Source: an uncultured Alphaproteobacteria bacterium
GTDB taxonomy: Bacteria; Pseudomonadota; Alphaproteobacteria; Caulobacterales; Aquidulcibacteraceae
DNA length: 64,000 bases
Reading direction: 5' to 3'
Assembly (NCBI GenBank): GCA_902826245.1
Contig: CADEEA010000002.1
Span: forward strand, 62,001-126,000
This document shows, piece after piece, positions 1-64,000 of this stretch. Position 1 is the first letter of the stretch; each line of letters opens with the position of its first letter. Under the pieces are notes generated by a model. That model made no database searches, was not told the DNA's origin, and worked only from the letters and a program-made list of their open reading frames with translations. A program made the translations under genes and the position numbers.

Positions 1-978
1 GCTGCGTGCGCGCGTGAACCGGAGGGCGCGTACGTCAACGTCTATTCCGCGCGCCATTACGATAGCGATAAGCGCCTCTACGAGGCGTTCGAACAATCAA
101 CCGGCATCGCCGTGCGCGTACTGCCGGCCAACGCCGAACAAATATTAGAGCGTCTGCGCGCGGAGGGCGACGCCACCGAAGCCGACCTCATCGTTGCGGC
201 CGATGCAGGCAATCTCTGGCGGCTTCAGGATGCGGGCTTGTTGCAGCCAGCGATGAGCGCGTCGCTGGAGGCCGCCGTGCCGGCGCGACTGCGTGAGCCG
301 CAGGGCCATTGGTGGGGTTTTTCCAAACGGGCGCGCGTGATCGCGTACAACAAGGGCGCGGTGCACGAACAGGAAGTCGCCTCTATGGACGATCTTACGC
401 GTCCGCGATTTCGTGGCAAACTCGCGGTGCGCTCCTCCTCGAACACGTACAATCTCTCGCTGCTTGCTTCGCGCATCGAGCGTCTCGGCGCGGAAAACGC
501 GCGCCGATGGGCGGCCGGCGTGCGCGCCAATTTCGCCCGCGACCCGCAGGGCGCCGACACCGACCAGATCAAGGCCGTGGCCGCGGGCGAAGCGCACGCG
601 GCCATCGTCAATCATTACTACCTGCTGCGCATGGCGCAATCGGAGGACCCCGCCGAGCGCGCGGCGGCCGAAAAGGTCGCGCTGAAATTTCCAGACCAGG
701 CGGGCGCTGGGACCCACATCAACATCTCCGGCGCGGGAATCGCAACCCATGCGAGACGCCGCGAGGCTGCGCTGCAATTGCTGGAATATCTGGTGAGCGA
801 CGAGGCGCAGACCTTGCTCGCGCCGCTCAATTCCGAATTCCCGATCCGGACCTCCATTCAGCCCGCGCCAGCGCTTGCGGCCTTGGGGCTGTTCAAGGAG
901 GAGGAGATTTCGCTCGACGCGCTGGGGCGTCGGCAAGCGGAAGCAGCCGCGATTTTCGAACGAGTTGGTTGGCGTTGA
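1..978 (+). CDS. Ferric iron ABC transporter substrate-binding protein (5' partial)
   Basis: This is the periplasmic binding component of a Fe3+ importer of the FbpA/FutA/AfuA type. The reading frame is open from base 1 and reads A-A-C-A-R-E-P, then VNVYSARHYDSDKRLYEAF, the characteristic start of mature ferric-binding proteins. The cysteine at the third visible codon could be a lipoprotein cleavage site, but the signal peptide lies outside the window. The rest covers both lobes of a type 2 binding protein, including DLIVAADAGNLWRLQDAGLL and a C-terminal region typical of the family. The stop overlaps the TTG start of the permease gene, so the three genes form one operon. The Fe3+ specificity is inferred from family resemblance. 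Confidence 0.9.
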   Translation, partial: AACAREPEGAYVNVYSARHYDSDKRLYEAFEQSTGIAVRVLPANAEQILERLRAEGDATEADLIVAADAGNLWRLQDAGLLQPAMSASLEAAVPARLREPQGHWWGFSKRARVIAYNKGAVHEQEVASMDDLTRPRFRGKLAVRSSSNTYNLSLLASRIERLGAENARRWAAGVRANFARDPQGADTDQIKAVAAGEAHAAIVNHYYLLRMAQSEDPAERAAAEKVALKFPDQAGAGTHINISGAGIATHARRREAALQLLEYLVSDEAQTLLAPLNSEFPIRTSIQPAPALAALGLFKEEEISLDALGRRQAEAAAIFERVGWR

Positions 979-2531
979 GACCTGACCTCGCCTTGACCGA
1001 AAGCGGACGCCAAGCACACGCGCCGCTGGCGCCATTCGCGCTTCTCGCGGCCGCACTCTGCGCGGCGCCAGCGTTGGCGGTCGTGTTGTTCTCGCTGGGG
1101 CAGAGCGAAGAAGCATTTGCCGCCGGCGCATTATTGCGGGATGGCGCATTGGGCACGCTGGCGCTGGTTGTGGTCGGCGGCGGCGGCGCGCTCCTGCTCG
1201 GCGCGATAGCGGCCTGGCTTGTGTCGTTCTGTTCGTTCCCCGGCCGCGCTGCGTTCGAATGGCTCTTGGTGTTGCCTTTGGCGGCGCCCTCCTACGTGCT
1301 CGCCTATTCCTACGCCAGCCTCACCTGGGCGGGAGGACCGCTTCCAGTTCCGATCGAGGGATTCTGGGGCGCGGCGTTCGTTTATGCAATTGGCCTCTAT
1401 CCTTACGTGTTTCTCGCCATGCGCGCAGGGTTTGCCGCAAGGCATACGAGCGCGTTCGAGGCGGCGCGGTCGCTTGGCGTGAGTACGAGCCAATTGTTCT
1501 GGCGCGTGGGGCTGCCGCTCGCGCGCCCAGCCCTCGTCGCCGGCGGCGCGTTAGCGGCGATGGAGATAGCCGCCGACTATGGCGCTGCGCACCATTTTGG
1601 GCTCACGACTCTATCCACCGCTATTTTTCGCGCCTGGTATTCGCACGGCGCCCCCGTCTCAGCGCTGCGGATCGCAGCTGTGCTTCTGTTGCTCGCCCTC
1701 GCGTTTCTGCTGGCGGAACGCCGTGCGCGAGGGCGAGCGCGATTTGACGCCGCGCGTTGGCGGACACTGTCGCTCCTAGAACTCTCGCCCAGCGCGCGCG
1801 CGGCTGCGTTTGGGTTTTGCGCATTGCTGCTCCTGCTTGGCGCCGTACTGCCATTGGCGTGGCTCGCGCGCTTGGCTCTTCTCCACACCAATGTCGAAAA
1901 TCTCGCCGCTCCGCTGTTGAACACCATTCTGCTCGCCGGCGTCGGCGCGCTTGCGACGCTCTCCATTTCGCTGCTCATCGCGGCGGCCGCGCGCCGCGAC
2001 AACCGGGCGCGGTTTGCGCTGTTCGTCGCCGGCGTGGGTTACGCAGCACCGGGCGCTGTGATCGCGTTCGGCGCACTGATGGTGTTTGGCGCCGCGCGGA
2101 ATGCGGGATTGGTGGGCGGGCTGGGCGCGGGTTTGGCTCTGATGGCGCTCCTGTGGACCTACGTCGCGCGTTTCACCGCCGCGGGCGTGCAGCCGATCGA
2201 GGCTGGCCTTGCGCAGGCGCCTGCGAACCTCGACGCTGCTGCGGCCACGCTCGGCGCCAATCCATGGCGGCGTCTCGCCGAAATCGACCTGCCGATCGCC
2301 ACGCCAAGCCTAGCCGCGGCCGCGCTTATTCTATTTGTTGAGATCGTCAAGGAATTGCCGGCGACGTTAATTCTGCGCCCGCTCAATTTCGATACGCTCG
2401 CGGTCAAGGCGCACGCCTACGCATCCGACGAGCGCCTGTTGGAGGCTGCCGCACCCGCCCTGCTGATCTTCGCGGCCGGGCTGGCGCCGTTGCTGATCTT
2501 GTCGCGCGGCATTTCCAGAGCGGTGCGATGA
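975..2531 (+). CDS. Ferric iron ABC transporter permease (fused, two-domain)
   Basis: This is the inner-membrane permease of the Fe3+ importer, of the FbpB/SfuB type in which two permease domains are joined in one chain (about 518 aa). Many hydrophobic segments are visible. Each half carries an EAA-type loop that contacts the ATPase: EAARSLGVSTSQLFWRVGLP near residue 162 and DAAAATLGANPWRRLAEIDL near residue 420. I start it at TTG 975, which overlaps the stop of the binding protein in a TTGA arrangement. The frame is open further upstream, but that part lies inside the preceding gene. The stop overlaps the ATPase start as ATGA. Confidence 0.9.
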   Translation: MRPDLALTESGRQAHAPLAPFALLAAALCAAPALAVVLFSLGQSEEAFAAGALLRDGALGTLALVVVGGGGALLLGAIAAWLVSFCSFPGRAAFEWLLVLPLAAPSYVLAYSYASLTWAGGPLPVPIEGFWGAAFVYAIGLYPYVFLAMRAGFAARHTSAFEAARSLGVSTSQLFWRVGLPLARPALVAGGALAAMEIAADYGAAHHFGLTTLSTAIFRAWYSHGAPVSALRIAAVLLLLALAFLLAERRARGRARFDAARWRTLSLLELSPSARAAAFGFCALLLLLGAVLPLAWLARLALLHTNVENLAAPLLNTILLAGVGALATLSISLLIAAAARRDNRARFALFVAGVGYAAPGAVIAFGALMVFGAARNAGLVGGLGAGLALMALLWTYVARFTAAGVQPIEAGLAQAPANLDAAAATLGANPWRRLAEIDLPIATPSLAAAALILFVEIVKELPATLILRPLNFDTLAVKAHAYASDERLLEAAAPALLIFAAGLAPLLILSRGISRAVR

Positions 2532-3541
2532 GCGTGCTCGAGCTTTCTCAAGTCAGCCGCTTCTATGACGGCGCCGCCGCACTCGATTCCGTTTCGCTGC
2601 GCGCGCAAGATGCAGGCGTGCTCGCGCTGTTGGGTCCCTCAGGGTCGGGCAAGTCGACGCTGCTGCGCTTGATTGCAGGATTGGAGCCGCTCGATGCAGG
2701 GGAGATCCGGCTTGGCGGCGAAATTGTCTCCTCTGCCACGCGTCTGCTTGCCCCGGAACAGCGCCGCATAGGCATGGTGTTTCAAGATCACGCCTTGTTT
2801 CCGCACATGAGCGCGGGAGGCAATGTCGCCTTCGGTCTCAACCGCCTCGGGCGCGCGGCGCGGGATGCCGCGGCGCGCGCATGGCTGGACCGGGTCGGTC
2901 TCAGCGCTCGCATCGACGCCTACCCGCACGAACTCTCCGGAGGCGAAGCCCAGCGCGTCGCCTTGGCGCGCACGCTCGCAACACAGCCGCGCATCGTGCT
3001 GCTCGACGAACCGTTTTCGGGATTGGACCAGGTACTGCGCGCTGAATTGCGCGAGTTCACGCTGACGACATTGGCCGAGACCGGAACCAAAGCGGTGTTT
3101 GTCACCCACGATTCGAGCGAAGCGCTGACCGTCGCTGACCTGCTCGCGATCCTCAAAAATGGGCGCCTCCTGCAAGCAGCAGTGCCGCGCGAGGCTTATG
3201 ATCGCCCCGCTTCCGCCGCCGCGGCCGCAGCACTTGGGCCCGTGAACACGTTCGCCGGCCGCATCGAAGGCGGCGCTTTGGCGACGCCATTTGGCGCAAT
3301 TTCCGCGCCGGGCCTTGCCGAAGGCGCAAGTGCAAGCGCCGTCGTGCGCGCGGAGGCCATCACGCTGCGGCCCGGCGAGCTGGCCAAGCTGCGCAGCCTA
3401 CGCCCGCACGGGCCGCACGATCTTGCGATCATCGAAGCAGCTGGGACGGTGTGGCAGGCCTTAATTCCCCCGCGCAGCGCGCTGGGAGATCGTGTCGACG
3501 TGACGCTTCAGGCTTCGGGTGCGTTCGTGTTTTCAGACTGA
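2528..3541 (+). CDS. Ferric iron ABC transporter ATP-binding protein
   Basis: This cytoplasmic ATPase powers the Fe3+ importer encoded just upstream (FbpC/AfuC type, 337 aa). The Walker A motif GPSGSGKST is at residues 36-44. A Q-loop (FQDHALFPH) follows, with the signature LSGGEAQRVALAR near residue 136, Walker B IVLLDEPFSGLD near residue 156 and the switch histidine in FVTHDSSEA near residue 192. The C-terminal 110 residues form the regulatory domain seen in this class. It starts at an ATGA overlap with the permease. Its last 34 bp overlap the 3' end of the opposite-strand methyltransferase-like gene. Confidence 0.93.
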   Translation: MSVLELSQVSRFYDGAAALDSVSLRAQDAGVLALLGPSGSGKSTLLRLIAGLEPLDAGEIRLGGEIVSSATRLLAPEQRRIGMVFQDHALFPHMSAGGNVAFGLNRLGRAARDAAARAWLDRVGLSARIDAYPHELSGGEAQRVALARTLATQPRIVLLDEPFSGLDQVLRAELREFTLTTLAETGTKAVFVTHDSSEALTVADLLAILKNGRLLQAAVPREAYDRPASAAAAAALGPVNTFAGRIEGGALATPFGAISAPGLAEGASASAVVRAEAITLRPGELAKLRSLRPHGPHDLAIIEAAGTVWQALIPPRSALGDRVDVTLQASGAFVFSD

Positions 3542-4479
3542 TCGACAGTCTTGCGCACGCGGAAACGGCGCCGTTCCAGCCGGCGCTGTCCGAGCAATTT
3601 CAATCTCGCGCGCCAGGCCTCCGCCTCCCACGCCAATTCGCGCGCAGCGTGGACGTCAAGCTCAGCGCCGCTCAAACGGCCTGACAATTCCTTGAATCCG
3701 CGCCGGGCGTAATTCATGATTTCGCCTGTGAGGTCTTCGTCATTCTCTAGCGTCAGTCCTGAATCGACGAAGAATTGCAGGATGTCGCCATGAGCGCGTA
3801 TTTGCGGCTCTGCGAACGAGGACGCGAATGCGGTCGCCAATTCCGGACAGCGCAGTCCAACATAGCTTTCGACCAGCGCCGCAGCGCCCGGCTTCAGCGT
3901 CTTTGCAATTTGTTGCGCCAGATGCGGGGGATAGCTGCAATAGGCGAAATCATCGGCGCTCATGAGGCCGTCATACGCGTTCGCCTTGAACACATGCGCT
4001 TCGAGGTCGATGCGCGACACGCTGACGCGCTCCTCCAGTTTGGCCTTGCGCACGCCGTAACTGAGCGCCTCGATGGATTCCTCGCGCCACTCGAACACGT
4101 CAATCCTGCCTGGGTGGACGCCGGCGATGGCTGCAATGGGTGCAAACCGTCCTGGCCCCAGCACTGCAAGCGCGCCATCCGCGGCCAACGCCAATTGAGT
4201 GATCGTTTGCGCTTCGGCCACGCTGTCGCCGGGGCGGACGCGATCCTCGCCCCAGAGTGCGGCCAACGCGGCCAAGCGCGGGGGCTGATCGAACGGCAAT
4301 TCGTCAAATAATTCATCGTCGGCGCCGGCGATCTGGTTTTCGTTGGCGGCGATCTTGGCTTCGATCTCGGCCAGCGCGGCCTCGGCGTCGAATGCCTCGC
4401 CTTCCCACCAGGCGCGCAGACGCGCACGCGTTAACGCGACGCGCTTTTTGTCAAACAAAGCGTTAAGCCGAACCGCCAT
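3508..4479 (-). CDS. Class I SAM-methyltransferase-like protein
   Basis: The 323-aa product looks like a diverged Rossmann-fold methyltransferase. A leading helical region contains AALAEIEAKIAANENQI, a possible short coiled coil. After it comes a motif I-like stretch ALAVLGPGRFAPIAAIAG, an acidic residue at the end of strand 2 (IDVFEWREES), and LKPGAAALVESYVGL, which resembles the strand 4/5 region. No substrate can be named. It is the last gene of a minus-strand group, 12 bp after a TonB-C-domain gene, and its 3' end overlaps the iron ATPase gene by 34 bp. The general fold is likely; catalytic activity is unproven because the glycine-rich loop is not canonical. Confidence 0.5.
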   Translation of the reverse strand: MAVRLNALFDKKRVALTRARLRAWWEGEAFDAEAALAEIEAKIAANENQIAGADDELFDELPFDQPPRLAALAALWGEDRVRPGDSVAEAQTITQLALAADGALAVLGPGRFAPIAAIAGVHPGRIDVFEWREESIEALSYGVRKAKLEERVSVSRIDLEAHVFKANAYDGLMSADDFAYCSYPPHLAQQIAKTLKPGAAALVESYVGLRCPELATAFASSFAEPQIRAHGDILQFFVDSGLTLENDEDLTGEIMNYARRGFKELSGRLSGAELDVHAARELAWEAEAWRARLKLLGQRRLERRRFRVRKTVDQSENTNAPEA

Positions 4480-4491
4480 GGCGCGGAGAGA

Positions 4492-5202
4492 TTAGCGGGG
4501 TTGCGTTAACGATTGGCCAACGGGGGGCGAAGGGGATGGGGGTGGCTCTGTTAGCCGAAATGGAATGCGCAATCGATAACGGCCACCGGCTGTGGGTTGC
4601 CCAAAAGCGGTTTGCGGCGCCATGCGAAAATGGCGCGAGATACGAACCGCCGCCTCACCGAAGCCCATGCCAACTGGGCGTTCCCCCATCACTTGACAAC
4701 TCAGGCGACCTTCTGCGTCGACAAGGCAGTCGAGGCTTATCGCTCCTTCCACCCCTTGCGCCCATGCCGCGCGCGGAAAGTAGCGTTCGTAGTCCGCGTC
4801 GGTCGGCCGCGCGAGCCAACGCGGATTGGCTATCATGTTTGTTGGCACCGGTGGCGGCAGCTCGTACACTGGCGCTGCTTCAATGAGTGGCCCTACATCG
4901 GAGTACGCAAGAAATTGTACGCGCACTTCCCGGACCGCCCCGTCGACCAGCGGGCCTGCCCGATCCGGCAGATCCCACTCTTCAACAGCGCGCCTAGCGT
5001 CTTCGAGTGTATCTGGTTGAGGTGACGTCGCGGACGTGCATTCGGTTAGGCGCCTTCCTGAAACGCGACAAATCAAGTTCGCCGCCGGCCGCGCCTGAGG
5101 TCCAACCAGCGTTACGGACAAAGGTTCCACCGCCGCTCCTGTCTGCGCCAGCGCAGGCATCGCGAGCGACCACAAGCAAACTGCCAACAATCCCCGGCGC
5201 AT
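4492..5202 (-). CDS. Secreted TonB C-terminal-domain protein (paralogue 1)
   Basis: The 236-aa protein has a signal peptide (MRRGLLAVCLWSLAMPALAQ) and a C-terminal domain with the TonB-C pattern GVEGAISLDCLVDAEGRL followed by GFGEAAVRISRHFRM and a final beta strand. It lacks the N-terminal membrane anchor and proline-rich spacer of a true TonB, so it probably does not transmit energy in the usual way. I chose ATG 5202 because a perfect AGGAGG lies 6 nt upstream. An earlier in-frame ATG at 5220 overlaps the preceding stop. It is a tandem paralogue of the next gene upstream (5220-5912), with matching domain order and conserved cysteine pairs. Confidence 0.65.
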   Translation of the reverse strand: MRRGLLAVCLWSLAMPALAQTGAAVEPLSVTLVGPQARPAANLICRVSGRRLTECTSATSPQPDTLEDARRAVEEWDLPDRAGPLVDGAVREVRVQFLAYSDVGPLIEAAPVYELPPPVPTNMIANPRWLARPTDADYERYFPRAAWAQGVEGAISLDCLVDAEGRLSCQVMGERPVGMGFGEAAVRISRHFRMAPQTAFGQPTAGGRYRLRIPFRLTEPPPSPSPPVGQSLTQPR

Positions 5203-5219
5203 GTGCCGCCTCCTGAACA

Positions 5220-5912
5220 TCAGTTCGCACTCATCCGAAACGGAATGCGAAAGAGATACCGGCCGCCTCCGACTGGATGACCATCGACAGCCGCAGGGTT
5301 CATGAGAAAACGGCGTGATATCTGCACCGCCGCTTCCCCAAAGCCCCAGCCCGCAGGCTCCTCCGAGGTAACATGGCAATCTAGGGCGCCTTCCGTGCTG
5401 ACGGCACAGTCCAGCGACACGTTGCCTTGAACGCCGGCCCCGCGCGCACCCGGCGGATAAAATGTCTCGAAGTCCGTCGCTGTCGGCCTTTGCACCCAAT
5501 TTGGGTTCCGTATCATTGGCACCGGCGATGGCGCGCCGAATTCAGAGAAGTCCGCCATCGGGTGTTGAAGGTTATCGAAGCGCACCAACACCCTAACCTC
5601 GCGCCCTTGCTCCAGCCCGCCGACTAATTCCTGTGAACTGAAGGTCACTGCTTGCGCGCCCGCAATCGCCTCGGCCATGAAGACAGGCGACACCTGCTGG
5701 GAGGCGGCGCAATCCTCCAATCGTTCTGCGCCGATGCGGCACACTAAGGAAACCGTTCGGTAGGATTCCTGCAACTCAAGCACATTCGCCGGCTCAGCTC
5801 GATGGACGATGATCTGACGTACGTCAGCGGGCAACGCCCGCGGTGGCTGCGCGAGCGAAGGCGGCGCGACCAGGACGATCAGCAATGTTATCAAAGCGAG
5901 CCGGTAGTTCAT
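5220..5912 (-). CDS. Secreted TonB C-terminal-domain protein (paralogue 2)
   Basis: This 230-aa protein begins with a signal peptide (MNYRLALITLLIVLVAPPSLA) and ends in a TonB-C-like domain: GVQGNVSLDCAVSTEGALDC, then GFGEAAVQISRRFLM and YLFRIPFRM. It shares the arrangement of the neighbouring paralogue at 4492-5202, including the stretch P-x-M-I-x-N-P-x-W before the domain. No transmembrane anchor is visible, so it should be periplasmic. The pair probably arose by tandem duplication followed by divergence. Function is unknown; a periplasmic binding or scaffold role is only a guess. Confidence 0.65.
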   Translation of the reverse strand: MNYRLALITLLIVLVAPPSLAQPPRALPADVRQIIVHRAEPANVLELQESYRTVSLVCRIGAERLEDCAASQQVSPVFMAEAIAGAQAVTFSSQELVGGLEQGREVRVLVRFDNLQHPMADFSEFGAPSPVPMIRNPNWVQRPTATDFETFYPPGARGAGVQGNVSLDCAVSTEGALDCHVTSEEPAGWGFGEAAVQISRRFLMNPAAVDGHPVGGGRYLFRIPFRMSAN

Positions 5913-5954
5913 AGCGGGATACTTCCTCGGTCCTTGTCGAAGAGATCGCTCATC

Positions 5955-6401
5955 TCATTTACCCGCCGGCGGTTCGGGCCAGAAATTCTCGTCCATGGCT
6001 TCAGCCATGGTGAAGGGGTTGGTATCGGGGAAGGCGGCGAATCCTAGGCCGGTTTCGCTCGCAGCCGCGCCAAGCGCTTCGGTATAGGCTTTGGCAAGAA
6101 GTTCGTCGCGCCTCGGCTTGAGACCGGGATTGTCGAGCAGGTGCTGGACGATCAGCCGTCGTTGGGTGGTGATTGTGGCCTCCCACGACCTGCTCCGTTG
6201 ATCCGCCTGGAAGCGCCATTTCAGCAAGTGCGCCAACAGCACCGCCATGCGGCTCGATAACTCCCGCGCTTCCGACTTGCCCACGCTTTCGATCTCCTCG
6301 GCCACGTTGTCCCAGTCGACTTCATTGGCCGAACGCCGACGTAGGGCGTCGGCCTGCTGCATGGCCCAGGAATAGGCATCCTTGTCGTAGAGGTCAGTCA
6401 T
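5955..6401 (-). CDS. DUF29 family protein
   Basis: The 148-aa product matches the DUF29 pattern: a start like DLYDKDAYSWAMQQADALR, then VDWDNVAEEIESVGKSEARE, LLAHLLKWRFQ, and a C-terminal FPDTNPFTMAEAMDENFWPE. DUF29 proteins are small, mostly helical and of unknown function, common in cyanobacteria and proteobacteria. I start at ATG 6401 because this gives the family's usual N-terminus; an in-frame extension upstream does not resemble the family. It lies 42 bp upstream of the TonB-C paralogues and may be the first gene of that minus-strand group. Confidence 0.75.
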   Translation of the reverse strand: MTDLYDKDAYSWAMQQADALRRRSANEVDWDNVAEEIESVGKSEARELSSRMAVLLAHLLKWRFQADQRSRSWEATITTQRRLIVQHLLDNPGLKPRRDELLAKAYTEALGAAASETGLGFAAFPDTNPFTMAEAMDENFWPEPPAGK

Positions 6402-6489
6402 AGCAGCGATCCTAGCACCAATGGGCGCAAATGTCTCCGCAGACGCCCTTGCCATCCCAGCCCCGATCCCCTAACAACCCGCCCTTCGC

Positions 6490-6568
6490 GATCCGCGGCC
6501 CCGGGAGCATCCGCTGCCTGGGGTCCATCGGCTGGGCGGGAACTTCCGCCCCCCGGCCGCCGCGGATC
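6490..6568 (+). promoter_or_regulatory. Candidate S6:S18 ribosomal-protein leader
   Basis: A perfect 10-bp inverted repeat, GATCCGCGGC at 6490-6499 and GCCGCGGATC at 6559-6568, encloses a GC-rich region with an inner GGGCGG/CCGCCC hairpin. It sits directly before the rpsF ribosome-binding site. Autoregulatory leaders bound by the S6:S18 pair are known upstream of rpsF in many bacteria, and the position fits. I cannot confirm the conserved CCG bulge by eye, so this is a candidate only. Confidence 0.35.
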
Positions 6569-6585
6569 AAACGGAAGAGGAAAAC

Positions 6586-6984
6586 ATGGCGTTCTACGAG
6601 CACGTGCTGATCGCGCGTCCTGAAATCTCGCCCCAGCAGGTCGATGCGCTGGTCGAGGACATCACCAAGACGGTCAAGGAACTCGGCGGCCAGGTCACCA
6701 AGAACGAATATTGGGGCTTGCGCAATCTGACCTATCGCATCCGCAAGAACCGCAAGGCCCACTATGCGCTCTTGAACCTCGATTGCCCGACCAATGCGGT
6801 GCAGGAGCTCGAGCGGCGGCTGCGCATCAACGAGGACGTGATGCGCTTCAAGACCATCCGCGTCGAGGAACTCGATCCTGAGCCCTCGCCGATCCTGGCC
6901 CGCCGCGATCGCGAGGAGCGCCGCCGCGCCCGCCGCGAAGGACGCGACGAGGACGGCAATGAAATCATGGGCGAGGAGGAATAA
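6586..6984 (+). CDS. rpsF: 30S ribosomal protein S6
   Basis: S6 is a small-subunit protein that binds 16S rRNA together with S18. The 132-aa product shows the family start [20 protein letters not shown], the central [20 protein letters not shown] and the nucleic-acid-contacting [11 protein letters not shown]. The C-terminal tail is long and strongly charged ([19 protein letters not shown]), as often seen in alphaproteobacteria. The ATG follows a good ribosome-binding site (AGAGG). The stop is 2 bp before rpsR, so S6 and S18 are made together. Confidence 0.97.
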
Positions 6985-6986
6985 TC

Positions 6987-7256
6987 ATGTCCGGCAAAGG
7001 CGCCCCCAAATTCAACATCGCCAACATCCCTGCGCGTCGGCCATTTTCGCGCCGCCGCAAGGTGTGTCCATTTTCGGGCGATGCAGCTCCGAAGATCGAC
7101 TACAAGGACGTGAAGACCTTGCAGCGCTACATCTCCGAGAAGGGTAAGATTGTACCCGCGCGCATCACAGCGGTTTCCGCCAAGAAGCAACGCGAGCTCG
7201 CCAAGGCGATCAAGCTCGCGCGCGAATTGGCGCTGCTTCCGTTTGCGGTTCAGTGA
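6987..7256 (+). CDS. rpsR: 30S ribosomal protein S18
   Basis: S18 partners S6 on the platform of the small ribosomal subunit. The 89-aa product contains the core [24 protein letters not shown], then [32 protein letters not shown], a typical S18 sequence. The N-terminus is slightly longer than in E. coli, which is normal for alphaproteobacteria. The gene lies between rpsF (2 bp gap) and rplI (12 bp gap) in the conserved operon. Confidence 0.97.
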
Positions 7257-7268
7257 GGGGGATGGAAC

Positions 7269-7844
7269 ATGCAAGTCATCCTGCTTGAACGGGTAGAAAA
7301 TCTCGGCGCCATTGGCGACGAAGTGAAGGTGCGCGACGGGTTCGCGCGCAACTTCTTGCTGCCGCAAAAGAAAGCGCTGCGCGCCAACGAAGCGAACAAG
7401 AAATTGTTCGAGGCCCGCCGCGCCGAAATCGAGGCGCAAAACGCCGCCGCCCGCGCCGCCGCCGAAAAGGCGTCCGGCAAGATCGACGGCTCCTCTTATG
7501 TGCTCATTCGCCAAGCCGGCGAAGCGGGTCAGCTCTATGGCTCCGTGTCCCCGCGCGACATCGCCGATGAGATCAACAAGAAGGGCGCCAAGGTCGACAA
7601 AGCCAACATCGTGCTCGACAAGCCGATCAAGACGATCGGCTTGTACGACGTCCGCGTGCGCCTGCATGCGGAAGTCTATGCCGGGATCAAGGTCAATGTC
7701 GCGCGCTCGACCGACGAGGCCGAGCGCCAGGCGAAGGGCGAAAACGTCATCGCCTCGGCAGCGCAGGCCGACAAGGAAGAAAGCGCCGCGCAAGCCAAGG
7801 AAATTGCGGCGAGCGCCTTTGTGGACAAGTCGCCGCGCGAATAG
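7269..7844 (+). CDS. rplI: 50S ribosomal protein L9
   Basis: L9 is an elongated large-subunit protein with two RNA-binding domains joined by a helix. The 191-aa product starts with MQVILLERVENLGAIGDEVKVRDGFARNFL, the highly conserved N domain. The connecting helix (RRAEIEAQNAAARAAAEKA) and a C domain containing GQLYGSVSPRDIAD follow. An extra charged tail of about 40 residues, common in alphaproteobacterial L9, ends the protein. A strong intrinsic terminator lies 21 bp after the stop and closes the operon. Confidence 0.97.
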   Translation: MQVILLERVENLGAIGDEVKVRDGFARNFLLPQKKALRANEANKKLFEARRAEIEAQNAAARAAAEKASGKIDGSSYVLIRQAGEAGQLYGSVSPRDIADEINKKGAKVDKANIVLDKPIKTIGLYDVRVRLHAEVYAGIKVNVARSTDEAERQAKGENVIASAAQADKEESAAQAKEIAASAFVDKSPRE

Positions 7845-7864
7845 AATCAAAGGCAGAACCACAC

Positions 7865-7899
7865 AAAGGCCCGCGAGTGGAGCGACTCGCGGGCCTTTT
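7865..7899 (+). terminator. Rho-independent terminator after rplI
   Basis: A perfect 14-bp stem (AAAGGCCCGCGAGT at 7865-7878 pairs with ACTCGCGGGCCTTT at 7885-7898) has a 6-nt loop and ends in a short T run. It lies 21 bp after the rplI stop and separates the ribosomal operon from dnaB. The A/T symmetry means it could also work on the minus strand. Confidence 0.9.
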
Positions 7900-8007
7900 G
7901 CGTTGCGCGTCCACAACAATAATCACGCCCCGACTCGGGATAAGCTCGCGCAAGCCGTAATCGCAGCGCTTGTTGCGCAACCGAATCGCTTAACCATCGC
8001 CCCGCTC

Positions 8008-9486
8008 ATGACGACCCAACCCGCACTTCCCCTCGAAGCTCTTCCGGCGTCGCGCCCCCCGCGCGCGGCGCCGCACAATCTCGAGGCCGAACAGGCGTTG
8101 CTGGGCGCCATCCTGTTCGACAACGAAACCTACAACCGCATCACGCCGCTCCTGCAGGAGCGCCATTTCTTCGACCCTGTTCATGGGCGCATCTTCCAGG
8201 CCTGCGCCGATCTCATTTCCGGCGGCGAACTTGCTGACGGCGTCACTCTGAAAGAGCGCTTCGCGCGCGACGGCGGCATCAAAGAAATCGGCGGCGCGGT
8301 CTATCTGATGCGGCTGATGGAACAGGCCGCGCCGATGTCGGCGCAGGCGCAATCCTATGCGCTGTTGATCCACGATCTGGCGCTCAGGCGAGAACTCATC
8401 CGCGTCGGCAATGTGATTTCCGATCTGGCCGAAAATCCGCCCGACGATCACGACGCCAAGGACATCATCGAGGAAGCCGAGCGCACATTATTCACTCTGG
8501 CCGAGAGCGGCACGGCCAATTCGGGCTTCTCGCCCTTTTCGCGCGCGCTCGCCACCTCGATCGAGAACGCCGCCGCGGCGTACGAGAGCAAGTCGGACGT
8601 CTCGGGCCTGGCCACCAGCTTCGACGATCTTGATCGCATGCTGGGCGGTCTCCACCCCTCCGACCTGCTGATCCTCGCTGGGCGGCCCTCGATGGGCAAA
8701 ACCGCGCTCGCGACCAATATCGCCTTCAACATCGCCCGCGCCCGCCTCGCCGCACAGCGTTCCGGCGATTTCGAGAACCAGATGAACAAGGGCGGCGTGG
8801 TGGCGTTCTTCTCGCTCGAAATGTCCTCCGAGCAATTGGCCACTCGCCTGCTTTCCGACGCCGCCGAGATCGAGAGCGATCGCATTCGCCGCGGCAAGAT
8901 CAGTAAGCAGGAATATGAGCGCCTGGCGGACGAGGCCGCGAATTTGCAGCAATTACCGCTGCATATCGACGACACCGGCGCCATCGGCATCGCCCAGTTG
9001 CAAGCCCGCGCGCGCCGCCTGCAGCGCACCACCGGGCTCGATTGCATTGTCGTGGACTATCTGCAGCTGGTCACGTCGTCGTCGAAAAAGAGCGATGGGC
9101 GGGTGCAGGAGGTCAGCGAAATCACTCAGGGGCTCAAGGCGCTCGCCAAGGACCTCAAGGTGCCCGTGATCGCCCTCTCCCAGCTCTCCCGCCAGGTCGA
9201 AAACCGCGACGACAAGCGCCCGCAGCTCTCCGATCTGCGCGAATCCGGCTCGATCGAGCAGGACGCAGACGTGGTGCTGTTCGTTTACCGGGAAAGCTAT
9301 TATCTAGAGCGCGCCGAACCGCGCGAAGGCTCCGACGAGCACATCGCCTGGATGCGGCAAGTGGATGAGGTGCGCAACCAGGCCGAAGTCATTATCGGCA
9401 AACAGCGCCATGGGCCGATTGGAAAAGTGAAGCTCTTCTTTGACAGCCGCTACACCAGATTTGGCAATCTCTCCGCGCGCTCGTGA
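8008..9486 (+). CDS. dnaB: Replicative DNA helicase DnaB
   Basis: DnaB is the hexameric ATP-driven helicase that unwinds DNA at the replication fork. The 492-aa product has the N-terminal domain (PHNLEAEQALLGAILFDNETY) and a RecA-like C-terminal domain with Walker A GRPSMGKTALA near residue 227. DCIVVDYLQLV is the Walker B region, and LSQLSRQVENRDDKRPQLSDLR is the typical C-terminal motif. I start at ATG 8008; the frame is open upstream through the rplI region but shows no family resemblance there. The 3' end overlaps alr by about 47 bp. Confidence 0.97.
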   Translation: MTTQPALPLEALPASRPPRAAPHNLEAEQALLGAILFDNETYNRITPLLQERHFFDPVHGRIFQACADLISGGELADGVTLKERFARDGGIKEIGGAVYLMRLMEQAAPMSAQAQSYALLIHDLALRRELIRVGNVISDLAENPPDDHDAKDIIEEAERTLFTLAESGTANSGFSPFSRALATSIENAAAAYESKSDVSGLATSFDDLDRMLGGLHPSDLLILAGRPSMGKTALATNIAFNIARARLAAQRSGDFENQMNKGGVVAFFSLEMSSEQLATRLLSDAAEIESDRIRRGKISKQEYERLADEAANLQQLPLHIDDTGAIGIAQLQARARRLQRTTGLDCIVVDYLQLVTSSSKKSDGRVQEVSEITQGLKALAKDLKVPVIALSQLSRQVENRDDKRPQLSDLRESGSIEQDADVVLFVYRESYYLERAEPREGSDEHIAWMRQVDEVRNQAEVIIGKQRHGPIGKVKLFFDSRYTRFGNLSARS

Positions 9487-10543
9487 AGCGTCGCGCCTGG
9501 CGCGCCTCACGGTCGACACCGCCGCCATCGCCGAAAACTGGCGCTTCTTCAAACGCGCCGCGCCGAGCGCGGCAATCGCCGCCGTGGTCAAGGCCGATGC
9601 GTATGGCCTTGGCGCTGAGGATGCGTCGCGCGCCTTGGCTGAGGCTGGCGCCCGCGCCTTCTTCACTGCAACAGCGGCGGAAGCCCTCGCCGTGCGCGCA
9701 GCACTTGGCGCAGGCCCTCAGATCTTCGTGCTCAACGGCCCGACCGGGGCTGATTGCGAGGCGATGCAGAGCGCCCGGCTCACGCCCGTGCTCAATTCGC
9801 TGGCCCAGATCAAGCTCTGGGATGCGCGCGGGCCGATGGCGCTGCACATCGACACCGGCATGAACCGCCTTGGCATCGGCCCGGAAGAGCTTGCCCACGC
9901 CGCCATCGCGCTCAAGAACGCCACACTAACACTGGTGATGAGCCACCTCGCGTGCGCCTCCGACGTGAAGCACCCGATGAACGCGCTTCAGCGCACGCGC
10001 TTCGTCGACGCCGCGACTTTGTTTCCGAAAGCACCCCTGAGCCTCGCCTCCACAGGCGGCATCTTGATCGGCGCGGACTACCATTTTGATCTCGTGCGCC
10101 CAGGCGTCGGTCTCTACGGCTCGGGCGGGCTTGATTCCGACAATCCAAAGCTCGCGGTCGCCGCGACCGTGGAAGCGCCCATATTGCAACTACGCGACAT
10201 CGAGGCGGGTGAAACGTTCGGCTACGGCGCCACGCAGACCGCCGACAAAAAAATGCGCGCCGCCACAATCGCGCTGGGCTACGCCGACGGTTATCTGCGC
10301 TGCTTGAGCGGACGCGGCTTCGGCGTGTTCGCGGGCGCGCGACTGCCCATATTGGGGCGCGTATCGATGGATCTGATCATCCTCGACGTCACCAGCTGCG
10401 CCGAAGCGCGCGAGGGCGCGATGGTTGAGTTCCTCGGGCCAAATGCGCCGCTCGAAGAAATCGCAGCACTCGCCGGCACCGCGCCATATGAGCTGCTGAC
10501 GACGTTTGCGGGGACGGTGCGCAAGGGCGGCGTGCGGGGCTGA
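9440..10543 (+). CDS. alr: Alanine racemase
   Basis: This PLP enzyme interconverts L- and D-alanine for peptidoglycan synthesis in the cytoplasm. The PLP-binding lysine is in AVVKADAYGLG (about residue 51). HIDTGMNRLG lies in the barrel, and GYADGYLR and LGRVSMDLIILDV are family motifs near the C-terminus. About 367 aa is the usual length. There is no ATG near the 5' end; TTG 9440 or TTG 9461 must be used, and either lies inside the dnaB 3' end. The order dnaB-alr is conserved in alphaproteobacteria. Confidence 0.94.
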   Translation: MTAATPDLAISPRAREASRLARLTVDTAAIAENWRFFKRAAPSAAIAAVVKADAYGLGAEDASRALAEAGARAFFTATAAEALAVRAALGAGPQIFVLNGPTGADCEAMQSARLTPVLNSLAQIKLWDARGPMALHIDTGMNRLGIGPEELAHAAIALKNATLTLVMSHLACASDVKHPMNALQRTRFVDAATLFPKAPLSLASTGGILIGADYHFDLVRPGVGLYGSGGLDSDNPKLAVAATVEAPILQLRDIEAGETFGYGATQTADKKMRAATIALGYADGYLRCLSGRGFGVFAGARLPILGRVSMDLIILDVTSCAEAREGAMVEFLGPNAPLEEIAALAGTAPYELLTTFAGTVRKGGVRG

Positions 10544-10562
10544 GCCCGACGTCGCAAGATCA

Positions 10563-10898
10563 TCACCGTCGCTGCGGCCCCGCTAGCCACATCATCCCCA
10601 CGCCAGCAAAAAAGCCGACCCACGCTGCGCCAACCCAATTCCAGCGCAACACCGCCATCAGCACAAGGAAACTCACGATCGGCGCCGAACAGAGCGCGAG
10701 GTTGCGGACGCTCGCTGCATCGCGGTTGAACAACACCAGGAACGGCATCAGCGCCATGAGGCCAACCAGGATCGCGGTGAAAACGATCACTACGCCGTCG
10801 CCCGCGATGCCCATGTAACCAGCAGCCCATGCCTGGCTTGACGCCAAAACCGCCACTGCGACGACGGAAATTGCTATTGCCCGCGTTCGCGCGATCAT
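10563..10898 (-). CDS. Small membrane protein of unknown function
   Basis: The 111-aa product has three to four hydrophobic segments (AIAISVVAVAVLASSQAWA, then GVVIVFTAILVGLMALMPFLVLF, APIVSFLVLMAVLRW, WVGFFAGVGMMWLAG). The first may be a signal peptide or a membrane helix. I start at ATG 10898, which overlaps the stop of the NUDIX gene as ATGA, so the two are translationally coupled. No family is recognised and no function can be assigned. Confidence 0.6.
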   Translation of the reverse strand: MIARTRAIAISVVAVAVLASSQAWAAGYMGIAGDGVVIVFTAILVGLMALMPFLVLFNRDAASVRNLALCSAPIVSFLVLMAVLRWNWVGAAWVGFFAGVGMMWLAGPQRR

Positions 10899-11299
10899 GA
10901 TTTGGCCCCATCCTCGGCGATCGCGCTGTGATCGAACGCTAGCGCCAGTTCGCGCCAATCGGCGATCCATTCGGCCGCGTCGGCATCGTCGCCGCCGACC
11001 GCGTTCGTCGTCAACGGCTCGATCAGATAAGCCGCCGCCACGGTGTGGCGCACTGGGTCGCGGCCGGGATCGGAATAGAGCCCGATCAGACGCACGATGC
11101 GGCCTTCGATGCCGGTCTCTTCCTTCAGTTCGCGCACCGCCGCGGCCTCAACGGTTTCGCCGATCTCGACAAACCCTCCCGGCAGCGCGTAGCGGCCCAT
11201 GAACGGCTCGCGTCCGCGCTTGATCAACAGCAAACGTCCGCGCTCGTCGAACACGACGCAATCGGCGGCAAGCGGGGGCGAATTGGGACGCCAGGTCAT
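10895..11299 (-). CDS. NUDIX hydrolase
   Basis: The 134-aa product carries a complete Nudix box beginning GGFVEIGETVEAAAVRELKE and ending ETG; its glutamates bind the metal for hydrolysis of a nucleoside diphosphate linked to another group. PSDPGRD-like spacing and YALPGG before the box suggest the ADP-ribose pyrophosphatase-like branch, but the substrate is not certain. The start at ATG 11299 gives MTWRPNSPPLAADCVVF, the family's usual N-terminus. It is coupled to the small membrane protein gene downstream. Confidence 0.88.
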   Translation of the reverse strand: MTWRPNSPPLAADCVVFDERGRLLLIKRGREPFMGRYALPGGFVEIGETVEAAAVRELKEETGIEGRIVRLIGLYSDPGRDPVRHTVAAAYLIEPLTTNAVGGDDADAAEWIADWRELALAFDHSAIAEDGAKS

Positions 11300-11369
11300 T
11301 GCTCGCTCTCCCCAGGGTGCGTTGGTGAGCGAGCCTAGCACGCGCAATTTGCGGCAACAGCCTGCAATT

Positions 11370-11801
11370 TCAACGCAACGCTGCGCGGCGGCGCACCTGC
11401 GCCAGACCTTCGAGCAAGGCCTCCTGAGCCGCAGGCGGGGTTTGCGCGGGAGCAAACAAGAGCTTCATCGCCGCCAGGTGCACGCCAACCGCCTCGGGGT
11501 CCCAGCCTGGCTCGGTCTCGTCCAACAAACGGCAAAAGCAATACGCCGCTTTCGACAACGCCTCGAGGCCGAACATGCCCCCAGCCGCAGCGATGGTACA
11601 CGACAATTCGTGCAGCCCTCGCCGTTCCTCGCGCGTGGGCGGACCCACGGCGCACAAGCGCACCAAGTCGCCCAGCGCGTCGCCCATCACCGTCAGCGCC
11701 TTCTCGCGCAGGTTCGAGACATTGATCGACGCAAGCTCGCATGCCCGCTCAAGCGTCGTGCCGCCCGGCGCGTTGAGCGCGCGTGAGAGCCCACCCGCCA
11801 T
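11370..11801 (-). CDS. Histidine phosphotransfer (HPt)-like protein
   Basis: The 143-aa helical product contains GLHELSCTIAAAGGMFGLEALSKAA, which resembles the HPt core where a histidine (here His64) accepts a phosphoryl group from a receiver domain. It has no kinase or receiver domain of its own. The gene overlaps the stop of a receiver gene as TGATG and is the last of three co-transcribed phosphorelay genes (12651 to 11370). This context supports an HPt role. The kinase partner is not in the neighbourhood. Confidence 0.6.
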   Translation of the reverse strand: MAGGLSRALNAPGGTTLERACELASINVSNLREKALTVMGDALGDLVRLCAVGPPTREERRGLHELSCTIAAAGGMFGLEALSKAAYCFCRLLDETEPGWDPEAVGVHLAAMKLLFAPAQTPPAAQEALLEGLAQVRRRAALR

Positions 11802-12286
11802 CAGAACATCTCCACGCCGCTGCCGGTAGAGGAAACAACCTCCGGCGGCGCGATCAACTCACCGCGGCGGCCTTCGGATTCGGCTACGTACAGGATGCGC
11901 TCCAGCAGCCCTTGGGTGGAAAATGGCTTGGATATCACATAATCGGCGCCACATTGGCGGGCCGTCGTGATCAGACGTACGTAAGTGTAGGCAGTCAGCA
12001 TGATCACCGGAACCGCGGCATTCGGCCCGCGCCGTTCCGAGCGCATCCAGCTGACGAAATTGTAGGCGGCCTCGCCAAAGCCATAAGGATCGATCAGCAC
12101 CAGATCGACGGAATGGGTTTTCACAGTGTCGGTGCCGCTGCGCAAATCGGTGCAGCGGAACATCTTGCGAAAGCCGCAGCCCGAAAGAATGCCGGTCAGC
12201 ACTTCGATGAAGATCGGCGACGCATCGATCATCACCACCGCTGCGTTGGAGAAGTTGAACGTCAGCTCCTGTTTGAGCGAACTCAC
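11801..12286 (-). CDS. Single-domain response regulator (diverged receiver)
   Basis: The 161-aa product is one receiver domain plus a short tail. The expected phosphoacceptor is Asp66 in LVLIDPYG, with an acidic residue in VVMIDASP, a threonine in VIMLTAYT and a lysine in YVISKPFS. The usual DD pair of the acidic pocket is reduced to a single aspartate, so metal binding may be altered. No DNA-binding or enzymatic output domain follows. It overlaps the upstream CheY-like gene as ATGA and the HPt gene as TGATG. Confidence 0.8.
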   Translation of the reverse strand: MSSLKQELTFNFSNAAVVMIDASPIFIEVLTGILSGCGFRKMFRCTDLRSGTDTVKTHSVDLVLIDPYGFGEAAYNFVSWMRSERRGPNAAVPVIMLTAYTYVRLITTARQCGADYVISKPFSTQGLLERILYVAESEGRRGELIAPPEVVSSTGSGVEMF

Positions 12287-12651
12287 GGCGACACCCGTTG
12301 CACCGCTTCCACCAATTGCACCGGATTGAACGGTTTTACGATCCAGCCGGTCGCGCCCGCGGCTTTCGCCCGCGCCTTCATCGCTGGCTCGCTTTCGGTG
12401 GTGAGCACCAGGATGGGGGTGCCCTTGGCCTGCCCGTCGCGGATACGCTCGATGAAAGAGAGGCCGTCGAGCCTTGGCATATTCACGTCAGTGATAATCA
12501 CGTCAGGCTTGAGCCGCTCCAGCCGGTCCAGCCCCTCAACGCCATCCTCGGCGAGCACGACTTTGAAGCCGGCATTGCCGAGCACGAAATTGATCAGTTC
12601 GCGGATCGTGAGCGAATCGTCGACCGCCAGGATCGTCTTTTGCCTGCTCAT
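12283..12651 (-). CDS. CheY-like single-domain response regulator
   Basis: The 122-aa product is a canonical receiver domain: DD at residues 11-12 (LAVDDS), phosphoacceptor Asp55 (VIITDVNMP), conserved threonine (LVLTTES) and lysine (WIVKPF). It most resembles CheY proteins found with chemotaxis arrays in alphaproteobacteria. ATG 12651 gives the standard start MSRQKTILAVDDS. It is the first gene of a receiver-receiver-HPt set with overlapping stops and starts. No cheA lies in the window, so the upstream kinase is unknown. Confidence 0.88.
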   Translation of the reverse strand: MSRQKTILAVDDSLTIRELINFVLGNAGFKVVLAEDGVEGLDRLERLKPDVIITDVNMPRLDGLSFIERIRDGQAKGTPILVLTTESEPAMKARAKAAGATGWIVKPFNPVQLVEAVQRVSP

Positions 12652-12693
12652 GCAATCCCTCAGTGTTGTTGTGGCAATATACAACCTGGGGTG

Positions 12694-12721
12694 TTAATCA
12701 GACGTTTAAACCACTTCTTAA
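12694..12721. promoter_or_regulatory. Three TTAA sites at 12-bp spacing
   Basis: TTAA occurs at 12694-12697, 12706-12709 and 12718-12721, exactly 12 bp apart, in the short gap between the divergent CheY-like gene and radA. It resembles a CtrA-box array, but the CtrA consensus is TTAA-N7-TTAA and here the gap is 8. An operator for another regulator, or chance in an AT-rich promoter, are both possible. Confidence 0.25.
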
Positions 12722-12777
12722 GGTGTAACATTGGCTACACCACCTTTGCTCACGTCTTCGGCTAAGCTGCGGGAATC

Positions 12778-14142
12778 ATGGCCAAGGACCACGTCTTCAC
12801 CTGCCAGGCCTGTGGCGCGATCTGGCCCAAATGGGCCGGCAAATGTGAAGCCTGCGGAGAGTGGAATACTCTGGTCGAAGAGAGCGCGCGCGCCGTGGTT
12901 CCTGGAGCGCTTTCAGCGCCCACCGGCAAGAAAAGCAGAGCGCTCACCTTCGTTGAACTCACAGGCGAGCATGATCCCCCCCCGCGCCTCGCCACCGGCA
13001 TTTCCGAACTCGACCGTGTCTGCGGCGGCGGTTTGGTGGCGGCGTCGGCGATCCTGATCGGCGGCGATCCCGGCGTCGGCAAATCCACCCTGCTGTTGCA
13101 GGCCGCCGCCGCCCTCGCACGAGGCGGTGCGCGCGTCGCCTACGTCACCGGTGAGGAAGCGGAGGCGCAGGTGCAAGAGCGGGCGCGCCGCCTAGGCGCC
13201 GCTGACGCACCGGTACAGCTCGCCGCGGAAACCGATCTGCGCAAGATTCTCGAAGGCCTCAAATCACTGAAACCCGACGTCGTCATCGTCGATTCCATCC
13301 AGACCGTCTGGGCAGATGGCGTTGAGGCGGCGCCCGGCACCGTAGCGCAAGTGCGCGCCTGCGCGCACGAATTGGTGCGTTACGCCAAAAAGAGCGGCGC
13401 GGTGCTGATCCTGGTGGGCCATGTCACCAAGGACGGACAAATCGCAGGCCCGCGCGTGGTCGAGCATCTCGTCGATGCTGTGATCTATTTCGAAGGCGAA
13501 CGCGGCATGCCGTTCCGCATCCTGCGCGCGGTGAAAAACCGCTTCGGCCCCACCGACGAGATCGGCGTGTTCGAGATGGTCGAGCAAGGCTTGGTGGAGA
13601 CGCCCAATCCTTCCGCACTGTTCCTTGGCGCCAGCGGCGAGCGCGCTTCGGGAGCGGCGGTGTTCGCGGGCGTCGAGGGATCGCGCCCGGTGCTGGTGGA
13701 AATCCAGGCGCTCGCGGCGCCCAGCGCCTATGGCACGCCGCGGCGCGCGATCGTGGGCTGGGATTCCGCACGGCTCGCGATGATCCTCGCCGTACTGGAG
13801 ACGCGCTGCGGGCTCTCTTTCTCGGGGCGCGATGTTTATCTCTCAGTGGCTGGCGGCCTGCGCATCACCGAACCGGCGGCCGACCTCGCGGTCGCCGCCG
13901 CCTTGATCTCAGCGCTCGCGGATGTGCCGCTGCCGAAGCAATGCGTCGCCTTCGGCGAAGTTGCGCTCTCAGGCGAAGTGCGCTCCGCCGGACGCAGCGA
14001 TTTGCGTCTGAAGGAAGCCGCCAAGCTCGGCTTCACCGACGCCTTCGCGCCCCCGCAAAAGAAAGGCGCAGCCAGCGCCGGCGTAAAGGTGCGCGCGATC
14101 GCGCATATCAACGAACTGGCGGCGGCGATTGCGGGGAAGTGA
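12778..14142 (+). CDS. radA: DNA repair protein RadA
   Basis: RadA (Sms) is a RecA-like ATPase that helps process recombination intermediates. The 454-aa product has an N-terminal C4 zinc motif (CQAC at residues 9-12 and CEAC at 23-26), Walker A GDPGVGKST near residue 96, the RadA-specific KNRFG motif (VKNRFGPTDEIG) and a C-terminal Lon-protease-like domain (GRDVYLSVAGGLRITEPAAD). The length is normal. In many alphaproteobacteria radA is followed by cvpA-purF; here it is followed by a non-coding gap and a glycan locus. Confidence 0.96.
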   Translation: MAKDHVFTCQACGAIWPKWAGKCEACGEWNTLVEESARAVVPGALSAPTGKKSRALTFVELTGEHDPPPRLATGISELDRVCGGGLVAASAILIGGDPGVGKSTLLLQAAAALARGGARVAYVTGEEAEAQVQERARRLGAADAPVQLAAETDLRKILEGLKSLKPDVVIVDSIQTVWADGVEAAPGTVAQVRACAHELVRYAKKSGAVLILVGHVTKDGQIAGPRVVEHLVDAVIYFEGERGMPFRILRAVKNRFGPTDEIGVFEMVEQGLVETPNPSALFLGASGERASGAAVFAGVEGSRPVLVEIQALAAPSAYGTPRRAIVGWDSARLAMILAVLETRCGLSFSGRDVYLSVAGGLRITEPAADLAVAAALISALADVPLPKQCVAFGEVALSGEVRSAGRSDLRLKEAAKLGFTDAFAPPQKKGAASAGVKVRAIAHINELAAAIAGK

Positions 14143-14567
14143 AATGGCCGGAGCGGCGACACTCGAACCCACGCCGCCCAGTCACCCAGATGTGTAGGCG
14201 GTTCTGAAAGCAGAACCGGGTGAGTTCGAGAAATGGGACCGGCGAGACTCCGCCGGTTCACGGACGTTCCAACGGCAATCGATGACCGACATTTCCACGG
14301 GCGACGCAGGCGGCGGCGCAGTTGGAGCGATACGACGCCGCATTGATCGCCGCCTGCCCCGATTGTGTTAAATATCCGGCGCTGGCCGAACGCGCGCGTT
14401 GGTGGTCCATACGCGAAACGCGTGCGCGCGCAGGCGCCATATCTGGGAAAATTGTTCCCGCATGACGGCGGGCCTTAGATCACAACGCTGTAATTTAGGC
14501 GGTGGGGGAATAATCTGCCTCGCCAGCCGTAATACAAGTGTCACAGAACTTTCATTCCGAGGCGCGT
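14143..14567. other. Non-coding gap between radA and the glycan locus
   Basis: No gene is supported in these 425 bp. The left part holds a tRNA-3'-end-like stretch on the minus strand (GGGTTCGAGT at 14161-14170, reading on to CTCCGGCCA ending near 14146). It also holds a perfect hairpin of GGTTCTG and CAGAACC (14200-14217). The stretch does not fold into a complete tRNA. A short inverted repeat (GGGAA at 14445-14449, TTCCC at 14455-14459) lies about 110 bp before the first glycan gene. The promoter of that locus must be in this region, but I cannot place it with confidence. Confidence 0.5.
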
Positions 14568-15806
14568 ATGACGCGAGTGCTGGTCTATTCTCACGATACG
14601 TTCGGCCTGGGCAACATCCGCCGCATGCTGGCGATATCGCAGGCGCTGACCGAGGCTGACCCCGATGTGTCCGTGCTGATCCTCTCCGGATCGCCGATGC
14701 TGCACGCCTTCCGCATGCCCCCGCGCATCGACTACGTGAAGCTCCCGTGCCTGGCCCGCGATACGGATGGAGTCTACGGGGTCAAGTTCCTCAATCTCGA
14801 CTACGCGACGGCGCTGCGGCTTCGCTCGAGCCTGATCGTCAGCGCCGCGATCGAGTTCGCGCCGGATGTGGTTCTGATCGACAAAAAACCGCTTGGCGTC
14901 GATGGTGAGTTGGAGGCGGCGCTCGATCTGCTAGCCGGGCAAGAGCGCAGGCCCAGCATCTACTTGGTGCTGCGCGATATTCTTGACGATCCCGAAGTGA
15001 CCCGACGCATCTGGGATAAGCACGATTATCACGGCGCCATCGCCAAGCATTATGACGGCGTGTTGGTCGCCGGCTGCCCGAGCGTGTTCGATGTCTCCGA
15101 GGAATATGCGTTCCCGGCGGATACGCGCGCAATCACCGAGCACGTAGGATATCTGCATCGCCACGCTGGCCGGCAGACCCGCGAAGAGGTTCGCGCGAAC
15201 TTCAATCTTGACGGGCTGCCTCTGGTGCTCGTGCATGCGGGCGGCGGTGGCGACGGCGCGCCGCTGATCGAAGCCTTCATCGAGGGTCTGCGCGCGCGCG
15301 AAGGTCGTGCGCCGTTCTACAGCTGGATCATCAGCGGGCCGGAAATGCGCGCCAGCGACCGCGAACGCTTGAGCGCGTGCGCGGCCGCGTTGCCGCACGT
15401 GCGCTTCGACGACTTCACCGACGACATGTCCAGTTGCATGGCGGGAGCGGACGCGGTGGTTTCGATGGGCGGCTACAACACCGTGTGCGAGGTGCTTTCG
15501 CTGAAAAAGCCGGCGCTGATCGTGCCGCGCAGCCGCCCAGTCAAGGAGCAAGCCATGCGCGCCATTCGCATGGCCAAGCAAGGCTACATCGCCTGCATGC
15601 TCGATAGCGAGGTGACCAGCGACGGACTTATCACCGCAGCCATGCGACTGACGATGAACGGCGACGCTCAGGTGCGCGCACGTCGCACGCTCCCGTTCCA
15701 CGGCCTCAATCGCATCGCCGAGATCGTCTGCCAGCAAGCACAGCTGCGGCCGGCGTTGGACAAGTGTCCCGCTGACCGGCGCCGCACAGTCGCGGCGGTG
15801 CTATGA
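14568..15806 (+). CDS. GT28/MurG-like glycosyltransferase
   Basis: The 412-aa product has the two-domain GT-B shape of MurG-like transferases. Its N-terminus VLVYSHDTFGLGNIRRMLAI matches the glycine-rich acceptor loop, and VSMGGYNTVCEVLSLKKPA followed by VPRSRPVKEQAMRA matches the nucleotide-sugar-binding C domain. It is the first gene of a nine-gene overlapping locus. ATG 14568 with an upstream GAGG is the likely start; a GTG 30 bp earlier is possible. A relative lies at 24428-25609. Donor and acceptor sugars are unknown. Confidence 0.82.
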   Translation: MTRVLVYSHDTFGLGNIRRMLAISQALTEADPDVSVLILSGSPMLHAFRMPPRIDYVKLPCLARDTDGVYGVKFLNLDYATALRLRSSLIVSAAIEFAPDVVLIDKKPLGVDGELEAALDLLAGQERRPSIYLVLRDILDDPEVTRRIWDKHDYHGAIAKHYDGVLVAGCPSVFDVSEEYAFPADTRAITEHVGYLHRHAGRQTREEVRANFNLDGLPLVLVHAGGGGDGAPLIEAFIEGLRAREGRAPFYSWIISGPEMRASDRERLSACAAALPHVRFDDFTDDMSSCMAGADAVVSMGGYNTVCEVLSLKKPALIVPRSRPVKEQAMRAIRMAKQGYIACMLDSEVTSDGLITAAMRLTMNGDAQVRARRTLPFHGLNRIAEIVCQQAQLRPALDKCPADRRRTVAAVL

Positions 15807-18307
15807 GCGAGCGGCCCGTCGCCATTCTAGTCAAGCGCTTCCCGAAACTCTCAGAAACCTTCATACTCAACGAAGTTTTGGGCTTGGAAGCGCTGGGGCG
15901 TTCGCTGCGCGTCTTTGCGCTGGAGCAGGCATCCGACGACATAGTCAATGGCGCGTTCAAGCGTGTTCGCGCGCCAGTCGAATTGCTCAGCCATGCAAGC
16001 GTCGGCGATTGGTTTTACGTACTAGCGCGGCGACCTCAGCATCTCGTGCGCGGCATCAACGCAGCGCTCGCGGAGTTTGGCGTACGCGACTGGCGGGCGG
16101 TTTCGCAGGCTGTGGCGCTGTCGGCGCGGCTGTTGCGCTCCAGAGCGGGCCATCTGCACGCCCATTTCGCCGACCGTCCCGCCGCCATTGCGCGGGTCGC
16201 CGCAGCGTTCGCAGGCCTGCCGTTCTCGATCTCGGCGCACGCCAAGGATATTTATTTGGCGCAGCGCGAGCCCCTGGCGCGGCGCCTTAGTGCAGCGCGT
16301 TTCACGGTGACCTGCACCGGTTACAATGCGCAATTCCTGCGAGTGCTTGCACCGCAAGCCTGTGTGGTGCGCGCCTATCATGGCGTCGATCTCGACGCGC
16401 TGTCGGGCGAAAGATCTCCGGCAGCGCCCCCGCCTTTGATCCTGAGTGTGGGGCGTCTGCGCGAAAAGAAGGGGTTCGATACCCTGATAGCGGCGTGCGG
16501 GCTGCTGGTGGACGCCGGACGACCCTTTGTTTGCGAGATTATTGGCTACGGCCCCGAAGAAGCGGCTCTGCAGCGCCAAATCGAGGAGGCCGGACTTGCC
16601 CACAGCGTGCGCCTCCGCGGGAAGCTGCCGCATGAGGACGTCATCGCGGCGATGCGGCGCGCTCGGGTGTTCGCACTGCCGTGCCGGGTGCTTGACGATG
16701 GCGATCGCGATGGCATCCCCAATGTTATTCTCGAAGCCATGGCCGTGGGGCTGCCAGTGGTTTCGACGCGGATCTCTGGCGTTCCTGAGGTGGTGACTGA
16801 GAACGAGAGCGGGCTGCTGATTGAACCCGATGATGCTCAAGACCTCGCAAATGCTCTCACCCGTATCCTTGACGACGATGCTATGGCTGCACGTCTCGGC
16901 GCGGCGGGGCGCTATGTGGTGGAAACCCGCTTTTCGCTCGATGGCGACATCAAGCGCCTCGACGCCCTGTTGGGCGCGAGCTTGCGTAATGACCTGCCCG
17001 CACCCACCACGGCCTACATCCTGAAGGGCTTTCCCCGTCTTTCCGAGAGCTTCATCTCGAACGAGATCCGCATTTTGGAAAGCATGGGCGCGGGGATCGA
17101 TATCTATGCGATCAAGCGAGGCGATGAACTGGGCGCGGCGGCGCTCTCCGAGATTCGCGCGTCGATCACCTATCTGCCGGCGATGACTTCTATTTCAGGT
17201 GTTCAGCTCGAACGTTGGCTCATCCAGAACTTGCCGGCTTATTTCGGCGCCTGTGCGAGCTTGGCGCTGCGCGCGCCGCGCGCCTTTTTTACCACAACAG
17301 CTCGCGCCATCTCGATGATGCGGGCGTACAAGGATGGCCAATCAGGCGCGCCGCGCAAAGTGTTCATCAAGGAATTCCTGCAAGCCGCTTACATCGCTGC
17401 GCACATCAGAAAGCGCGGGCGCGCCCGGCACTTGCATGGGCATTTCTGCCACGGCGCGACCACGGTGACGCAATTTGTCGGCGATCTCTGCGGCGTGCCC
17501 TACAGCTTTACCGCGCATGCTAAGGACATTTACGAGGCCAAGCACAATCCTGGCGACCTTTTGCCTAGAAAGCTCGCCGGCGCGCGCTTTGCCGTGACCT
17601 GCACCGAAGCCAATCGCACGCATCTCCTGGAGAAGGGCTGCGAGTGCGGCGGCCTGCACACGATCTATCACGGCCTCGACACCGAACTGTTTTCGCCGCG
17701 CGCCGGCGCCCGCACTGGCGGCGGCCCGCCCGTTGTGCTGTCGGTGGGCAGGTTCGTGGAAAAAAAGGGCTTCCTCGATCTGATCGAGGCGTGCTCGATC
17801 CTGCGCCAGCGCGGGGTTTCGTTTCTCTGCCGCATCGTCGGCGAGGAGGGCGAAGCCGGTGCGGCGATGCGCGCGCTGATCGCCCGCGAAGGGCTTGAAG
17901 AGGTCGTGGCGCTGTTGCCCCCGGCGCCGCAGCGCGCGTTGCGCGGCATTTATGCGGATGCCGACATCTTCGCGCTACCCTGCCGGATCACCGCCAGCGG
18001 CGATCGCGACGGCATTCCCAATGTGCTCGCCGAGGCCATGGCGATGGAGCTTCCACTGGTCACCACTGACGTGTCGGGTATTCTCGAACTGGTCAGCGAC
18101 GGCGTGAACGGGATGGTGGTCAAGCCTGGTGACGCCGCCGCACTCGCTGCCGCGTTGGAGGATTTGATCCTGGCCCCGCCGGGCCGCCGCTTGGCGCTCG
18201 GCCGTGCAGCGCGCGCGACCATCCTGGAGCGTTTCGACTCGCACAAAACCACGCGCGCGCTCAAGGCGTTGCTCGACGATGCCCTCGCCGCGAGCGAGGT
18301 CGCCTGA
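15803..18307 (+). CDS. Tandem (double) GT4 glycosyltransferase fusion
   Basis: The 834-aa product is two complete GT4-type glycosyltransferases joined head to tail. Each half starts alike (LVKRFPKLSETFILNEV near residue 9; LKGFPRLSESFISNEI near residue 407) and repeats SAHAKDIY or TAHAKDIY. Each then has SVGR followed by EKKGF, and GDRDGIPNV followed by EAMA, the nucleotide-sugar-binding region. The halves have clearly diverged, so they may add two different sugars in sequence. The gene is coupled to the upstream GT28 gene (ATGA) and the downstream lyase gene (TGATG). Chain order and substrates are unknown. Confidence 0.88.
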   Translation: MSERPVAILVKRFPKLSETFILNEVLGLEALGRSLRVFALEQASDDIVNGAFKRVRAPVELLSHASVGDWFYVLARRPQHLVRGINAALAEFGVRDWRAVSQAVALSARLLRSRAGHLHAHFADRPAAIARVAAAFAGLPFSISAHAKDIYLAQREPLARRLSAARFTVTCTGYNAQFLRVLAPQACVVRAYHGVDLDALSGERSPAAPPPLILSVGRLREKKGFDTLIAACGLLVDAGRPFVCEIIGYGPEEAALQRQIEEAGLAHSVRLRGKLPHEDVIAAMRRARVFALPCRVLDDGDRDGIPNVILEAMAVGLPVVSTRISGVPEVVTENESGLLIEPDDAQDLANALTRILDDDAMAARLGAAGRYVVETRFSLDGDIKRLDALLGASLRNDLPAPTTAYILKGFPRLSESFISNEIRILESMGAGIDIYAIKRGDELGAAALSEIRASITYLPAMTSISGVQLERWLIQNLPAYFGACASLALRAPRAFFTTTARAISMMRAYKDGQSGAPRKVFIKEFLQAAYIAAHIRKRGRARHLHGHFCHGATTVTQFVGDLCGVPYSFTAHAKDIYEAKHNPGDLLPRKLAGARFAVTCTEANRTHLLEKGCECGGLHTIYHGLDTELFSPRAGARTGGGPPVVLSVGRFVEKKGFLDLIEACSILRQRGVSFLCRIVGEEGEAGAAMRALIAREGLEEVVALLPPAPQRALRGIYADADIFALPCRITASGDRDGIPNVLAEAMAMELPLVTTDVSGILELVSDGVNGMVVKPGDAAALAAALEDLILAPPGRRLALGRAARATILERFDSHKTTRALKALLDDALAASEVA

Positions 18308-20202
18308 TGCATGCGCGCGCCGTCACCGCGCCTCTGCCGGAGCACGATTGCGTCTTCGCGCCCGCGTTCGCGCGCCTTTCAGATGAAGCGTTGTTGGCGC
18401 ATTTTCGCGTGCGTCAGCGCCCGTTCCTGTTCGTGGTAGAAGAGCCGGAGGAGATAACTCCCGAAAAGATCGCCGGCATTATGGGCGGTGTCTTCACTTT
18501 CAACGGCGAAACCCATGCTCTGGGTCATGCCTTCGATTGGCGTATAAACCCGTCCGCCGATCAGGAATGGCACATTCTGCTGCACAAATTCTATTACGCC
18601 GTCGGCTTGGCGCGCACTCTCGAGGCCACGGGCAAGGGGGAATACCTTCACCGCTGGCAGGCGCTTACCGCCTCCTGGATCGCCCAGCGCATCCCCGCGG
18701 ACTTCATCGCCGCCGACGTTACCGGCCGGCGGTTGCAGAATTGGGTTTATGCCTGGAGCATCTTCGTTCGCTCGCCGCTGCTGTCTGCCGGCTTTCACCG
18801 TGACTTGCTGATCTCGCTGCATCGGCAAACCGAGGTGCTCCTGGGCAATCTGCACAAGGCGCGCAACCACCGTACTTTGGAGCTCTACGCGATTTTCCTG
18901 GTCGCGACGGCGTTCCCAGAATTCACCGAAGCGAGCCGCTGGCGCGCGTTCGCGCTTGCGGAGTTGGAAGCAAACGCGGTCGCTGACTTTCAGGCCGATG
19001 GCGGCCATTGCGAGCAATCCACGCATTACCATTGCATCGTGCTACGCAATTTTCTGAATGTCGTGCGCCTGGCGAAGCTGAACGGCATTCCTCTGTCTGC
19101 GAATTTTGAGAATGTTCTGCGACACGCGCTTTTGTTCGGCGCGTGGATGCACCGGCCCGACGGCGAGATCCCTGCTCTGAGCGACGCCGATGGCGGCTCT
19201 TATCTTCCGCTCCTGAGCGAGGGTGCGCGGCTACTGGGATGTGAGGCGGCGCTCGCGGCGGCGCACGGTGAGCGATCGGCGCACTTTGCGGAAAGCGGAT
19301 ATGTCGTGCTGCGGAGCTCGGCGCACGCGCCGACGGAAGCACCCGCGGATCGCCGCTATCTTGTGTTCGATGCCGGCCACACCGGGCACGGCAATCATGG
19401 CCATCTCGACGCCCTGTCCATCGAGGCTTACGCCTCTGGCGCTCCAATCGTTGTTGATCCGGGGCGTTACACCTATGCCGAGGAAGGCGAGATCAATTGG
19501 CGCGCGGCGTTTCGGGGCACCGCCGCGCATTCCACCGTCCAGATCGATGGTCGCGACCAGGCCCGCTATGAGCCCGCCGGCCGCAAGTGGAAGATCACCG
19601 GGCCACGCGCGCAGGCGTACGTTCGTGCGTTTGCCTCGGCCGAACGCGCCGATTATGTCCATGGCGAAGTCGCCAGCGCCGAATATGAAGCGCGCCACCA
19701 GCGGCGCATATTCTTTGTCGATGGGTGCTATTGGCTCATCTTCGATACGCTCGCCGCGCCGAGGCGCCACTCATACGATCTGCGTTTCCAGCTGACGCCA
19801 GAGGCGTTGGGCTTGGTGAGCCTGGCTGGTTGCAGCAATCGGTGGGAAGCCACAACCCCACGCGCGCAATTCGCGTGCATCGCCAGTGAAGACATCCGCG
19901 CTGAGATCGAGACAGGTTGGGTGTCGCGACGTTATGGGAGCAAGTGCGAGGCGCCCAGGCTGCTGTTCTCGGCTGAAGCCGCGGATTTCACCTTCGCGAC
20001 TCTGCTGGCCCCGCTTGGGGCGGGTTCGCTGGCGCTTTCAGACTTGGAGCGCGGCGACGGCGCGCTGCGCGCAACCGTGCTTCATGCCGATACGGAAGTG
20101 CTTGACACGCTGATCCTGCGCGAGGACCGCGGCGCTGAAATATGGCGCGTTGGGCGCGATGGGAAACAGCTCCTGCTGCTGCAGACGGGGAGCTGCGCAT
20201 GA
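18307..20202 (+). CDS. Heparinase II/III family polysaccharide lyase
   Basis: The 631-aa product has the alpha/alpha toroid of the heparinase II/III N-terminal domain (roughly residues 60-320) and the beta-sandwich C-terminal domain. In the latter, AGHTGHGNHGHLDALSIEAY near residues 356-375 carries the conserved histidines. Such enzymes cleave uronic-acid polysaccharides by elimination and are often found in exopolysaccharide loci, where they trim or release polymer. No signal peptide is visible, so export would need another route or the enzyme acts inside. It overlaps both neighbours by a few bases. Confidence 0.87.
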   Translation: MHARAVTAPLPEHDCVFAPAFARLSDEALLAHFRVRQRPFLFVVEEPEEITPEKIAGIMGGVFTFNGETHALGHAFDWRINPSADQEWHILLHKFYYAVGLARTLEATGKGEYLHRWQALTASWIAQRIPADFIAADVTGRRLQNWVYAWSIFVRSPLLSAGFHRDLLISLHRQTEVLLGNLHKARNHRTLELYAIFLVATAFPEFTEASRWRAFALAELEANAVADFQADGGHCEQSTHYHCIVLRNFLNVVRLAKLNGIPLSANFENVLRHALLFGAWMHRPDGEIPALSDADGGSYLPLLSEGARLLGCEAALAAAHGERSAHFAESGYVVLRSSAHAPTEAPADRRYLVFDAGHTGHGNHGHLDALSIEAYASGAPIVVDPGRYTYAEEGEINWRAAFRGTAAHSTVQIDGRDQARYEPAGRKWKITGPRAQAYVRAFASAERADYVHGEVASAEYEARHQRRIFFVDGCYWLIFDTLAAPRRHSYDLRFQLTPEALGLVSLAGCSNRWEATTPRAQFACIASEDIRAEIETGWVSRRYGSKCEAPRLLFSAEAADFTFATLLAPLGAGSLALSDLERGDGALRATVLHADTEVLDTLILREDRGAEIWRVGRDGKQLLLLQTGSCA

Positions 20203-21542
20203 TCACCGCCGCCGACCTCTGCGTGGGCGACCCCCTGGGCCCGGCCCTGCTGCAAGCCATGGACCCCGCTGCGTTGCGCGAAGCGTTTCAAGCGGCAATG
20301 CCGCGCGCGTGTGTTGAAACAGCCGAGATCGAGCGGGCGAAATACAAACCGGGAGCAAAGGCGCTGTTGAGCGCGCGGGTGCGTCTTGCGGGCGAGAGCG
20401 CCGCGAGGTTGTTTGCGGTGCGCGTGCTCCCACCAGGAAAAGCGCACGCGCGCTACCAACGTGCTGTCGAGGAAGCGGGTCCCGGCGAAGTATTGTTACT
20501 GGAGAGGATCGGCGCCGTCGGATGGGCGTTTCCAGCCGACCTGCGGATCACGGGACTGCGCTATCTCGCCGACGCCAATTTGTTCGAGCACGCAACTCTG
20601 CCGGAGCTGGCGCAGGCCATTGCGCCAGGCGGGGCCGTCGAGACATGGTCGAGCGAAATCGCCCACTACGCAGCCGAGCAAAGTTGCACGGTGCGCGTGC
20701 GCCTGAGCGGGCGCCTAGCGAGCGGTGAATCGTTCGCGCGCATACTCTACGGCAAGTGCCACGCCACCGGCGAGAGCGGGGGCGCTGTGCAGGCGCTGGC
20801 AGAAATCGGCGCTGCGCTCGACCGTGAGCGGATGCCGACGTGCGGCATTGCGCGCGTGATCCTGGAACAACCACAATTCGGCATCCAGTGGCAGGAGTCC
20901 GCGCCTGGCGTTCAGCTCGAAATGGCGGGATTGTTCGACAGCGCCAGCGGCCTGGACGAGCGCGTAGGCGCCGCGGTCGCCGGCTTGCACGGCATCCCCG
21001 TTAAATTTGACGCGCCGCCCGCCGCCCCCGACCTTGCCAAGCTTGAGCAACGTTTGGCGATTGCGGCAGTGCTGCCTGCTGCGGTGCGCGCGCGCGTGCA
21101 GGCCCTACAGAGCTGGCTAGCGCGCCGCGCGCCGTCGCGGCCACATCACGCCGGTTTACGGCTATGCCACGGAGACCTGCACGCCAAGAACATGTTCGAC
21201 GACGGTGTGCGCATCCATTTCATCGATTTCGACGCTGTGCACATGGCGCCGCCGGAACACGACGCCGCAAGCCTATCAGCGGCGATGACGTATTGGGCCG
21301 CACTACAGGGCCTTCCCTATGACGCTGCCGCCGCCGCTTTCGCGCGTTGGCGCTGCGGCTACGAATCAGCCGGCGGGCGCTTGAATGAAGAGCGCCTTGC
21401 TTGGCTGAGCGTGTATTGCCTGCTGGACGAGCGTCTCTACCGCTGCCTGACCCGGCTGAAGCCGGGCCGACGCGCCATCGCCGAAGCGCTCGTGGTCCAG
21501 GCCGAACGTGTAGTGCAGCGCCGGAGCGGGCGCGATGTCTGA
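20199..21542 (+). CDS. APH-fold phosphotransferase (catalytic residues intact)
   Basis: The 447-aa product resembles the aminoglycoside phosphotransferase/choline kinase superfamily. The catalytic loop LCHGDLHAKN is at about residues 322-331, with catalytic Asp near 326 and metal-binding Asn. The metal-binding IDFDAV follows about 15 residues later. Such kinases phosphorylate small molecules or sugars; given the context a sugar or lipid-linked sugar is plausible, not shown. I start at ATG 20199, which overlaps the lyase stop as ATGA. An earlier in-frame extension lies wholly inside the lyase gene. Confidence 0.8.
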   Translation: MITAADLCVGDPLGPALLQAMDPAALREAFQAAMPRACVETAEIERAKYKPGAKALLSARVRLAGESAARLFAVRVLPPGKAHARYQRAVEEAGPGEVLLLERIGAVGWAFPADLRITGLRYLADANLFEHATLPELAQAIAPGGAVETWSSEIAHYAAEQSCTVRVRLSGRLASGESFARILYGKCHATGESGGAVQALAEIGAALDRERMPTCGIARVILEQPQFGIQWQESAPGVQLEMAGLFDSASGLDERVGAAVAGLHGIPVKFDAPPAAPDLAKLEQRLAIAAVLPAAVRARVQALQSWLARRAPSRPHHAGLRLCHGDLHAKNMFDDGVRIHFIDFDAVHMAPPEHDAASLSAAMTYWAALQGLPYDAAAAAFARWRCGYESAGGRLNEERLAWLSVYCLLDERLYRCLTRLKPGRRAIAEALVVQAERVVQRRSGRDV

Positions 21543-23280
21543 ACGCGGACCTCTCGCACGCGCCGTGCGCCGATTTGGGCCGTACTGGCTCAAATATCCA
21601 TGGCGGATTGCGTTTGCCTATAGTGCTGGCTTGACGGCTGCTGCGTTTACGCTCGCCGCGCCGCTGCCGCTCAAAGTCATCATCGATAATGTGCTCCTGG
21701 GCGCAAATTCGGGGTTCTCGCCGCTGGACGCTTTGAGCCGCGAAATGCAAATTGGAGCGCTTGCGCTCGCCGCCGCACTCATAGCGGTGGCCGCGGCTTC
21801 CGCCTCCGCCGCCGAAAAGGTCGCCAGCGCCCGGCTGCGTGAGCTGATGACGCGCGATTTGCGCGCGGCCAGCCTCGACCACATCTTGGGACTTTCCGTT
21901 TTGCAGCGCCATACAGATCGCAGCGGCGAGTTGGTGTTGCGACTTATCGACGACACCGGCCACATTGCGCGTCTGTTCTGCAAAACCTTCCCGACCATCT
22001 TCCGCTACGCGATCACTGTGCTCCTGACGTTAGCGGCGATGTGGTGGCTGAGCGGCGCGCTCGGGGCGTTGGGTCTTGTCATCGGATTGGCGCTGGTTTG
22101 GCAGATGCGTCGCGCTGCGCCAAAGCTGCAAGAGGCCTCGCGCGCCAAACGCAAGCTGGAGGGCGGCATTGCCGGCTTTGCGCAAGAAGTCCTGCGGGGC
22201 TTGGGCTTCGTGCAGTCGGTCAGCGGCGAGGATGAGGTCCGCTCGCGCTTTGTCGACGTGAACGCCGCGAGCACGGCGGCAGGGGTCAACGAAACCCGCA
22301 CCCAAGTGGCGCTCGAGCGCAGCATGCAGAATGCCAGCGGCGTGGCGGTAGCGGTGCTGGTTGGGTTGGGCGCATTGCTCGTGTTGCGCGGCCAGTTGAG
22401 CCTTGGCGCGCTGACGGTTTGCCTCGCCTATTTGAACCAGCTGCTGAAGCCGGTGGAGAAAATCAACGAACTCGCCGGCGCCGTCACCGGCGCCCTCGCC
22501 CGCGCCGACCGGCTGAGCGATCTGCTGGAGCGGCCCACCGGGCTTGCGGTGAATCCGGACGCTGCCGCACCTGCGCGCGTTCGCGGGGAACTGATGCTGC
22601 GCGCGTGCAGCTTCGCGCATCGTTCCCCCGGGGCGGGCGTGCAGACTGCGCTTTGGGATGCGGAAATAGTCGTGCGCGACGGCGAGTGCGTCGTCATCGA
22701 AGGCCCCAGCGGCGCGGGGAAGAGCACGCTGCTCGGTCTCATCTTGCGCCTGTACGATCCAGAGAACGGCGAACTCTCACTGAGCGGGCGGGCCTATCGG
22801 GATTGGCCGGTGCATGAGCTGCGACGCCAGTTTGCGGTCATGCGCCAAGAGACGCACTTGTTCGCCGGCACGATCCGCGACGCGCTGCAATTTGGCCTCG
22901 GCGCGCGCAGTGATGCGGATTTGCTGCGTGTGCTGAGCCGCGTCGCGCTTGGCGATCTCGTGGCTGACGCGCCCGCCGGCCTGGATACCCCGCTGGGAGA
23001 AGACGCGGGGAACCTTTCTGGCGGACAGCGCGCACGGCTGGCTCTGGCGCGCGCGCTGTTGGCGCAACGCCCGGTGCTGTTGCTCGACGAGCCCTTCGCG
23101 AACATCGATCCAGAATCGCGCGCTGTGCTCATCGATGCGCTGGGCGAGGAGCGTGGTGTCAGAACCATGCTGATCGTGACCCACCAGTCGCTGCCGCCCG
23201 GCTTTGCGGACCGGACGCTGCGTCTAGAAGCGGGCCGCTTGACGGAAGAGGTCCCAACCCTGCTGCGAGTCGCGCCATGA
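21535..23280 (+). CDS. One-chain ABC exporter (transmembrane plus ATPase)
   Basis: The 581-aa half-transporter has an N-terminal six-helix domain (about residues 20-300) and a C-terminal ATPase. Walker A is GPSGAGKST, the signature LSGGQRARLALARAL, Walker B VLLLDEPFANID and the switch histidine lies in IVTHQS. It works as a homodimer, like MsbA or the lipid-linked oligosaccharide flippase PglK. In this locus it is the only inner-membrane export component, so it probably moves a lipid-linked glycan or glycolipid to the periplasm. It overlaps the kinase genes on both sides. Confidence 0.9.
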   Translation: MSERGPLARAVRRFGPYWLKYPWRIAFAYSAGLTAAAFTLAAPLPLKVIIDNVLLGANSGFSPLDALSREMQIGALALAAALIAVAAASASAAEKVASARLRELMTRDLRAASLDHILGLSVLQRHTDRSGELVLRLIDDTGHIARLFCKTFPTIFRYAITVLLTLAAMWWLSGALGALGLVIGLALVWQMRRAAPKLQEASRAKRKLEGGIAGFAQEVLRGLGFVQSVSGEDEVRSRFVDVNAASTAAGVNETRTQVALERSMQNASGVAVAVLVGLGALLVLRGQLSLGALTVCLAYLNQLLKPVEKINELAGAVTGALARADRLSDLLERPTGLAVNPDAAAPARVRGELMLRACSFAHRSPGAGVQTALWDAEIVVRDGECVVIEGPSGAGKSTLLGLILRLYDPENGELSLSGRAYRDWPVHELRRQFAVMRQETHLFAGTIRDALQFGLGARSDADLLRVLSRVALGDLVADAPAGLDTPLGEDAGNLSGGQRARLALARALLAQRPVLLLDEPFANIDPESRAVLIDALGEERGVRTMLIVTHQSLPPGFADRTLRLEAGRLTEEVPTLLRVAP

Positions 23281-24431
23281 GCCTTGCCCCGCTCACGCGC
23301 GAAGCATACTTGAATGCGGCGATCGCGCGCTTGCAAGCCGATGACCCCATACCGGCGTTGCTCGGGCGCGCGCCCTGGAGACGGACCTACGGTCGCCTCA
23401 GTCCGCGCGCCTCGCGTTACGCAACGTTGGTTTATGAGCGCCCAGGATCGCGGCCTGTACGCGTCGACCTATGCGAGCGTGGGGACACAGGGCTGCATCG
23501 CCTCCCCGGCGCCCTCGGATGGGCGGAGTTGACGCCGTGTAGCGCCGACCCCGCACTACCCACACTCGATGAGGCTTGCGGCCACTACGCCATAGATAAG
23601 ATCGTGCGTTATCGGCCTGGCAAACGCTGCACCATGCGTGGAGCGATCAGCGGCGCGCCGGCATACATAAAGGTGTTCGCCGACGACCGCGGCGCTGAGG
23701 TGGCCAAAGAGGCAGCGCTCTTGCACGCCGCCGCCGCCGAGGGTCAACTCGGATTTGCGGTCGGTCGATGCCTGGAGTGGAACAGCGGCCTTCGCGCTAT
23801 CGCGCATGAAAAGCTCGACGGCGTCTCGATTTGCGATGCACTGATGAGCGACCGCGGCGCCGACCTTGCGGCTCAGCTGGGGCGGGCGCTAGCGACGCTG
23901 TCCAACACGGCGCTGAAGCCGCGCCAAATCTACGATGCGGCAAACCAGATGGAGCGGAGCAGACGCTATGCGCGCAAGCTAGCGCAGGCGGCGCCGGGCG
24001 CCGAGGATGCGGCCGCTGCTTTGCTGGCCGCGCTTGAAGCGGCGCATGAAGCCGCGCCCGACACCAAGCTGCGACCCATTCACGGCGCGCCGCACCCGCA
24101 GCAATGGCTGCAGCATGATGATCGGCTTGCTTTGGTTGACTTCGACAGGCTCTCGCTGGGGCCGGTGGAAATCGACGCTGCAACATTCCTCGCCGAACTC
24201 GATTTTGAAGCTGGCGACCGCGAGCAGATGCAACAGGTCGCCGCCGCGTTTCTCAGTGCTTACGTGGAGGGCGTCGGCGGTTGCGACCCGCGCGTGCTTG
24301 CGATCTATCGCATGCACAAGCACCTCGCCAAAGCCTACAAGGTCGCGCTCTCGCTGAGCGCCGCGCGCGAAATGCGCGCTACGCGAATTCTTTTGAACGC
24401 CCATACCGAGCTTACCGGAGCGATGCAATGA
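23277..24431 (+). CDS. APH-fold pseudokinase-like protein
   Basis: The 384-aa product has the APH fold, but the catalytic loop that normally reads HGDxxxxN reads IHGAPHPQQWL at about residues 268-278. The catalytic Asp is Ala271 and the metal-binding Asn is Gln. The second metal motif is kept (LALVDFDRLS). This suggests lost or altered kinase activity, perhaps a binding or regulatory role beside the intact kinase at 20199-21542. The reading frame is undamaged and coupled to the ABC exporter (ATGA) and the next glycosyltransferase (ATGA), which argues against decay. Confidence 0.75.
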   Translation: MSLAPLTREAYLNAAIARLQADDPIPALLGRAPWRRTYGRLSPRASRYATLVYERPGSRPVRVDLCERGDTGLHRLPGALGWAELTPCSADPALPTLDEACGHYAIDKIVRYRPGKRCTMRGAISGAPAYIKVFADDRGAEVAKEAALLHAAAAEGQLGFAVGRCLEWNSGLRAIAHEKLDGVSICDALMSDRGADLAAQLGRALATLSNTALKPRQIYDAANQMERSRRYARKLAQAAPGAEDAAAALLAALEAAHEAAPDTKLRPIHGAPHPQQWLQHDDRLALVDFDRLSLGPVEIDAATFLAELDFEAGDREQMQQVAAAFLSAYVEGVGGCDPRVLAIYRMHKHLAKAYKVALSLSAAREMRATRILLNAHTELTGAMQ

Positions 24432-25609
24432 AGCCGGTCCTCTATCTTTATTGTCAGCATTCGGTTGGCATGGGCCATTTCGTGCGCTCGCTTGCGCTTG
24501 CGCGCGTATTGGCGGAGTGGTTCGAAATCCATTTTCTCAACGGTGGGCGATCGCCGCCGGGATTCAATCTGCCTGACACAATAAGTTTTCATCACCTCTC
24601 GCCGCTCGGCATGGGCAAGGAATCGCAACTCACCAGCCTGGATGAGAGCGTCAGCGTCGAAGAAGCCAAGAAACTGCGCCTTGCTGCGATCCGCAACCTG
24701 ATCGCACTATCCCCGCCCGATCTGGTTCTGACCGAACTCTATCCGTTTGGGCGAAAAAAATTCGCCTTCGAACTGGAGCCGCTCATTCAGGCCGCGCGCA
24801 ATTGCGGCGCGGCCATTGTTTGTAGTGTGCGCGATTTGCTGGTTTCCGATCGCCCCGACCAGCAGCGGCATGACGACCGCACGGCGCAGAAGCTCAACGC
24901 CGAATTCGACGCCGTGATCGTCCACGCCGACCCTCGCTTCGCGCGGCTGGAGGAATCGTTTAAGCCTCTGAGGCCGCCGCGGACGCGGGTTCATTATTCC
25001 GGCTTTGTGGTTCCCCATGAGGTTCGTCGGCAGGCAGCGGCGCGGGAGCGCCGCGTTCTGATTTCAGCGGGCGGCGGGCTTGTCGGCGGCGCGCTGTTCC
25101 GGACCGCTTTGGCGTTTCACCACTCCAATTTTGCCCGCACAGGGCGGCCCATGACCATTGTCGCCGGACCGTTTCTGCCCGAGTCCGAATGGAGCGCGCT
25201 GCGGGCAAGCGGCGCCGGCGTTGACGGGCTTACGCTCGAGCGATCTGTCCCCGACCTGTGCGCGCTGATGTGCGCGGCGACGCATTCAATCAGCCAGTGC
25301 GGCTACAATACCGCGATCGACATCCTAGTCAGCGGTGTCTCAGCGCTCGTGGTTCCTTACGCGACCGAGAAAGAAAATGAGCAGACGGTGCGCGCCGAGC
25401 GCCTGGCGGCGATGGGTCGCATTGGCGTGCTGCAAGAACGCGACCTCTCAGCGGATGCGCTCGGACAAGCGCTCGAGCGCATCCCGGTCGGGAGCGCTGC
25501 CGGCCAGAATCTGGCGCTCGACGGCGCGCGGGAGACAGCACGCATCCTGGACGACCTCTTGATCGGCAGGAAACGCGGTCGCACTCGCGCCTGGAGCGGT
25601 GTGGCATGA
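24428..25609 (+). CDS. GT28/MurG-like glycosyltransferase (second)
   Basis: The 393-aa product begins LYLYCQHSVGMGHFVRSLALA, the glycine-rich loop of GT28 enzymes. Its C domain holds VLISAGGGLVGG, then SISQCGYNTAIDILVSGVSA and PYATEKENEQTVRAERL, a nucleotide-sugar-binding pattern close to that of the first gene of the locus (14568-15806). I start at ATG 24428, overlapping the preceding stop as ATGA; the frame is open upstream inside the previous gene. The two GT28 enzymes bracket the locus core and may act on related substrates. Confidence 0.84.
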   Translation: MKPVLYLYCQHSVGMGHFVRSLALARVLAEWFEIHFLNGGRSPPGFNLPDTISFHHLSPLGMGKESQLTSLDESVSVEEAKKLRLAAIRNLIALSPPDLVLTELYPFGRKKFAFELEPLIQAARNCGAAIVCSVRDLLVSDRPDQQRHDDRTAQKLNAEFDAVIVHADPRFARLEESFKPLRPPRTRVHYSGFVVPHEVRRQAAARERRVLISAGGGLVGGALFRTALAFHHSNFARTGRPMTIVAGPFLPESEWSALRASGAGVDGLTLERSVPDLCALMCAATHSISQCGYNTAIDILVSGVSALVVPYATEKENEQTVRAERLAAMGRIGVLQERDLSADALGQALERIPVGSAAGQNLALDGARETARILDDLLIGRKRGRTRAWSGVA

Positions 25610-26364
25610 GCGATTGGCTGGTCCCCCTTCGAGTGGCGCTTGCGGAGAGGCGCGCGCCGCTTGAGTTCTTTGTCCGTGACGACGACGCCGGTCGCGCCGA
25701 TGCCCAGCTGTTTCGCCTACTAGACGTGTTCGAGAGCCGCGCCGCGCCGCTCGATCTCGCTGTGATACCGGCGGCTTTGCAGCCGCAAACCGCGGAGGCG
25801 CTGCGCCTACGGCGCGCGCGCTGGAGGGGACTCAATTTTCACCAACACGGCTATGCCCATGTCAATCATGAGCGCGAAGGGCGTAAGTGCGAATTCGGGC
25901 CCACGCGGGGTCTCGCGCGTCAGCAGGCCGACATCCGTATGGGCAAGGATCGGCTCGCCGCGTTGCTGGGCGACATCGATCCGATTTTTACCCCGCCCTG
26001 GAATCGCTGCACGCAAGAAACCGTGTCCGCATTGAAGCGTGAAGGCTTCCGCGCGCTCTCGCGTGAGGCGAAGGCAGCGCCGCTTGCGCTGCAGGACCTG
26101 TATTCCTTGCCTGTGAGTGTTGATTGGCGGCGCCAGCGCGGGGGAGTGCGCGAGCCCCCACGCGATGCGGCGGCGGCCCTGGCCGAGCAGGTCGCCGCGG
26201 GCGCGGCGAGGGTGGGATTGATGTTGCACCACCAGGTTCTCGACGACGAGGACTTCGATGCGCTCGACGCACTGCTAACTCGTCTGCGTTCGGCGCCCAA
26301 TGTGCGCCTCAGCTCAATGATGGAATTTGTGGAGGAACAGAATGTCTCACTCATCGGCGCTTAG
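25606..26364 (+). CDS. Polysaccharide deacetylase-like (CE4/NodB) protein
   Basis: The 252-aa product resembles NodB-type deacetylases that remove N-acetyl groups from glycans. It has the acidic run FFVRDDDAGRAD near residues 21-32, the metal-binding-like FHQHGYAHVNHE near residue 79, the TPPWNR loop and a late LMLHHQVL histidine. No signal peptide is visible, so it may act in the cytoplasm. It overlaps the upstream GT28 gene as ATGA and the channel gene downstream by 23 bp. Loss or retention of activity cannot be judged from sequence alone. Confidence 0.78.
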   Translation: MSDWLVPLRVALAERRAPLEFFVRDDDAGRADAQLFRLLDVFESRAAPLDLAVIPAALQPQTAEALRLRRARWRGLNFHQHGYAHVNHEREGRKCEFGPTRGLARQQADIRMGKDRLAALLGDIDPIFTPPWNRCTQETVSALKREGFRALSREAKAAPLALQDLYSLPVSVDWRRQRGGVREPPRDAAAALAEQVAAGAARVGLMLHHQVLDDEDFDALDALLTRLRSAPNVRLSSMMEFVEEQNVSLIGA

Positions 26365-27856
26365 GCGCTTTGGATACTCGACAGCGGCGCTGGCCGCGCT
26401 TTTGCTGGCGGCGGCGCAACCGGCGCATGCGCAGGAGGAGAGCACCGATCGCGGCGGCGACAGTGTGCTCCAGGTGGATGACGTGCGCTCACTCGCCCGC
26501 CAGCTTGGCGTGTCGCTCGACGACAACCGTCCAGAGGATCAATTCGAGACGACAATGTTCGGGCGCCCGCTTATCGTCGGCGGCGAACTCGAAGCCGCCG
26601 GCCAGTGGCGCGACAACCTCGATCTCACCGGCGAGGACGGCGTCGGCAAACTCACGCCCGAGGCGCAGCTCGAATTCCTCTATCTGTTTTCCGACCGGCT
26701 AATCGCCTTTGCCGAGGTGAAGGCGTTCGTGGATTCCGAAGTGTGGACCGAGACCGGCGATGGGGAGAGCGATGCAGGGCTCGATCTGCGCGAGGCATGG
26801 GTGCTGGCGCCGCGCCTGTTCGGCAGCGATTTCTCGCTCCAGGTCGGGCGTCAGCAATATCAGGATCGCCGCGAGTGGTGGTGGAACGAAAACCTCGATT
26901 CGGTGCGGTTGCACTATGTGCAGGGGCGCTTCACCGCCTTCCTCGGCGTCGCTGAAGCGCAGCTCCGCACCTCCACGCTGGAGGACATCAGCCCGGAGGA
27001 CGAGGATGTGACCCGTTACTTGGGCAACGCCGCATTCACCTGGACGCGTCACGATCGGCTCGAAGCATTTCTGCTGTCGCAGCAAGACCACTCGGGCGCG
27101 CCTGCGATCAATGCGGTGCTGGATGAGGACAGTCAGGACGAAGCTGACTCAGACCTCACCTGGGTGGGTCTGCGCGCGCGCACGCGCCAGAGCATTGGCG
27201 ATGCAGGAAAAGTCTTCCTCAGCGGCGATCTTGCGATGGTCGACGGCGATGAAACCGTCACCGAGTTCGCGGATTTCGCGCCGGGCCAAATCCAGGCCGT
27301 GGACCGCTTCAGCCAAGACGTGTCGGGTTGGGCCGCCGATGTGAGCGTCAGTTGGGAAGTGCCGATCGACTTGGAGCCCGTCGCCAGCATCGCTTTCGCC
27401 TATGGGTCTGGCGACGACACGCCAAGCAATGGCAGCGACGATTCTTTCCGGCAAACCGGTCTGCAGGGCGACAACGGCAAATTCCGCGGCATCAGCCGTT
27501 TCCGCTATTACGGCGAAACGCTGCGCCCGGAATTGTCCAATCTGCGCGTGCTGACCCTTTCGCTCGGCTCGCCGGCGCCCGCGCCAGGTGAGGGCGAGGC
27601 CTGGATCGAAGCGGTGTTCCACAATTACGCGCAAGCCGAGGCGTCGACCGATTTTCGCAGCGAGCGGCTCGATGTCGGTCCCAACGGCGTCGATGAACAT
27701 CTGGGCGACGCCCTGGATGTCATCTACTCGTTCGAAAGCGGGCGGCGCTGGGAATTCGAAGCCACGCTCGGCTCATTCCGTTACGGCGACGCCTTCGGCG
27801 CCAACCGCGGCGAATGGGCCTACAGCGCCTCGTTCAAGCTGGACTACAATTTCTAG
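26342..27856 (+). CDS. AlgE-like outer-membrane polysaccharide channel
   Basis: The 504-aa product has a signal peptide ending AQPAHAQ and many alternating beta strands with short acidic turns, ending in the aromatic strand SASFKLDYNF typical of outer-membrane barrels. The pattern (ALDVIYSFESGRRWEFEATLGSFRYGDAF) matches the alginate-export porin family. It probably conducts the locus product across the outer membrane. ATG 26342 is chosen because GGAGG lies 6 nt upstream, within the preceding gene. It is the last gene of the locus; a 444-bp gap follows. Confidence 0.85.
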   Translation: MSHSSALRRFGYSTAALAALLLAAAQPAHAQEESTDRGGDSVLQVDDVRSLARQLGVSLDDNRPEDQFETTMFGRPLIVGGELEAAGQWRDNLDLTGEDGVGKLTPEAQLEFLYLFSDRLIAFAEVKAFVDSEVWTETGDGESDAGLDLREAWVLAPRLFGSDFSLQVGRQQYQDRREWWWNENLDSVRLHYVQGRFTAFLGVAEAQLRTSTLEDISPEDEDVTRYLGNAAFTWTRHDRLEAFLLSQQDHSGAPAINAVLDEDSQDEADSDLTWVGLRARTRQSIGDAGKVFLSGDLAMVDGDETVTEFADFAPGQIQAVDRFSQDVSGWAADVSVSWEVPIDLEPVASIAFAYGSGDDTPSNGSDDSFRQTGLQGDNGKFRGISRFRYYGETLRPELSNLRVLTLSLGSPAPAPGEGEAWIEAVFHNYAQAEASTDFRSERLDVGPNGVDEHLGDALDVIYSFESGRRWEFEATLGSFRYGDAFGANRGEWAYSASFKLDYNF

Positions 27857-28300
27857 AGCGCCGTCCAGTGTAGCGGGGTCATCCGCCGATGAGCCGCGTG
27901 GACTTGTAGGGCCTACAGCAAGTCGTTCTGCTCGCTGTGACGTACTGCAAATATGCTTTGTCATTTGTAGTCGACAGTCCTCAAGGGATGAATGGGTGTT
28001 CGCTGAACTAGATTGGCTGTTGCACCACAAGCGTCGGACGATTGTGGTGCAACCAGACGATGCTGCTCCGGCGAGGGTGCATCCGGGGTTGGGATTGGGG
28101 CGAGTGAATCCTCTCTGTGGCCACTTTGGGCCATCACCCCTCTCCCAGGTTGAGCACGCCTCGGCGGTATCTCAATACCGTCACGCGACTGCCCGCTGGC
28201 GCAAAGCGGTCCTTCGGGAGTTCGTCGCGTAGCTCTGCAAAAAGTGTCGAATTGCTATAGTCTTTCCGGCGGCGCCATTGGCGCAAGCCGGAGAAGCGGG
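27857..28300. other. Non-coding gap after the glycan locus
   Basis: No gene is supported in these 444 bp. The gap holds a palindrome of TGTAGG and CCTACA (27905-27917) about 50 bp after the channel gene and the 12-bp inverted repeat listed separately. The transcript end of the glycan locus and the promoter of the RTX gene must be here. No intrinsic terminator with a T run is seen. Confidence 0.5.
28019..28053. promoter_or_regulatory. Perfect 12-bp inverted repeat (operator or hairpin)
   Basis: GTTGCACCACAA (28019-28030) is matched exactly by TTGTGGTGCAAC (28042-28053) across an 11-bp spacer. It lies about 250 bp before the RTX protease start. With an arm-centre distance of 23 bp (about two helical turns) it could bind a dimeric regulator; as RNA it would form a stable hairpin. 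No T run follows, so it is not a usual terminator. Confidence 0.45.
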
Positions 28301-31024
28301 ATGCCAAGACGTTTGTTGCTCGAGAGCGAATACGTTTTTGATATACGCCGAGGGTTTGACGCTGGCGCTCGCGAGGCCGTTTTGGAGCCGCGGTTCGAGG
28401 CTTTTGCGCCCCCAACAGGCGGGACGGCCAACAATGGCCTGCCCATCTTGGACTGGGATCAGGGGGCCGCCCAACTCAACCGCGGCGGCTTCAGCTGGAG
28501 CGCCATTCCAGCCGCCGCGACCACAGTAACCTATGCATTTCGCGCCAGCACCACGCTCGCTGAGCTGGCCGGCTTGCCCCCGGGGGTCTCGGGGTTTTCT
28601 CCATTCAACGCGATCCAGATCGCGGTGACGGAGGAGATCCTCCGCTTGTGGTCGGAAGTGGCCAACATCACTTTTGTGCGCGCGGGCACCGGAACCAGCG
28701 GCGCTGCGGCTTACTCGGACAATGCATCGATCCTTTTCGGCAATTTCAATTCCGGTCCGCCGCAGTTTTCCGCCCTCACCTACCTGCCCAGCCCAGACGG
28801 AACGGCGCCAAGTGCGTTGGAGGGAAACATCTGGGTAAATGTCTCGCGCGACTACGATGCCGACCCGGCGGCATTTCCTCTGGGCGCGCACATTTTGGCG
28901 CATGAGATCGGACACGCACTTGGCCTGCTGCATCCAGGCGATTACGGCGGCGGCGCCAACGGCGGCGCTACCTACGGCGCCGACGCCGAGTACTGGCAAG
29001 ACACCGCCATGTTCACCAACATGACCTACTTCAGCGAGGCGTTCACCGGCGGCGCGTACGGCACGCTCGCGATTACGCCGCAACTGCATGACATCGCCGC
29101 CGCTCAAATGCTTTATGGAGTCAATACGACGACGCGCACCGGGAATACCGTATACGGTTTCAATTCAAACGCAGGCCATGCGACGCTTAACATCGCTGGA
29201 TCGACGAGCGCAGCGACGTTTACGATCTGGGACGCCGGTGGCGAGGATACCCTGGATCTGTCCGGTTATCTGACTGCGGTGGAAATTGATCTGCGCGAGG
29301 AAGCGTTTTCCAGCGCCGGCCCTGGTCCCGGCATCGGCTTGGCCCATGGCAACATTGCCATCGCGCGCAACGTGGTGATCGAGAACGCTATCGGAGGGGT
29401 CGGCGCGGACACGTTGATCGGCAACGCCGCATCGAACCGGCTCGATGGCGGCGCTGGTGCAGATACGATGGCTGGCGGGCTCGGTAACGACACTTACGTT
29501 GTCGACAGCGCGCTTGACGTCACCACGGAGCTTGAGGGCGGCGGGGTCGATACTGTTCACAGCAGCATAAGCTGGTCGCTGTTTGAAGAAGTCGAAAACC
29601 TCACGCTCACCGGCGCCGCGGCGATCAACGGCACAGGCAACACGCTTGCCAACGTCATCACCGGCAATGGCGCGGCGAATGTGCTGGTCGGGCTAGGCGG
29701 CGACGACTCGCTCTTTGGTAATGCTGGCGACGACACGCTCAACGGCGGCGCCGACGACGACATTCTCGACGGCGGCGCCGGCGCAGACGCGCTCAACGGC
29801 GGCGCGGGCGGCGACACCGCCGATTATTCGACCGCGGCCGCGCGCGTTGTGGTGCGGTTGTGGAGTAATTCCGGGAGCGAAGGCGACGCTGCCGGCGACA
29901 CGCTCACGAGCGTCGAGAACGTCAGCGGCGGCGCGGGTGGCGACACCATCGCCGGAGACAGTCTCGGCAACGTTCTGGTCGGGGGCGGCGGCGTTGACTT
30001 CATCAACGGGCTTGACGGCGATGACACGCTGCGCGGCGACGCCGGCGCCGATGTGCTGCTCGGCGGCGTGGGCGCGGATTCTCTTGAAGGCGGCGCCGAC
30101 AACGACAGCCTCAATGGCGGCGTCGGCGCTGACGCGCTCGTCGGCGGCGCCGGAAGCGACACGGCTGATTATTCGACCGCGGCCGCGCGCGTTGCAGTGC
30201 GACTGTGGAGCAATTCCGGGAGCGAAGGCGATGCAGCCGGCGACACCCTCTTCGGCGTCGAGAACGCGACTGGCGGCGCGGGTGGAGACACAATCGCCGG
30301 AGACAGTCTCGCCAATGTCCTGGCCGGGGGCGGCGGCGCCGATTTTCTCAACGGGCTCGACGGCAATGACACGCTGCGCGGCGACGCGGGCGCCGATGCA
30401 CTGGTCGGCGGCGCAGGCGCTGACTCTCTTGAAGGCGGCGCCGACAACGACACGCTCAACGGCGGCGCCGGCGCTGACACGATCAATGGCGGCGCAGGCG
30501 CCGACACTGCCGATTACTCAGCCGCGACCGCGCGTGTTGCGGTGCGGCTGTGGAGCAATTCCGGCGCCGAAGGTGATGCAACCGGCGACACCCTCAGCGG
30601 CGTCGAGAACGTCACCGGCGGCGGCGGCGGCGACACAATCGCGGGAGACAGCTTCGTGAATGTCCTCGCCGGAGGCGGCGGCGCCGATTTCCTCAACGGC
30701 CTCGACGGCAACGACACGCTGCGCGGCGATGCGGGCGCCGACGTACTGGTCGGCGGCGCCGGCGCTGACGCGTTCGTGTTCAGCGTGGGCGGCGGCGCCG
30801 ACCAGGTAAACGATTTCGACGCCGATGCAGCCGGGGGTCAGGACGCGCTCAACATCGCCGCCTTCGGCATCACCGCACTCGATTTCAGCGCACGCGTCTC
30901 GATCGCCGATCAAGGCGCCAACACGCTAGTCACCATCGACGGCGCAGCCACCATGCTGCTGCTCGGCGTCACCGGCGACGGCGACAATATCATCACCCAG
31001 TCCGACTTCATCTTAGGAGGCTGA
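28301..31024 (+). CDS. RTX serralysin-type (M10) metalloprotease
   Basis: The 907-aa product is a secreted zinc protease followed by calcium-binding RTX repeats. The zinc motif HEIGHALGLLH starts near residue 201 and the Met-turn NMTYFS is near residue 240. From about residue 360 onward GGxGxDxxx nonapeptides repeat many times, and the C-terminus (DNIITQSDFILGG) fits a type I secretion signal. There is no N-terminal signal peptide, as expected for type I substrates, but no type I transporter lies in the window. ATG 28301 is preceded by GGAG. Repeats of 345 bp are listed separately. Confidence 0.9.
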   Translation: MPRRLLLESEYVFDIRRGFDAGAREAVLEPRFEAFAPPTGGTANNGLPILDWDQGAAQLNRGGFSWSAIPAAATTVTYAFRASTTLAELAGLPPGVSGFSPFNAIQIAVTEEILRLWSEVANITFVRAGTGTSGAAAYSDNASILFGNFNSGPPQFSALTYLPSPDGTAPSALEGNIWVNVSRDYDADPAAFPLGAHILAHEIGHALGLLHPGDYGGGANGGATYGADAEYWQDTAMFTNMTYFSEAFTGGAYGTLAITPQLHDIAAAQMLYGVNTTTRTGNTVYGFNSNAGHATLNIAGSTSAATFTIWDAGGEDTLDLSGYLTAVEIDLREEAFSSAGPGPGIGLAHGNIAIARNVVIENAIGGVGADTLIGNAASNRLDGGAGADTMAGGLGNDTYVVDSALDVTTELEGGGVDTVHSSISWSLFEEVENLTLTGAAAINGTGNTLANVITGNGAANVLVGLGGDDSLFGNAGDDTLNGGADDDILDGGAGADALNGGAGGDTADYSTAAARVVVRLWSNSGSEGDAAGDTLTSVENVSGGAGGDTIAGDSLGNVLVGGGGVDFINGLDGDDTLRGDAGADVLLGGVGADSLEGGADNDSLNGGVGADALVGGAGSDTADYSTAAARVAVRLWSNSGSEGDAAGDTLFGVENATGGAGGDTIAGDSLANVLAGGGGADFLNGLDGNDTLRGDAGADALVGGAGADSLEGGADNDTLNGGAGADTINGGAGADTADYSAATARVAVRLWSNSGAEGDATGDTLSGVENVTGGGGGDTIAGDSFVNVLAGGGGADFLNGLDGNDTLRGDAGADVLVGGAGADAFVFSVGGGADQVNDFDADAAGGQDALNIAAFGITALDFSARVSIADQGANTLVTIDGAATMLLLGVTGDGDNIITQSDFILGG
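29822..30770 (+). repeat. 345-bp tandem repeats inside the RTX gene
   Basis: A unit of exactly 345 bp (115 aa) starts at 29822, 30167 and 30512; the third is incomplete. Each begins DYSTAAARV or a close variant, then VRLWSNSG and EGDA, and ends in RTX nonapeptides. The DNA copies are very alike, which points to recent duplication or ongoing homogenisation. Such repeats can change copy number and may be collapsed in short-read assemblies. Confidence 0.85.
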
Positions 31025-31072
31025 GCAGGAGCTTGGGCGGACGCCCCAACTCTCAAGGAAGTTGCACGATAC

Positions 31073-31681
31073 CTATTCCTGCTCCGGCCTGCCGCGGCCG
31101 CCCGCTTTTTCCGCTGGCGCGAGGCGCATCACTTCGGCCTGGTATTTGTCATCCTCGCCCTTGACCAGGAGCGGCGCCGCCTTCACGGCGGCGTCGATCA
31201 ACTTGCTCACCCATTCGGAATCGCTTTTGGCGAAGTCGCTCAGCACGTAGCCGTGCACAAGCTCCGCCGCGCCAGGATGACCGACGCCTAGACGCGCGCG
31301 GCGGAAGCCCTCTCCCACGGGCGAAGCGATGATGGAGCGAATGCCGTTATGGCCGGCCGCGCCACCCCCGGTCTTCATACGGAAGCGCCCGGGGGCGAGG
31401 TCGATCTCGTCATAAAATGCGACCACCTGCATCGGCGACAGCTTGTGGAAGCCCGCCGCCTCGCCAACGGCGCGCCCGCTTTCGTTCATGAAGGTCTGAG
31501 GCTTTAGCAGCAGCGTGCGGACCCCATCGATGTGGCCCTCCGCCACCTCGCCGTGGAACTTCTTCTTCCAAGGGCTGAAACCATAGGCGCGTGCGATCGC
31601 GTCCACGGCCATGAAGCCGATATTGTGCCGGTTGCCCGCGTATTTCGCGCCCGGATTGCCGAGGCCGACGAGGAGAAGCAT
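31073..31681 (-). CDS. pth: Peptidyl-tRNA hydrolase
   Basis: Pth recycles peptidyl-tRNA that drops off ribosomes. The 202-aa product begins [20 protein letters not shown] with the catalytic histidine in NRHNIGFM. It continues with [27 protein letters not shown] and [13 protein letters not shown], all hallmark motifs. The C-terminal tail is charged and variable. In most alphaproteobacteria pth directly follows rplY; here a divergent vapBC module sits between them. The 3' end faces the RTX gene. Confidence 0.96.
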
Positions 31682-31732
31682 GGGTACACTTGCCCGCCGG
31701 AAGCCGGAGAGCGCAAGCGGGAGAGGTCGCCA

Positions 31733-31769
31733 TTGATTTTGGCCATGACATAGCTATAATATAGCTATG
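31733..31769 (+). promoter_or_regulatory. vapBC promoter and palindromic operator (leaderless)
   Basis: A -35 TTGATT (31733-31738), 16-bp spacer and perfect -10 TATAAT (31755-31760) lie exactly 6 nt before ATG 31767, so the transcript should begin at or next to the start codon. CATAGCTATA (31749-31758) and TATAGCTATG (31760-31769) form a perfect inverted repeat covering the -10 box and start codon. This is a likely site for autorepression by the antitoxin. Confidence 0.75.
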
Positions 31770-32039
31770 AAGGATGTAGCCCTCTTTGACGCCAAAAACC
31801 GGCTCTCCGCTCTGGTGCAAGAGGTGATCGATACCGGTGAGGATATCGTCATCACCCGGCATGGCCAGCCAGCGGTGCGGCTGACGCGCGTGACCTCTCG
31901 GCCAAGCGGGCAGGAATGGCAGGCGGCGATGGCCGAGCTGGACAGGCTCAACGCCGATTTCGTGAAGCGTCATCCTCTGGCTGGCGAACGGATCGCTTGG
32001 GAGACGTTGAAGGCGCAACTCGACGATAAGCCAGCGTGA
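31767..32039 (+). CDS. VapB-type antitoxin (Phd/YefM family)
   Basis: The 90-aa product starts MKDVALFDAKNRLSALVQEV and continues IVITRHGQPAVRLTRV, the DNA-binding N domain of Phd/YefM antitoxins. The C-terminal half is charged and probably disordered until it wraps the toxin. There is no ribosome-binding site, which agrees with the predicted leaderless transcript. Its TGA overlaps the toxin GTG start, so the pair is coupled. The module is inserted between rplY and pth on the opposite strand. Confidence 0.9.
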   Translation: MKDVALFDAKNRLSALVQEVIDTGEDIVITRHGQPAVRLTRVTSRPSGQEWQAAMAELDRLNADFVKRHPLAGERIAWETLKAQLDDKPA

Positions 32040-32446
32040 GTTTGGTCATTGATGCGTCAGCGGCGTTGGCGTGGCTGGCGCCGTCGCAAGCGACGCCGGC
32101 GGCGCTCGCTCTGCGCAGCGCACTACCCGAGAATTTAGCGGCGCCCTCGGTTTTCCCCGCAGAGGTCCGCAACGCCTTGATCAAGCTGGAACGCCGCGGC
32201 CTGGTTGACCCCGATGTGGCGCGGCGAGGACTGGTCTTGCTGGACGCCGTCATTGTGACGTCGTCGCCGCCGGAGATGCGCGAACTCGCGAGCATCTACG
32301 CGTTGGCGCAGGCTGAACAGATCAGCTTTTTCGACGCGTGCTACCTTGCCCTTGCCATCAGCGCTCGCGCTCCACTGGCGACGCGCGACGCTGGTCTTAT
32401 CGGCGCTTGCATACGGCGCGGCGCGCAATTGTGCGATCTTCGCTGA
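32036..32446 (+). CDS. VapC-type PIN-domain toxin
   Basis: The 136-aa product is a PIN ribonuclease. It has the first acidic residue in VIDASAALAW, glutamate in VFPAEVRNAL, aspartate in FFDACYLALA and a final aspartate in ATRDAGL. These four residues bind the metal used for RNA cleavage. The start is GTG at 32036, overlapping the antitoxin stop as GTGA. No damage is visible, so the toxin is probably active and held in check by the adjacent antitoxin. The RNA target is unknown. Confidence 0.9.
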   Translation: MSLVIDASAALAWLAPSQATPAALALRSALPENLAAPSVFPAEVRNALIKLERRGLVDPDVARRGLVLLDAVIVTSSPPEMRELASIYALAQAEQISFFDACYLALAISARAPLATRDAGLIGACIRRGAQLCDLR

Positions 32447-32479
32447 GCCTGAAAACGCAGGCGATCTCGCAATCGCCGC

Positions 32480-33145
32480 CTATTTCTTGTCAGCGGGCTT
32501 TTTCTCTGGCGCCTTGGCGGCGGCCGCATCTGCCGGGGCTGCCTCGGTAGTGGTCACGGCTGCTGCGGCCGGTTCGGCCTCGGCCTTGCGTCCGGCGACG
32601 GTGGCGATGGTGAAGTCGCGGTCGCGGATCACCGGTCGGGCGCCCTCGGGCAGCTTTACCGAGGAAATATGGATGGAATCGCCGATATCGGCGCCGGTAA
32701 GATCGACCACGATCTCTTCCGGGATCTTGTTGGCCGGGACTTTGAGCTTGATGGTGTGACGCACAACGTTGAGCACCCCGCCGCGCTTCAAGCCCGGGGA
32801 GAGGTCCTGGTTCTTGAAGTGGACCACCACGTCGATGGCGATTTCAGCGTTCTCCTCGACCCGATAAAGGTCGATATGGATCGGCTCATCGCTGACCGGG
32901 TGGAACTGGACATCGCGCGGAATAACGGGCTGACGCTCGCCGCGATGGTCGATTTCCACCATGTGGGACAAGAACTTGCCCGACCGCATCGCCATCTTCA
33001 CGTCCGCCGACTTGACCTCAATCGGGACCGCGCCGCGGGGGCCGCCATAGAGAATGCCAGGGATCAGGCCGGAATTGCGGGTCGAGCGGGCGCCGCCGGT
33101 GCCGGTGCGCTCGCGCTTTTCAACGTTCAATACAATGCCAGCCAT
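32480..33145 (-). CDS. rplY: 50S ribosomal protein L25/general stress protein Ctc
   Basis: L25 binds 5S rRNA. The 221-aa product is the long Ctc form: an N-terminal L25 domain (VEKRERTGTGGARSTRNSG, then IPGILYGG and VQFHPVSDEPIHIDLYRV), a TL5-type C domain (VVDLTGADIGDSIHISSVKL) and an Ala/Pro/Lys-rich tail. I start at ATG 33145, which gives the family N-terminus MAGIVLNVEKRERTG; an upstream in-frame stretch is unlike the family. The gene would normally be followed by pth, but vapBC lies between. Confidence 0.94.
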   Translation of the reverse strand: MAGIVLNVEKRERTGTGGARSTRNSGLIPGILYGGPRGAVPIEVKSADVKMAMRSGKFLSHMVEIDHRGERQPVIPRDVQFHPVSDEPIHIDLYRVEENAEIAIDVVVHFKNQDLSPGLKRGGVLNVVRHTIKLKVPANKIPEEIVVDLTGADIGDSIHISSVKLPEGARPVIRDRDFTIATVAGRKAEAEPAAAAVTTTEAAPADAAAAKAPEKKPADKK

Positions 33146-33273
33146 GGCCTCTGGGCCCCTTAAGAATTCCGCGAGTTCGGAAAACGGGGCTTCTAGCCGA
33201 AGCTTTTGGGGGGAGCAAGGCGGGCGGCGCTTATTAACCAAGTGGGCGCCTGGGTCGGGTAAAACCGGCCCCG

Positions 33274-34428
33274 GTGGTCAAAACCGCATCTTCCGACGGC
33301 AGGCGTGATCTGTCGCTGATCCGCGCCAGCGGATCGACCGCGCGCGTCCTCAACCTCGCCCTGGCGTTCGAACGCTTCGGTCAATCTGAAGATTTCCAGG
33401 CCCGACCGCTTTTCCGCAACCAGAAGCTCAACCGAACGCTGATCCTGAAACACGCAGTCCGCGCCCATGAACGACCCCTGTTCGAGCGCCCAGAGCCGCA
33501 CACCACGAAAATAGTGTTTCCGTTTTCGGCCACCGAACTCGGCATCGGCGGCACCAGCGTCATGGTGGGGGAACGGAAGTTCGCCCAATTGCTACGCAAG
33601 GCCGTCGGCGCGGAAGGCGATCTGGACGACTTCGAGGCCGATTGCGAGCTGCTGACGCTGCTGCACGAACTGCCCTCATTCGATCCTTTTCTGCTGCGCG
33701 AGCACTTGAGACGCTCCGGACATGAGCCGGCGCGTTGTTTCTTTGATGTCTCCGACGCCGACATTGCCTCGATGCTGGTGTTTGTGCAGGCCTCGATTAC
33801 GCCGCTGGTCAGTGCGGCGTTTGGCGCCGCAGGGCGGCGCGCCGAAAAGCTCTCGATGCGGCTCGCGGAAAAACTGATGACCGACGAGAATGCGCAATTG
33901 TTGTCGCCGCTACGCGACACCATGCGCCTTTCGATCGGCGAATTTGCCGAGGGTGCGTTCGCCTGGAAGGGCTTTCTATATTACAAGTGGACGCTTAACG
34001 ATCTGGTCGCCCGTCAAAGCGTTTTTATGACGCGATTGAATGGATGCGCCGTCGATAGCGACGATCGGCGCATCCGCTATGAAATCGACAAGCTCAGAAA
34101 AGATGTCCTAGGCCACATTGATCGAGTGCTGACCCGTGGCGCGCAGATGATGCATGTCTACGATAGCGCCTTCATGGCCATGGCGCGAGGCGATCCGAAC
34201 CCGTTCCGGGATTTTCTGCTCGACGCGCCCGCGCAATTCCTTCCACTCGGTGAAGCGCTTGGCGCGGTAAAGCATATCCATACGTTCTGGAGTTTTCGGT
34301 TTCCGGAAAAAACCGCGTTGCGTTTGGAAGCGGAGGAATTCCAAGACGTGCTGCAGGAGTTCGAGCGCATGCTGAATGGCATCCAGCTAGTGCGAGGGAT
34401 GCCGGCGCAGGATCTTGTGCTGAACTGA
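33274..34428 (+). CDS. Conserved-looking protein of unknown function
   Basis: I do not recognise a family for this 384-aa product. It has no signal peptide or clear membrane segment. It is rich in amphipathic helices: FAQLLRKAVGAEGDLDDFEAD, then LAEKLMTDENAQLL, a segment containing LYYKWTLND with many aromatics, and LEAEEFQDVLQEFERML near the end. The start is GTG 33274, without a strong ribosome-binding site. Length, codon use and lack of frame damage support a real gene. It diverges from rplY and converges on the creatininase gene with a 14-bp gap. Confidence 0.65.
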   Translation: MVKTASSDGRRDLSLIRASGSTARVLNLALAFERFGQSEDFQARPLFRNQKLNRTLILKHAVRAHERPLFERPEPHTTKIVFPFSATELGIGGTSVMVGERKFAQLLRKAVGAEGDLDDFEADCELLTLLHELPSFDPFLLREHLRRSGHEPARCFFDVSDADIASMLVFVQASITPLVSAAFGAAGRRAEKLSMRLAEKLMTDENAQLLSPLRDTMRLSIGEFAEGAFAWKGFLYYKWTLNDLVARQSVFMTRLNGCAVDSDDRRIRYEIDKLRKDVLGHIDRVLTRGAQMMHVYDSAFMAMARGDPNPFRDFLLDAPAQFLPLGEALGAVKHIHTFWSFRFPEKTALRLEAEEFQDVLQEFERMLNGIQLVRGMPAQDLVLN

Positions 34429-34442
34429 AATTGGTTGTCGCG

Positions 34443-35195
34443 TTAAGGCGTTGGAGTGAGCGCCTCGACGATTGCATCGGCTAGCGCGCGCGCCATGATG
34501 GCGAAACAGGCTTCGCCTTCCTCAGCGCTGGCGGCGGCCGGGGCGCCGAAATAAGCATGCGGGCCACCCGCTTCGGCGAATGTCTTGGCGCCCTTGGCGA
34601 ATGCGTCGGTAAGGCTGGCGGGGTTTTCGGCCAAGCCGAGCGCCGCCGCACGATCCACAAGGTCTGGCCGCTCGGCGAGCACGAGGCTGGTCTCGAACTG
34701 GCCGGCATGACAGGCGCCAGAGATGAATTCCTCCGTCAGCGTTTGCGCCAGTGCGCGCCTGGTGAAGTCAGGAAACGCAACGCCCAGGCCAAGCTCGCGC
34801 ATCGCCTGGGCTACTTCGCGCAGCATGGCGACGTTGGCCGGATCGAAATGCGCATTGGCGAGCCCGATGGCCGCAACACCCTGACGCTGTAAGCTGCGGG
34901 CGATGTCGAGCATGACCAGTTTCGCCGCGTCGGCGCTAATGCTGATCGTGCCGGGGAAGGCGGCCGCATATTCAGCGGGGGCGTAGCAAAGGCTAGGCAA
35001 TACCAGAGTGGTTACGCGGCGCTCGCGCAACGCCGCGGCCGCACGTCGCGCCATGCCTTCGGCGATGATCACGTCGGTGTTCAGCGGCAGGTGCGGCCCA
35101 TGCGCTTCGGTGGCGCCGCACGGCAGGATCGCCGCAACACGCGCGTGCTTGAATAATTCGTCAATCGCAGTCCAAGTCCGGTCGGAGAAATTCAT
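34443..35195 (-). CDS. Creatininase family amidohydrolase
   Basis: The 250-aa product belongs to the creatininase fold, metal-dependent enzymes that open cyclic or linear amides. It contains ILPCGATEAHGPHLPLNTD, with the family's metal-binding Glu, His and Asp, and GLANAHFDPANVAMLREV in place of the usual N-G-H-G-G-N loop. That second loop is clearly altered, so the substrate is probably not creatinine. ATG 35195 overlaps the stop of the upstream ligase gene as ATGA, so the two are co-translated and probably act in one pathway. Confidence 0.8.
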   Translation of the reverse strand: MNFSDRTWTAIDELFKHARVAAILPCGATEAHGPHLPLNTDVIIAEGMARRAAAALRERRVTTLVLPSLCYAPAEYAAAFPGTISISADAAKLVMLDIARSLQRQGVAAIGLANAHFDPANVAMLREVAQAMRELGLGVAFPDFTRRALAQTLTEEFISGACHAGQFETSLVLAERPDLVDRAAALGLAENPASLTDAFAKGAKTFAEAGGPHAYFGAPAAASAEEGEACFAIMARALADAIVEALTPTP

Positions 35196-36742
35196 GCAAA
35201 CTCCGCGCGCAGTTTCTTGCGGTCGATCTTGTCGCGGTCGTTGCGCGGCAGGGGCTCGGTCCGGAACGCGACTGCATGCGGGGCTTTGTAGCGCGCCAGC
35301 CGGCTTTTTGCGAAAGCGATGAGTTCTGTTTCGGTCGCGTCGCCTTGGACGACCACGATCGCAAACGGCTTTTCCAAGCCGGCGGAATCTTTTCTGCCGA
35401 TGACGCAACACTCGTGCACTGCCGGGTGCTGCATCAGGCAATTCTCAACCTCCAGCGGGCTGACATAAACGCCGCCAGACTTGATCAAATCGTCGCCGCG
35501 CCCTTCATAAAACCAATAGCCATCCTTGTCTTGGCGGAATTTGTCGCCGGAAACGATCCAGCCGCCGCGCAGGTGCTGCGTCGATTTCTCATAGGCGCTT
35601 TGATAATAAAGCGCCGCTGACGCGCCGCGTATCCAGAGCGTGCCGACATCGCCCTGAGAGACAAGAGCGTCGTTTTCGTCAACCAGCTTGGCTTCGTAGC
35701 CCGGGACAAGCTTGCCGAGGCTGCCGGGGCGGATGTCGCCGGGGCGGTTGCTGATATAGATGTGAAAACTCTCGGCCGAGCCGATCCCGTCGATGATGGG
35801 AATTCCAAAACGCCGCTCCCAGCGTTCATGCAATTCTCGTGGCAACGCTTCGCCAGCGCTCCACATGAATCGAAGGCTAGAGAGATCGGCCCGGTCGCCG
35901 GCCGGCGCCTCCAGCATCTTATTAATCAAGGTCGGAACGCTCGTCAGCACGGTGGGTTTGTGACGGGCGATGAGTTCGAACAAAACTTCCGCGCTTGGTT
36001 GCTCGCGGAAAAGAACAGCCGTCGCTCCCAGAGCGAATGGGAACATGAGGTTGGTTCCCGTGGCGTAGCCAAAGAAAAGGCGCGGACCGGAGATAGTGAG
36101 GTCGTCCTCGCGCAGGCCGATGAAGTTTTTGGCGTAGACTTCCGCATTGTAGGCGAAATGGAAATGGCAATGCACGGCCGCCTTGCTCTGGCCTGTGGAG
36201 CCACTGGTGAACAGCCACACGGCGGGGTCGTCCTTGCGCGTCGGCCAAGGCGCCGCGTTCGGGGCGATCGCGTCGGCGAGCCATGAGTCGAACACGGCTT
36301 CAATGTCGATGATGTTTTGTCCGCCGCCGCAATGGCGAGTGTTGAGCGAGGCCTCGCCGAACGCGGATGCGCTGGCTGAATCGATGAACGCGAATTGCGG
36401 CTTAACGTAGTCGAGGTAATAGGCATAATCCGAGGCCGGCAGCAGCGGATTGATCTGGGTGACGACGGCGCCCGCCTTGATCGCGCCGAACCAGAGATAC
36501 GCAAACTCCGGGCAATCGCGCATGCACAGCAGCACGCGTTGCTCGGGCAGCAAGCCCTCGCTCACCAGACGCAGCGCGACGCGCTCCACATTGCGCGCGA
36601 CCTCGGCATAGGTGATGGCCGCGCCTTCGAAGTGGAGCGCAGTCTTGGCCCCGCGCCCAGCTGCAATGTTGGCCGACACAAAATAGTCGGTCATGTTGAA
36701 TTCGTCGGGGAAAGTCGGCGGCGTGAAGGTGTCGGCGCTCAT
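35192..36742 (-). CDS. Benzoate-CoA ligase-like acyl-adenylating enzyme
   Basis: The 516-aa product is an ANL-superfamily ligase. The P-loop is WLFTSGSTGQSKAAVH, GIGSAESFHIYISN is the A5-like motif, YWFYEGRGDDLIKSGG contains the hinge, and DKIDRKKLRAEF at the C-terminus has the catalytic lysine. The overall sequence resembles benzoate-CoA ligases, which activate aromatic acids to CoA thioesters using ATP. The exact acid is unknown. It is translationally coupled to the creatininase-like gene and divergent from zwf across a short region with an inverted repeat. Confidence 0.85.
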   Translation of the reverse strand: MSADTFTPPTFPDEFNMTDYFVSANIAAGRGAKTALHFEGAAITYAEVARNVERVALRLVSEGLLPEQRVLLCMRDCPEFAYLWFGAIKAGAVVTQINPLLPASDYAYYLDYVKPQFAFIDSASASAFGEASLNTRHCGGGQNIIDIEAVFDSWLADAIAPNAAPWPTRKDDPAVWLFTSGSTGQSKAAVHCHFHFAYNAEVYAKNFIGLREDDLTISGPRLFFGYATGTNLMFPFALGATAVLFREQPSAEVLFELIARHKPTVLTSVPTLINKMLEAPAGDRADLSSLRFMWSAGEALPRELHERWERRFGIPIIDGIGSAESFHIYISNRPGDIRPGSLGKLVPGYEAKLVDENDALVSQGDVGTLWIRGASAALYYQSAYEKSTQHLRGGWIVSGDKFRQDKDGYWFYEGRGDDLIKSGGVYVSPLEVENCLMQHPAVHECCVIGRKDSAGLEKPFAIVVVQGDATETELIAFAKSRLARYKAPHAVAFRTEPLPRNDRDKIDRKKLRAEFA

Positions 36743-36750
36743 GCCTTACC

Positions 36751-36783
36751 CACCTAGATCAAAGCGCCGGCGATGCCTAGGTG
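36751..36783. promoter_or_regulatory. Inverted repeat between divergent ligase and zwf genes
   Basis: CACCTAG (36751-36757) and CTAGGTG (36777-36783) form an exact 7-bp inverted repeat with a 19-bp spacer. The repeat lies in the 89-bp gap between the two divergent starts. It could be an operator controlling one or both genes. The arms are short, so chance is possible. Confidence 0.3.
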
Positions 36784-36831
36784 TCACCATCGCCCATTGA
36801 GCGAAGTCGCGAATAGGGGCAGAAGCCGCCC

Positions 36832-38292
36832 ATGGCTGAGTTCATTCCGGTTCCTCCGTTCGACTTGGTGGTCTTTGGCGCGACCGGCGATTTGTCGTTG
36901 CGCAAGATATTTCCAGCCTTGCTGCACCGTTTTCTGGACGGCCAGATCCCAGCGCAGTCTCGGATCATCGGCGCGGCGCGCAGCGAGCTTGACGCGTCAG
37001 GCTTCCGCAGGCTGATCCATGAGAGCCGCGAGAAATTTACACCGAACGTTGCGGTTGATGCGGCCAAGTTCGCGGCTTTTCTGGAGCATGTCCACTATGT
37101 CCGCGTCGACGCCAACGCTCCAGCCGGCGAATGGGGTGGGTTAGACGCCGCGCTTGAAGGTCGTGAGGGCAATGTCCGCATTTTCTACCTTTCCACTGCG
37201 CCGTCGCTTTTTGTGACCATCGCGCAGCGGCTTGCCGAAGCCGGGATAGCCAAACCCAATTCGCGCATCGTGCTCGAGAAACCGATCGGGCGCGATCTGG
37301 CGTCCTCACGCGCCATCAATGACGGCGTTGGCGCAGTGTTCGAGGAGCGCAATACGTTCCGCATCGATCATTATCTCGGCAAGGAGACAGTGCAGAACCT
37401 CCTGGTGCTGCGCTTCTGCAATATGCTGATCGAGCCGGTGTGGTCACGCGCCACTGTCGATCACGTGCAGATCACGGTGGCTGAGGAGATCGGCGTGGAG
37501 GGCAGGGGCGAGTATTACGACAAGTCCGGCGCGCTGCGCGACATGGTGCAGAACCATTTGCTGCAATTGCTCTGCTTGGTGGCGCTTGAATCGCCGAATT
37601 CCACCGACGCCGACGCCATACGCACCGAAAAGCTCAAAGTGCTCTCCGCGCTGCGCCGCATCGGGCCTGACGATGTCGCGGCGAAAACCGTGCGCGGGCA
37701 GTATCGCGCCGGTTTGATCAATGGCGCGCGCGTGGGCGCTTATGCCGAGGAGGTCGGCCATGCCTCCACCACCGAGACGTTCGTGGCGGTCAAGGCGGAG
37801 GTCGACAATTGGCGTTGGGCCGGCGTGCCGTTCTATCTGCGCACCGGCAAACGCATGGGCGCGCGGCGTTCGGAAATTGTGGTACAGTTCAAGCCGCCGC
37901 CGATCGCCATGTTCGGCGCTGCCGAGGCAAATCGCCTAGTGCTTCGGCTGCAACCGGACGAAGGCGTGCGGTTATGGCTTAATGTGAAGGAACCAGGCCC
38001 CGGCGGCGTGCGCGTGAAGCCCGTGCCGCTCAATCTTTCGTTCGCAGACGCTTTTACGTTGCGCTATCCCGACGCATACGAACGCTTGCTGATGGATGTA
38101 GTGCGCGGCAATCTCTCGCTGTTCATGCGCCGCGACGAAGTCGATGCCGCGTGGGGATGGGCCGATGCGCTTCTGGCGGCGTGGGCGCAGGCCGGCGGCG
38201 AGCCTCACGCTTACGCATCCGGCTCGAACGGCCCAACGCAATCGGCGCTGATGCTCGATCGCGACGACCGCGCATGGTGGGATCCGGAATGA
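36832..38292 (+). CDS. zwf: Glucose-6-phosphate 1-dehydrogenase
   Basis: This enzyme oxidises glucose 6-phosphate to 6-phosphogluconolactone with NADP+, the first step of the Entner-Doudoroff and pentose phosphate routes. The 486-aa product has the nucleotide-binding [20 protein letters not shown] near the N-terminus and the active-site [20 protein letters not shown] with its catalytic histidine. The length is typical. The stop overlaps the edd start as ATGA. The matching lactonase (pgl) lies on the opposite strand at the far end of edd. Confidence 0.97.
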
Positions 38293-40121
38293 TGGCCGCG
38301 CTCAATCCAACAATAGCCGCCGTAACCGAGCGCATCGTCCAGCGTTCCGCCAAGCGCCGGCGGCGCTACCTCGACCTCATCGACGCTTACGACGCCACCA
38401 CACCGGCGCGGGTGAAAATATCTGAAGCAAACCGCGCCCACGGCGCTGCGGGCTGCGCTGTGCAGGACAAGATCGAGCTGCTTGGCGGCAAATGGCCCTC
38501 CATCGGCATCGTCACCGCCTATAACGACATGCTCTCCGCGCATGCGCCCTACGAGCGCTTTCCCGCGCTGATCAAGCAGGCCGCGCGCGAGGTCGGCGCT
38601 GTTGCCCAGGTGGCCGGCGGCGTTCCGGCGATGTGCGACGGGATCACCCAGGGCTTCGAGGGCATGGAGCTTTCGCTTTTCTCACGCGACGTGATCGCGC
38701 TTTCAACCGCGGTGTCGCTCAGCCACGCGACGTTTGACGCCGCGTTGCTGCTCGGCGTTTGCGACAAGATCGTGCCGGGCCTGCTGATCGGGGCGCTGCG
38801 GTTTCCGTGGCTGCCGGCGATCTTCGTGCCAGCCGGACCGATGCCTTCCGGATTGCCAAACAAGGAAAAAGCCGCGCGCCGCCAGGCGTTCGCCGAAGGC
38901 AAGATCGGCCGCGAGGCGCTCCTGCAGGCGGAAGCGGAATCTTATCACGCGCCGGGCACCTGTACTTTCTATGGCACCGCCAATTCCAACCAGATGATGT
39001 TGGAGCTGATGGGCTTGCATCTGCCGGGCGCAGCCTTCGTCAATCCCAACACGACACTGCGCGATGCGCTGACCGCCGCCGCCGCGAAACGCGCCGCTGC
39101 GATCACCGGCCTGGGGGATGATTATCGCCCGATCGGGCGCGTCGTCGATGAGCGCGCCATCGTCAACGCCATGGTCGGGTTGATGGCGACCGGCGGGTCG
39201 ACCAATCATTTCATCCATCTGCCAGCGATCGCCGCCGCCGCTGGCGTCGAAATCAATTGGGATGATTTCGCTGACCTTTCGCGTGTCACCCCGCTGCTTG
39301 CGCGCATCTATCCCAACGGCTCAGCAGACGTGAATCATTTCCACGCCGCCGGGGGAATGGCGTTTCTGACGCGAGAACTTATCGAGGCAGGGCTCGTGCA
39401 CGCCGATGCGGCGACGGTCTCAACGGGCTCGCTTTCCGCTTATGCGCAAGAGCCATTCTTGGTCAGCGAAGTTCTGACCTGGCGCGACGCACCACCAGTC
39501 AGCGCCGACGAGAGCGTTCTGCGCCCAGTGGCGACGCCATTTTCCGATGATGGCGGCTTGCGCTTGCTCGCGGGCGGGCTTGGGCGCGCGGTGGTGAAAG
39601 TTTCGGCGGTGAGCGAAGCGCAGCGTTTGATTGAAGCGCCGGCTTTGGTGTTCGATTCCCAGGCGGAAGTGCAAGCCGCGTTCAAGCGGGGCGGTTTGGA
39701 CCGCGATTGCGTGGTGGTGGTGCGCGGGCAGGGGCCGCGCGCTAACGGCATGCCGGAGCTGCACAAGTTGATGCCGCTCATGGGCGCGTTGCAGGATCGC
39801 GGCTTCAAAGTGGCGCTCGTCACGGACGGGCGCATGTCGGGCGCAAGCGGCAAGGTGTTGGCGGCCATCCATGTAACCCCGGAAGCAGCGGAAGGCGGGT
39901 CGCTGGCGAAGCTGCGCGACGGCGATGTGGTGCGTATCGACGCAAATACGGGCGCGTTGGACGTTGTTGCTCCCGGCGACTGGTCAACGCGCTCACCCTC
40001 GCAGTTCGATCTCTCCGGCAATACCCGCGGCGGCGGGCGCGAATTGTTTTCGATGTTCCGCGCACATGCTGCCTCGGCAGAGCGCGGCGGCGGGCTGTTT
40101 GAGCCCGAAGCGCTGGATTAG
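38289..40121 (+). CDS. edd: 6-phosphogluconate dehydratase
   Basis: Edd removes water from 6-phosphogluconate to make KDPG in the Entner-Doudoroff pathway; it is a 4Fe-4S enzyme of the IlvD/Edd family. The 610-aa product contains [20 protein letters not shown] and [17 protein letters not shown], two of the cluster-binding cysteine regions, and [20 protein letters not shown] near the C-terminus. ATG 38289 overlaps the zwf stop as ATGA. The aldolase eda is not in the window. The stop is interlocked with the pgl stop on the other strand. Confidence 0.96.
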
Positions 40122-40807
40122 GCCGCCCAGAAAATCTCCGGCGCGCGCGGAAGGCGTTTGAGGGCGGCCGCGGGCGCGTCCTCTGGCGCATGCATAAGGA
40201 AATCTTCGAAGCGTGCGCGCTTTTCATTCCCGAGCAGCAGCAGCAGCACGTGGTCCGCCTGGGAGATTTTTGTGAAAGTCAGGCTGAGGCGTTCGGGCGT
40301 GCCGTATGCTTGCGGCGCGTGCAGCGCCGTCACGCTTCGCGTACTCGCCGGATCGATGGCGTCTGCGTAGCCGCGCGCGCCCGGAAACCACGATGCGATA
40401 TGGCCGTCCTCGCCCATGCCAAGCAGCGCGATGTCGAGGTGAAGCGGGCCGTAGCGTTCGTCGGCGGCGAGCGCGGCGGCGTCGAGGCTCAAACCTGAAG
40501 AATACATCGGGACCAAGCTGGCGCCCGCGGCAAACGCCGCCGCCAACTTCCTCCGCAGCATGCCCTCGTTTGAGGCATTATCACCGGGGGCGACAAAGCG
40601 CTCATCCACAAGCGCGAACGAAATGCGCCGCCAATCCATGTCGCGCGTGGCGAGCTTCGCATAGGCCGGGCCGGGCGTGGTCCCTCCCGACAACGCCGCG
40701 CAGGCGCGCCCGCGGATGGTGGCGCCCTGGGTCAAAGCCTCAGCCAAGTGCGCCGCCGCCGCCTCCATCAGCGCATCGCGCGAGGGGAAGGTCAGCGGCG
40801 CGAACAT
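40118..40807 (-). CDS. pgl: 6-phosphogluconolactonase
   Basis: Pgl hydrolyses 6-phosphogluconolactone to 6-phosphogluconate, linking Zwf and Edd. The 229-aa product has [38 protein letters not shown] and [20 protein letters not shown], all DevB-type motifs. ATG 40807 overlaps the galU stop as TGATG, so it is coupled to galU, not to zwf-edd. Its last bases interlock with the edd stop from the opposite strand. Confidence 0.93.
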
Positions 40808-41712
40808 CAGCCTCTTTCGTCGAGCGCGGCGCGTAAGGTCGCGGCCGCACGCTCGCCGTACTCGGGATTGGCAAGCGCAAAGGCAGCGTTGGCCCGCAAA
40901 TAGCCGAGTTTGTCGCCGCAATCATAAGTGCGCCCCTCATATTCGAGCGCGTGGAAGCTCTGCATTTTCATAAGCCGCGCCATGGCGTCGGTGAGCTGAA
41001 TTTCGCCCCCGGCGCCGGGAGATTGTGAGGCGAGTAGGGCGAAGATTTCTGGTTGAAGAATATAGCGCCCTGAAATGAACAGGTTGGAGGGCGCCGCTTC
41101 GCGCTTGGGCTTCTCCACCATCCCCTTCATCTTGATCAGCCTGCCGCCGAAGCCTTCAGGGCGGCTTTCCGGGTCGATAATCCCGTAGCCCGAGGGGTCC
41201 TCGCAGGGCTCCACCGCGATCACATTGCCCCCGATCTGGCGATAAGCGTTCGCCATCTGGGCGAGGCAGGAGGGGGCAGCCATCATCAGCATGTCCGGCA
41301 GCATCACCGCGAACGGCTCGTTTCCGATAATATCGCGCGCGCACCAAACCGCGTGCCCAAGGCCCAATGCTCCCTGCTGGCGCACGAAGCTCAGCGAGCC
41401 AGCTGGCCGAAGACCCGCTTTCAGTTCCGCCAGCAGATCGGATTTCCCCTTGTGCGCCAGACTGTCCTCGAGCTCGTAGGCGCGGTCGAAATAATCTTCG
41501 ATCGCGCCTTTGCCGCGCCCGGTGACGAACACGATGTGCTCGATTCCCGCCGCCAGCGCCTCGTCGACCACGTATTGGATGGCTGGCCGATCGAACACCG
41601 GAAGCAATTCTTTCGGGATCGCTTTAGTCGCCGGCAACACTCGAGTGCCGAATCCGGCGACCGGTAAGACCGCTTTCCGTAGCGGCGCAGGTCGAGAGCT
41701 GACGCTATCCAT
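40807..41712 (-). CDS. galU: UTP-glucose-1-phosphate uridylyltransferase
   Basis: GalU makes UDP-glucose, the donor for many surface glycans. The 301-aa product begins [20 protein letters not shown] and continues [21 protein letters not shown], then [16 protein letters not shown], and has [20 protein letters not shown] and the [10 protein letters not shown] motif. ATG 41712 gives the standard start; an upstream ATG at 41781 would add an atypical 23 residues. It is the only nucleotide-sugar gene in the window and could supply the glycan locus, although it is not linked to it. Confidence 0.95.
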
Positions 41713-41982
41713 GGTGGTCTTCTCTATTGCGGCGCAACATGACGCTTTGGTGAGGTAGTAGAGCGCAAGGCTGGCTCCCATGCAACCGCGCCCAAACGCC
41801 AGATTCTGCTTCTATTCAGGCAAAGCGGCTATATTTCGCCCCATTACCGCATCCAAACGGTATGCCGGATCAGGTGGTGTGACGAGGGTCACTGTCTTGT
41901 TTTTTTCGGCGCCGCAAAACTAGCAATTGCAGCGTCGCACACCATTTGATAAGGACGCCGCCTTCGAAGGGAGTTACCCACA

Positions 41983-42270
41983 ATGTCACCCGCCCAAAAC
42001 AAGTCGAGCATGCGCATGATCGCCGCGAGTTTCGTCGCTGGCGCTGGCGCAATGACGCTTGTTGGCCTCGTCGCGCCCCTGGCGATGAAGGATGGGCTGA
42101 GCGCTCGCGAAGCGCTGGCATCGACTGCCGAGCTCCAATCCCAAGCTATCGCGCCGCTCGACGTAGAAGCGGTCAAGGCCGAACTGGCGGCGTCGCAGGC
42201 CCGCATGGAAGCGACGCGAGTCGCCACTGAGCACGCCATGGACCGCCTGGAGCGGCTTTCCGGCCGCTGA
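41983..42270 (+). CDS. Small membrane-anchored protein of unknown function
   Basis: The 95-aa product has one hydrophobic segment (MIAASFVAGAGAMTLVGLVAPLAM), then an Ala/Glu-rich stretch with predicted coiled-coil character (LDVEAVKAELAASQARMEA and on to HAMDRLERL). It could be an inner-membrane protein with a periplasmic helix. A GGGAG lies 9 nt before the ATG. It is 89 bp upstream of tkt in the same direction and may share its transcript. No family is recognised. Confidence 0.6.
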   Translation: MSPAQNKSSMRMIAASFVAGAGAMTLVGLVAPLAMKDGLSAREALASTAELQSQAIAPLDVEAVKAELAASQARMEATRVATEHAMDRLERLSGR

Positions 42271-42359
42271 GACCTCTCCGCCGCATTCCAGCGGCGCTCC
42301 CGGACTGGTACCGCATGTCCTGAGGCGGCCGCCGCCGAATCGGCGCTAAAGGACGTGGC

Positions 42360-44351
42360 ATGAGCAAAAATTCGATCGAGGGCGTCGAAACCCGCCGTCT
42401 CGCCGGCGCCATCCGTGCGCTTTCCATGGACGCGGTGGAGAAGGCCAAGTCTGGCCATCCCGGCATGCCGTTGGGCATGGCCGATGCCGCCACGACGCTG
42501 TTCGCACGTTTTTTGAAGTTCGACGTGTCAGCTCCCAATTGGCCGGACCGGGACCGGTTCGTTCTTTCCGCCGGTCATGGCTCGATGCTGCTTTATAGCC
42601 TGCTTCACCTGTGCGGGTACGAGGACATGACCATCGAGGAGCTGAAGCGCTTCCGTCAGCTCGGCTCGAAGACGCCCGGTCACCCCGAATATGGTCACGC
42701 GGAAGGCGTGGAAACTACTACCGGCCCTCTCGGGCAGGGGCTGGCCAACGCCGTCGGCATGGCGATGGCCGAAGCGCATCTCAATGCGCGTTTTGGCGAC
42801 GACCTCATCAATCACCGCACCTGGGTTATCGCCGGCGACGGTTGCTTGATGGAGGGCATTTCGCACGAAGCCATTGCGCTTGCGGGGCGTCAGAACCTGA
42901 ACAAGCTGATCGTGATCTGGGACGACAATTCCATTTCCATCGATGGTGCGGTTTCGCTCGCCGACACCACCGACCAGAAAGCGCGCTTCGCCGCTTCGGG
43001 CTGGAATGTGCTGGCCTGCGACGGGCACGACGCCGAAGACATCGCGCGCACATTCGAGGCGGCAACCAAATCCGGCAAACCGGTGCTGATCGCATGCAAG
43101 ACGACCATCGGCTTCGGCGCACCTAAGAAAGCCGGCACCGCGCATGCGCACGGCGAGCCGCTCGGCGCCGACGAACTCGCGGCCGCGAAAAAAGCCATCG
43201 GATGGGAACATGGGCCGTTCGAAATTCCAGATGACGTCGCCTCCGCTTGGCGCAAGATCGGCGCCCGCGGCGCCGGCGAGCGTGAGGCGTGGACCTCGCG
43301 GTTGAAGCAATCGCCCCATCGCGATGCGTTCGAAGCGGCGATGGACGGCGACAATATCGGCGCTGGACTTATGGCGCTGCATGAGCATACGCGCGCCATG
43401 GCGGAAGCCAAGCCCTCGCTCGCCACGCGCGCGTCTTCCGGCGCCGCCATAGAGGCGATGTTCGTCGCAGTGCCGGAATTGCTCGGCGGCTCCGCTGATC
43501 TCACCGGCTCCAACCTGACGCGCCCAAAAGCCGGCGCGGACGATTTCACGCCGGAGAATCGCGCTGGCCGCTACGTGCGCTATGGCATCCGCGAACATGG
43601 CATGGCTGCGGCGATGAACGGCATGGCGCTGCACGGGGGAATTATCCCCTATGGCGGGACGTTTTTGAACTTCGCCGATTATTCGCGGCCCGCCATTCGG
43701 CTTGCGGCGCTGATGGGCATACGCGTCATCCATGTGATGACCCACGATTCCATCGGCCTCGGCGAAGACGGCCCCACCCACCAGCCGGTTGAGCATCTGG
43801 CGGCGCTGCGGGCGATCCCGAACCTCTGTGTTTTCCGCCCCGCCGATGCTGTGGAAGCCGCCGAATGCTGGCAGGCCGCTTTGACGCGCTCCTGGGGGCC
43901 GAGCGTGTTGGCGCTCTCGCGGCAAGCCACGCCAACCTTGCGTGACGACGCCTCGGAAAATCTCAGCGCCCGCGGCGCGTACGAATTGCGGGCCGCCGAA
44001 GGCGGGGCCGCACGCGTGGCGTTGTTCGCCACCGGCACGGAAGTTTCGCTTGCGGTCGCCGCGCGCGATGTGCTGCAGGCGCAGGGCGTGCCGACGCGCG
44101 TGGTCTCGGTTCCTTGCTTCGAATTGTTCGAAGAGCAGGACGAGGATTACCAGGATGAAGTGCTGGGCGATCCCGATGTGGTGCGCATCGGCGTTGAAGC
44201 GGCGATCGGGCAAGGCTGGTTCGAGATGTTCGGTTTGTCCGACTTCATCGGCATGGCCGAGTTTGGCGCCTCGGCGCCTGCGAAGGAATTGTATGCCCAC
44301 TTTGGCATCACCGCGGACGCGATCGTCGAGGCGGCGCAGGCGTTGCTCTAG
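42360..44351 (+). CDS. tkt: Transketolase
   Basis: Transketolase moves two-carbon units between sugar phosphates using thiamine diphosphate, connecting the pentose phosphate pathway and glycolysis. The 663-aa product has [16 protein letters not shown], the ThDP-binding [13 protein letters not shown] with a downstream DDNSISIDG, and [19 protein letters not shown] and [13 protein letters not shown] in the pyrimidine domain. The last 18 bp, including the stop, are repeated at 45114-45131 and mark the edge of an insertion. Confidence 0.97.
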
Positions 44352-44455
44352 AGCATTTTCCGACGAAGTGGATGCCGGTTCGTCGCAAGAAAATGCGACC
44401 AAACAAAAACCTAGAGCCCCGATCCGATTCAATCGGATCGGAATAGGCTCTAGGC
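44352..44455. repeat. REP-like palindromic element (two hairpins)
   Basis: Hairpin one pairs GCATTTTC-CGACGAA (44353-44367) with TTCGTCG (44379-44385) and GAAAATGC (44389-44396). Hairpin two pairs CCTAGAGCC (44411-44419) with GGCTCTAGG (44447-44455) around an inner CCGATCCGAT/ATCGGATCGG stem. The sequence matches a palindromic repeat family that is widespread in alphaproteobacterial intergenic DNA. It splits the left copy of the insertion target and duplicates GCTCTAG. It may also end transcription of tkt. Confidence 0.8.
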
Positions 44456-44477
44456 GGCGCGACCGCTTCGATCTCGA

Positions 44478-44765
44478 TCAAGCGGCGTCTGGTTTGACTT
44501 CGCTCTTAATTCGAGCGCCGCTTTCTTTCTCGGCGAGAGAAAGTTCGTAGGCAGTCTGCAGGTTGAGCCAGAAACGCGGACTGTTGCCGAAATAACGGCC
44601 CAGGCGCAGGGCAGTGTCGGGCGAAATGCCGCGCTTGCCATTCAGCACGTCGGTGATGCGGCCCGACGGCAGGCGCAATGCGAGCGCCAAGCGGTTTGCC
44701 GAGAGGTCGCGCGCGGTGAGTTCACGCTTCAACACTCGGCCCGGATGAACGGGGATCATTCCCAT
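44478..44765 (-). CDS. higA: HigA family antitoxin (XRE-type)
   Basis: The 95-aa product has the HigA pattern HPGRVLKRELTARDLSANRL, then PSGRITDVLNGKRGISPDTALRL with the helix-turn-helix, and YFGNSPRFWLNLQTAYEL. It binds and neutralises the toxin encoded just upstream and represses the operon. It follows higB by 9 bp, the toxin-first order normal for higBA. Two ATGs (44765, 44759) are possible; the first follows GGGG. Confidence 0.92.
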   Translation of the reverse strand: MGMIPVHPGRVLKRELTARDLSANRLALALRLPSGRITDVLNGKRGISPDTALRLGRYFGNSPRFWLNLQTAYELSLAEKESGARIKSEVKPDAA

Positions 44766-44774
44766 TGGCGCCCC

Positions 44775-45053
44775 TTAATGATAGTCAACAATCTCAACGT
44801 CCCAAGCATCGCCTTCGTCAAACCGAAAACAGATTCGCCATGGACCGTTCACTGTCATCGCCCATTGCCCTTTGCGATCGCCCTTGAGCTTGTGAAGCCC
44901 GACGGATTTGAGCGGACTGAGGTCGTGAAGTGAAGTGGCGGCATCGAGCGAAGCGAGTAGGTCCAAGGCGGCATCTTCATCAAGCCCTGAAAACTTCGCC
45001 TTGCCGCCCTCCGCAAGGCGGCGCGTGGCGCTGTTCGCCCAGGATTTGATCAT
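44775..45053 (-). CDS. higB: HigB-type toxin (RelE/ParE superfamily)
   Basis: The 92-aa product begins with a helical part (NSATRRLAEGGKAKFSGLDE) and ends GQWAMTVNGPWRICFRF plus DVEIVDYH, the pattern of HigB ribosome-dependent mRNA interferases. Length and motifs are complete. There is no ribosome-binding site before ATG 45053; a promoter lies 6 nt upstream, so the mRNA is probably leaderless. The gene and its antitoxin lie in a segment flanked by direct repeats. Confidence 0.92.
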   Translation of the reverse strand: MIKSWANSATRRLAEGGKAKFSGLDEDAALDLLASLDAATSLHDLSPLKSVGLHKLKGDRKGQWAMTVNGPWRICFRFDEGDAWDVEIVDYH

Positions 45054-45059
45054 ACGGGT

Positions 45060-45088
45060 AGCATACTACGTTTGGCGTAGTATTTCAA
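45060..45088 (-). promoter_or_regulatory. higBA promoter and operator (leaderless)
   Basis: On the minus strand TTGAAA (45088-45083), a 17-bp spacer and TATGCT (45065-45060) lie exactly 6 nt before ATG 45053. The inverted repeat ATACTACG (45063-45070)/CGTAGTAT (45076-45083) fills the space between the two boxes. This is where a HigA dimer would block RNA polymerase. Confidence 0.7.
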
Positions 45089-45127
45089 TTGCTGCGATAG
45101 CGCGCGCGAACCAGCGCAGGCGTTGCT

Positions 45128-45949
45128 CTAGGCGGCGCGGCGCGCGCCGGAGCGCTTGGTGGCGATGCCGTTTTCGAGCGTGAGTCCAGCGACGCCCTCA
45201 GGGAAAGTCTCGCCCGCGCCGAGAATGAGCATTCCATCCGGCGCCAGCGTATCAGCGATGCGCGACAAGACCTCCACGCGCGTCTGCGCATCGAAGCTCG
45301 GTAACACGTGGCAGCAGAGCACGATGTCGAACTGCCCCAGGTGGCCAGGATGGCGCAGCAAATTCCAGCACTCGTAGCTGACTGCCGCGCGCAGCCGATC
45401 GGCGATACGCCAGAGGTCTCCGGCTTTCTCGAAATGTGCGATCAGTTTGCGGATCGGCAGGCCGCGCTGCACTTCGAACTGCGTATAGAGCCCGCTGCGG
45501 GCCTTATCGATCAGGCGCTGCGAAAAATCGGTTGCGACGACCTCGACTGCGGCGTTGACGCCTTGCTGGCGAAGCTCTTCGATCATCATGGCCAGAGAAT
45601 AGGGCTCCTGGCCGGTGGAGCACGCCGCCGACCAGATGCGCACGCGCTCATGGGCGCGCCGCGCCAGAGCCGCTGGCAGGATTTCGTCGCGCACGCGCGC
45701 GAACAAGGCGCGGTCGCGGAAGAAGCGCGTTTCGCTCAAGGCAAGGGCGTCCGCCATGGCGTTCCACAGCGCGCCATCGGGGCGGATGCGTGCGGCCGCT
45801 ATTAATTCCGGCACGGTTGCGAAATTCTCGCGCCGCGCCAACGGCGTCAGCCGCAGCGACGCGGCGTTAGCGAGTTCGCGCGTCAATACCGCGCCCGAGC
45901 GAAGCTTCACTTCGCGAGCGACCAGCGCGAATTCGGCGTCATTCAGCAT
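45128..45949 (-). CDS. cheR: CheR-type chemotaxis methyltransferase
   Basis: CheR methylates glutamates of chemoreceptors using SAM. The 273-aa product has the N-terminal helical domain and ALSETRFFRDRALF, then VRIWSAACSTGQEPYSLAMM, the SAM-binding motif, and VATDFSQRLIDKARSGLY. FDIVLCCHVLPSF replaces the usual FDxIFCRNVLIYF, so the active-site edge is altered. It is an orphan: only a receiver gene lies beside it (TAATG overlap), with no cheA, cheB or receptor. It may serve another pathway. Confidence 0.88.
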   Translation of the reverse strand: MLNDAEFALVAREVKLRSGAVLTRELANAASLRLTPLARRENFATVPELIAAARIRPDGALWNAMADALALSETRFFRDRALFARVRDEILPAALARRAHERVRIWSAACSTGQEPYSLAMMIEELRQQGVNAAVEVVATDFSQRLIDKARSGLYTQFEVQRGLPIRKLIAHFEKAGDLWRIADRLRAAVSYECWNLLRHPGHLGQFDIVLCCHVLPSFDAQTRVEVLSRIADTLAPDGMLILGAGETFPEGVAGLTLENGIATKRSGARRAA

Positions 45950-46314
45950 TAGACGAGACCCGCTTCCGCGAATTTGGAGTGGAGAATGTCGCCGTCGAAC
46001 GGCTTCATCAGGTATTCGTCGGCGCCGGCTTTCAGCGCCTCGGCGATGCGTTCGACGTCGTTTTCTGTGGTGCAGAAGACAACAGTGGGTTTGTCACCGC
46101 CGGGTTCCTTACGCAGCTGGCGCAGGAAGTCGATGCCCGACATCACCGGCATGGTCCAATCGAGCAGGATGGCGTCAGGCATTTGCTTGCGGCAGGCCTG
46201 CAGCGCCTCCAGTCCGTCCGCGGCCTCCTCGACCTCGAAACGCATATCTTCGAGGATGCGGCGCGCGACCTTCCGGATCACGCGGCTGTCATCGACGACG
46301 AGGCAGCGTTGCAT
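45949..46314 (-). CDS. CheY-like single-domain response regulator
   Basis: The 121-aa product is a receiver domain: DD at residues 8-9 (LVVDDS), phosphoacceptor Asp52 (ILLDWTMP), threonine in FCTTEND and lysine in LMKPFD. No output domain is present. Its stop overlaps the cheR start (TAATG), so the two are coupled. It resembles alphaproteobacterial CheY/DivK-type regulators, but the kinase cannot be identified here. Confidence 0.88.
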   Translation of the reverse strand: MQRCLVVDDSRVIRKVARRILEDMRFEVEEAADGLEALQACRKQMPDAILLDWTMPVMSGIDFLRQLRKEPGGDKPTVVFCTTENDVERIAEALKAGADEYLMKPFDGDILHSKFAEAGLV

Positions 46315-46358
46315 GGGCGACTCCCTGAATCTCAGGAATGCAGCCTGCCTCCGCGGGG

Positions 46359-46382
46359 GTTAACGATCCTTAAAGGATTAAC
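46359..46382. promoter_or_regulatory. Palindrome upstream of the CheY-cheR pair
   Basis: ATCCTT (46366-46371) and AAGGAT (46373-46378) form a perfect inverted repeat around one base, flanked by GTTAA (46359-46363) and TTAAC (46378-46382). It lies 45 bp before the receiver gene start and overlaps the stop of the VTT gene. It could be an operator or part of a promoter. Confidence 0.35.
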
Positions 46383-47070
46383 GCTCGCCGACGGTTGTAT
46401 TTGCCCGGCGCATCCAATTGCGCGCCAAGAAGGCGAGTAACACCCACACCGCAATCGCCGCGGCCAAAACGACCCAAGTCCAGACGCTATTGTTGCGGAT
46501 GGCTTCCATCGCGGCGTGGCCGCCGAACGCAAACAGCGCCATCTTCGGCACGCTGCCGAGAGCGGTGCCGAAAAAGAAATCCCAAAAACGAATCGGCGTG
46601 GCGCCGGCGGCGATGTTGATGAGCACGGAAGGCACGGTCGGGGTCATGCGGATAAGCGCGCTGACCAGAAAGCCTCGGCGCGCCAGCTGGCGCATGAATT
46701 CGCTGAGTTTTGGGCCCGAATGCGCCGCCAGCAGTCGCGCGCCGAAACGCCGTCCCAGTGCGAAGCCGATGCTGCACGCAAGTACTTTGCCGGTCCACGA
46801 ATAGGCAAACCCAAGCCATGGACCGAACACCGCCACCAAAGCGGTGATCAGCACGAATTGTGGCGCGCCGATCGAAGCAAAAAGGGTGTAGCCGAGAATG
46901 CCCGCGAGCGGCGCCCAGGGGTTGGACTTGGCCTGCGCAAGCCAAGGGCCCAGTCCCTCGATCAGGTCGGGCGGCAGAAGCGGCGCCGCGAAGCCCACCA
47001 ATGTCACCAATCCGAGGATGGCGAGGCCAAGGATCGTGCGGCGGCGGTTTGCGGACTTAGTTTCGCTCAT
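46378..47070 (-). CDS. VTT-domain (TVP38/DedA-type) membrane protein
   Basis: The 230-aa product has about five hydrophobic segments and the VTT-domain pattern: ILGYTLFASIGAPQFVLITALVAVFGPWLGFAYSWTG early on, then GRRFG and ALIRMTPTVPSVLINIAAGATPIRFWDFFFGTALG. Such proteins are thought to move or scramble lipids, including undecaprenyl phosphate in the DedA branch. It overlaps the 3' end of a GT39-type gene by 14 bp, which fits a role in lipid-linked sugar handling. Confidence 0.8.
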   Translation of the reverse strand: MSETKSANRRRTILGLAILGLVTLVGFAAPLLPPDLIEGLGPWLAQAKSNPWAPLAGILGYTLFASIGAPQFVLITALVAVFGPWLGFAYSWTGKVLACSIGFALGRRFGARLLAAHSGPKLSEFMRQLARRGFLVSALIRMTPTVPSVLINIAAGATPIRFWDFFFGTALGSVPKMALFAFGGHAAMEAIRNNSVWTWVVLAAAIAVWVLLAFLARNWMRRANTTVGER

Positions 47071-48718
47071 TGTCGCGCTGCTCGGCGCTGTAGAGCGTCA
47101 GCACTAGGTCGTCGCCGTTGGAATAATTGCGCCCGCTGACAGTCCCGCGCGCCTGTACCTCCAAGCCGCGCGCGGCAGCACTGGCCAGGAAATCGTCACG
47201 CCGTTCGGCGCTGATCAGCGCCACGTCGCAGCCGCCGCCAGCGGCTAGCTTCGCGGCGGCCTCGGCGCCGGAACCAGCAAGTAGCGTTCGCGTGCGCCCA
47301 TAGAGGAACACCAAGCTGGGTTCACTATAGGGCGTGGTGACGAGATTGCTGTTCTGGCAGGGCCGCGCTTCACGTACAAGCGCATCGATACGCGGGCTCA
47401 TCCAGAACGAGTGCAAGCCCGGCGCCGTGTAGCCGAAAATATTGCCGATCCCGAATAGCGCTGTTGCGGCCAGCGCGATGACGAGCTTGGCGCTATCGCG
47501 GCGCCAGACAAAATACAACGCGGCGATCGCTGCGATCGCCGTCAGCGCCGATAACACAAGGGCAAAAGTTGGAATGCCATCCTCGAACTCTTGAAACGCT
47601 AGCGGCCCGATCGCAACGACGGCCGCTGTCGCCGCTACCCAGATCAGAGACCACAGCACGATGCCGATGCGCCCGATGCGGCCGATCTTGTGCTCGTCGC
47701 CTAGCGCCAGCGCGCATAGGCACGCCAGCGCCGGATAAGCAGGCAGCACGTAGTGGGGCAGCTTAGTGGCCACGAATTCGAACACGATCCACATAGGCGC
47801 CGCCCAGCAGATGAGGAAGCGCACGGCGGGTTCGCCCCGTCGGCGCCACGCCGTGTGCACAGCCTGCCCGATCAAAAGGCTCCCGGGCCAGAACATCAGC
47901 GCAAACAGCGCCAAATGGTAGCCGAACGGGCCCTTGTGGCCTTGTTGGCTGTTGCCGATCTTGTCGACCATGCTTTGACCGATGGCGCGATTGTAGAACT
48001 CGCCGTCGCTGACGATGCCGATGGCGACATACCAGGGCAGCGCGATAGCCAGCATCAGCAACGGCCCCCACAAAGGCCTCAGCCGCCCAAGCCATGCTGC
48101 TTTCCGATCCCAAAGCACCAGTGCGGCAATTGTTGTTGCCACGATGATCAAAATGATCGGCCCCTTGATCATCAGACCGACGCCAAGCGCCGCCCAAAAT
48201 ACCGCCGCGAGCCAGCGTTTGGCATCGGGCTCGAGATAAAGGCGCAGCAGCGCGAATTGCGCCGTGACAATCGACGCCAGCAGCATGGCGTCGGTCTTGG
48301 CGATGCGGGCTTCGAAATTGAGCGAAGCGCACGCCGCAAGCAGCAGCCCGGCGATCAATCCAGTTCGTGCGCCAAAAAGGCGCGCGCCGATGAGCCCCGT
48401 CAGCAACACTGCCGCGAGCGCGCCCAGCAAGGATGGAACGCGATACGCCCAGACGCTGTCATAGGCCGGCGGATCGAGCGCCCGCACCGAGAGCGCCTGT
48501 AGCCAATAGATGCCGGCCGGTTGGAGGTAGCGCGGTTCGTCCTGATAGCGCAGATCTACGAAATCGCCGGTGTCGGCCATGCGCTGGCTGGTGACGATGT
48601 AGCGACCTTCGTCGCGGTCGACCGGCGGCAGGGTGGCCAAGCCTGGAAGAAACAGCGCCAAGCTGGTCAGAACGAGGATCAGCCATTGGCGCAGCGAGAG
48701 CGAACGTCCCTCGCTCAT
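47057..48718 (-). CDS. GT39/ArnT-like glycosyltransferase
   Basis: The 553-aa polytopic membrane protein has the start LATLPPVDRDEGRYIVTSQR, with the acidic residues of the first periplasmic loop, then RYLQPAGIYWLQ and many transmembrane segments. FVATKLPHYVLPAYPALA is typical of the ArnT/PMT family. These enzymes transfer a sugar from polyprenyl phosphate to lipid A or protein in the periplasm. It overlaps the GT2 gene upstream by 4 bp; that gene would make the lipid-linked donor. Confidence 0.88.
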   Translation of the reverse strand: MSEGRSLSLRQWLILVLTSLALFLPGLATLPPVDRDEGRYIVTSQRMADTGDFVDLRYQDEPRYLQPAGIYWLQALSVRALDPPAYDSVWAYRVPSLLGALAAVLLTGLIGARLFGARTGLIAGLLLAACASLNFEARIAKTDAMLLASIVTAQFALLRLYLEPDAKRWLAAVFWAALGVGLMIKGPIILIIVATTIAALVLWDRKAAWLGRLRPLWGPLLMLAIALPWYVAIGIVSDGEFYNRAIGQSMVDKIGNSQQGHKGPFGYHLALFALMFWPGSLLIGQAVHTAWRRRGEPAVRFLICWAAPMWIVFEFVATKLPHYVLPAYPALACLCALALGDEHKIGRIGRIGIVLWSLIWVAATAAVVAIGPLAFQEFEDGIPTFALVLSALTAIAAIAALYFVWRRDSAKLVIALAATALFGIGNIFGYTAPGLHSFWMSPRIDALVREARPCQNSNLVTTPYSEPSLVFLYGRTRTLLAGSGAEAAAKLAAGGGCDVALISAERRDDFLASAAARGLEVQARGTVSGRNYSNGDDLVLTLYSAEQRDNERN

Positions 48719-49449
48719 AGTTTGAACTCAGTGATGCTGGTCGGCGCACTGGTGCGCCGGGTCAGCCAGATGACGCCCAGCATGTCGAACACGCCGACGA
48801 AAGCGCGGCCGAGATTGGTGTATTTGGACTGCCCTTTACTGCGCGGCCGGTGGCTGATCGGGTGGTTGATGGTGGGATGGCCGTAGCGTTTGAATAAGGC
48901 AGGCAAGAAGCGGTGCATGCCCTCAAAACACGGCAGCAACAAAAAATCCTCGCGCCGAAACACTTTCACGCCGCAGCCAGTGTCAGGGCAATTGTCGCCC
49001 AGCACCGCCATGCGCAAGCCATTGGCGATGCGCGTGGCGATCAGGCGCGATACCGGATCGTTGCGCCGCTGACGTATGCCGGCGACGATTGGCGCAGGGC
49101 CGCTCGCTTTGCGCGCGAGATCGAGCATGGCTGGCAGATCGGCCGGATCGTTCTGGCCATCGCCGTCGAGTGTTGCGATCCATTCGCCGCGTGCGGCGAC
49201 AACGCCGGTGCGAACCGCCTGCGACTTGCCGCAACGGCGGTCGTGGCGCACCAGCCGCACCCGCGGATCGATGCGAGCGATTTCGCTAAGCCGAGCGGGG
49301 GTCTCGTCGGTCGAGCCGTCATCGACCCAGACGATCTCGAAATTGTCCCAAGGCGTCATGGCGCGCAGGATCTCGTCGCACACCTCGGCGACGTTTTCGG
49401 CTTCGTTGAGGACGGCGACCACTACCGACGCGATAGGGGAGGCGCTCAC
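48715..49449 (-). CDS. GT2 family (dolichol-phosphate-mannose-synthase-like) transferase
   Basis: The 244-aa product has VVVAVLNEAENVAEVCDEIL, IVWVDDGSTDETPARL, IATLDGDGQNDPADL with the DxD-like metal site, and GVKVFRREDFLLLPCF, all typical of DPM1/ArnC-like GT2 enzymes that attach a sugar to polyprenyl phosphate. Unlike ArnC it has no clear pair of C-terminal membrane helices, only a hydrophobic stretch (FVGVFDMLGVIWL). It is coupled to the GT39 gene and together they should form a sugar-modification pathway. Confidence 0.88.
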   Translation of the reverse strand: MSASPIASVVVAVLNEAENVAEVCDEILRAMTPWDNFEIVWVDDGSTDETPARLSEIARIDPRVRLVRHDRRCGKSQAVRTGVVAARGEWIATLDGDGQNDPADLPAMLDLARKASGPAPIVAGIRQRRNDPVSRLIATRIANGLRMAVLGDNCPDTGCGVKVFRREDFLLLPCFEGMHRFLPALFKRYGHPTINHPISHRPRSKGQSKYTNLGRAFVGVFDMLGVIWLTRRTSAPTSITEFKL

Positions 49450-49567
49450 GAGTCGCCCCGCCCGAACCGGCGCCGCCTACGCTGTTGGACCGAAAATGAC
49501 TTGCGCATGGCCTCGCCGCGGATTGCTTTGGGCGCTCCTTAGCAAGCCCGGCGAACAGGCGCTACGC

Positions 49568-50185
49568 TTAAAGCCGGAAGGCCGCCGAACGGGCGATAAG
49601 CTCCACCCTGTCCTCGCCTTCACGGGCGCTCAATTCCACCCCGCCCTGGCGCGCCAACAGCGACGTCAGGGTTGGCTGAATGGTGTGGCCGGAGAGTTCG
49701 CCGACATCGCCGCGCAAGGCCGCCGCGGTGGTCTCGCGGAGCTTGGCGCGTGCGCCGGTGGCGGTCACCCGCACCTCGCCCGCTTCACCGGTCAGTTCGA
49801 CCGTGCCGCCTCGCGGCAGGCATTCATTGGCAATCAGCAAGAGATTGACGATTACCCGCACAGCCGGGCGCGGCATGGCGATGTTGGGCGCGCTCCATTT
49901 CAGTTCGGGCTTCAACACCGAGTACAGCTTGTGCCCGACCTCGCGGCCTTCCTCCAGCGTCGAATCCCCCTCCGCCAGAGCGCCCGCGAGCGCAAAGCGG
50001 AAGAATTCGAGCTTCGCCCAGGCTTTGCCGACGCCGTGATCCAACAACGACAGCGCGTCGGGATCGACTTTGCCGTCCCCGCCCTTGATCATTTCGAGAC
50101 CCTGGATCATGGCGCTCATCGGTTCGACCATGTCATGGCAGATGCGCGAGGCGACAAGCGCCGTCAGTTTGGTGTTCTCAATCAT
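49568..50185 (-). CDS. chpT: ChpT-type histidine phosphotransferase
   Basis: ChpT passes phosphate from the CckA kinase to CtrA and CpdR, controlling the cell cycle in alphaproteobacteria. The 205-aa product begins ALVASRICHDMVEPMSAMIQ with the phosphorylated His17, followed by the dimerisation helices and a degenerate ATPase-like domain (RPAVRVIVNLLLIANECLPRGG). I choose ATG 50185 because GGAG lies 6 nt upstream, although an ATG exists at 50197. It stands alone between other transcription units, as is usual. Confidence 0.85.
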   Translation of the reverse strand: MIENTKLTALVASRICHDMVEPMSAMIQGLEMIKGGDGKVDPDALSLLDHGVGKAWAKLEFFRFALAGALAEGDSTLEEGREVGHKLYSVLKPELKWSAPNIAMPRPAVRVIVNLLLIANECLPRGGTVELTGEAGEVRVTATGARAKLRETTAAALRGDVGELSGHTIQPTLTSLLARQGGVELSAREGEDRVELIARSAAFRL

Positions 50186-50601
50186 CGCGCACTCCATGCC
50201 GGGGGAAGCGCCGAGCATAGAAGGATTCGCGCCGGACCAAGCCAAGGCCTGCTGGAGGGTGGGGGTTATGGACCCTCGACATGTACTTCCACGGCGCCGC
50301 GTCGCTGGCCGGGGTGACGCCGACGGTCTGAAGCGCGCTGACTTATGCAACTAGAGTTGCGTTATCCCGGGCTTGCGGAGCAAGACCCGGGACCCAGGGG
50401 CAAACACACAGCTCTACGTCCCCCTGGGCTCCGGATCGCCCCAAAATCGAGCCTGCTCGATTTTGGCATGATGGAATCGCCGAGCGCGAAGCGTTCGGTG
50501 GGCGCGTCCGGAATGACGGAGCTTATGATATGAAGACAAGTCATTAGTACCGGGCCGTTGGCAAATTCGTTGACCCGCGCCGTGCTGCCAGGAGAACCAC
50601 G
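50186..50601. repeat. Non-coding gap with REP-like hairpins
   Basis: No gene is supported in this 416-bp gap. From 50365 three hairpins follow in series: TCCCGGGCTTG (50365-50375) with CAAG-A-CCCGGGA (50381-50392), CCCAGGGG (50393-50400) with CCCCTGGG (50421-50428), and a perfect 12-bp pair CCAAAATCGAGC (50441-50452)/GCTCGATTTTGG (50455-50466). The tail TCCGGAATGACGGA is a common end of such repeats in Caulobacterales. The promoter of the Kef-type gene should be to the right of them. Confidence 0.7.
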
Positions 50602-52458
50602 TTGATAGTTGCCGAAGTCGAACAAGGTGTGACGCTCGCGCAGGCGGTGGCGGTGCTGGCGGCGGGCGTCGTTGCAGCGCCGATCTTTATCCGGCTTGGC
50701 CTTGGCTCAGTGCTTGGATTTCTGGCGGCCGGGCTTGCGATCGGCCCGCACGCGCTTGGCGTGGTTTCCGATCCGCACGCCGTGCTGCAGGTCGCAGAGC
50801 TTGGCGTGGTGATGTTCCTGTTTCTCATCGGCCTCGAGATGCGCCCGGGGAAATTGTGGGCTATGCGGCGCGACATCTTCCGCGTCGGCGCAGCGCACGT
50901 GCTGGTGTGCGCTGGGCTATCGACGGCCGCCGCCTGGGCATTGTTCACCGGCGCATTCGAGAATTTCACCTGGCAAGCCGCTTTGGTTGCAGCGCTTGGC
51001 TTCGCGCTTTCCTCCACTGCGATCATCATGAAGATGATGGATGATGCGGGTGAAACCGCGACTCCAGCGGGCGGACGCGCGACGGCGATCCTCCTGTTCG
51101 AGGACCTCGCCATCGTCCCGCTCCTGGCGCTTGTGGCTTTGCTTGCGTCGGTGAGCGGGGGCGTGATCGCCGAGAGCGTGCGCCCTGCCTGGCAAGGCGC
51201 TGCGCTGGCGATTGTCGCCATCGCTGGGGTTTACGCTGTGGGCCGCTGGGCCTTGAATCCGATCTTTATGACGCTGGCGCGGGCGGGTGCGCGCGAAGTG
51301 ATGAGCGCTGCGGCATTGCTGGTGGTGCTGGGCGCCGCACTGCTGATGCAATGGGGCGGGCTTTCCATGGCGATGGGCGCGTTTCTCGCCGGCGTGCTGC
51401 TTTCGGAGAGCTCCTTCCGCCATCAATTGGAAGCCGATGTCGAGCCGTTCCGCGGCATCTTGCTTGGCCTCTTCTTCATGAGCGTCGGCATGGCGCTCGA
51501 TATTCCCGCAGCGCTGGCCGACTGGAGACTGATTCTAGTTGGCGCGCTCATGCTCATGGCGGTGCAGGGCTTGGGCGCTTATCTGGTGGCGCGTAGGTTT
51601 GGCGCTGATCGGACCGAGGCGGTTCACCGCGCCGCGTTGTTCGCGCAGGGCGGGGAGTTCGCTTTCGTGCTCTACGCGGCCGCGCTCACAGCCGGGGTGA
51701 TCGATGCGCGCTTGGCATCGATCATGACAGCGATCGTGATTGTCTCCATGGCGTTGGCGCCGTTGGTGGTGATCGCGCAGCGGCGGTTTACCCCAAGGCC
51801 GGAACCCTCCCACGACGGGGTCGAAGAAGCGGCTAACCTCAACGGCCGCGTGTTGTTCATCGGCTTCGGCCGTTTTGCGCAGATGGCGAGCCAGCCTTTG
51901 CTCGCGCGCGGCGTCGATATGTCGTTGATCGAAACCGATGTCGAGATGATCCGCGCGGCCGCGCGGTTCGGGTTCAAGATCTATTATGGCGACGGGTCTC
52001 GGCTTGACGTTTTGCGTGCTTCGGGCGCGGCTCGGGCCGAGGCGATCCTGGTTTGCGTCGATAAACCGGAGGTGGCCGACAAGATTGTCGCGCTCGCGAA
52101 AGCGGAATTTCCCCAGGCGAAGCTCTTCGTGCGCGCTTACGATCGCGGCCACGTGCTGCGTTTGGCGGCGGCCGGCGTCGATTACCAGATCCGCGAAACC
52201 ATGGAATCTGCGTTGCGCTTCTCCGGCGCAGTGCTGCGTGAGCTGGGCGTCAACGACATCGAGATCGCCGAGACCATCGAGGAGGTGCGCGACCGCGATG
52301 CTGAGCGGCTCGAGCTGCAGATCGCCGGCGGCATCGAGGCCGGCAAGTCCCTGATCCGCGGAAACATGACCACCCCGCAACCGGCGCCGCTGACCGTGCC
52401 CAGCCGCGAAGCCCAGGCCATGAACGAGGAAGCCGCCGAGGCGATCGAGGAGGCCTAG
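50602..52458 (+). CDS. Kef-type K+/H+ antiporter with RCK domain
   Basis: The 618-aa product combines a CPA2 antiporter membrane domain (about 12 helices, with LGSVLGFLAAGLAIGPHALG, FLIGLEMRP and GAFLAGVLLSESSFRHQ) with a TrkA-N/RCK domain from about residue 410. The RCK part has VLFIGFGRFAQMASQPLLAR and a matching acidic residue for NAD(H). KefB/KefC proteins export potassium to acidify the cytosol during electrophile stress. The start is TTG 50602 with AGGAG 7 nt upstream; no better ATG exists. Whether glutathione controls it is unknown. Confidence 0.9.
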   Translation: MIVAEVEQGVTLAQAVAVLAAGVVAAPIFIRLGLGSVLGFLAAGLAIGPHALGVVSDPHAVLQVAELGVVMFLFLIGLEMRPGKLWAMRRDIFRVGAAHVLVCAGLSTAAAWALFTGAFENFTWQAALVAALGFALSSTAIIMKMMDDAGETATPAGGRATAILLFEDLAIVPLLALVALLASVSGGVIAESVRPAWQGAALAIVAIAGVYAVGRWALNPIFMTLARAGAREVMSAAALLVVLGAALLMQWGGLSMAMGAFLAGVLLSESSFRHQLEADVEPFRGILLGLFFMSVGMALDIPAALADWRLILVGALMLMAVQGLGAYLVARRFGADRTEAVHRAALFAQGGEFAFVLYAAALTAGVIDARLASIMTAIVIVSMALAPLVVIAQRRFTPRPEPSHDGVEEAANLNGRVLFIGFGRFAQMASQPLLARGVDMSLIETDVEMIRAAARFGFKIYYGDGSRLDVLRASGAARAEAILVCVDKPEVADKIVALAKAEFPQAKLFVRAYDRGHVLRLAAAGVDYQIRETMESALRFSGAVLRELGVNDIEIAETIEEVRDRDAERLELQIAGGIEAGKSLIRGNMTTPQPAPLTVPSREAQAMNEEAAEAIEEA

Positions 52459-52509
52459 GGCCGCATTGCCGCGTTGCGGAATGCAAGGATGAGTGGAATA
52501 ATTACAAGT

Positions 52510-53487
52510 ATGACGCCAAATTTCCGCACTATCGAAACTAACGGCATCCGCGTTCGCGCTGCAGTGCAGGGGCAGGGTCCGCTCGTTCTGATGGTGCACG
52601 GTTTCCCCGAGAGCTGGTATTCGTGGCGCCATCAGATGGCGCCACTCGCGGCGGCTGGTTTCACGGCGTGCGCCATCGATGTGCGGGGCTATGGCGGCTC
52701 GGACAAGCCGCATGAGGTGGAAGCGTATTCGATAGCGAACATCTGTGCGGATGTGGCGGGTGTGATCGACGCCTTGTCGCCGAACGAGCCCGCTGTGCTG
52801 GTCGGCCACGATTGGGGCGCGCCTATCGTCTGGCACAGTGCGGTGCTGCATCCGAGCAAGGTGCGCGCGGTCGCCGGGCTTTCCGTGCCGTATTATGCGC
52901 TGCCGCCGATGCCGCTCAACCATATCTTCAAGGCCATGTACACCGATCAGGGTAAGTTCTTTTACATGGCGTATTTCCAGGATGAAGGCGTCGCCGAGCT
53001 TGAGCTCGAGGCGGACGTGCGCGGTACTTTGCGGCGCATGTTTCACGCCGCCTCGGCTAATTCCGATGGGCGCTGGGGCAATCGCGACAAGCCCGTCGGC
53101 GAGCCTCTGTTGTACGGTTTGCCCGATCCCGATCCGTTTCCCGCCTGGCTTACGCCCGCCGACATTGATTATTTTGTCGGCGAGTTCGAGCGCTCCGGCT
53201 TTCGCGGGCCGATCAATCGTTATCGCAATTTCGAGCGCGACTGGGCGATGATGAACGCGCGCGAAGATCGCAAGGTCCACCAGCCGTCGCTGTTCATCGC
53301 CGGCGCTGAGGACATGGTGCTAAAGATGTTCGGCGACGGGAGTGTCGATGGTTTGATCGCCGGCATGCGCGAGCAGTTGACCGATTTCCGCGGCGCTCAC
53401 ATCGTGCCTGGCGCAGGCCATTGGGTGCAGCAGGAGGCGCCGGATGCGACGACGGGGCATCTGATCGATTGGCTGGCGACTTTGTAG
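52510..53487 (+). CDS. Alpha/beta hydrolase, epoxide hydrolase-like
   Basis: The 325-aa product has the order of soluble epoxide hydrolases: oxyanion motif VHGFPESWYSWRHQ, then DVRGYGGSDKP, nucleophile Asp in VGHDWGAPIVWH near residue 101, a cap domain with tyrosines, and the catalytic histidine in PGAGHWVQQEAP. These open epoxides with water. ATG 52510 gives the usual start; an in-frame ATG at 52489 is also possible. It lies 51 bp after the Kef gene and could be co-transcribed, a fitting partner if both answer electrophile stress, but this is inference. Confidence 0.87.
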   Translation: MTPNFRTIETNGIRVRAAVQGQGPLVLMVHGFPESWYSWRHQMAPLAAAGFTACAIDVRGYGGSDKPHEVEAYSIANICADVAGVIDALSPNEPAVLVGHDWGAPIVWHSAVLHPSKVRAVAGLSVPYYALPPMPLNHIFKAMYTDQGKFFYMAYFQDEGVAELELEADVRGTLRRMFHAASANSDGRWGNRDKPVGEPLLYGLPDPDPFPAWLTPADIDYFVGEFERSGFRGPINRYRNFERDWAMMNAREDRKVHQPSLFIAGAEDMVLKMFGDGSVDGLIAGMREQLTDFRGAHIVPGAGHWVQQEAPDATTGHLIDWLATL

Positions 53488-53500
53488 CGGAGGGATTGGA

Positions 53501-54157
53501 TTGCTCGACCCACATAGTCTCAATGTTTGGACCCATATTGCGGCGGGTGTTCTAGCGTTATTGGTCGGTCTTGGGCCGTTGATGAGCAAGAAGGGCGGCA
53601 AGCTGCATCGCAGGGCGGGCGCCATATTCGCTTTCATCGGCGCTGTCGTGCTCGGCACCGCGCTCGTCGGAAATATATTTTACGATCCTCCCGCGCCGCT
53701 GGTGGCTGCAACGATCGCAGCGGGCTATCAATATCTCTCCAGCCTACGGACGCTGGCTTTGCGCACACATGGTCCGGGATGGATAGACGCCGGCCTCGCG
53801 TTCGCGGGATTGGCGGGATGCGCTGCGCTGCTGATGTCCATGGGGTCCGGTACAAAATCGTGGACGCCTGCCATTGGTTACTCGACGCTCGGCTTTGTGT
53901 GCGCGGTCGCGCTCTACGATCTCAGCCGGCACTTTTGGCGCAACGCTTGGCTCAAACATGCTAGGTCGCTTGACCACGGCCTGAAAATGACCGGCGCCTA
54001 CTTCGCGATGATGTCGGCCGGCGTAGGCAACGTGCTTCGTGACTTTCAACCCTGGAGTCAGGTCGGACCGTCGATGCTTGGAGTTTTTGTGATGATCGGA
54101 TTCACGATCGCATATTTTTCCCGCAGGCCATCGAACCAGTCTTTGGATCCGGCCTAA
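53501..54157 (+). CDS. DUF2306-like membrane protein
   Basis: The 218-aa product has about six hydrophobic segments and the pattern WTHIAAGVLALLVGLGPLMS followed by KKGGKLHRRAGAIFAF, typical of DUF2306-type membrane proteins of unknown role. The only usable start is TTG 53501, with GGAGG about 7 nt upstream. The gene follows the epoxide hydrolase-like gene by 13 bp. Its TAA stop is interlocked with the stop of chrA on the opposite strand. Confidence 0.65.
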   Translation: MLDPHSLNVWTHIAAGVLALLVGLGPLMSKKGGKLHRRAGAIFAFIGAVVLGTALVGNIFYDPPAPLVAATIAAGYQYLSSLRTLALRTHGPGWIDAGLAFAGLAGCAALLMSMGSGTKSWTPAIGYSTLGFVCAVALYDLSRHFWRNAWLKHARSLDHGLKMTGAYFAMMSAGVGNVLRDFQPWSQVGPSMLGVFVMIGFTIAYFSRRPSNQSLDPA

Positions 54158-55446
54158 GCCCAGGCAAGTAGGCGCGCAGCCATTCCCAAGACAATCGAAA
54201 CCGCCACCAGCACGAGCGGCCCCAAGCGCAACCCGAAGGCAAGCGCGAGCATGGCGACGCACAGGCCCGCGGCGACTGGATCGAAGCTCGTTGCGTCTGG
54301 CCAAAGCGGCGACACGCCCGGCGCTAGACGAGCATGCGTGATCTCCGCGAACAACACGTGCAGCGTGAACCACGCAGCCATGTGGGCGATGACGCCAAGC
54401 GTCGCCGCGGTGATCGCTTGCAGGATCGCGGCGGCGCGGGAATTGGCGCGCAAGCGTTCGGCGAACGGCGCACCGGCGAATATCCAGACAAACGACGGCG
54501 CGAACGTACACCAGGTCGCCATCGCAGCACCCGCCAGCGCCAACCCCAGGCCACCGCTGTTCCACCCGGCGAGGAAGCCAACGAACTGGTTGACGAGCAC
54601 CAACGGACCCGGCGTGGTCTCTGCCAGGCCGAGCCCATCGATCATCTGCGCGGCGCTCAGCCAATGCTGCGCATCGACCGCCTGTTGCGCGAGATAAGCG
54701 AGCGTCGCGTAGGCGCCGCCAAAGGTCACTGCGGAGAGGGTCGAGAATAGGATTCCTATCTGCGCGAGGGTGTGTTCCGGCGAGAGGGCGAGAAGAGCCG
54801 CGAGCGGCGGCGCCAACCAGAGCGCGCCCCAGAACGCCGCCGCCTTGAGCGCATCCGCTGCGCGGGCGGGTTGGGGCGCCGCCGTCGGCGTCGCCATGAT
54901 CGGGCGCCGCAGAAAAGCGCCGAGTACGCCTGCCGCCAAGATCGCTAACGGAAACGGAATTTGTCCGAGCCAGAGCGCAAGAAAACTTGCTGCCGCGATC
55001 AGCCAGTGCGTCGGCACTTTCAGTGCGCGCTTGCCAACGCGGACGAGCGCCTCAGCGACCAAGGCGACGACCGCAGCCCGGATGCCGTAGAACACGGCCT
55101 CAACCAACGGAGTCTGCCCAGCGTACACGTAGAGTAGGGAGAGCCCAAGCATAACGAGCGCGCCAGGCAGCACGAACAGCGCGCCCGCGATCAACCCGCC
55201 TTTCACGCCGTGCAGCCGCCAGCCGACATAGGTCGCTAGCTGCTGCGCTTCCGGGCCGGGCAGCAGCATGCTGATATTCAGCGCGTGCAGAAATACATCC
55301 TCGCCGATCCATTTCTTCTCATCGACGAAGATGCGGTGCATGAGCGCGATTTGGCCCGCGGGCCCGCCGAAACCGAGGCAGCCAATCTTGAAACTGGCGC
55401 TTGTGAATTCGCGCAGGGTTGGAGGCTCAGCTGCCGCCCCGCTCAT
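54154..55446 (-). CDS. chrA: Chromate transporter (long, two-domain)
   Basis: ChrA pumps chromate out of the cell. The 430-aa product is the long form with two homologous halves. The first contains FKIGCLGFGGPAGQIALMHR and LPGPEAQQLATYVGWRLHG, the second TFGGAYATLAYLAQQAVDAQ and LAETTPGPLVLVNQFVGFLAG, each with the expected glycine-rich motifs. About ten membrane segments are visible. ATG 55446 overlaps the chrB-like stop as ATGA, so the two are coupled. Confidence 0.93.
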   Translation of the reverse strand: MSGAAAEPPTLREFTSASFKIGCLGFGGPAGQIALMHRIFVDEKKWIGEDVFLHALNISMLLPGPEAQQLATYVGWRLHGVKGGLIAGALFVLPGALVMLGLSLLYVYAGQTPLVEAVFYGIRAAVVALVAEALVRVGKRALKVPTHWLIAAASFLALWLGQIPFPLAILAAGVLGAFLRRPIMATPTAAPQPARAADALKAAAFWGALWLAPPLAALLALSPEHTLAQIGILFSTLSAVTFGGAYATLAYLAQQAVDAQHWLSAAQMIDGLGLAETTPGPLVLVNQFVGFLAGWNSGGLGLALAGAAMATWCTFAPSFVWIFAGAPFAERLRANSRAAAILQAITAATLGVIAHMAAWFTLHVLFAEITHARLAPGVSPLWPDATSFDPVAAGLCVAMLALAFGLRLGPLVLVAVSIVLGMAARLLAWA

Positions 55447-55955
55447 GACGGCCTCCAATCATGGCGCTCGCCGCGCGCACGCGTGGCCCACGCATAGAGC
55501 GCGTCGTAGAAGACGAGCCCCTGTGCGAGCAGGGCGTGATCGTCGGTGAAATTTGCGCACAGTCCGAGCGAAAGTGCGTGCAGGCCGGCGGCTTCAGGCG
55601 CGAGGTCGTGGCGATCGGTGTCGGCGCCGCGCACGATGGGCGCGAGCGCTGAAAGCCCTGGATCGCCGGTCAGATCGAATTGAGCGATGAATGCATCGAA
55701 GCTGCACAATTCGCCGACATGGGAGAAGCGTGCGCCAGGGATATCAAAGGCTACGGCGGCTTCGCGCTCGGCGGTCTCGAATACGCGTTCCGTGGGAACG
55801 TAAAGGATGCGCGCGTGCGGATCGACAAAACGTCGGATCAGCCACGGGCAGGCGATGCGGTCGATCTTCGGCCGCTCGCGCGTGACCCACGACGTAGGGC
55901 GGCGGGCGCCGAAGAGTTCGTTGAGCGTGTGTTCTAAGTTTCTTTTGTCGTCCAT
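55443..55955 (-). CDS. ChrB C-terminal-domain chromate-resistance protein
   Basis: The 170-aa product matches only the C-terminal domain of ChrB: WVTRERPKIDRIACPWLIRR, then FVDPHARILYVP, DIPGARFSHVGELCSFDAF and a late histidine-containing RGADTDRHDLAPEA. Full ChrB also has an N-terminal regulatory part, which is missing here. ATG 55955 is preceded by GGAG at 6 nt; the open frame upstream is unlike the family. It is coupled to chrA. A role in chromate sensing or detoxification is inferred from context. Confidence 0.85.
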   Translation of the reverse strand: MDDKRNLEHTLNELFGARRPTSWVTRERPKIDRIACPWLIRRFVDPHARILYVPTERVFETAEREAAVAFDIPGARFSHVGELCSFDAFIAQFDLTGDPGLSALAPIVRGADTDRHDLAPEAAGLHALSLGLCANFTDDHALLAQGLVFYDALYAWATRARGERHDWRPS

Positions 55956-56109
55956 CTGACGCTCCGTCCGAGCGCGTTGCGGCGCCGTTCGAAGCGGGTC
56001 TTGGACGGAGACCGTCTCAGCGGGCGCCCCGCGTTGGCCCGCAATGCACTTCATATCCCTGGAACCGAGGGGCGGGCAAGCGACATTTGGGCGTCGAGGA
56101 GGTCTGTGT

Positions 56110-56121
56110 TATGTTGGGCGA
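56110..56121 (+). promoter_or_regulatory. Predicted -10 box of a leaderless DUF433 transcript
   Basis: TATGTT (56110-56115) ends 6 nt before ATG 56122, the same spacing as for vapBC and higBA. TTGGGC (56087-56092) lies 17 bp upstream as a weak -35 box. No ribosome-binding site fits the ATG; a GAGGAGG near 56095 is about 20 nt away. Confidence 0.4.
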
Positions 56122-56352
56122 ATGAGCAGCGAGCTACATCGGATCACGTTCACCGCAGATCAGTGCGGCGGTCGGCCCTGCATCCGTGGCTACAGGCTGC
56201 GCGTGAAGGATGTGCTCGACATGCTCGCCAGCGGCGCGAGCGTGCAGGAAATCTTGGCCGATTACGATTTCCTGGAAGCGGCGGATGTCCAGGCATGTTT
56301 GGAATATGCATCACTACAAGTCGATCATCCGGTGCTTGTCAGCGCTGAGTGA
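56122..56352 (+). CDS. DUF433 family antitoxin-like protein
   Basis: The 76-aa product has the DUF433 pattern ITFTADQCGGRPCIRGYRLR, then VKDVLDMLASGASVQEILAD and YDFLEAADVQACLEYA, a small helix-turn-helix-like fold. DUF433 genes are often paired with PIN-like DUF5615 genes and act as antitoxins. Its stop overlaps the partner start as TGATG. ATG 56122 gives the family's usual N-terminus; the frame is open upstream without resemblance. Confidence 0.88.
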   Translation: MSSELHRITFTADQCGGRPCIRGYRLRVKDVLDMLASGASVQEILADYDFLEAADVQACLEYASLQVDHPVLVSAE

Positions 56353-56681
56353 TGCGATTTCTGGTGGATACAAACCTGCCGCGCGCGCTGTGCGCATGGC
56401 TTCGTGCGCGCGGGCATGAGTGCACGCACGTGCTCGATTGCGGCCTGGCGCAGTCTGCTGACACTCCAATTTGGCGGCGTGCGGCGATTGAGGGCGAGGT
56501 CATTGTGAGCAAGGATGAGGATTTCGCTGATCGCGCGCGGCAGACGGCCGCCGGCCCGGCGGTTCTGTGGTTGCGCACGGGAAACGGAACTAGTCGGAAA
56601 TTATTCGCAGGGCTCGACCCGATATGGTCGATCGTAGAGGCGCGTTTGCAGGCGGGTGAGCGACTGGTGGAGGTCCGCTGA
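56352..56681 (+). CDS. DUF5615 PIN-like toxin candidate
   Basis: The 109-aa product has the short PIN-like fold of DUF5615: FLVDTNLPRALCAWLRARGH with the first aspartate, then VIVSKDEDFADRAR with the second acidic pair, and VLWLRTGN. Only part of the classical PIN acidic set is visible, as usual in the family. The ATG at 56352 overlaps the DUF433 stop (TGATG); a GTG at 56349 is also possible. The pair probably forms a toxin-antitoxin module, but this branch is little studied. Confidence 0.82.
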   Translation: MRFLVDTNLPRALCAWLRARGHECTHVLDCGLAQSADTPIWRRAAIEGEVIVSKDEDFADRARQTAAGPAVLWLRTGNGTSRKLFAGLDPIWSIVEARLQAGERLVEVR

Positions 56682-56764
56682 ACTCACCCGCGCCCAGTCG
56701 TCGCATCGGGCTGGCGCGGCGGCGGCGCAATAGGCATAACCAGTGACATGCGCGGGAGATAACG

Positions 56765-58441
56765 ATGCGGCTGCTTGCAACACTAGCTGTGGTCTTGGCT
56801 CTGACAGGCTGCGCGCCCAACGGGGCGGCGTGGAACCAGTTCCGTGACCGCTTCATCGAGAGTTCGTTCGAGTTCGAACCGACCTTTGCGGCCTCGCAGG
56901 GGCGTCATGAGTTTGACGGCAAGCTGCCGGACTGGAGCGAGGCCGGGATAGCGGCGCGCGTCACGGCGCTGAAGGCGGCCATTGAGGAGGCGCAAGGCTT
57001 CACTGGTCTCAACGAAGAGCAGGGCTTCGAACGCGATTATCTGGTTGCGGTGGCGCGCGGCAATCTGTTCTGGCTGGAGACCGCCGATCAGCCCCACACC
57101 AACCCGGCCTATTACATGGGCGCCTTGAGCCCATCCATGTACATTACGCGCCCCTATGCGGCGGCGGACGTGCGCTTGCGCGCCTACATCGCTTACCTCA
57201 ACGCCGTGCCACAGGCGGCAACGCAAATTCGCGCAAATCTCAGGACGCCGATGCCGTTGCCGTTTGTGAATTACGGCAAGGCCGCGTTTGGCGGCTTGGC
57301 GGAATATTATTCGGGCGACGGCAAGGCCGCTTTCGCGTCGGTGACGGACGCCGCGCTGCAGGCAGAGCTCAGCACCGCGTCCAATGCTGCGTCAGTCGCG
57401 ATGACGGGTTTGGCCAATTGGATCGAGACCCAGCGCCCCACCGCCACCCAGGATTTCGCACTCGGGCCCGAACGCTTTGCGCAAATGATCCGTGACACCG
57501 AGATGGTCGATATTCCGTTGTCGGAACTGGAAGCGATCGGCAGGGCCGACCTCGCGCGCAACCAGCAGGCGCTGCGTGACGCCTGCGCGCAATTTGCGCC
57601 GGGGGCGACGCTGCCGGCCTGCATGGCGCGCATGGGCGCGCAGAAGCCGCAAGGCGGCGCGGTCGAAGGCGCGCGCGCGCAATTGGCGGGACTGCGCGCT
57701 TTCCTGATAGAGAAAGATCTTGTCACCATACCGGGCACGGAAGAGGCGCAGGTCGAGGAAGCGCCGCCCTTCGCGCGCCAGAACTTCGCCTATATTGATA
57801 TTCCGGGGCCGTATGAGACCAATCTGCCTTCGGTCTATTACATCGCCCCGCCCGATCCGACCTGGCCCGCACGCGTGCAGGCCGATTTCGTTCCGGGCGA
57901 AAATGAATTGCTTTTCGTGTCGGTGCACGAAGTTTGGCCGGGGCACTTCCTCAATTTCCTGCACGCCAATCGCTCGCCCTCGCAGTTCGGGCGCGTGTTC
58001 GTGGGCTACGCCTACGCCGAAGGTTGGGCGCACTATACAGAAGAGATGATGTGGGACGCGGGGCTGAGCAATGGCGACCCTTCGGTGCACATCGGGCAAA
58101 TCTCGAACGCGCTGCGCCGCGATTGCCGCTTCCTCTCTGCCATCGGCCTGCACACGCAGGGCATGAGCGTGGAGCAGTCGCGGGCCATGTTTGTGAACGA
58201 GTGCTACCAGGACGAAGGCAACGCCCGTCAACAGGCCGCGCGCGGAACCTACGATCCGGCCTATCTCAACTACACCATGGGCAAGCTCTTGATCCGGCGC
58301 CTGCGCGCGGATTGGACCGCGACGCGCGGCGGGCGTGAAGGCTGGAAGGCTTTCCACGACCAATTCCTCACCTATGGTGGCCCACCGATCCCACTGGTGC
58401 GCGCGCGCATGATGGGCGGGGACGCGGAGGCGGTGTTTTAG
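56765..58441 (+). CDS. DUF885 family lipoprotein (putative metallopeptidase)
   Basis: The 558-aa product starts with a lipoprotein signal (LALTGC, cysteine at residue 16), so it should sit in the periplasm on a membrane. It contains VSVHEVWPGHFLNFLHANRS near residue 386, the HExxPGH zinc-site pattern of DUF885, and YAEGWAHYTEEMMWDAGL and NECYQDEGNARQQAARGTYDP. The domain covers the whole protein. It is thought to be a metallopeptidase; the substrate is unknown. Confidence 0.88.
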   Translation: MRLLATLAVVLALTGCAPNGAAWNQFRDRFIESSFEFEPTFAASQGRHEFDGKLPDWSEAGIAARVTALKAAIEEAQGFTGLNEEQGFERDYLVAVARGNLFWLETADQPHTNPAYYMGALSPSMYITRPYAAADVRLRAYIAYLNAVPQAATQIRANLRTPMPLPFVNYGKAAFGGLAEYYSGDGKAAFASVTDAALQAELSTASNAASVAMTGLANWIETQRPTATQDFALGPERFAQMIRDTEMVDIPLSELEAIGRADLARNQQALRDACAQFAPGATLPACMARMGAQKPQGGAVEGARAQLAGLRAFLIEKDLVTIPGTEEAQVEEAPPFARQNFAYIDIPGPYETNLPSVYYIAPPDPTWPARVQADFVPGENELLFVSVHEVWPGHFLNFLHANRSPSQFGRVFVGYAYAEGWAHYTEEMMWDAGLSNGDPSVHIGQISNALRRDCRFLSAIGLHTQGMSVEQSRAMFVNECYQDEGNARQQAARGTYDPAYLNYTMGKLLIRRLRADWTATRGGREGWKAFHDQFLTYGGPPIPLVRARMMGGDAEAVF

Positions 58442-58501
58442 GGGGGCGTCTGCGCGAAGCTTGTCGCCGTAAACGCCGCCTTGGGAGGATCGGGCTTGGC
58501 G

Positions 58502-59530
58502 ATGAAACCTAATGCGTGGTTGGTGGGTGGGTTGCTGGCGCTAGTGGGGCTTGGCGTTGGCGTCGGCGTAACCTTCCACGTTGGGCCTGTGTTCAGCGTG
58601 TGCGAGCAGGATAGCGAGATGCCCGGCCGTGATCGGCAGGCTATCTCCGATCTGGCGCTGGAGCTGGTGCAGGCGATGCGGTCCGGCGACATAGACGCTG
58701 CCGAAGCTATGCTGTCGGAAGAAGCTCGCACCGCGACCGAGCGTAGCGGACTTGTAAGCGCCAGCGAGCAAGTGGGAGCGGTGCAGCCAAGCGGTGAACC
58801 GGTCGTGCGGCATGTCTTTCGACTTTTCCTGCTTGGAATGTCGACCGGGTCCGCGATGTGTGGCGCGCCAAGCGACGCAACTTTTTTGGCCCGTGGCGGC
58901 GGCATGAGGACCGCGTTTGCCGAGATTGCGGAGCCTGTCAGCGGAGCGGAGCGAACGTGGGTAGTCTGGTTGGAGCGAGAGCAAGGTGAATGGCGGGTGC
59001 GTGCTTTTCACATGGTAATGAGCGCGATTGCGGGTCGCGATGGCGCGCAGATGTGGCGGATGGCGGATGAACAAGCGGCGCGCGGGCATGCGTTCAACGC
59101 AACATTGCTGTACGATTTCGCGTCTGATCTCCTCGGTCGTGGACCGAACATGCAGCCGCCCAAGGCCAGCGAGTTCGCCTCCGCCCGTTCGAGACTCACC
59201 CGGCACACAGACCTCCCGGGTTCGCCGCCACTCACTTTTGCACTCGGAGAAAAGACCTTCCCAGTCGGTTGGATATCCGCGGTGGGCACTCGCGAAGACA
59301 ATGCTCTCACTTTAATTATCGATCAGCGCGGGCCGATCGCCGACGAGGCGTCCGCGGTCGCTCACAATCGCGAATTCATTGACGCTATGAATGAGCATCG
59401 AGCCGAATGGCGTGAGGTGTTCGATGCGCTCGCCGTGGGGTACCCAACCGGCGACGGTGGTCGGGTTTGGCGTACCGTGTACAGCCGGGAAAATGGTTAT
59501 CTGGCGGAGGCGTCAACAGCCACCCCCTAA
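58502..59530 (+). CDS. Membrane-anchored protein of unknown function
   Basis: The 342-aa product has one N-terminal hydrophobic segment (WLVGGLLALVGLGVGVGVTF) and then a soluble part, probably periplasmic. The early region ISDLALELVQAMRSGDIDAAEAM and later FHMVMSAIAGRDGAQMWRMA suggest a helical sensor or NTF2-like part, but no family is recognised. The start is uncertain: GGGAGG at 58483-58488 is ideally placed for TTG 58496, two codons before the ATG used here. It ends interlocked with the acyl-CoA synthetase stop. Confidence 0.6.
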   Translation: MKPNAWLVGGLLALVGLGVGVGVTFHVGPVFSVCEQDSEMPGRDRQAISDLALELVQAMRSGDIDAAEAMLSEEARTATERSGLVSASEQVGAVQPSGEPVVRHVFRLFLLGMSTGSAMCGAPSDATFLARGGGMRTAFAEIAEPVSGAERTWVVWLEREQGEWRVRAFHMVMSAIAGRDGAQMWRMADEQAARGHAFNATLLYDFASDLLGRGPNMQPPKASEFASARSRLTRHTDLPGSPPLTFALGEKTFPVGWISAVGTREDNALTLIIDQRGPIADEASAVAHNREFIDAMNEHRAEWREVFDALAVGYPTGDGGRVWRTVYSRENGYLAEASTATP

Positions 59531-61260
59531 CCCCCCGCAAATTTTGCCTTCAGCTCTTTCTTCACGATCTTCCCGTTCGCGTTCCTCGGCAGCGTTTCAG
59601 GCCAGAACACCACGTCCACCGGCACTTTGAACGCCGCGATTTTTTGTGCGCAATGGTGGCGGAGTTCTTCGCCCGTGACTGTGGCGCCGGGCTTGAGGTG
59701 CACCACCGCCAGCGGTTCTTCGCCTAAGCTGTGGTGCGGCTTGCCGATGACAGCCGCATCCATCACCGCGGGATGATCGTACAAGGCGTTCTCGACCTCG
59801 ACGCAATAGATGTTCTCGCCGCCTCGGATCAGCATGTCCTTGGCGCGATCGACGATATAGACGAAGCCTTCCTCGTCCATCTTCGCAAGATCGCCAGTTT
59901 TCACCCAGCCGTCGATAAAGGTCTCGGCTGTAGCTTCGGGCTTGTTCCAATAACCGCGAACCACGACCGGGCCCTTGTACCAAAGCTCGCCGACTTCGCC
60001 GCGCGCGACCTCCCCGCCGTCTGTGGCCACAATCTTGGCCTCGCCGGTCGCCGCCGGGACGCCGCAGGAATCGGGTTTGCGCTCGTAATCCTCGGCGGCG
60101 TTGGACACCGCGGTGGCGGAGGTCTCGGTCATGCCCCAACCTTGGCTTGGCACGGATTTTGGAAATTGTGCGCGCAGGCGGCGCACCAATTCCGGCGCGG
60201 CCGGAGCGCCGCCGTAGGATACGCTTTCTAGCGAGGAGAGGTCGTAATCGTTGAGACGAGGATGCTCCAGCACCTGCCAGGCGATGGTGGGCACGCCGCC
60301 GATATGGGTGATGCGCTCCTTGCCGATCAAGGGCAGCGCCTGGTCTACGTCCCAGCGGCGTTGCATCACGATCTTGTTGCCGCTCAACAGAAACGGGATC
60401 ATCACCGCAAAGCAGCCTGTCGCATGGAAGAAGGGTATCGCCAGCAGCGTGGCCTTTTGCGGACCGGCCGGATCGGGTTGCGGGGGCGCCTCGCCGCGGC
60501 GGAGAAACGCACGCGCTTGCGCCGATGCCGAATTCCACATGTTGGACAAGATGTTGCGATGTGAAACCACAGCGCCCTTGGGCTTTCCAGTGGTGCCTGA
60601 GGTGTAGAATATCGCCACGTCGTCATCGGGTGCGCGCAGTGGGTAAGGATGTTCGCCGAGCGGGGGCAGGTTTTTCCAGTCACTGGTTGCGCCGACCACG
60701 CTCTCAAGGCGCGCGACCATCGGATCGGCGATTTCCTCTCTGGCGCGCGAGACGTATACTTTTCGGACCGCTGGACAATTCGGCAGATGCTCGCGCAGCC
60801 GCTCGTAGCGCTCGGCATCGACGATCGCGATTGAGCTGCCAGAATCCTGCAACCCGTATTCAAGCTCGGGGCCAGTCCACCAAGCGTTGAGCGGTGTTAC
60901 AATGGCGCCCGCGAGAACGCCGGCCCAGAACGCGACCGGCCATTCCGGCAGGTTGCGCATGATTATGGCGAGGCGGTCGCCCGGCTTGACGCCGTCGGCG
61001 ATCAGCTGGCGGGCGAGCGCGGCGGCGGCGGCGCGGAACTCGGCGACGGTGGCGCGTTCGTTTTCGAACACCAAGTGCTCGCGCGGCCCAAACGCCGCTG
61101 CAAGCTCGAACACTTGCGCCAAGGTCTGCGGCGCATTCTTCCAGACTTTCAGCTGTACGCCGCGCACCTCCGCTTCGCCCAGTTCGAACATTGACCCCGG
61201 CTGGGTGAGCAAAGCGTGCGCCTTGGCGATCGGCATGGCGGGGAAGGCGGCCTCGGTCAT
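59527..61260 (-). CDS. Class I acyl-CoA synthetase (ANL superfamily)
   Basis: The 577-aa product activates a carboxylic acid to its CoA thioester with ATP. The P-loop is IFYTSGTTGKPKGAVVSHRN, followed by QGWGMTETSATAV, TGDLAKMDEEGFVYIVDRAKD and the C-terminal catalytic lysine in PRNANGKIVKKELKAKF. It resembles long- or medium-chain fatty acid-CoA ligases; chain length cannot be read. ATG 61260 gives the usual start. A 7-bp inverted repeat typical of TetR-type operators lies about 50 bp upstream. Confidence 0.92.
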   Translation of the reverse strand: MTEAAFPAMPIAKAHALLTQPGSMFELGEAEVRGVQLKVWKNAPQTLAQVFELAAAFGPREHLVFENERATVAEFRAAAAALARQLIADGVKPGDRLAIIMRNLPEWPVAFWAGVLAGAIVTPLNAWWTGPELEYGLQDSGSSIAIVDAERYERLREHLPNCPAVRKVYVSRAREEIADPMVARLESVVGATSDWKNLPPLGEHPYPLRAPDDDVAIFYTSGTTGKPKGAVVSHRNILSNMWNSASAQARAFLRRGEAPPQPDPAGPQKATLLAIPFFHATGCFAVMIPFLLSGNKIVMQRRWDVDQALPLIGKERITHIGGVPTIAWQVLEHPRLNDYDLSSLESVSYGGAPAAPELVRRLRAQFPKSVPSQGWGMTETSATAVSNAAEDYERKPDSCGVPAATGEAKIVATDGGEVARGEVGELWYKGPVVVRGYWNKPEATAETFIDGWVKTGDLAKMDEEGFVYIVDRAKDMLIRGGENIYCVEVENALYDHPAVMDAAVIGKPHHSLGEEPLAVVHLKPGATVTGEELRHHCAQKIAAFKVPVDVVFWPETLPRNANGKIVKKELKAKFAGG

Positions 61261-61310
61261 AATTCCTCCGGCGCGCGGGGCAAGCGAAGGCGCCGCCCGC
61301 GTCATTTTTT

Positions 61311-61329
61311 ATGCTTGCCGATCAAGCAT
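61311..61329. promoter_or_regulatory. Operator-like inverted repeat before the acyl-CoA synthetase
   Basis: ATGCTTG (61311-61317) and CAAGCAT (61323-61329) form a perfect inverted repeat with a 5-bp spacer, 51 bp upstream of the acyl-CoA synthetase start and about 115 bp before the macroglobulin gene. Size and symmetry fit a TetR-family operator of the sort that controls fatty-acid genes. No regulator gene is in the window. Confidence 0.5.
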
Positions 61330-61445
61330 GCCGCGCCCCCGGCTTCAACCGCCACTGCGCCGGTGGTTTGCCTGGAGTTAATGCTGTCTTGCGGGGCGCG
61401 GCGCGGTCGGGCAAGCATGGGCGCGCTTGCGGGTAGGAGCTTGAG

Positions 61446-64000
61446 ATGGCGTTCGATTGGAAATCGTTGGCGGCGCGCCTCGACCCTCGCAAGCTGAAAT
61501 TGCCGGCCTATGCGGTGGTCCGCGACACGCTGGTGGCAAACCGGACCCTGGTGCTCTCCACGTCCATAGCGTTGCTCGCCGGCCTCTGGGGCGGCGCGGT
61601 CCTAGGTCGAGCCGGCGGCGGGGGCCCCGTTGATTTCGCGCAGGGCGCCGCCGAGGGCGGCCGTCCGCGCGCCGCCGACGCGCGTCGGGCGGGGGTAGTG
61701 CTCGCCGAGGGTATGGCGTTCGTTCGCCTGCGCCAAGAGATGAATGAGGCCGAGCCGCGCGCTTGCCTGGAATTCTCGCGCGACCTCTCCACCGACGCTT
61801 CCGTCCATTACGGCGATTATCTCAGTCTCGACCCCGCCGCCCCGTTCCAAACCGACGTCTCCGGCAATCTGCTGTGCCTCGCCGGCCTGCCGCTCGAGCC
61901 GGAACGCCAGCTTACCGTGCGCAAAGGCCTGCCAGCCCAGAACGGCGAGCGCACCGAGTTCGACGAAACCTTCACGCTGACCTTCGGCGATCGCCCTGCT
62001 TATGTGGGCTTTGCCGGCAACGGGGTTATTCTGCCACGCGCGGAAGCCGACGGCCTCGCGATCGAAACCGTCAACGTCTCCAAGCTTGAGATCGAAGTGT
62101 TGCGCGTGCCCGACCGTATCTTGTCGCAACAGCAGATCGACGTGGGCGCGGTCAACGAAGAGGGCGGCTGGAATTATTGGGGCTTCGACAGCGCCGCCGA
62201 AAACGTCGGCGTCTCGGTTTACAAGGGCGAGATCGCCATCGACCTCGCGCGCCAGCGCAATGTCGCGGTAACGAGTGTGTTCGCGCTCGGCGCGGCGCTG
62301 CAGGAATTGCGGTCAGGCGCCTACGTGGTCAAGGTTCGCGACGCCTCCCCAAGCGCCGGGCAGCGCGCCAATTCGGAGAATGAATCCGCAGCGTCCGCCT
62401 ATCGTTGGATCATCTACACCGACATGGCGCTGCAGAGCTTCTCCGGCGCTGACGGGCTGGATGTCGTCGCCCGCTCGCTGCGCACGGCGCGCCCGCTCGC
62501 CAACGCCACGCTGACGCTCATTGCGCAGAACAACGAAGAACTCGCTCGCGTCCGCACCGACAACGGCGGGCGTGCGCATTTCGGCAAAGCGCTCGTAGAG
62601 GGCGAAGGCCCCGCGCGTGCGCGCTACGTGATGGCCTATGGCGATGGCGATTTCACCGCGCTCGATCTGCAGCGCGCGCCGCTCGATCTCTCCGATCGGG
62701 GCGTCGATGGCCGCTACGCGCCAGGCGATATCGACGCGTATCTTTACACCGAGCGCGGAATCTATCGTCCGGGCGAGCGCGTGCGCCTGATCGGGCTTAT
62801 TCGCAATCAGATCGGGCGCGCCATCGCCGATCGGCAGTCGACGCTCGTCGTCTATCGCCCTAACGGCACTGAAGCGCGGCGCATTCGCCTTGAGGACGCG
62901 CAAGCCGGCGGCGGCGCGATCGCCAAGAATATAGATCTCGATCGCGGCGCGCCGCGGGGCGTATGGCGCGCGGAATTGATTGTCGACGGCCAGGATGCGG
63001 CTGCCGGCGATGTCAGCTGGTCGGTTGAAGATTTCGTGCCGCAGCGCTTGCGCGTGGGTTTCAGCCCAAACGAAAGCCAGCTGCGCGAGCGTGGGATCGT
63101 AATGCGCAGAGGTTCGAGCCAGGCTATCGGCGTGCAGGCTGATTTCCTCTACGGCGCGCCGGGATCGGGCCTGGCGGTGGAAGGCGAAGCGCGTTTGGTG
63201 GTCGATCCCAACCCGTTCCCCGAACATGCGGGATACGTCTTCGGCAAGGCCGATGAGAGTTTCTCCGACTTGCTGTTTCAGCTTCCGTCGACCGTCACCG
63301 ATGGCCAAGGCGCCGCGCAGCTGATGTTGCGTTTGGAACAGGAGCCGGAGACCACGCTGCCGCTGCGCGCGCGCGTGCTTGTGTCCGTCGCCGATCCGGG
63401 TGGGCGCATGGTGCGCGAGAATTTCACGCTGCCGGTGCGTCTGCGCGATCTCTATATCGGCGTTAAGCCACAGTTCGAGAATCGCCGAGCCGGCGCTGGC
63501 GAGCGTGTCGCCTACGATGTGATTGCGCTGAACGGCGCTGGCGCACGCGTTGGCGTGCGTGGGCTGCAATGGCAATTGGTGCGCGAGGATTGGAATTACG
63601 ATTGGTATCTCGACAACGGCAGTTGGCGTTGGCGGCGTACAGGCCGCGATATCGCCGTCGATGGCGCAACGGTTGACGTTGCCGCCAATCAGCCGCTGCG
63701 CATCGCTCGCGACGGCCTGCGCGATGGTTCGTACCGACTGATCGTGCGCGATACGCGGTCAGGAACCGAGAGTTCGCAGCGTTTCGGCGTCGGCTGGGGC
63801 GGCCCTGCGGACGATGACGCTACGCCCGACATGGTCAGCGTGGTTGCGCCCGAGGATCCGGTCCGTCCGGGTGCGCGAGCGCGCGTCCAGATTCGCCCGC
63901 CATACGCCGGCGAAGCGCAAATCGTCGTCGCCACTGACCGCGTCATTGAAACCCGGACTGTGCGCGTCAGTCCGGAGGGAACCAACGTCGATTTGCCGGT
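61446..64000 (+). CDS. Bacterial alpha-2-macroglobulin-like protein (3' partial)
   Basis: The frame is open from ATG 61446 (GGAG 8 nt upstream) to the window end: 851 codons visible of what is usually 1600-1900. An N-terminal hydrophobic segment (RTLVLSTSIALLAGLWGGAV) would anchor it in the inner membrane facing the periplasm. YLYTERGIYRPGERVRLIGL is the well-conserved MG3-type region. LYTERG-type and GYVFGKADESFSDLLFQLPS segments also fit the YfhM family. These proteins trap proteases in the periplasm and are usually followed by pbpC. The thioester region, if present, lies outside the window. Confidence 0.92.
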   Translation, partial: MAFDWKSLAARLDPRKLKLPAYAVVRDTLVANRTLVLSTSIALLAGLWGGAVLGRAGGGGPVDFAQGAAEGGRPRAADARRAGVVLAEGMAFVRLRQEMNEAEPRACLEFSRDLSTDASVHYGDYLSLDPAAPFQTDVSGNLLCLAGLPLEPERQLTVRKGLPAQNGERTEFDETFTLTFGDRPAYVGFAGNGVILPRAEADGLAIETVNVSKLEIEVLRVPDRILSQQQIDVGAVNEEGGWNYWGFDSAAENVGVSVYKGEIAIDLARQRNVAVTSVFALGAALQELRSGAYVVKVRDASPSAGQRANSENESAASAYRWIIYTDMALQSFSGADGLDVVARSLRTARPLANATLTLIAQNNEELARVRTDNGGRAHFGKALVEGEGPARARYVMAYGDGDFTALDLQRAPLDLSDRGVDGRYAPGDIDAYLYTERGIYRPGERVRLIGLIRNQIGRAIADRQSTLVVYRPNGTEARRIRLEDAQAGGGAIAKNIDLDRGAPRGVWRAELIVDGQDAAAGDVSWSVEDFVPQRLRVGFSPNESQLRERGIVMRRGSSQAIGVQADFLYGAPGSGLAVEGEARLVVDPNPFPEHAGYVFGKADESFSDLLFQLPSTVTDGQGAAQLMLRLEQEPETTLPLRARVLVSVADPGGRMVRENFTLPVRLRDLYIGVKPQFENRRAGAGERVAYDVIALNGAGARVGVRGLQWQLVREDWNYDWYLDNGSWRWRRTGRDIAVDGATVDVAANQPLRIARDGLRDGSYRLIVRDTRSGTESSQRFGVGWGGPADDDATPDMVSVVAPEDPVRPGARARVQIRPPYAGEAQIVVATDRVIETRTVRVSPEGTNVDLP

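Follow-up and report, generated by a model that had tools for sequence, protein, structure and literature searches.

A nine-gene cassette (g1 to g9) from an uncultured Alphaproteobacteria bacterium (Caulobacterales; Aquidulcibacteraceae) appears, on balance, to encode a dedicated pathway for a glycan chain that likely contains uronic acid and amino sugar and is assembled and tailored in the cytoplasm, exported by an ABC transporter of the cassette and, in diderms, likely passed through an AlgE-type outer-membrane barrel. The window, i.e., the whole stretch analysed, comprises 64,000 nucleotides of the forward strand (assembly GCA_902826245.1, contig CADEEA010000002.1, positions 62,001 to 126,000); no tRNA was found in it. 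The cassette occupies positions 14568-27856 of the window. All nine genes lie consecutively on the plus strand, begin with ATG (at 14568, 15803, 18307, 20199, 21535, 23277, 24428, 25606 and 26342, the final stop ending at 27856) and overlap their neighbours at each of the eight junctions (by 4, 1, 4, 8, 4, 4, 4 and 23 nt, from g1 to g9), an arrangement that was originally predicted and is confirmed here. The nine proteins were assigned to families by Pfam and NCBIfam profile searches, and the families named in the original prediction were recovered, the CE4-like g8 as DUF2334 and the second GT28, g7, by a weaker match than g1 (PF04101, 26.5 bits, where the cut-off is 22).

The cassette is a discrete block. 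Positions 14309-27862 align at 87% identity over 13.6 kb (blastn) with a block from a congener (locus L043), while the rest of the two congener stretches has no blastn match anywhere in the window. Within the genus, 3 of 30 genomes carry the cassette, the source genome included. Most of the gene set is found again in other genomes, with 44 related loci that have at least three core genes and are distributed over at least six phyla (Pseudomonadota, Myxococcota, Nitrospirota, Acidobacteriota, Chloroflexota and Actinomycetota). This recurrence is more than chance and rules out a gene set peculiar to the source genome. Thus, the cassette is a real unit, as the congener block matches between unrelated flanks and the set recurs in six phyla. 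The description of the locus as one of 'unfamiliar composition' holds insofar as no matching account of the gene set was found in full-text searches of one open-access library, but the composition is not unique.

The 44 loci exclude short duplicates and 31 loci that had fewer core genes, and count L003 and L043, which share a contig, as one; the set includes two loci from one assembly (L006 and L009) and four near relatives (L058, L060, L061 and L102). Orthologues of g1, g5 and g7 are found in 29, 37 and 21 of the 44 loci, respectively, and at least two of g3, g7 and g8 in 20. Most loci of monoderm phyla (16/20) belong to a smaller type that lacks g3, g7 and g8, and in three full-type actinobacterial loci (L014, L015 and L022) both g1 and g5 are missing from the stretch examined. 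Among stretches around g6-family matches, at least three core genes are present in 3 of 12 from Chloroflexota, 6 of 7 from Acidobacteriota and 12 of 15 from Actinomycetota. The motif HGAPHxxQWL was one of the three genome scan patterns, so the count of this g6 motif among the scanned loci is biased. A sugar epimerase-type protein is encoded in 6 of the 44 loci.

Directly upstream of g1 is a decayed remnant of a UDP-glucose dehydrogenase gene, about 156 bp long (14309-14465, plus strand), which begins where the blastn block begins and represents the 3' part of the gene. It corresponds to the C-terminal end of the L043 dehydrogenase (tblastn E 2e-10) and is disrupted by gaps and an in-frame stop; in L043 the dehydrogenase (UDPG_MGDP_dh by Pfam) is intact and forms the first gene of the cassette. 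UDP-glucose dehydrogenase is encoded in 13 of the 44 related loci, of which L016 and L042 match by construction since two queries were taken from them, and is missing from 31, some of which are ended by contig edges. As the enzyme is found in 13 loci and its remnant persists in the window, the cassette product likely contains uronic acid. The UDP-uronate would be supplied by UDP-glucose dehydrogenase, encoded by the cassette in relatives and by two copies elsewhere in the source genome.

The glycosyltransferase modules of the cassette are four: the GT28-type, MurG/MJ1255-like g1 (14568-15806; PF04101, E 2.4e-13), the two halves of g2 (15803-18307), and the second GT28-like enzyme, g7 (24428-25609). 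The g2 protein is a fused double GT4 enzyme (PF00534 in two stretches, E 3e-72) that in most relatives corresponds to two separate genes, and its best NCBIfam match is EpsE (330 bits, below the cut-off of 400). Together, the four modules would assemble the chain. The cassette encodes no initiating transferase, polymerase, chain-length regulator or lipid-anchor enzyme, a point against the proposed pathway. The four modules, along with the lack of an import-type binding protein, argue for synthesis.

The chain would be tailored by two further enzymes. The g3 protein (18307-20202), a predicted lyase or epimerase, carries the N- and C-terminal domains of the heparinase II/III fold (PF16889 and PF07940) and matches solved heparinase III proteins. 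Its N-H-R-T and Tyr-His motifs, which we take to be the active-site Asn/His and Tyr of heparinase II/III, are kept in 13 of 13 aligned relatives; g3 may cleave or epimerise uronic acid residues. The g8 protein (25606-26364; DUF2334, PF10096) is a predicted CE4-like deacetylase that would remove N-acetyl groups. Its Asp-Asp, His, PPWNR and His-His elements, which resemble CE4 metal-binding motifs, are conserved in 19 aligned relatives, of which one has RADD and one RNDD instead of RDDD. No signal or membrane segment was seen in g1-g4 or g6-g8 by hydropathy, a weak test of location. Since neither g3 nor g8 has a recognisable export signal, both would act before export. The same lack of signals in the lyase-fold protein and the kinase-like proteins would also suit a system that takes up and salvages uronic acid oligosaccharides, in which the barrel imports, the lyase cleaves and the kinases phosphorylate, and Alginate_exp barrels need not all export; however, a salvage system would hardly be expected to hold four glycosyltransferase modules and an exporter-type ABC protein and to lack a substrate-binding protein, and this reading is very improbable.

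Both kinase-like proteins have the APH fold (Pfam), as originally predicted, but only one retains the catalytic residues. In g4 (20199-21542; PF01636), a predicted sugar kinase, the HGDxHxxN motif is intact, its H, G, D, H and N residues are invariant in 18 of 18 close relatives, and IDFD forms the downstream metal-binding Asp motif. In g6 (23277-24431), HGAPHxxQWL replaces HGD. The relatives of g6 were collected by a protein search based on shared words, with 120 of 170 matches listed, one of which does not cover the position; none of the remaining 119 has the catalytic Asp, the residue being Ala (101), Ser (16) or Thr (2), while a Lys and a D-F-D motif are invariant among the relatives examined. 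The g6 structure is modelled with a pLDDT of 95.8, and the best PDB matches by sequence and by fold (Foldseek) are maltokinase and a Streptomyces glucosamine kinase; alignment to these enzymes likewise places a substitution at the catalytic Asp. Thus, g6 is probably a pseudokinase as judged from its sequence, and the notion of two kinases was rejected. The predicted phosphorylation step is only partly supported, since g6 lacks the catalytic base and leaves g4 as the sole candidate, which would phosphorylate a sugar either in the chain or in a precursor. The g6 protein may bind ATP or an intermediate but would not transfer phosphoryl groups by means of the usual base; it could regulate g4 or act as its partner. 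If this is true, the g6 family would be a kinase-fold family that has lost the catalytic base and retained the nucleotide-binding residues.

Among solved structures, the APH proteins are closest to sugar and antibiotic kinases, which would also be in keeping with a secondary metabolite of the oligosaccharide or pseudo-sugar kind; the APH proteins would then be kinases for tailoring or self-protection, and the ABC protein a drug-type exporter. A histidine phosphatase encoded in 5 of the 44 loci is reminiscent of schemes in which a product is phosphorylated, exported and dephosphorylated. The heparinase II/III-fold protein, UDP-glucose dehydrogenase and AlgE-type channel instead indicate a uronic acid glycan, and no other natural-product enzyme family is found among the nine genes; a secondary metabolite is thus an improbable product.

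The g5 protein (21535-23280) combines the membrane and ATPase domains of an ABC exporter in one chain (PF00664 and PF00005) and would carry the glycan product over the inner membrane. Its best NCBIfam models are of the MsbA type (TIGR02204, 262.7 bits; TIGR02203, 261.6 bits), each falling well short of its cut-off, with MsbA itself matched at about 261 bits against a curated cut-off of 602. Two other proteins of the source genome match MsbA better (495.8 and 387 bits), which rules out g5 as the housekeeping MsbA, while neither reaches 602. The absence of known machinery from the cassette is borne out: Pfam and NCBIfam searches of the nine genes revealed no Wzx, Wzy, PCP or Wza and no processive GT2 synthase, c-di-GMP co-polymerase or TPR scaffold, and a KpsM/KpsT-type two-gene transporter with KpsD/KpsE-type partners is absent from them as well. 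The only Wza-family protein of the genome is encoded on the same contig, at a distance of about 66 kb from g1. The prediction of a distinct glycan locus that pairs a one-chain MsbA-type exporter with an AlgE-type channel therefore stands. The MsbA-type matches of g5, and the use of lipid-linked acceptors by GT28 enzymes of the MurG kind, would alternatively fit a short glycan built on a lipid carrier and flipped by g5 in the manner of PglK or MsbA, with transfer to lipid or protein, or extension, by enzymes encoded elsewhere and g9 as an accessory channel. Such a lipid-linked product is rather unlikely, as an initiating sugar-phosphate transferase, a ligase and Wzy are all missing from the nine genes and the barrel of many diderm loci suits a free chain better.

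The g9 protein (26342-27856) belongs to the Alginate_exp family (PF13372, 81 bits) and has a signal-like segment at its N-terminus and a C-terminal Phe. As a single sequence it gave no match to solved structures; its structure model, of moderate confidence (pLDDT 66.2), has AlgE as all 17 of its best PDB matches, and at the level of the model the AlgE fold is confirmed. With the state of the envelope set by phylum from general knowledge, an AlgE-like barrel is found in 14 of 24 loci of diderm phyla and 0 of 20 of monoderm phyla (Fisher p 3.4e-5), and within full-type loci in 11 of 16 and 0 of 4, respectively. The five full-type diderm loci without an AlgE-like match are L019, which has a DUF5916 protein in its place, L075 and the rhizobial L058, L060 and L061. 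This distribution is as expected of an outer-membrane step: the barrel occurs only in diderm-phylum loci, which fits an outer-membrane role for g9, through which the chain would leave the cell, and makes the step directly testable.

A broader proposal, which is tentative and at present doubtful, is that the cassette exemplifies a fourth general route to surface glycans, a modular pathway of ABC exporter and APH kinase in monoderm and diderm phyla. A glycosaminoglycan-like chain would be finished in the cytoplasm by uronic acid incorporation, N-deacetylation and heparinase-fold epimerisation or trimming, a pseudokinase would partner an active sugar kinase, and the AlgE-type channel would be gained or dropped with the envelope. 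Were this the case, a route of polysaccharide export would have been overlooked owing to the generic names of its components (phosphotransferase, ABC transporter, alginate lyase family).

Of known systems, a rhizobial plasmid cluster (Shinella, Mesorhizobium and Sinorhizobium; S. meliloti 1021 pSymB 833621-846983) shares orthologues of g1, a GT4, g7 and the g5-type exporter, with a g8 orthologue in 3 of 4 stretches and a dehydrogenase nearby. By contrast with the cassette, orthologues of g3, g4, g6 and g9 were not found in the cluster, the exporter is longer, a cyclic-nucleotide-binding protein is present and S. meliloti has a different polysaccharide lyase family. The S. meliloti msbA2 product is described as exporting a polysaccharide whose function is unknown (PMC12239276, PMC5539429). 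No match between the msbA2 locus and the cassette was shown, and the idea that the two are one system was rejected.

The one-chain ABC exporter fold of g5 is common to the NdvA/ChvA cyclic glucan exporters and the MsbA/PglK flippases, although g5 is far under the curated cut-offs and resides among four glycosyltransferase modules, kinases and a barrel. Similarly, g6 shares an APH fold with an N-terminal cap with maltokinase and the Streptomyces glucosamine kinase but differs at the HGD Asp throughout its listed family. ABC-dependent capsules (KpsMT with KpsD/E; K5 heparosan with UDP-glucose dehydrogenase) resemble the cassette in cytoplasmic assembly, ABC export and linkage to a dehydrogenase, while the cassette has a one-chain MsbA-type exporter and an AlgE-type barrel, not KpsMT with PCP and OPX proteins. 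Alginate-type synthase-dependent secretion (Alg8/Alg44/AlgK/AlgE) has the AlgE-type barrel in common with the cassette and parallels it in function, with deacetylase-like and lyase-like enzymes and a supply of uronic acid. The cassette differs in having an ABC exporter in place of an inner-membrane synthase and AlgK-like protein, and in tailoring enzymes that lack export signals, whereas the alginate lyase and deacetylase-type partners are periplasmic. If the proposed pathway is correct, the cassette would be a compact system of soluble enzymes for uronic acid glycans in which modification precedes export, the opposite of alginate.

The nine genes lie where the original prediction of a distinct nine-gene glycan route had placed them. 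By ATG-start coordinates and Pfam families, they are g1 (14568-15806, GT28), g2 (15803-18307, GT4 twice), g3 (18307-20202, heparinase II/III N and C), g4 (20199-21542, APH), g5 (21535-23280, ABC exporter), g6 (23277-24431, APH), g7 (24428-25609, a weak GT28 match), g8 (25606-26364, DUF2334) and g9 (26342-27856, Alginate_exp). All eight junctions from g1 to g9 overlap (4, 1, 4, 8, 4, 4, 4 and 23 nt, respectively). The upstream neighbour is RadA (12778-14142), and a serralysin-like M10 protein carrying 13 stretches of RTX repeats is encoded directly downstream (28244-31024, plus strand). A Phd/YefM antitoxin and PIN-domain toxin pair (31767-32446, plus strand) lies between the peptidyl-tRNA hydrolase gene and 32480, and another heparinase II/III protein is found elsewhere in the same genome (stretch L001, G000:C28:30601-31350).

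Related gene sets recur in other phyla. A GTDB genome scan with the g6 alignment identified 23 loci; gene maps, based on profiles made from the loci and extended to stretches of four sampled phyla and annotated plasmids, gave 44 loci with at least three core genes, which bears out the recurrence sought for the set. Twenty of the 44 resemble the window in having at least two of g3, g7 and g8 (the full type), and these span Pseudomonadota, Myxococcota, Nitrospirota, Acidobacteriota, Chloroflexota and Actinomycetota. The remaining loci are of a smaller type composed of g1, GT4 genes, g5 and APH proteins. Orthologues among the 44 number 29 for g1, 15 for g3, 37 for g5, 21 for g7, 19 for g8 and 14 for g9, with APH proteins matching the g4 profile in 34 and the g6 profile in 17. 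Across the six phyla, most loci have a pair of GT4 genes in place of the fused g2, and the fusion is seen in L016 and L043, both alphaproteobacterial. Some observations count against the pathway reading: three actinomycetotal loci (L014, L015 and L022) have the tailoring genes, with g1 and g5 not found within the stretch examined, and most APH-family matches of Chloroflexota (9 of 12 stretches) fall outside cassettes. In L012, g1 and g5 are back to back with g6. A 37 kb Candidatus Manganitrophus plasmid of the Nitrospirota (L059, CP114557.1) carries a near-full cassette and encodes an alginate export family protein of its own; radical SAM and phosphatase genes interrupt the cassette, whose ABC exporter is annotated as two adjacent genes. 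A rhizobial cluster, present on S. meliloti 1021 pSymB (NC_003078.1, 833621-846983) and in L058, L060, L061 and L102, has orthologues of g1, a GT4 and g7, with a g5-type exporter (about 900 residues) beside a cyclic-nucleotide-binding protein.

The cassette is an accessory unit that has moved location. The same nine genes are present in a congener (locus L043, genome G409), where 14309-27862 of the window aligns at 86.7% over 13.6 kb by blastn; outside this block, the congener stretches (L043 and L044, one contig) have no blastn match to the window. Of the 30 genus genomes searched, several being incomplete, 3 contain the g6 family, the window's own genome among them; in a sample of 398 genomes of the phylum, it occurs in 3 at E < 1e-30 and in 7 at E 0.001 or better. 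Immediately 5' of g1, L043 carries an intact UDP-glucose dehydrogenase gene (Pfam); the window retains a decayed 3' end of such a gene, about 156 bp at 14309-14465 (tblastn E 2e-10), and its genome has two further dehydrogenases of that family above the Pfam cut-off on contig C1.

UDP-glucose dehydrogenase is encoded in 13 of the 44 loci (8 in diderm and 5 in monoderm phyla; Pfam for examples), with one more in L040, the stretch adjoining L039, and a sugar epimerase-type protein in six. Based on this linkage, the window remnant and the heparinase II/III-fold protein, the product is likely a uronic acid glycan, and the deacetylase-like g8 suggests that it includes an N-acetyl amino sugar. Motifs of g3 (N-H-R-T and Tyr-His) are retained in 13 of 13 relatives and those of g8 (Asp, His and PPWN) in 19 aligned relatives with small changes. 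By hydropathy, g5 has many membrane segments and g9 a hydrophobic N-terminal segment, while g1-g4 and g6-g8 have no signal peptide or clear membrane segments; thus, tailoring is predicted to precede export. By contrast, alginate tailoring is periplasmic. A heparinase fold in the cytoplasm could serve as a C5-epimerase or as a trimming or proofreading lyase.

The predicted outer-membrane step appears to follow the cell envelope. The g9 model is of moderate quality (pLDDT 66.2, pTM 0.70), and AlgE accounts for all of its 17 best PDB matches (E 1.0e-24 to 4.6e-20). Barrel orthologues are found in 14 of 24 diderm-phylum loci versus 0 of 20 monoderm-phylum loci (Fisher p 3.4e-5), and among full-type loci alone in 11 of 16 versus 0 of 4. 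No barrel match is detected in the full-type L075 or in three rhizobial full-type stretches. In the acidobacterial L019, a DUF5916 protein (13022-15316, plus strand) stands in the usual barrel position and is a possible replacement channel.

The two APH proteins differ at the catalytic position. HGDxHxxN is intact in g4 and 18 of 18 close relatives, whereas g6, which is related to g4 over most of its length (hhalign probability 99.4%), has HGA where maltokinase, glucosamine kinase and APH VIII have HGD (five PDB chains aligned). The Asp is missing from every g6 relative that covers the position, 119 of the 120 matches listed (Ala 101, Ser 16, Thr 2); Lys132 is invariant in all 120, and Gln276, Asp288 and Asp290 in 119 of 119. 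The g6 AlphaFold model is confident (mean pLDDT 95.8), and its structural matches are APH-fold kinases, maltokinase and glucosamine kinase among them. When 48 APH sequences of the cassettes are placed in a tree, the g6 type forms a single fully supported branch of 20, one of which (Nitrospirota L013) retains an Asp, as HTDLH. No HGA-type protein is found in the mapped stretches of G246 (L039) and G102 (L041 and L042), and a third, HGD-bearing APH type occurs in L039 and several other loci. Given the loss of the Asp and the loci missing the HGA type, g6 is probably a pseudokinase that is not strictly required. In some relatives, a cassette-linked gene joins an N-terminal part that resembles a nucleotidyltransferase, judged by eye, to an APH-type kinase, assigned by Pfam for the L042 protein (L042:3110-4723, minus strand; L009:5999-7672; L008:2874-4466), which suggests phospho-alcohol decoration. 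Histidine phosphatase genes, present in 5 of the 44 loci (L005:11017-11709, L010:3510-4436, L059:16736-17446, L011:2161-2859 and, at a weak 66 bits, L019:14524-15963), perhaps counteract the cassette kinases.

The cassette is a real, conserved unit predicted to encode a glycan pathway, undescribed as far as searched, that would couple an MsbA-type exporter with an AlgE-type channel. No description of the gene set was found in the open-access literature searched, though one may exist elsewhere in print, and searches for related rhizobial genes there turned up no account of the cluster. The parts are already known; the combination of parts and the diderm switch are new. No gene of the cassette accounts for initiation or polymerisation. 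One Wza-family protein is encoded about 66 kb from g1 on the same contig, so a Wzx/Wzy-type route may exist in this genome as well. On the features tested, the cassette itself falls outside the Wzx/Wzy, KpsMT and synthase-dependent classes. It would work most like an ABC-dependent capsule pathway, but with an alginate-type exit.
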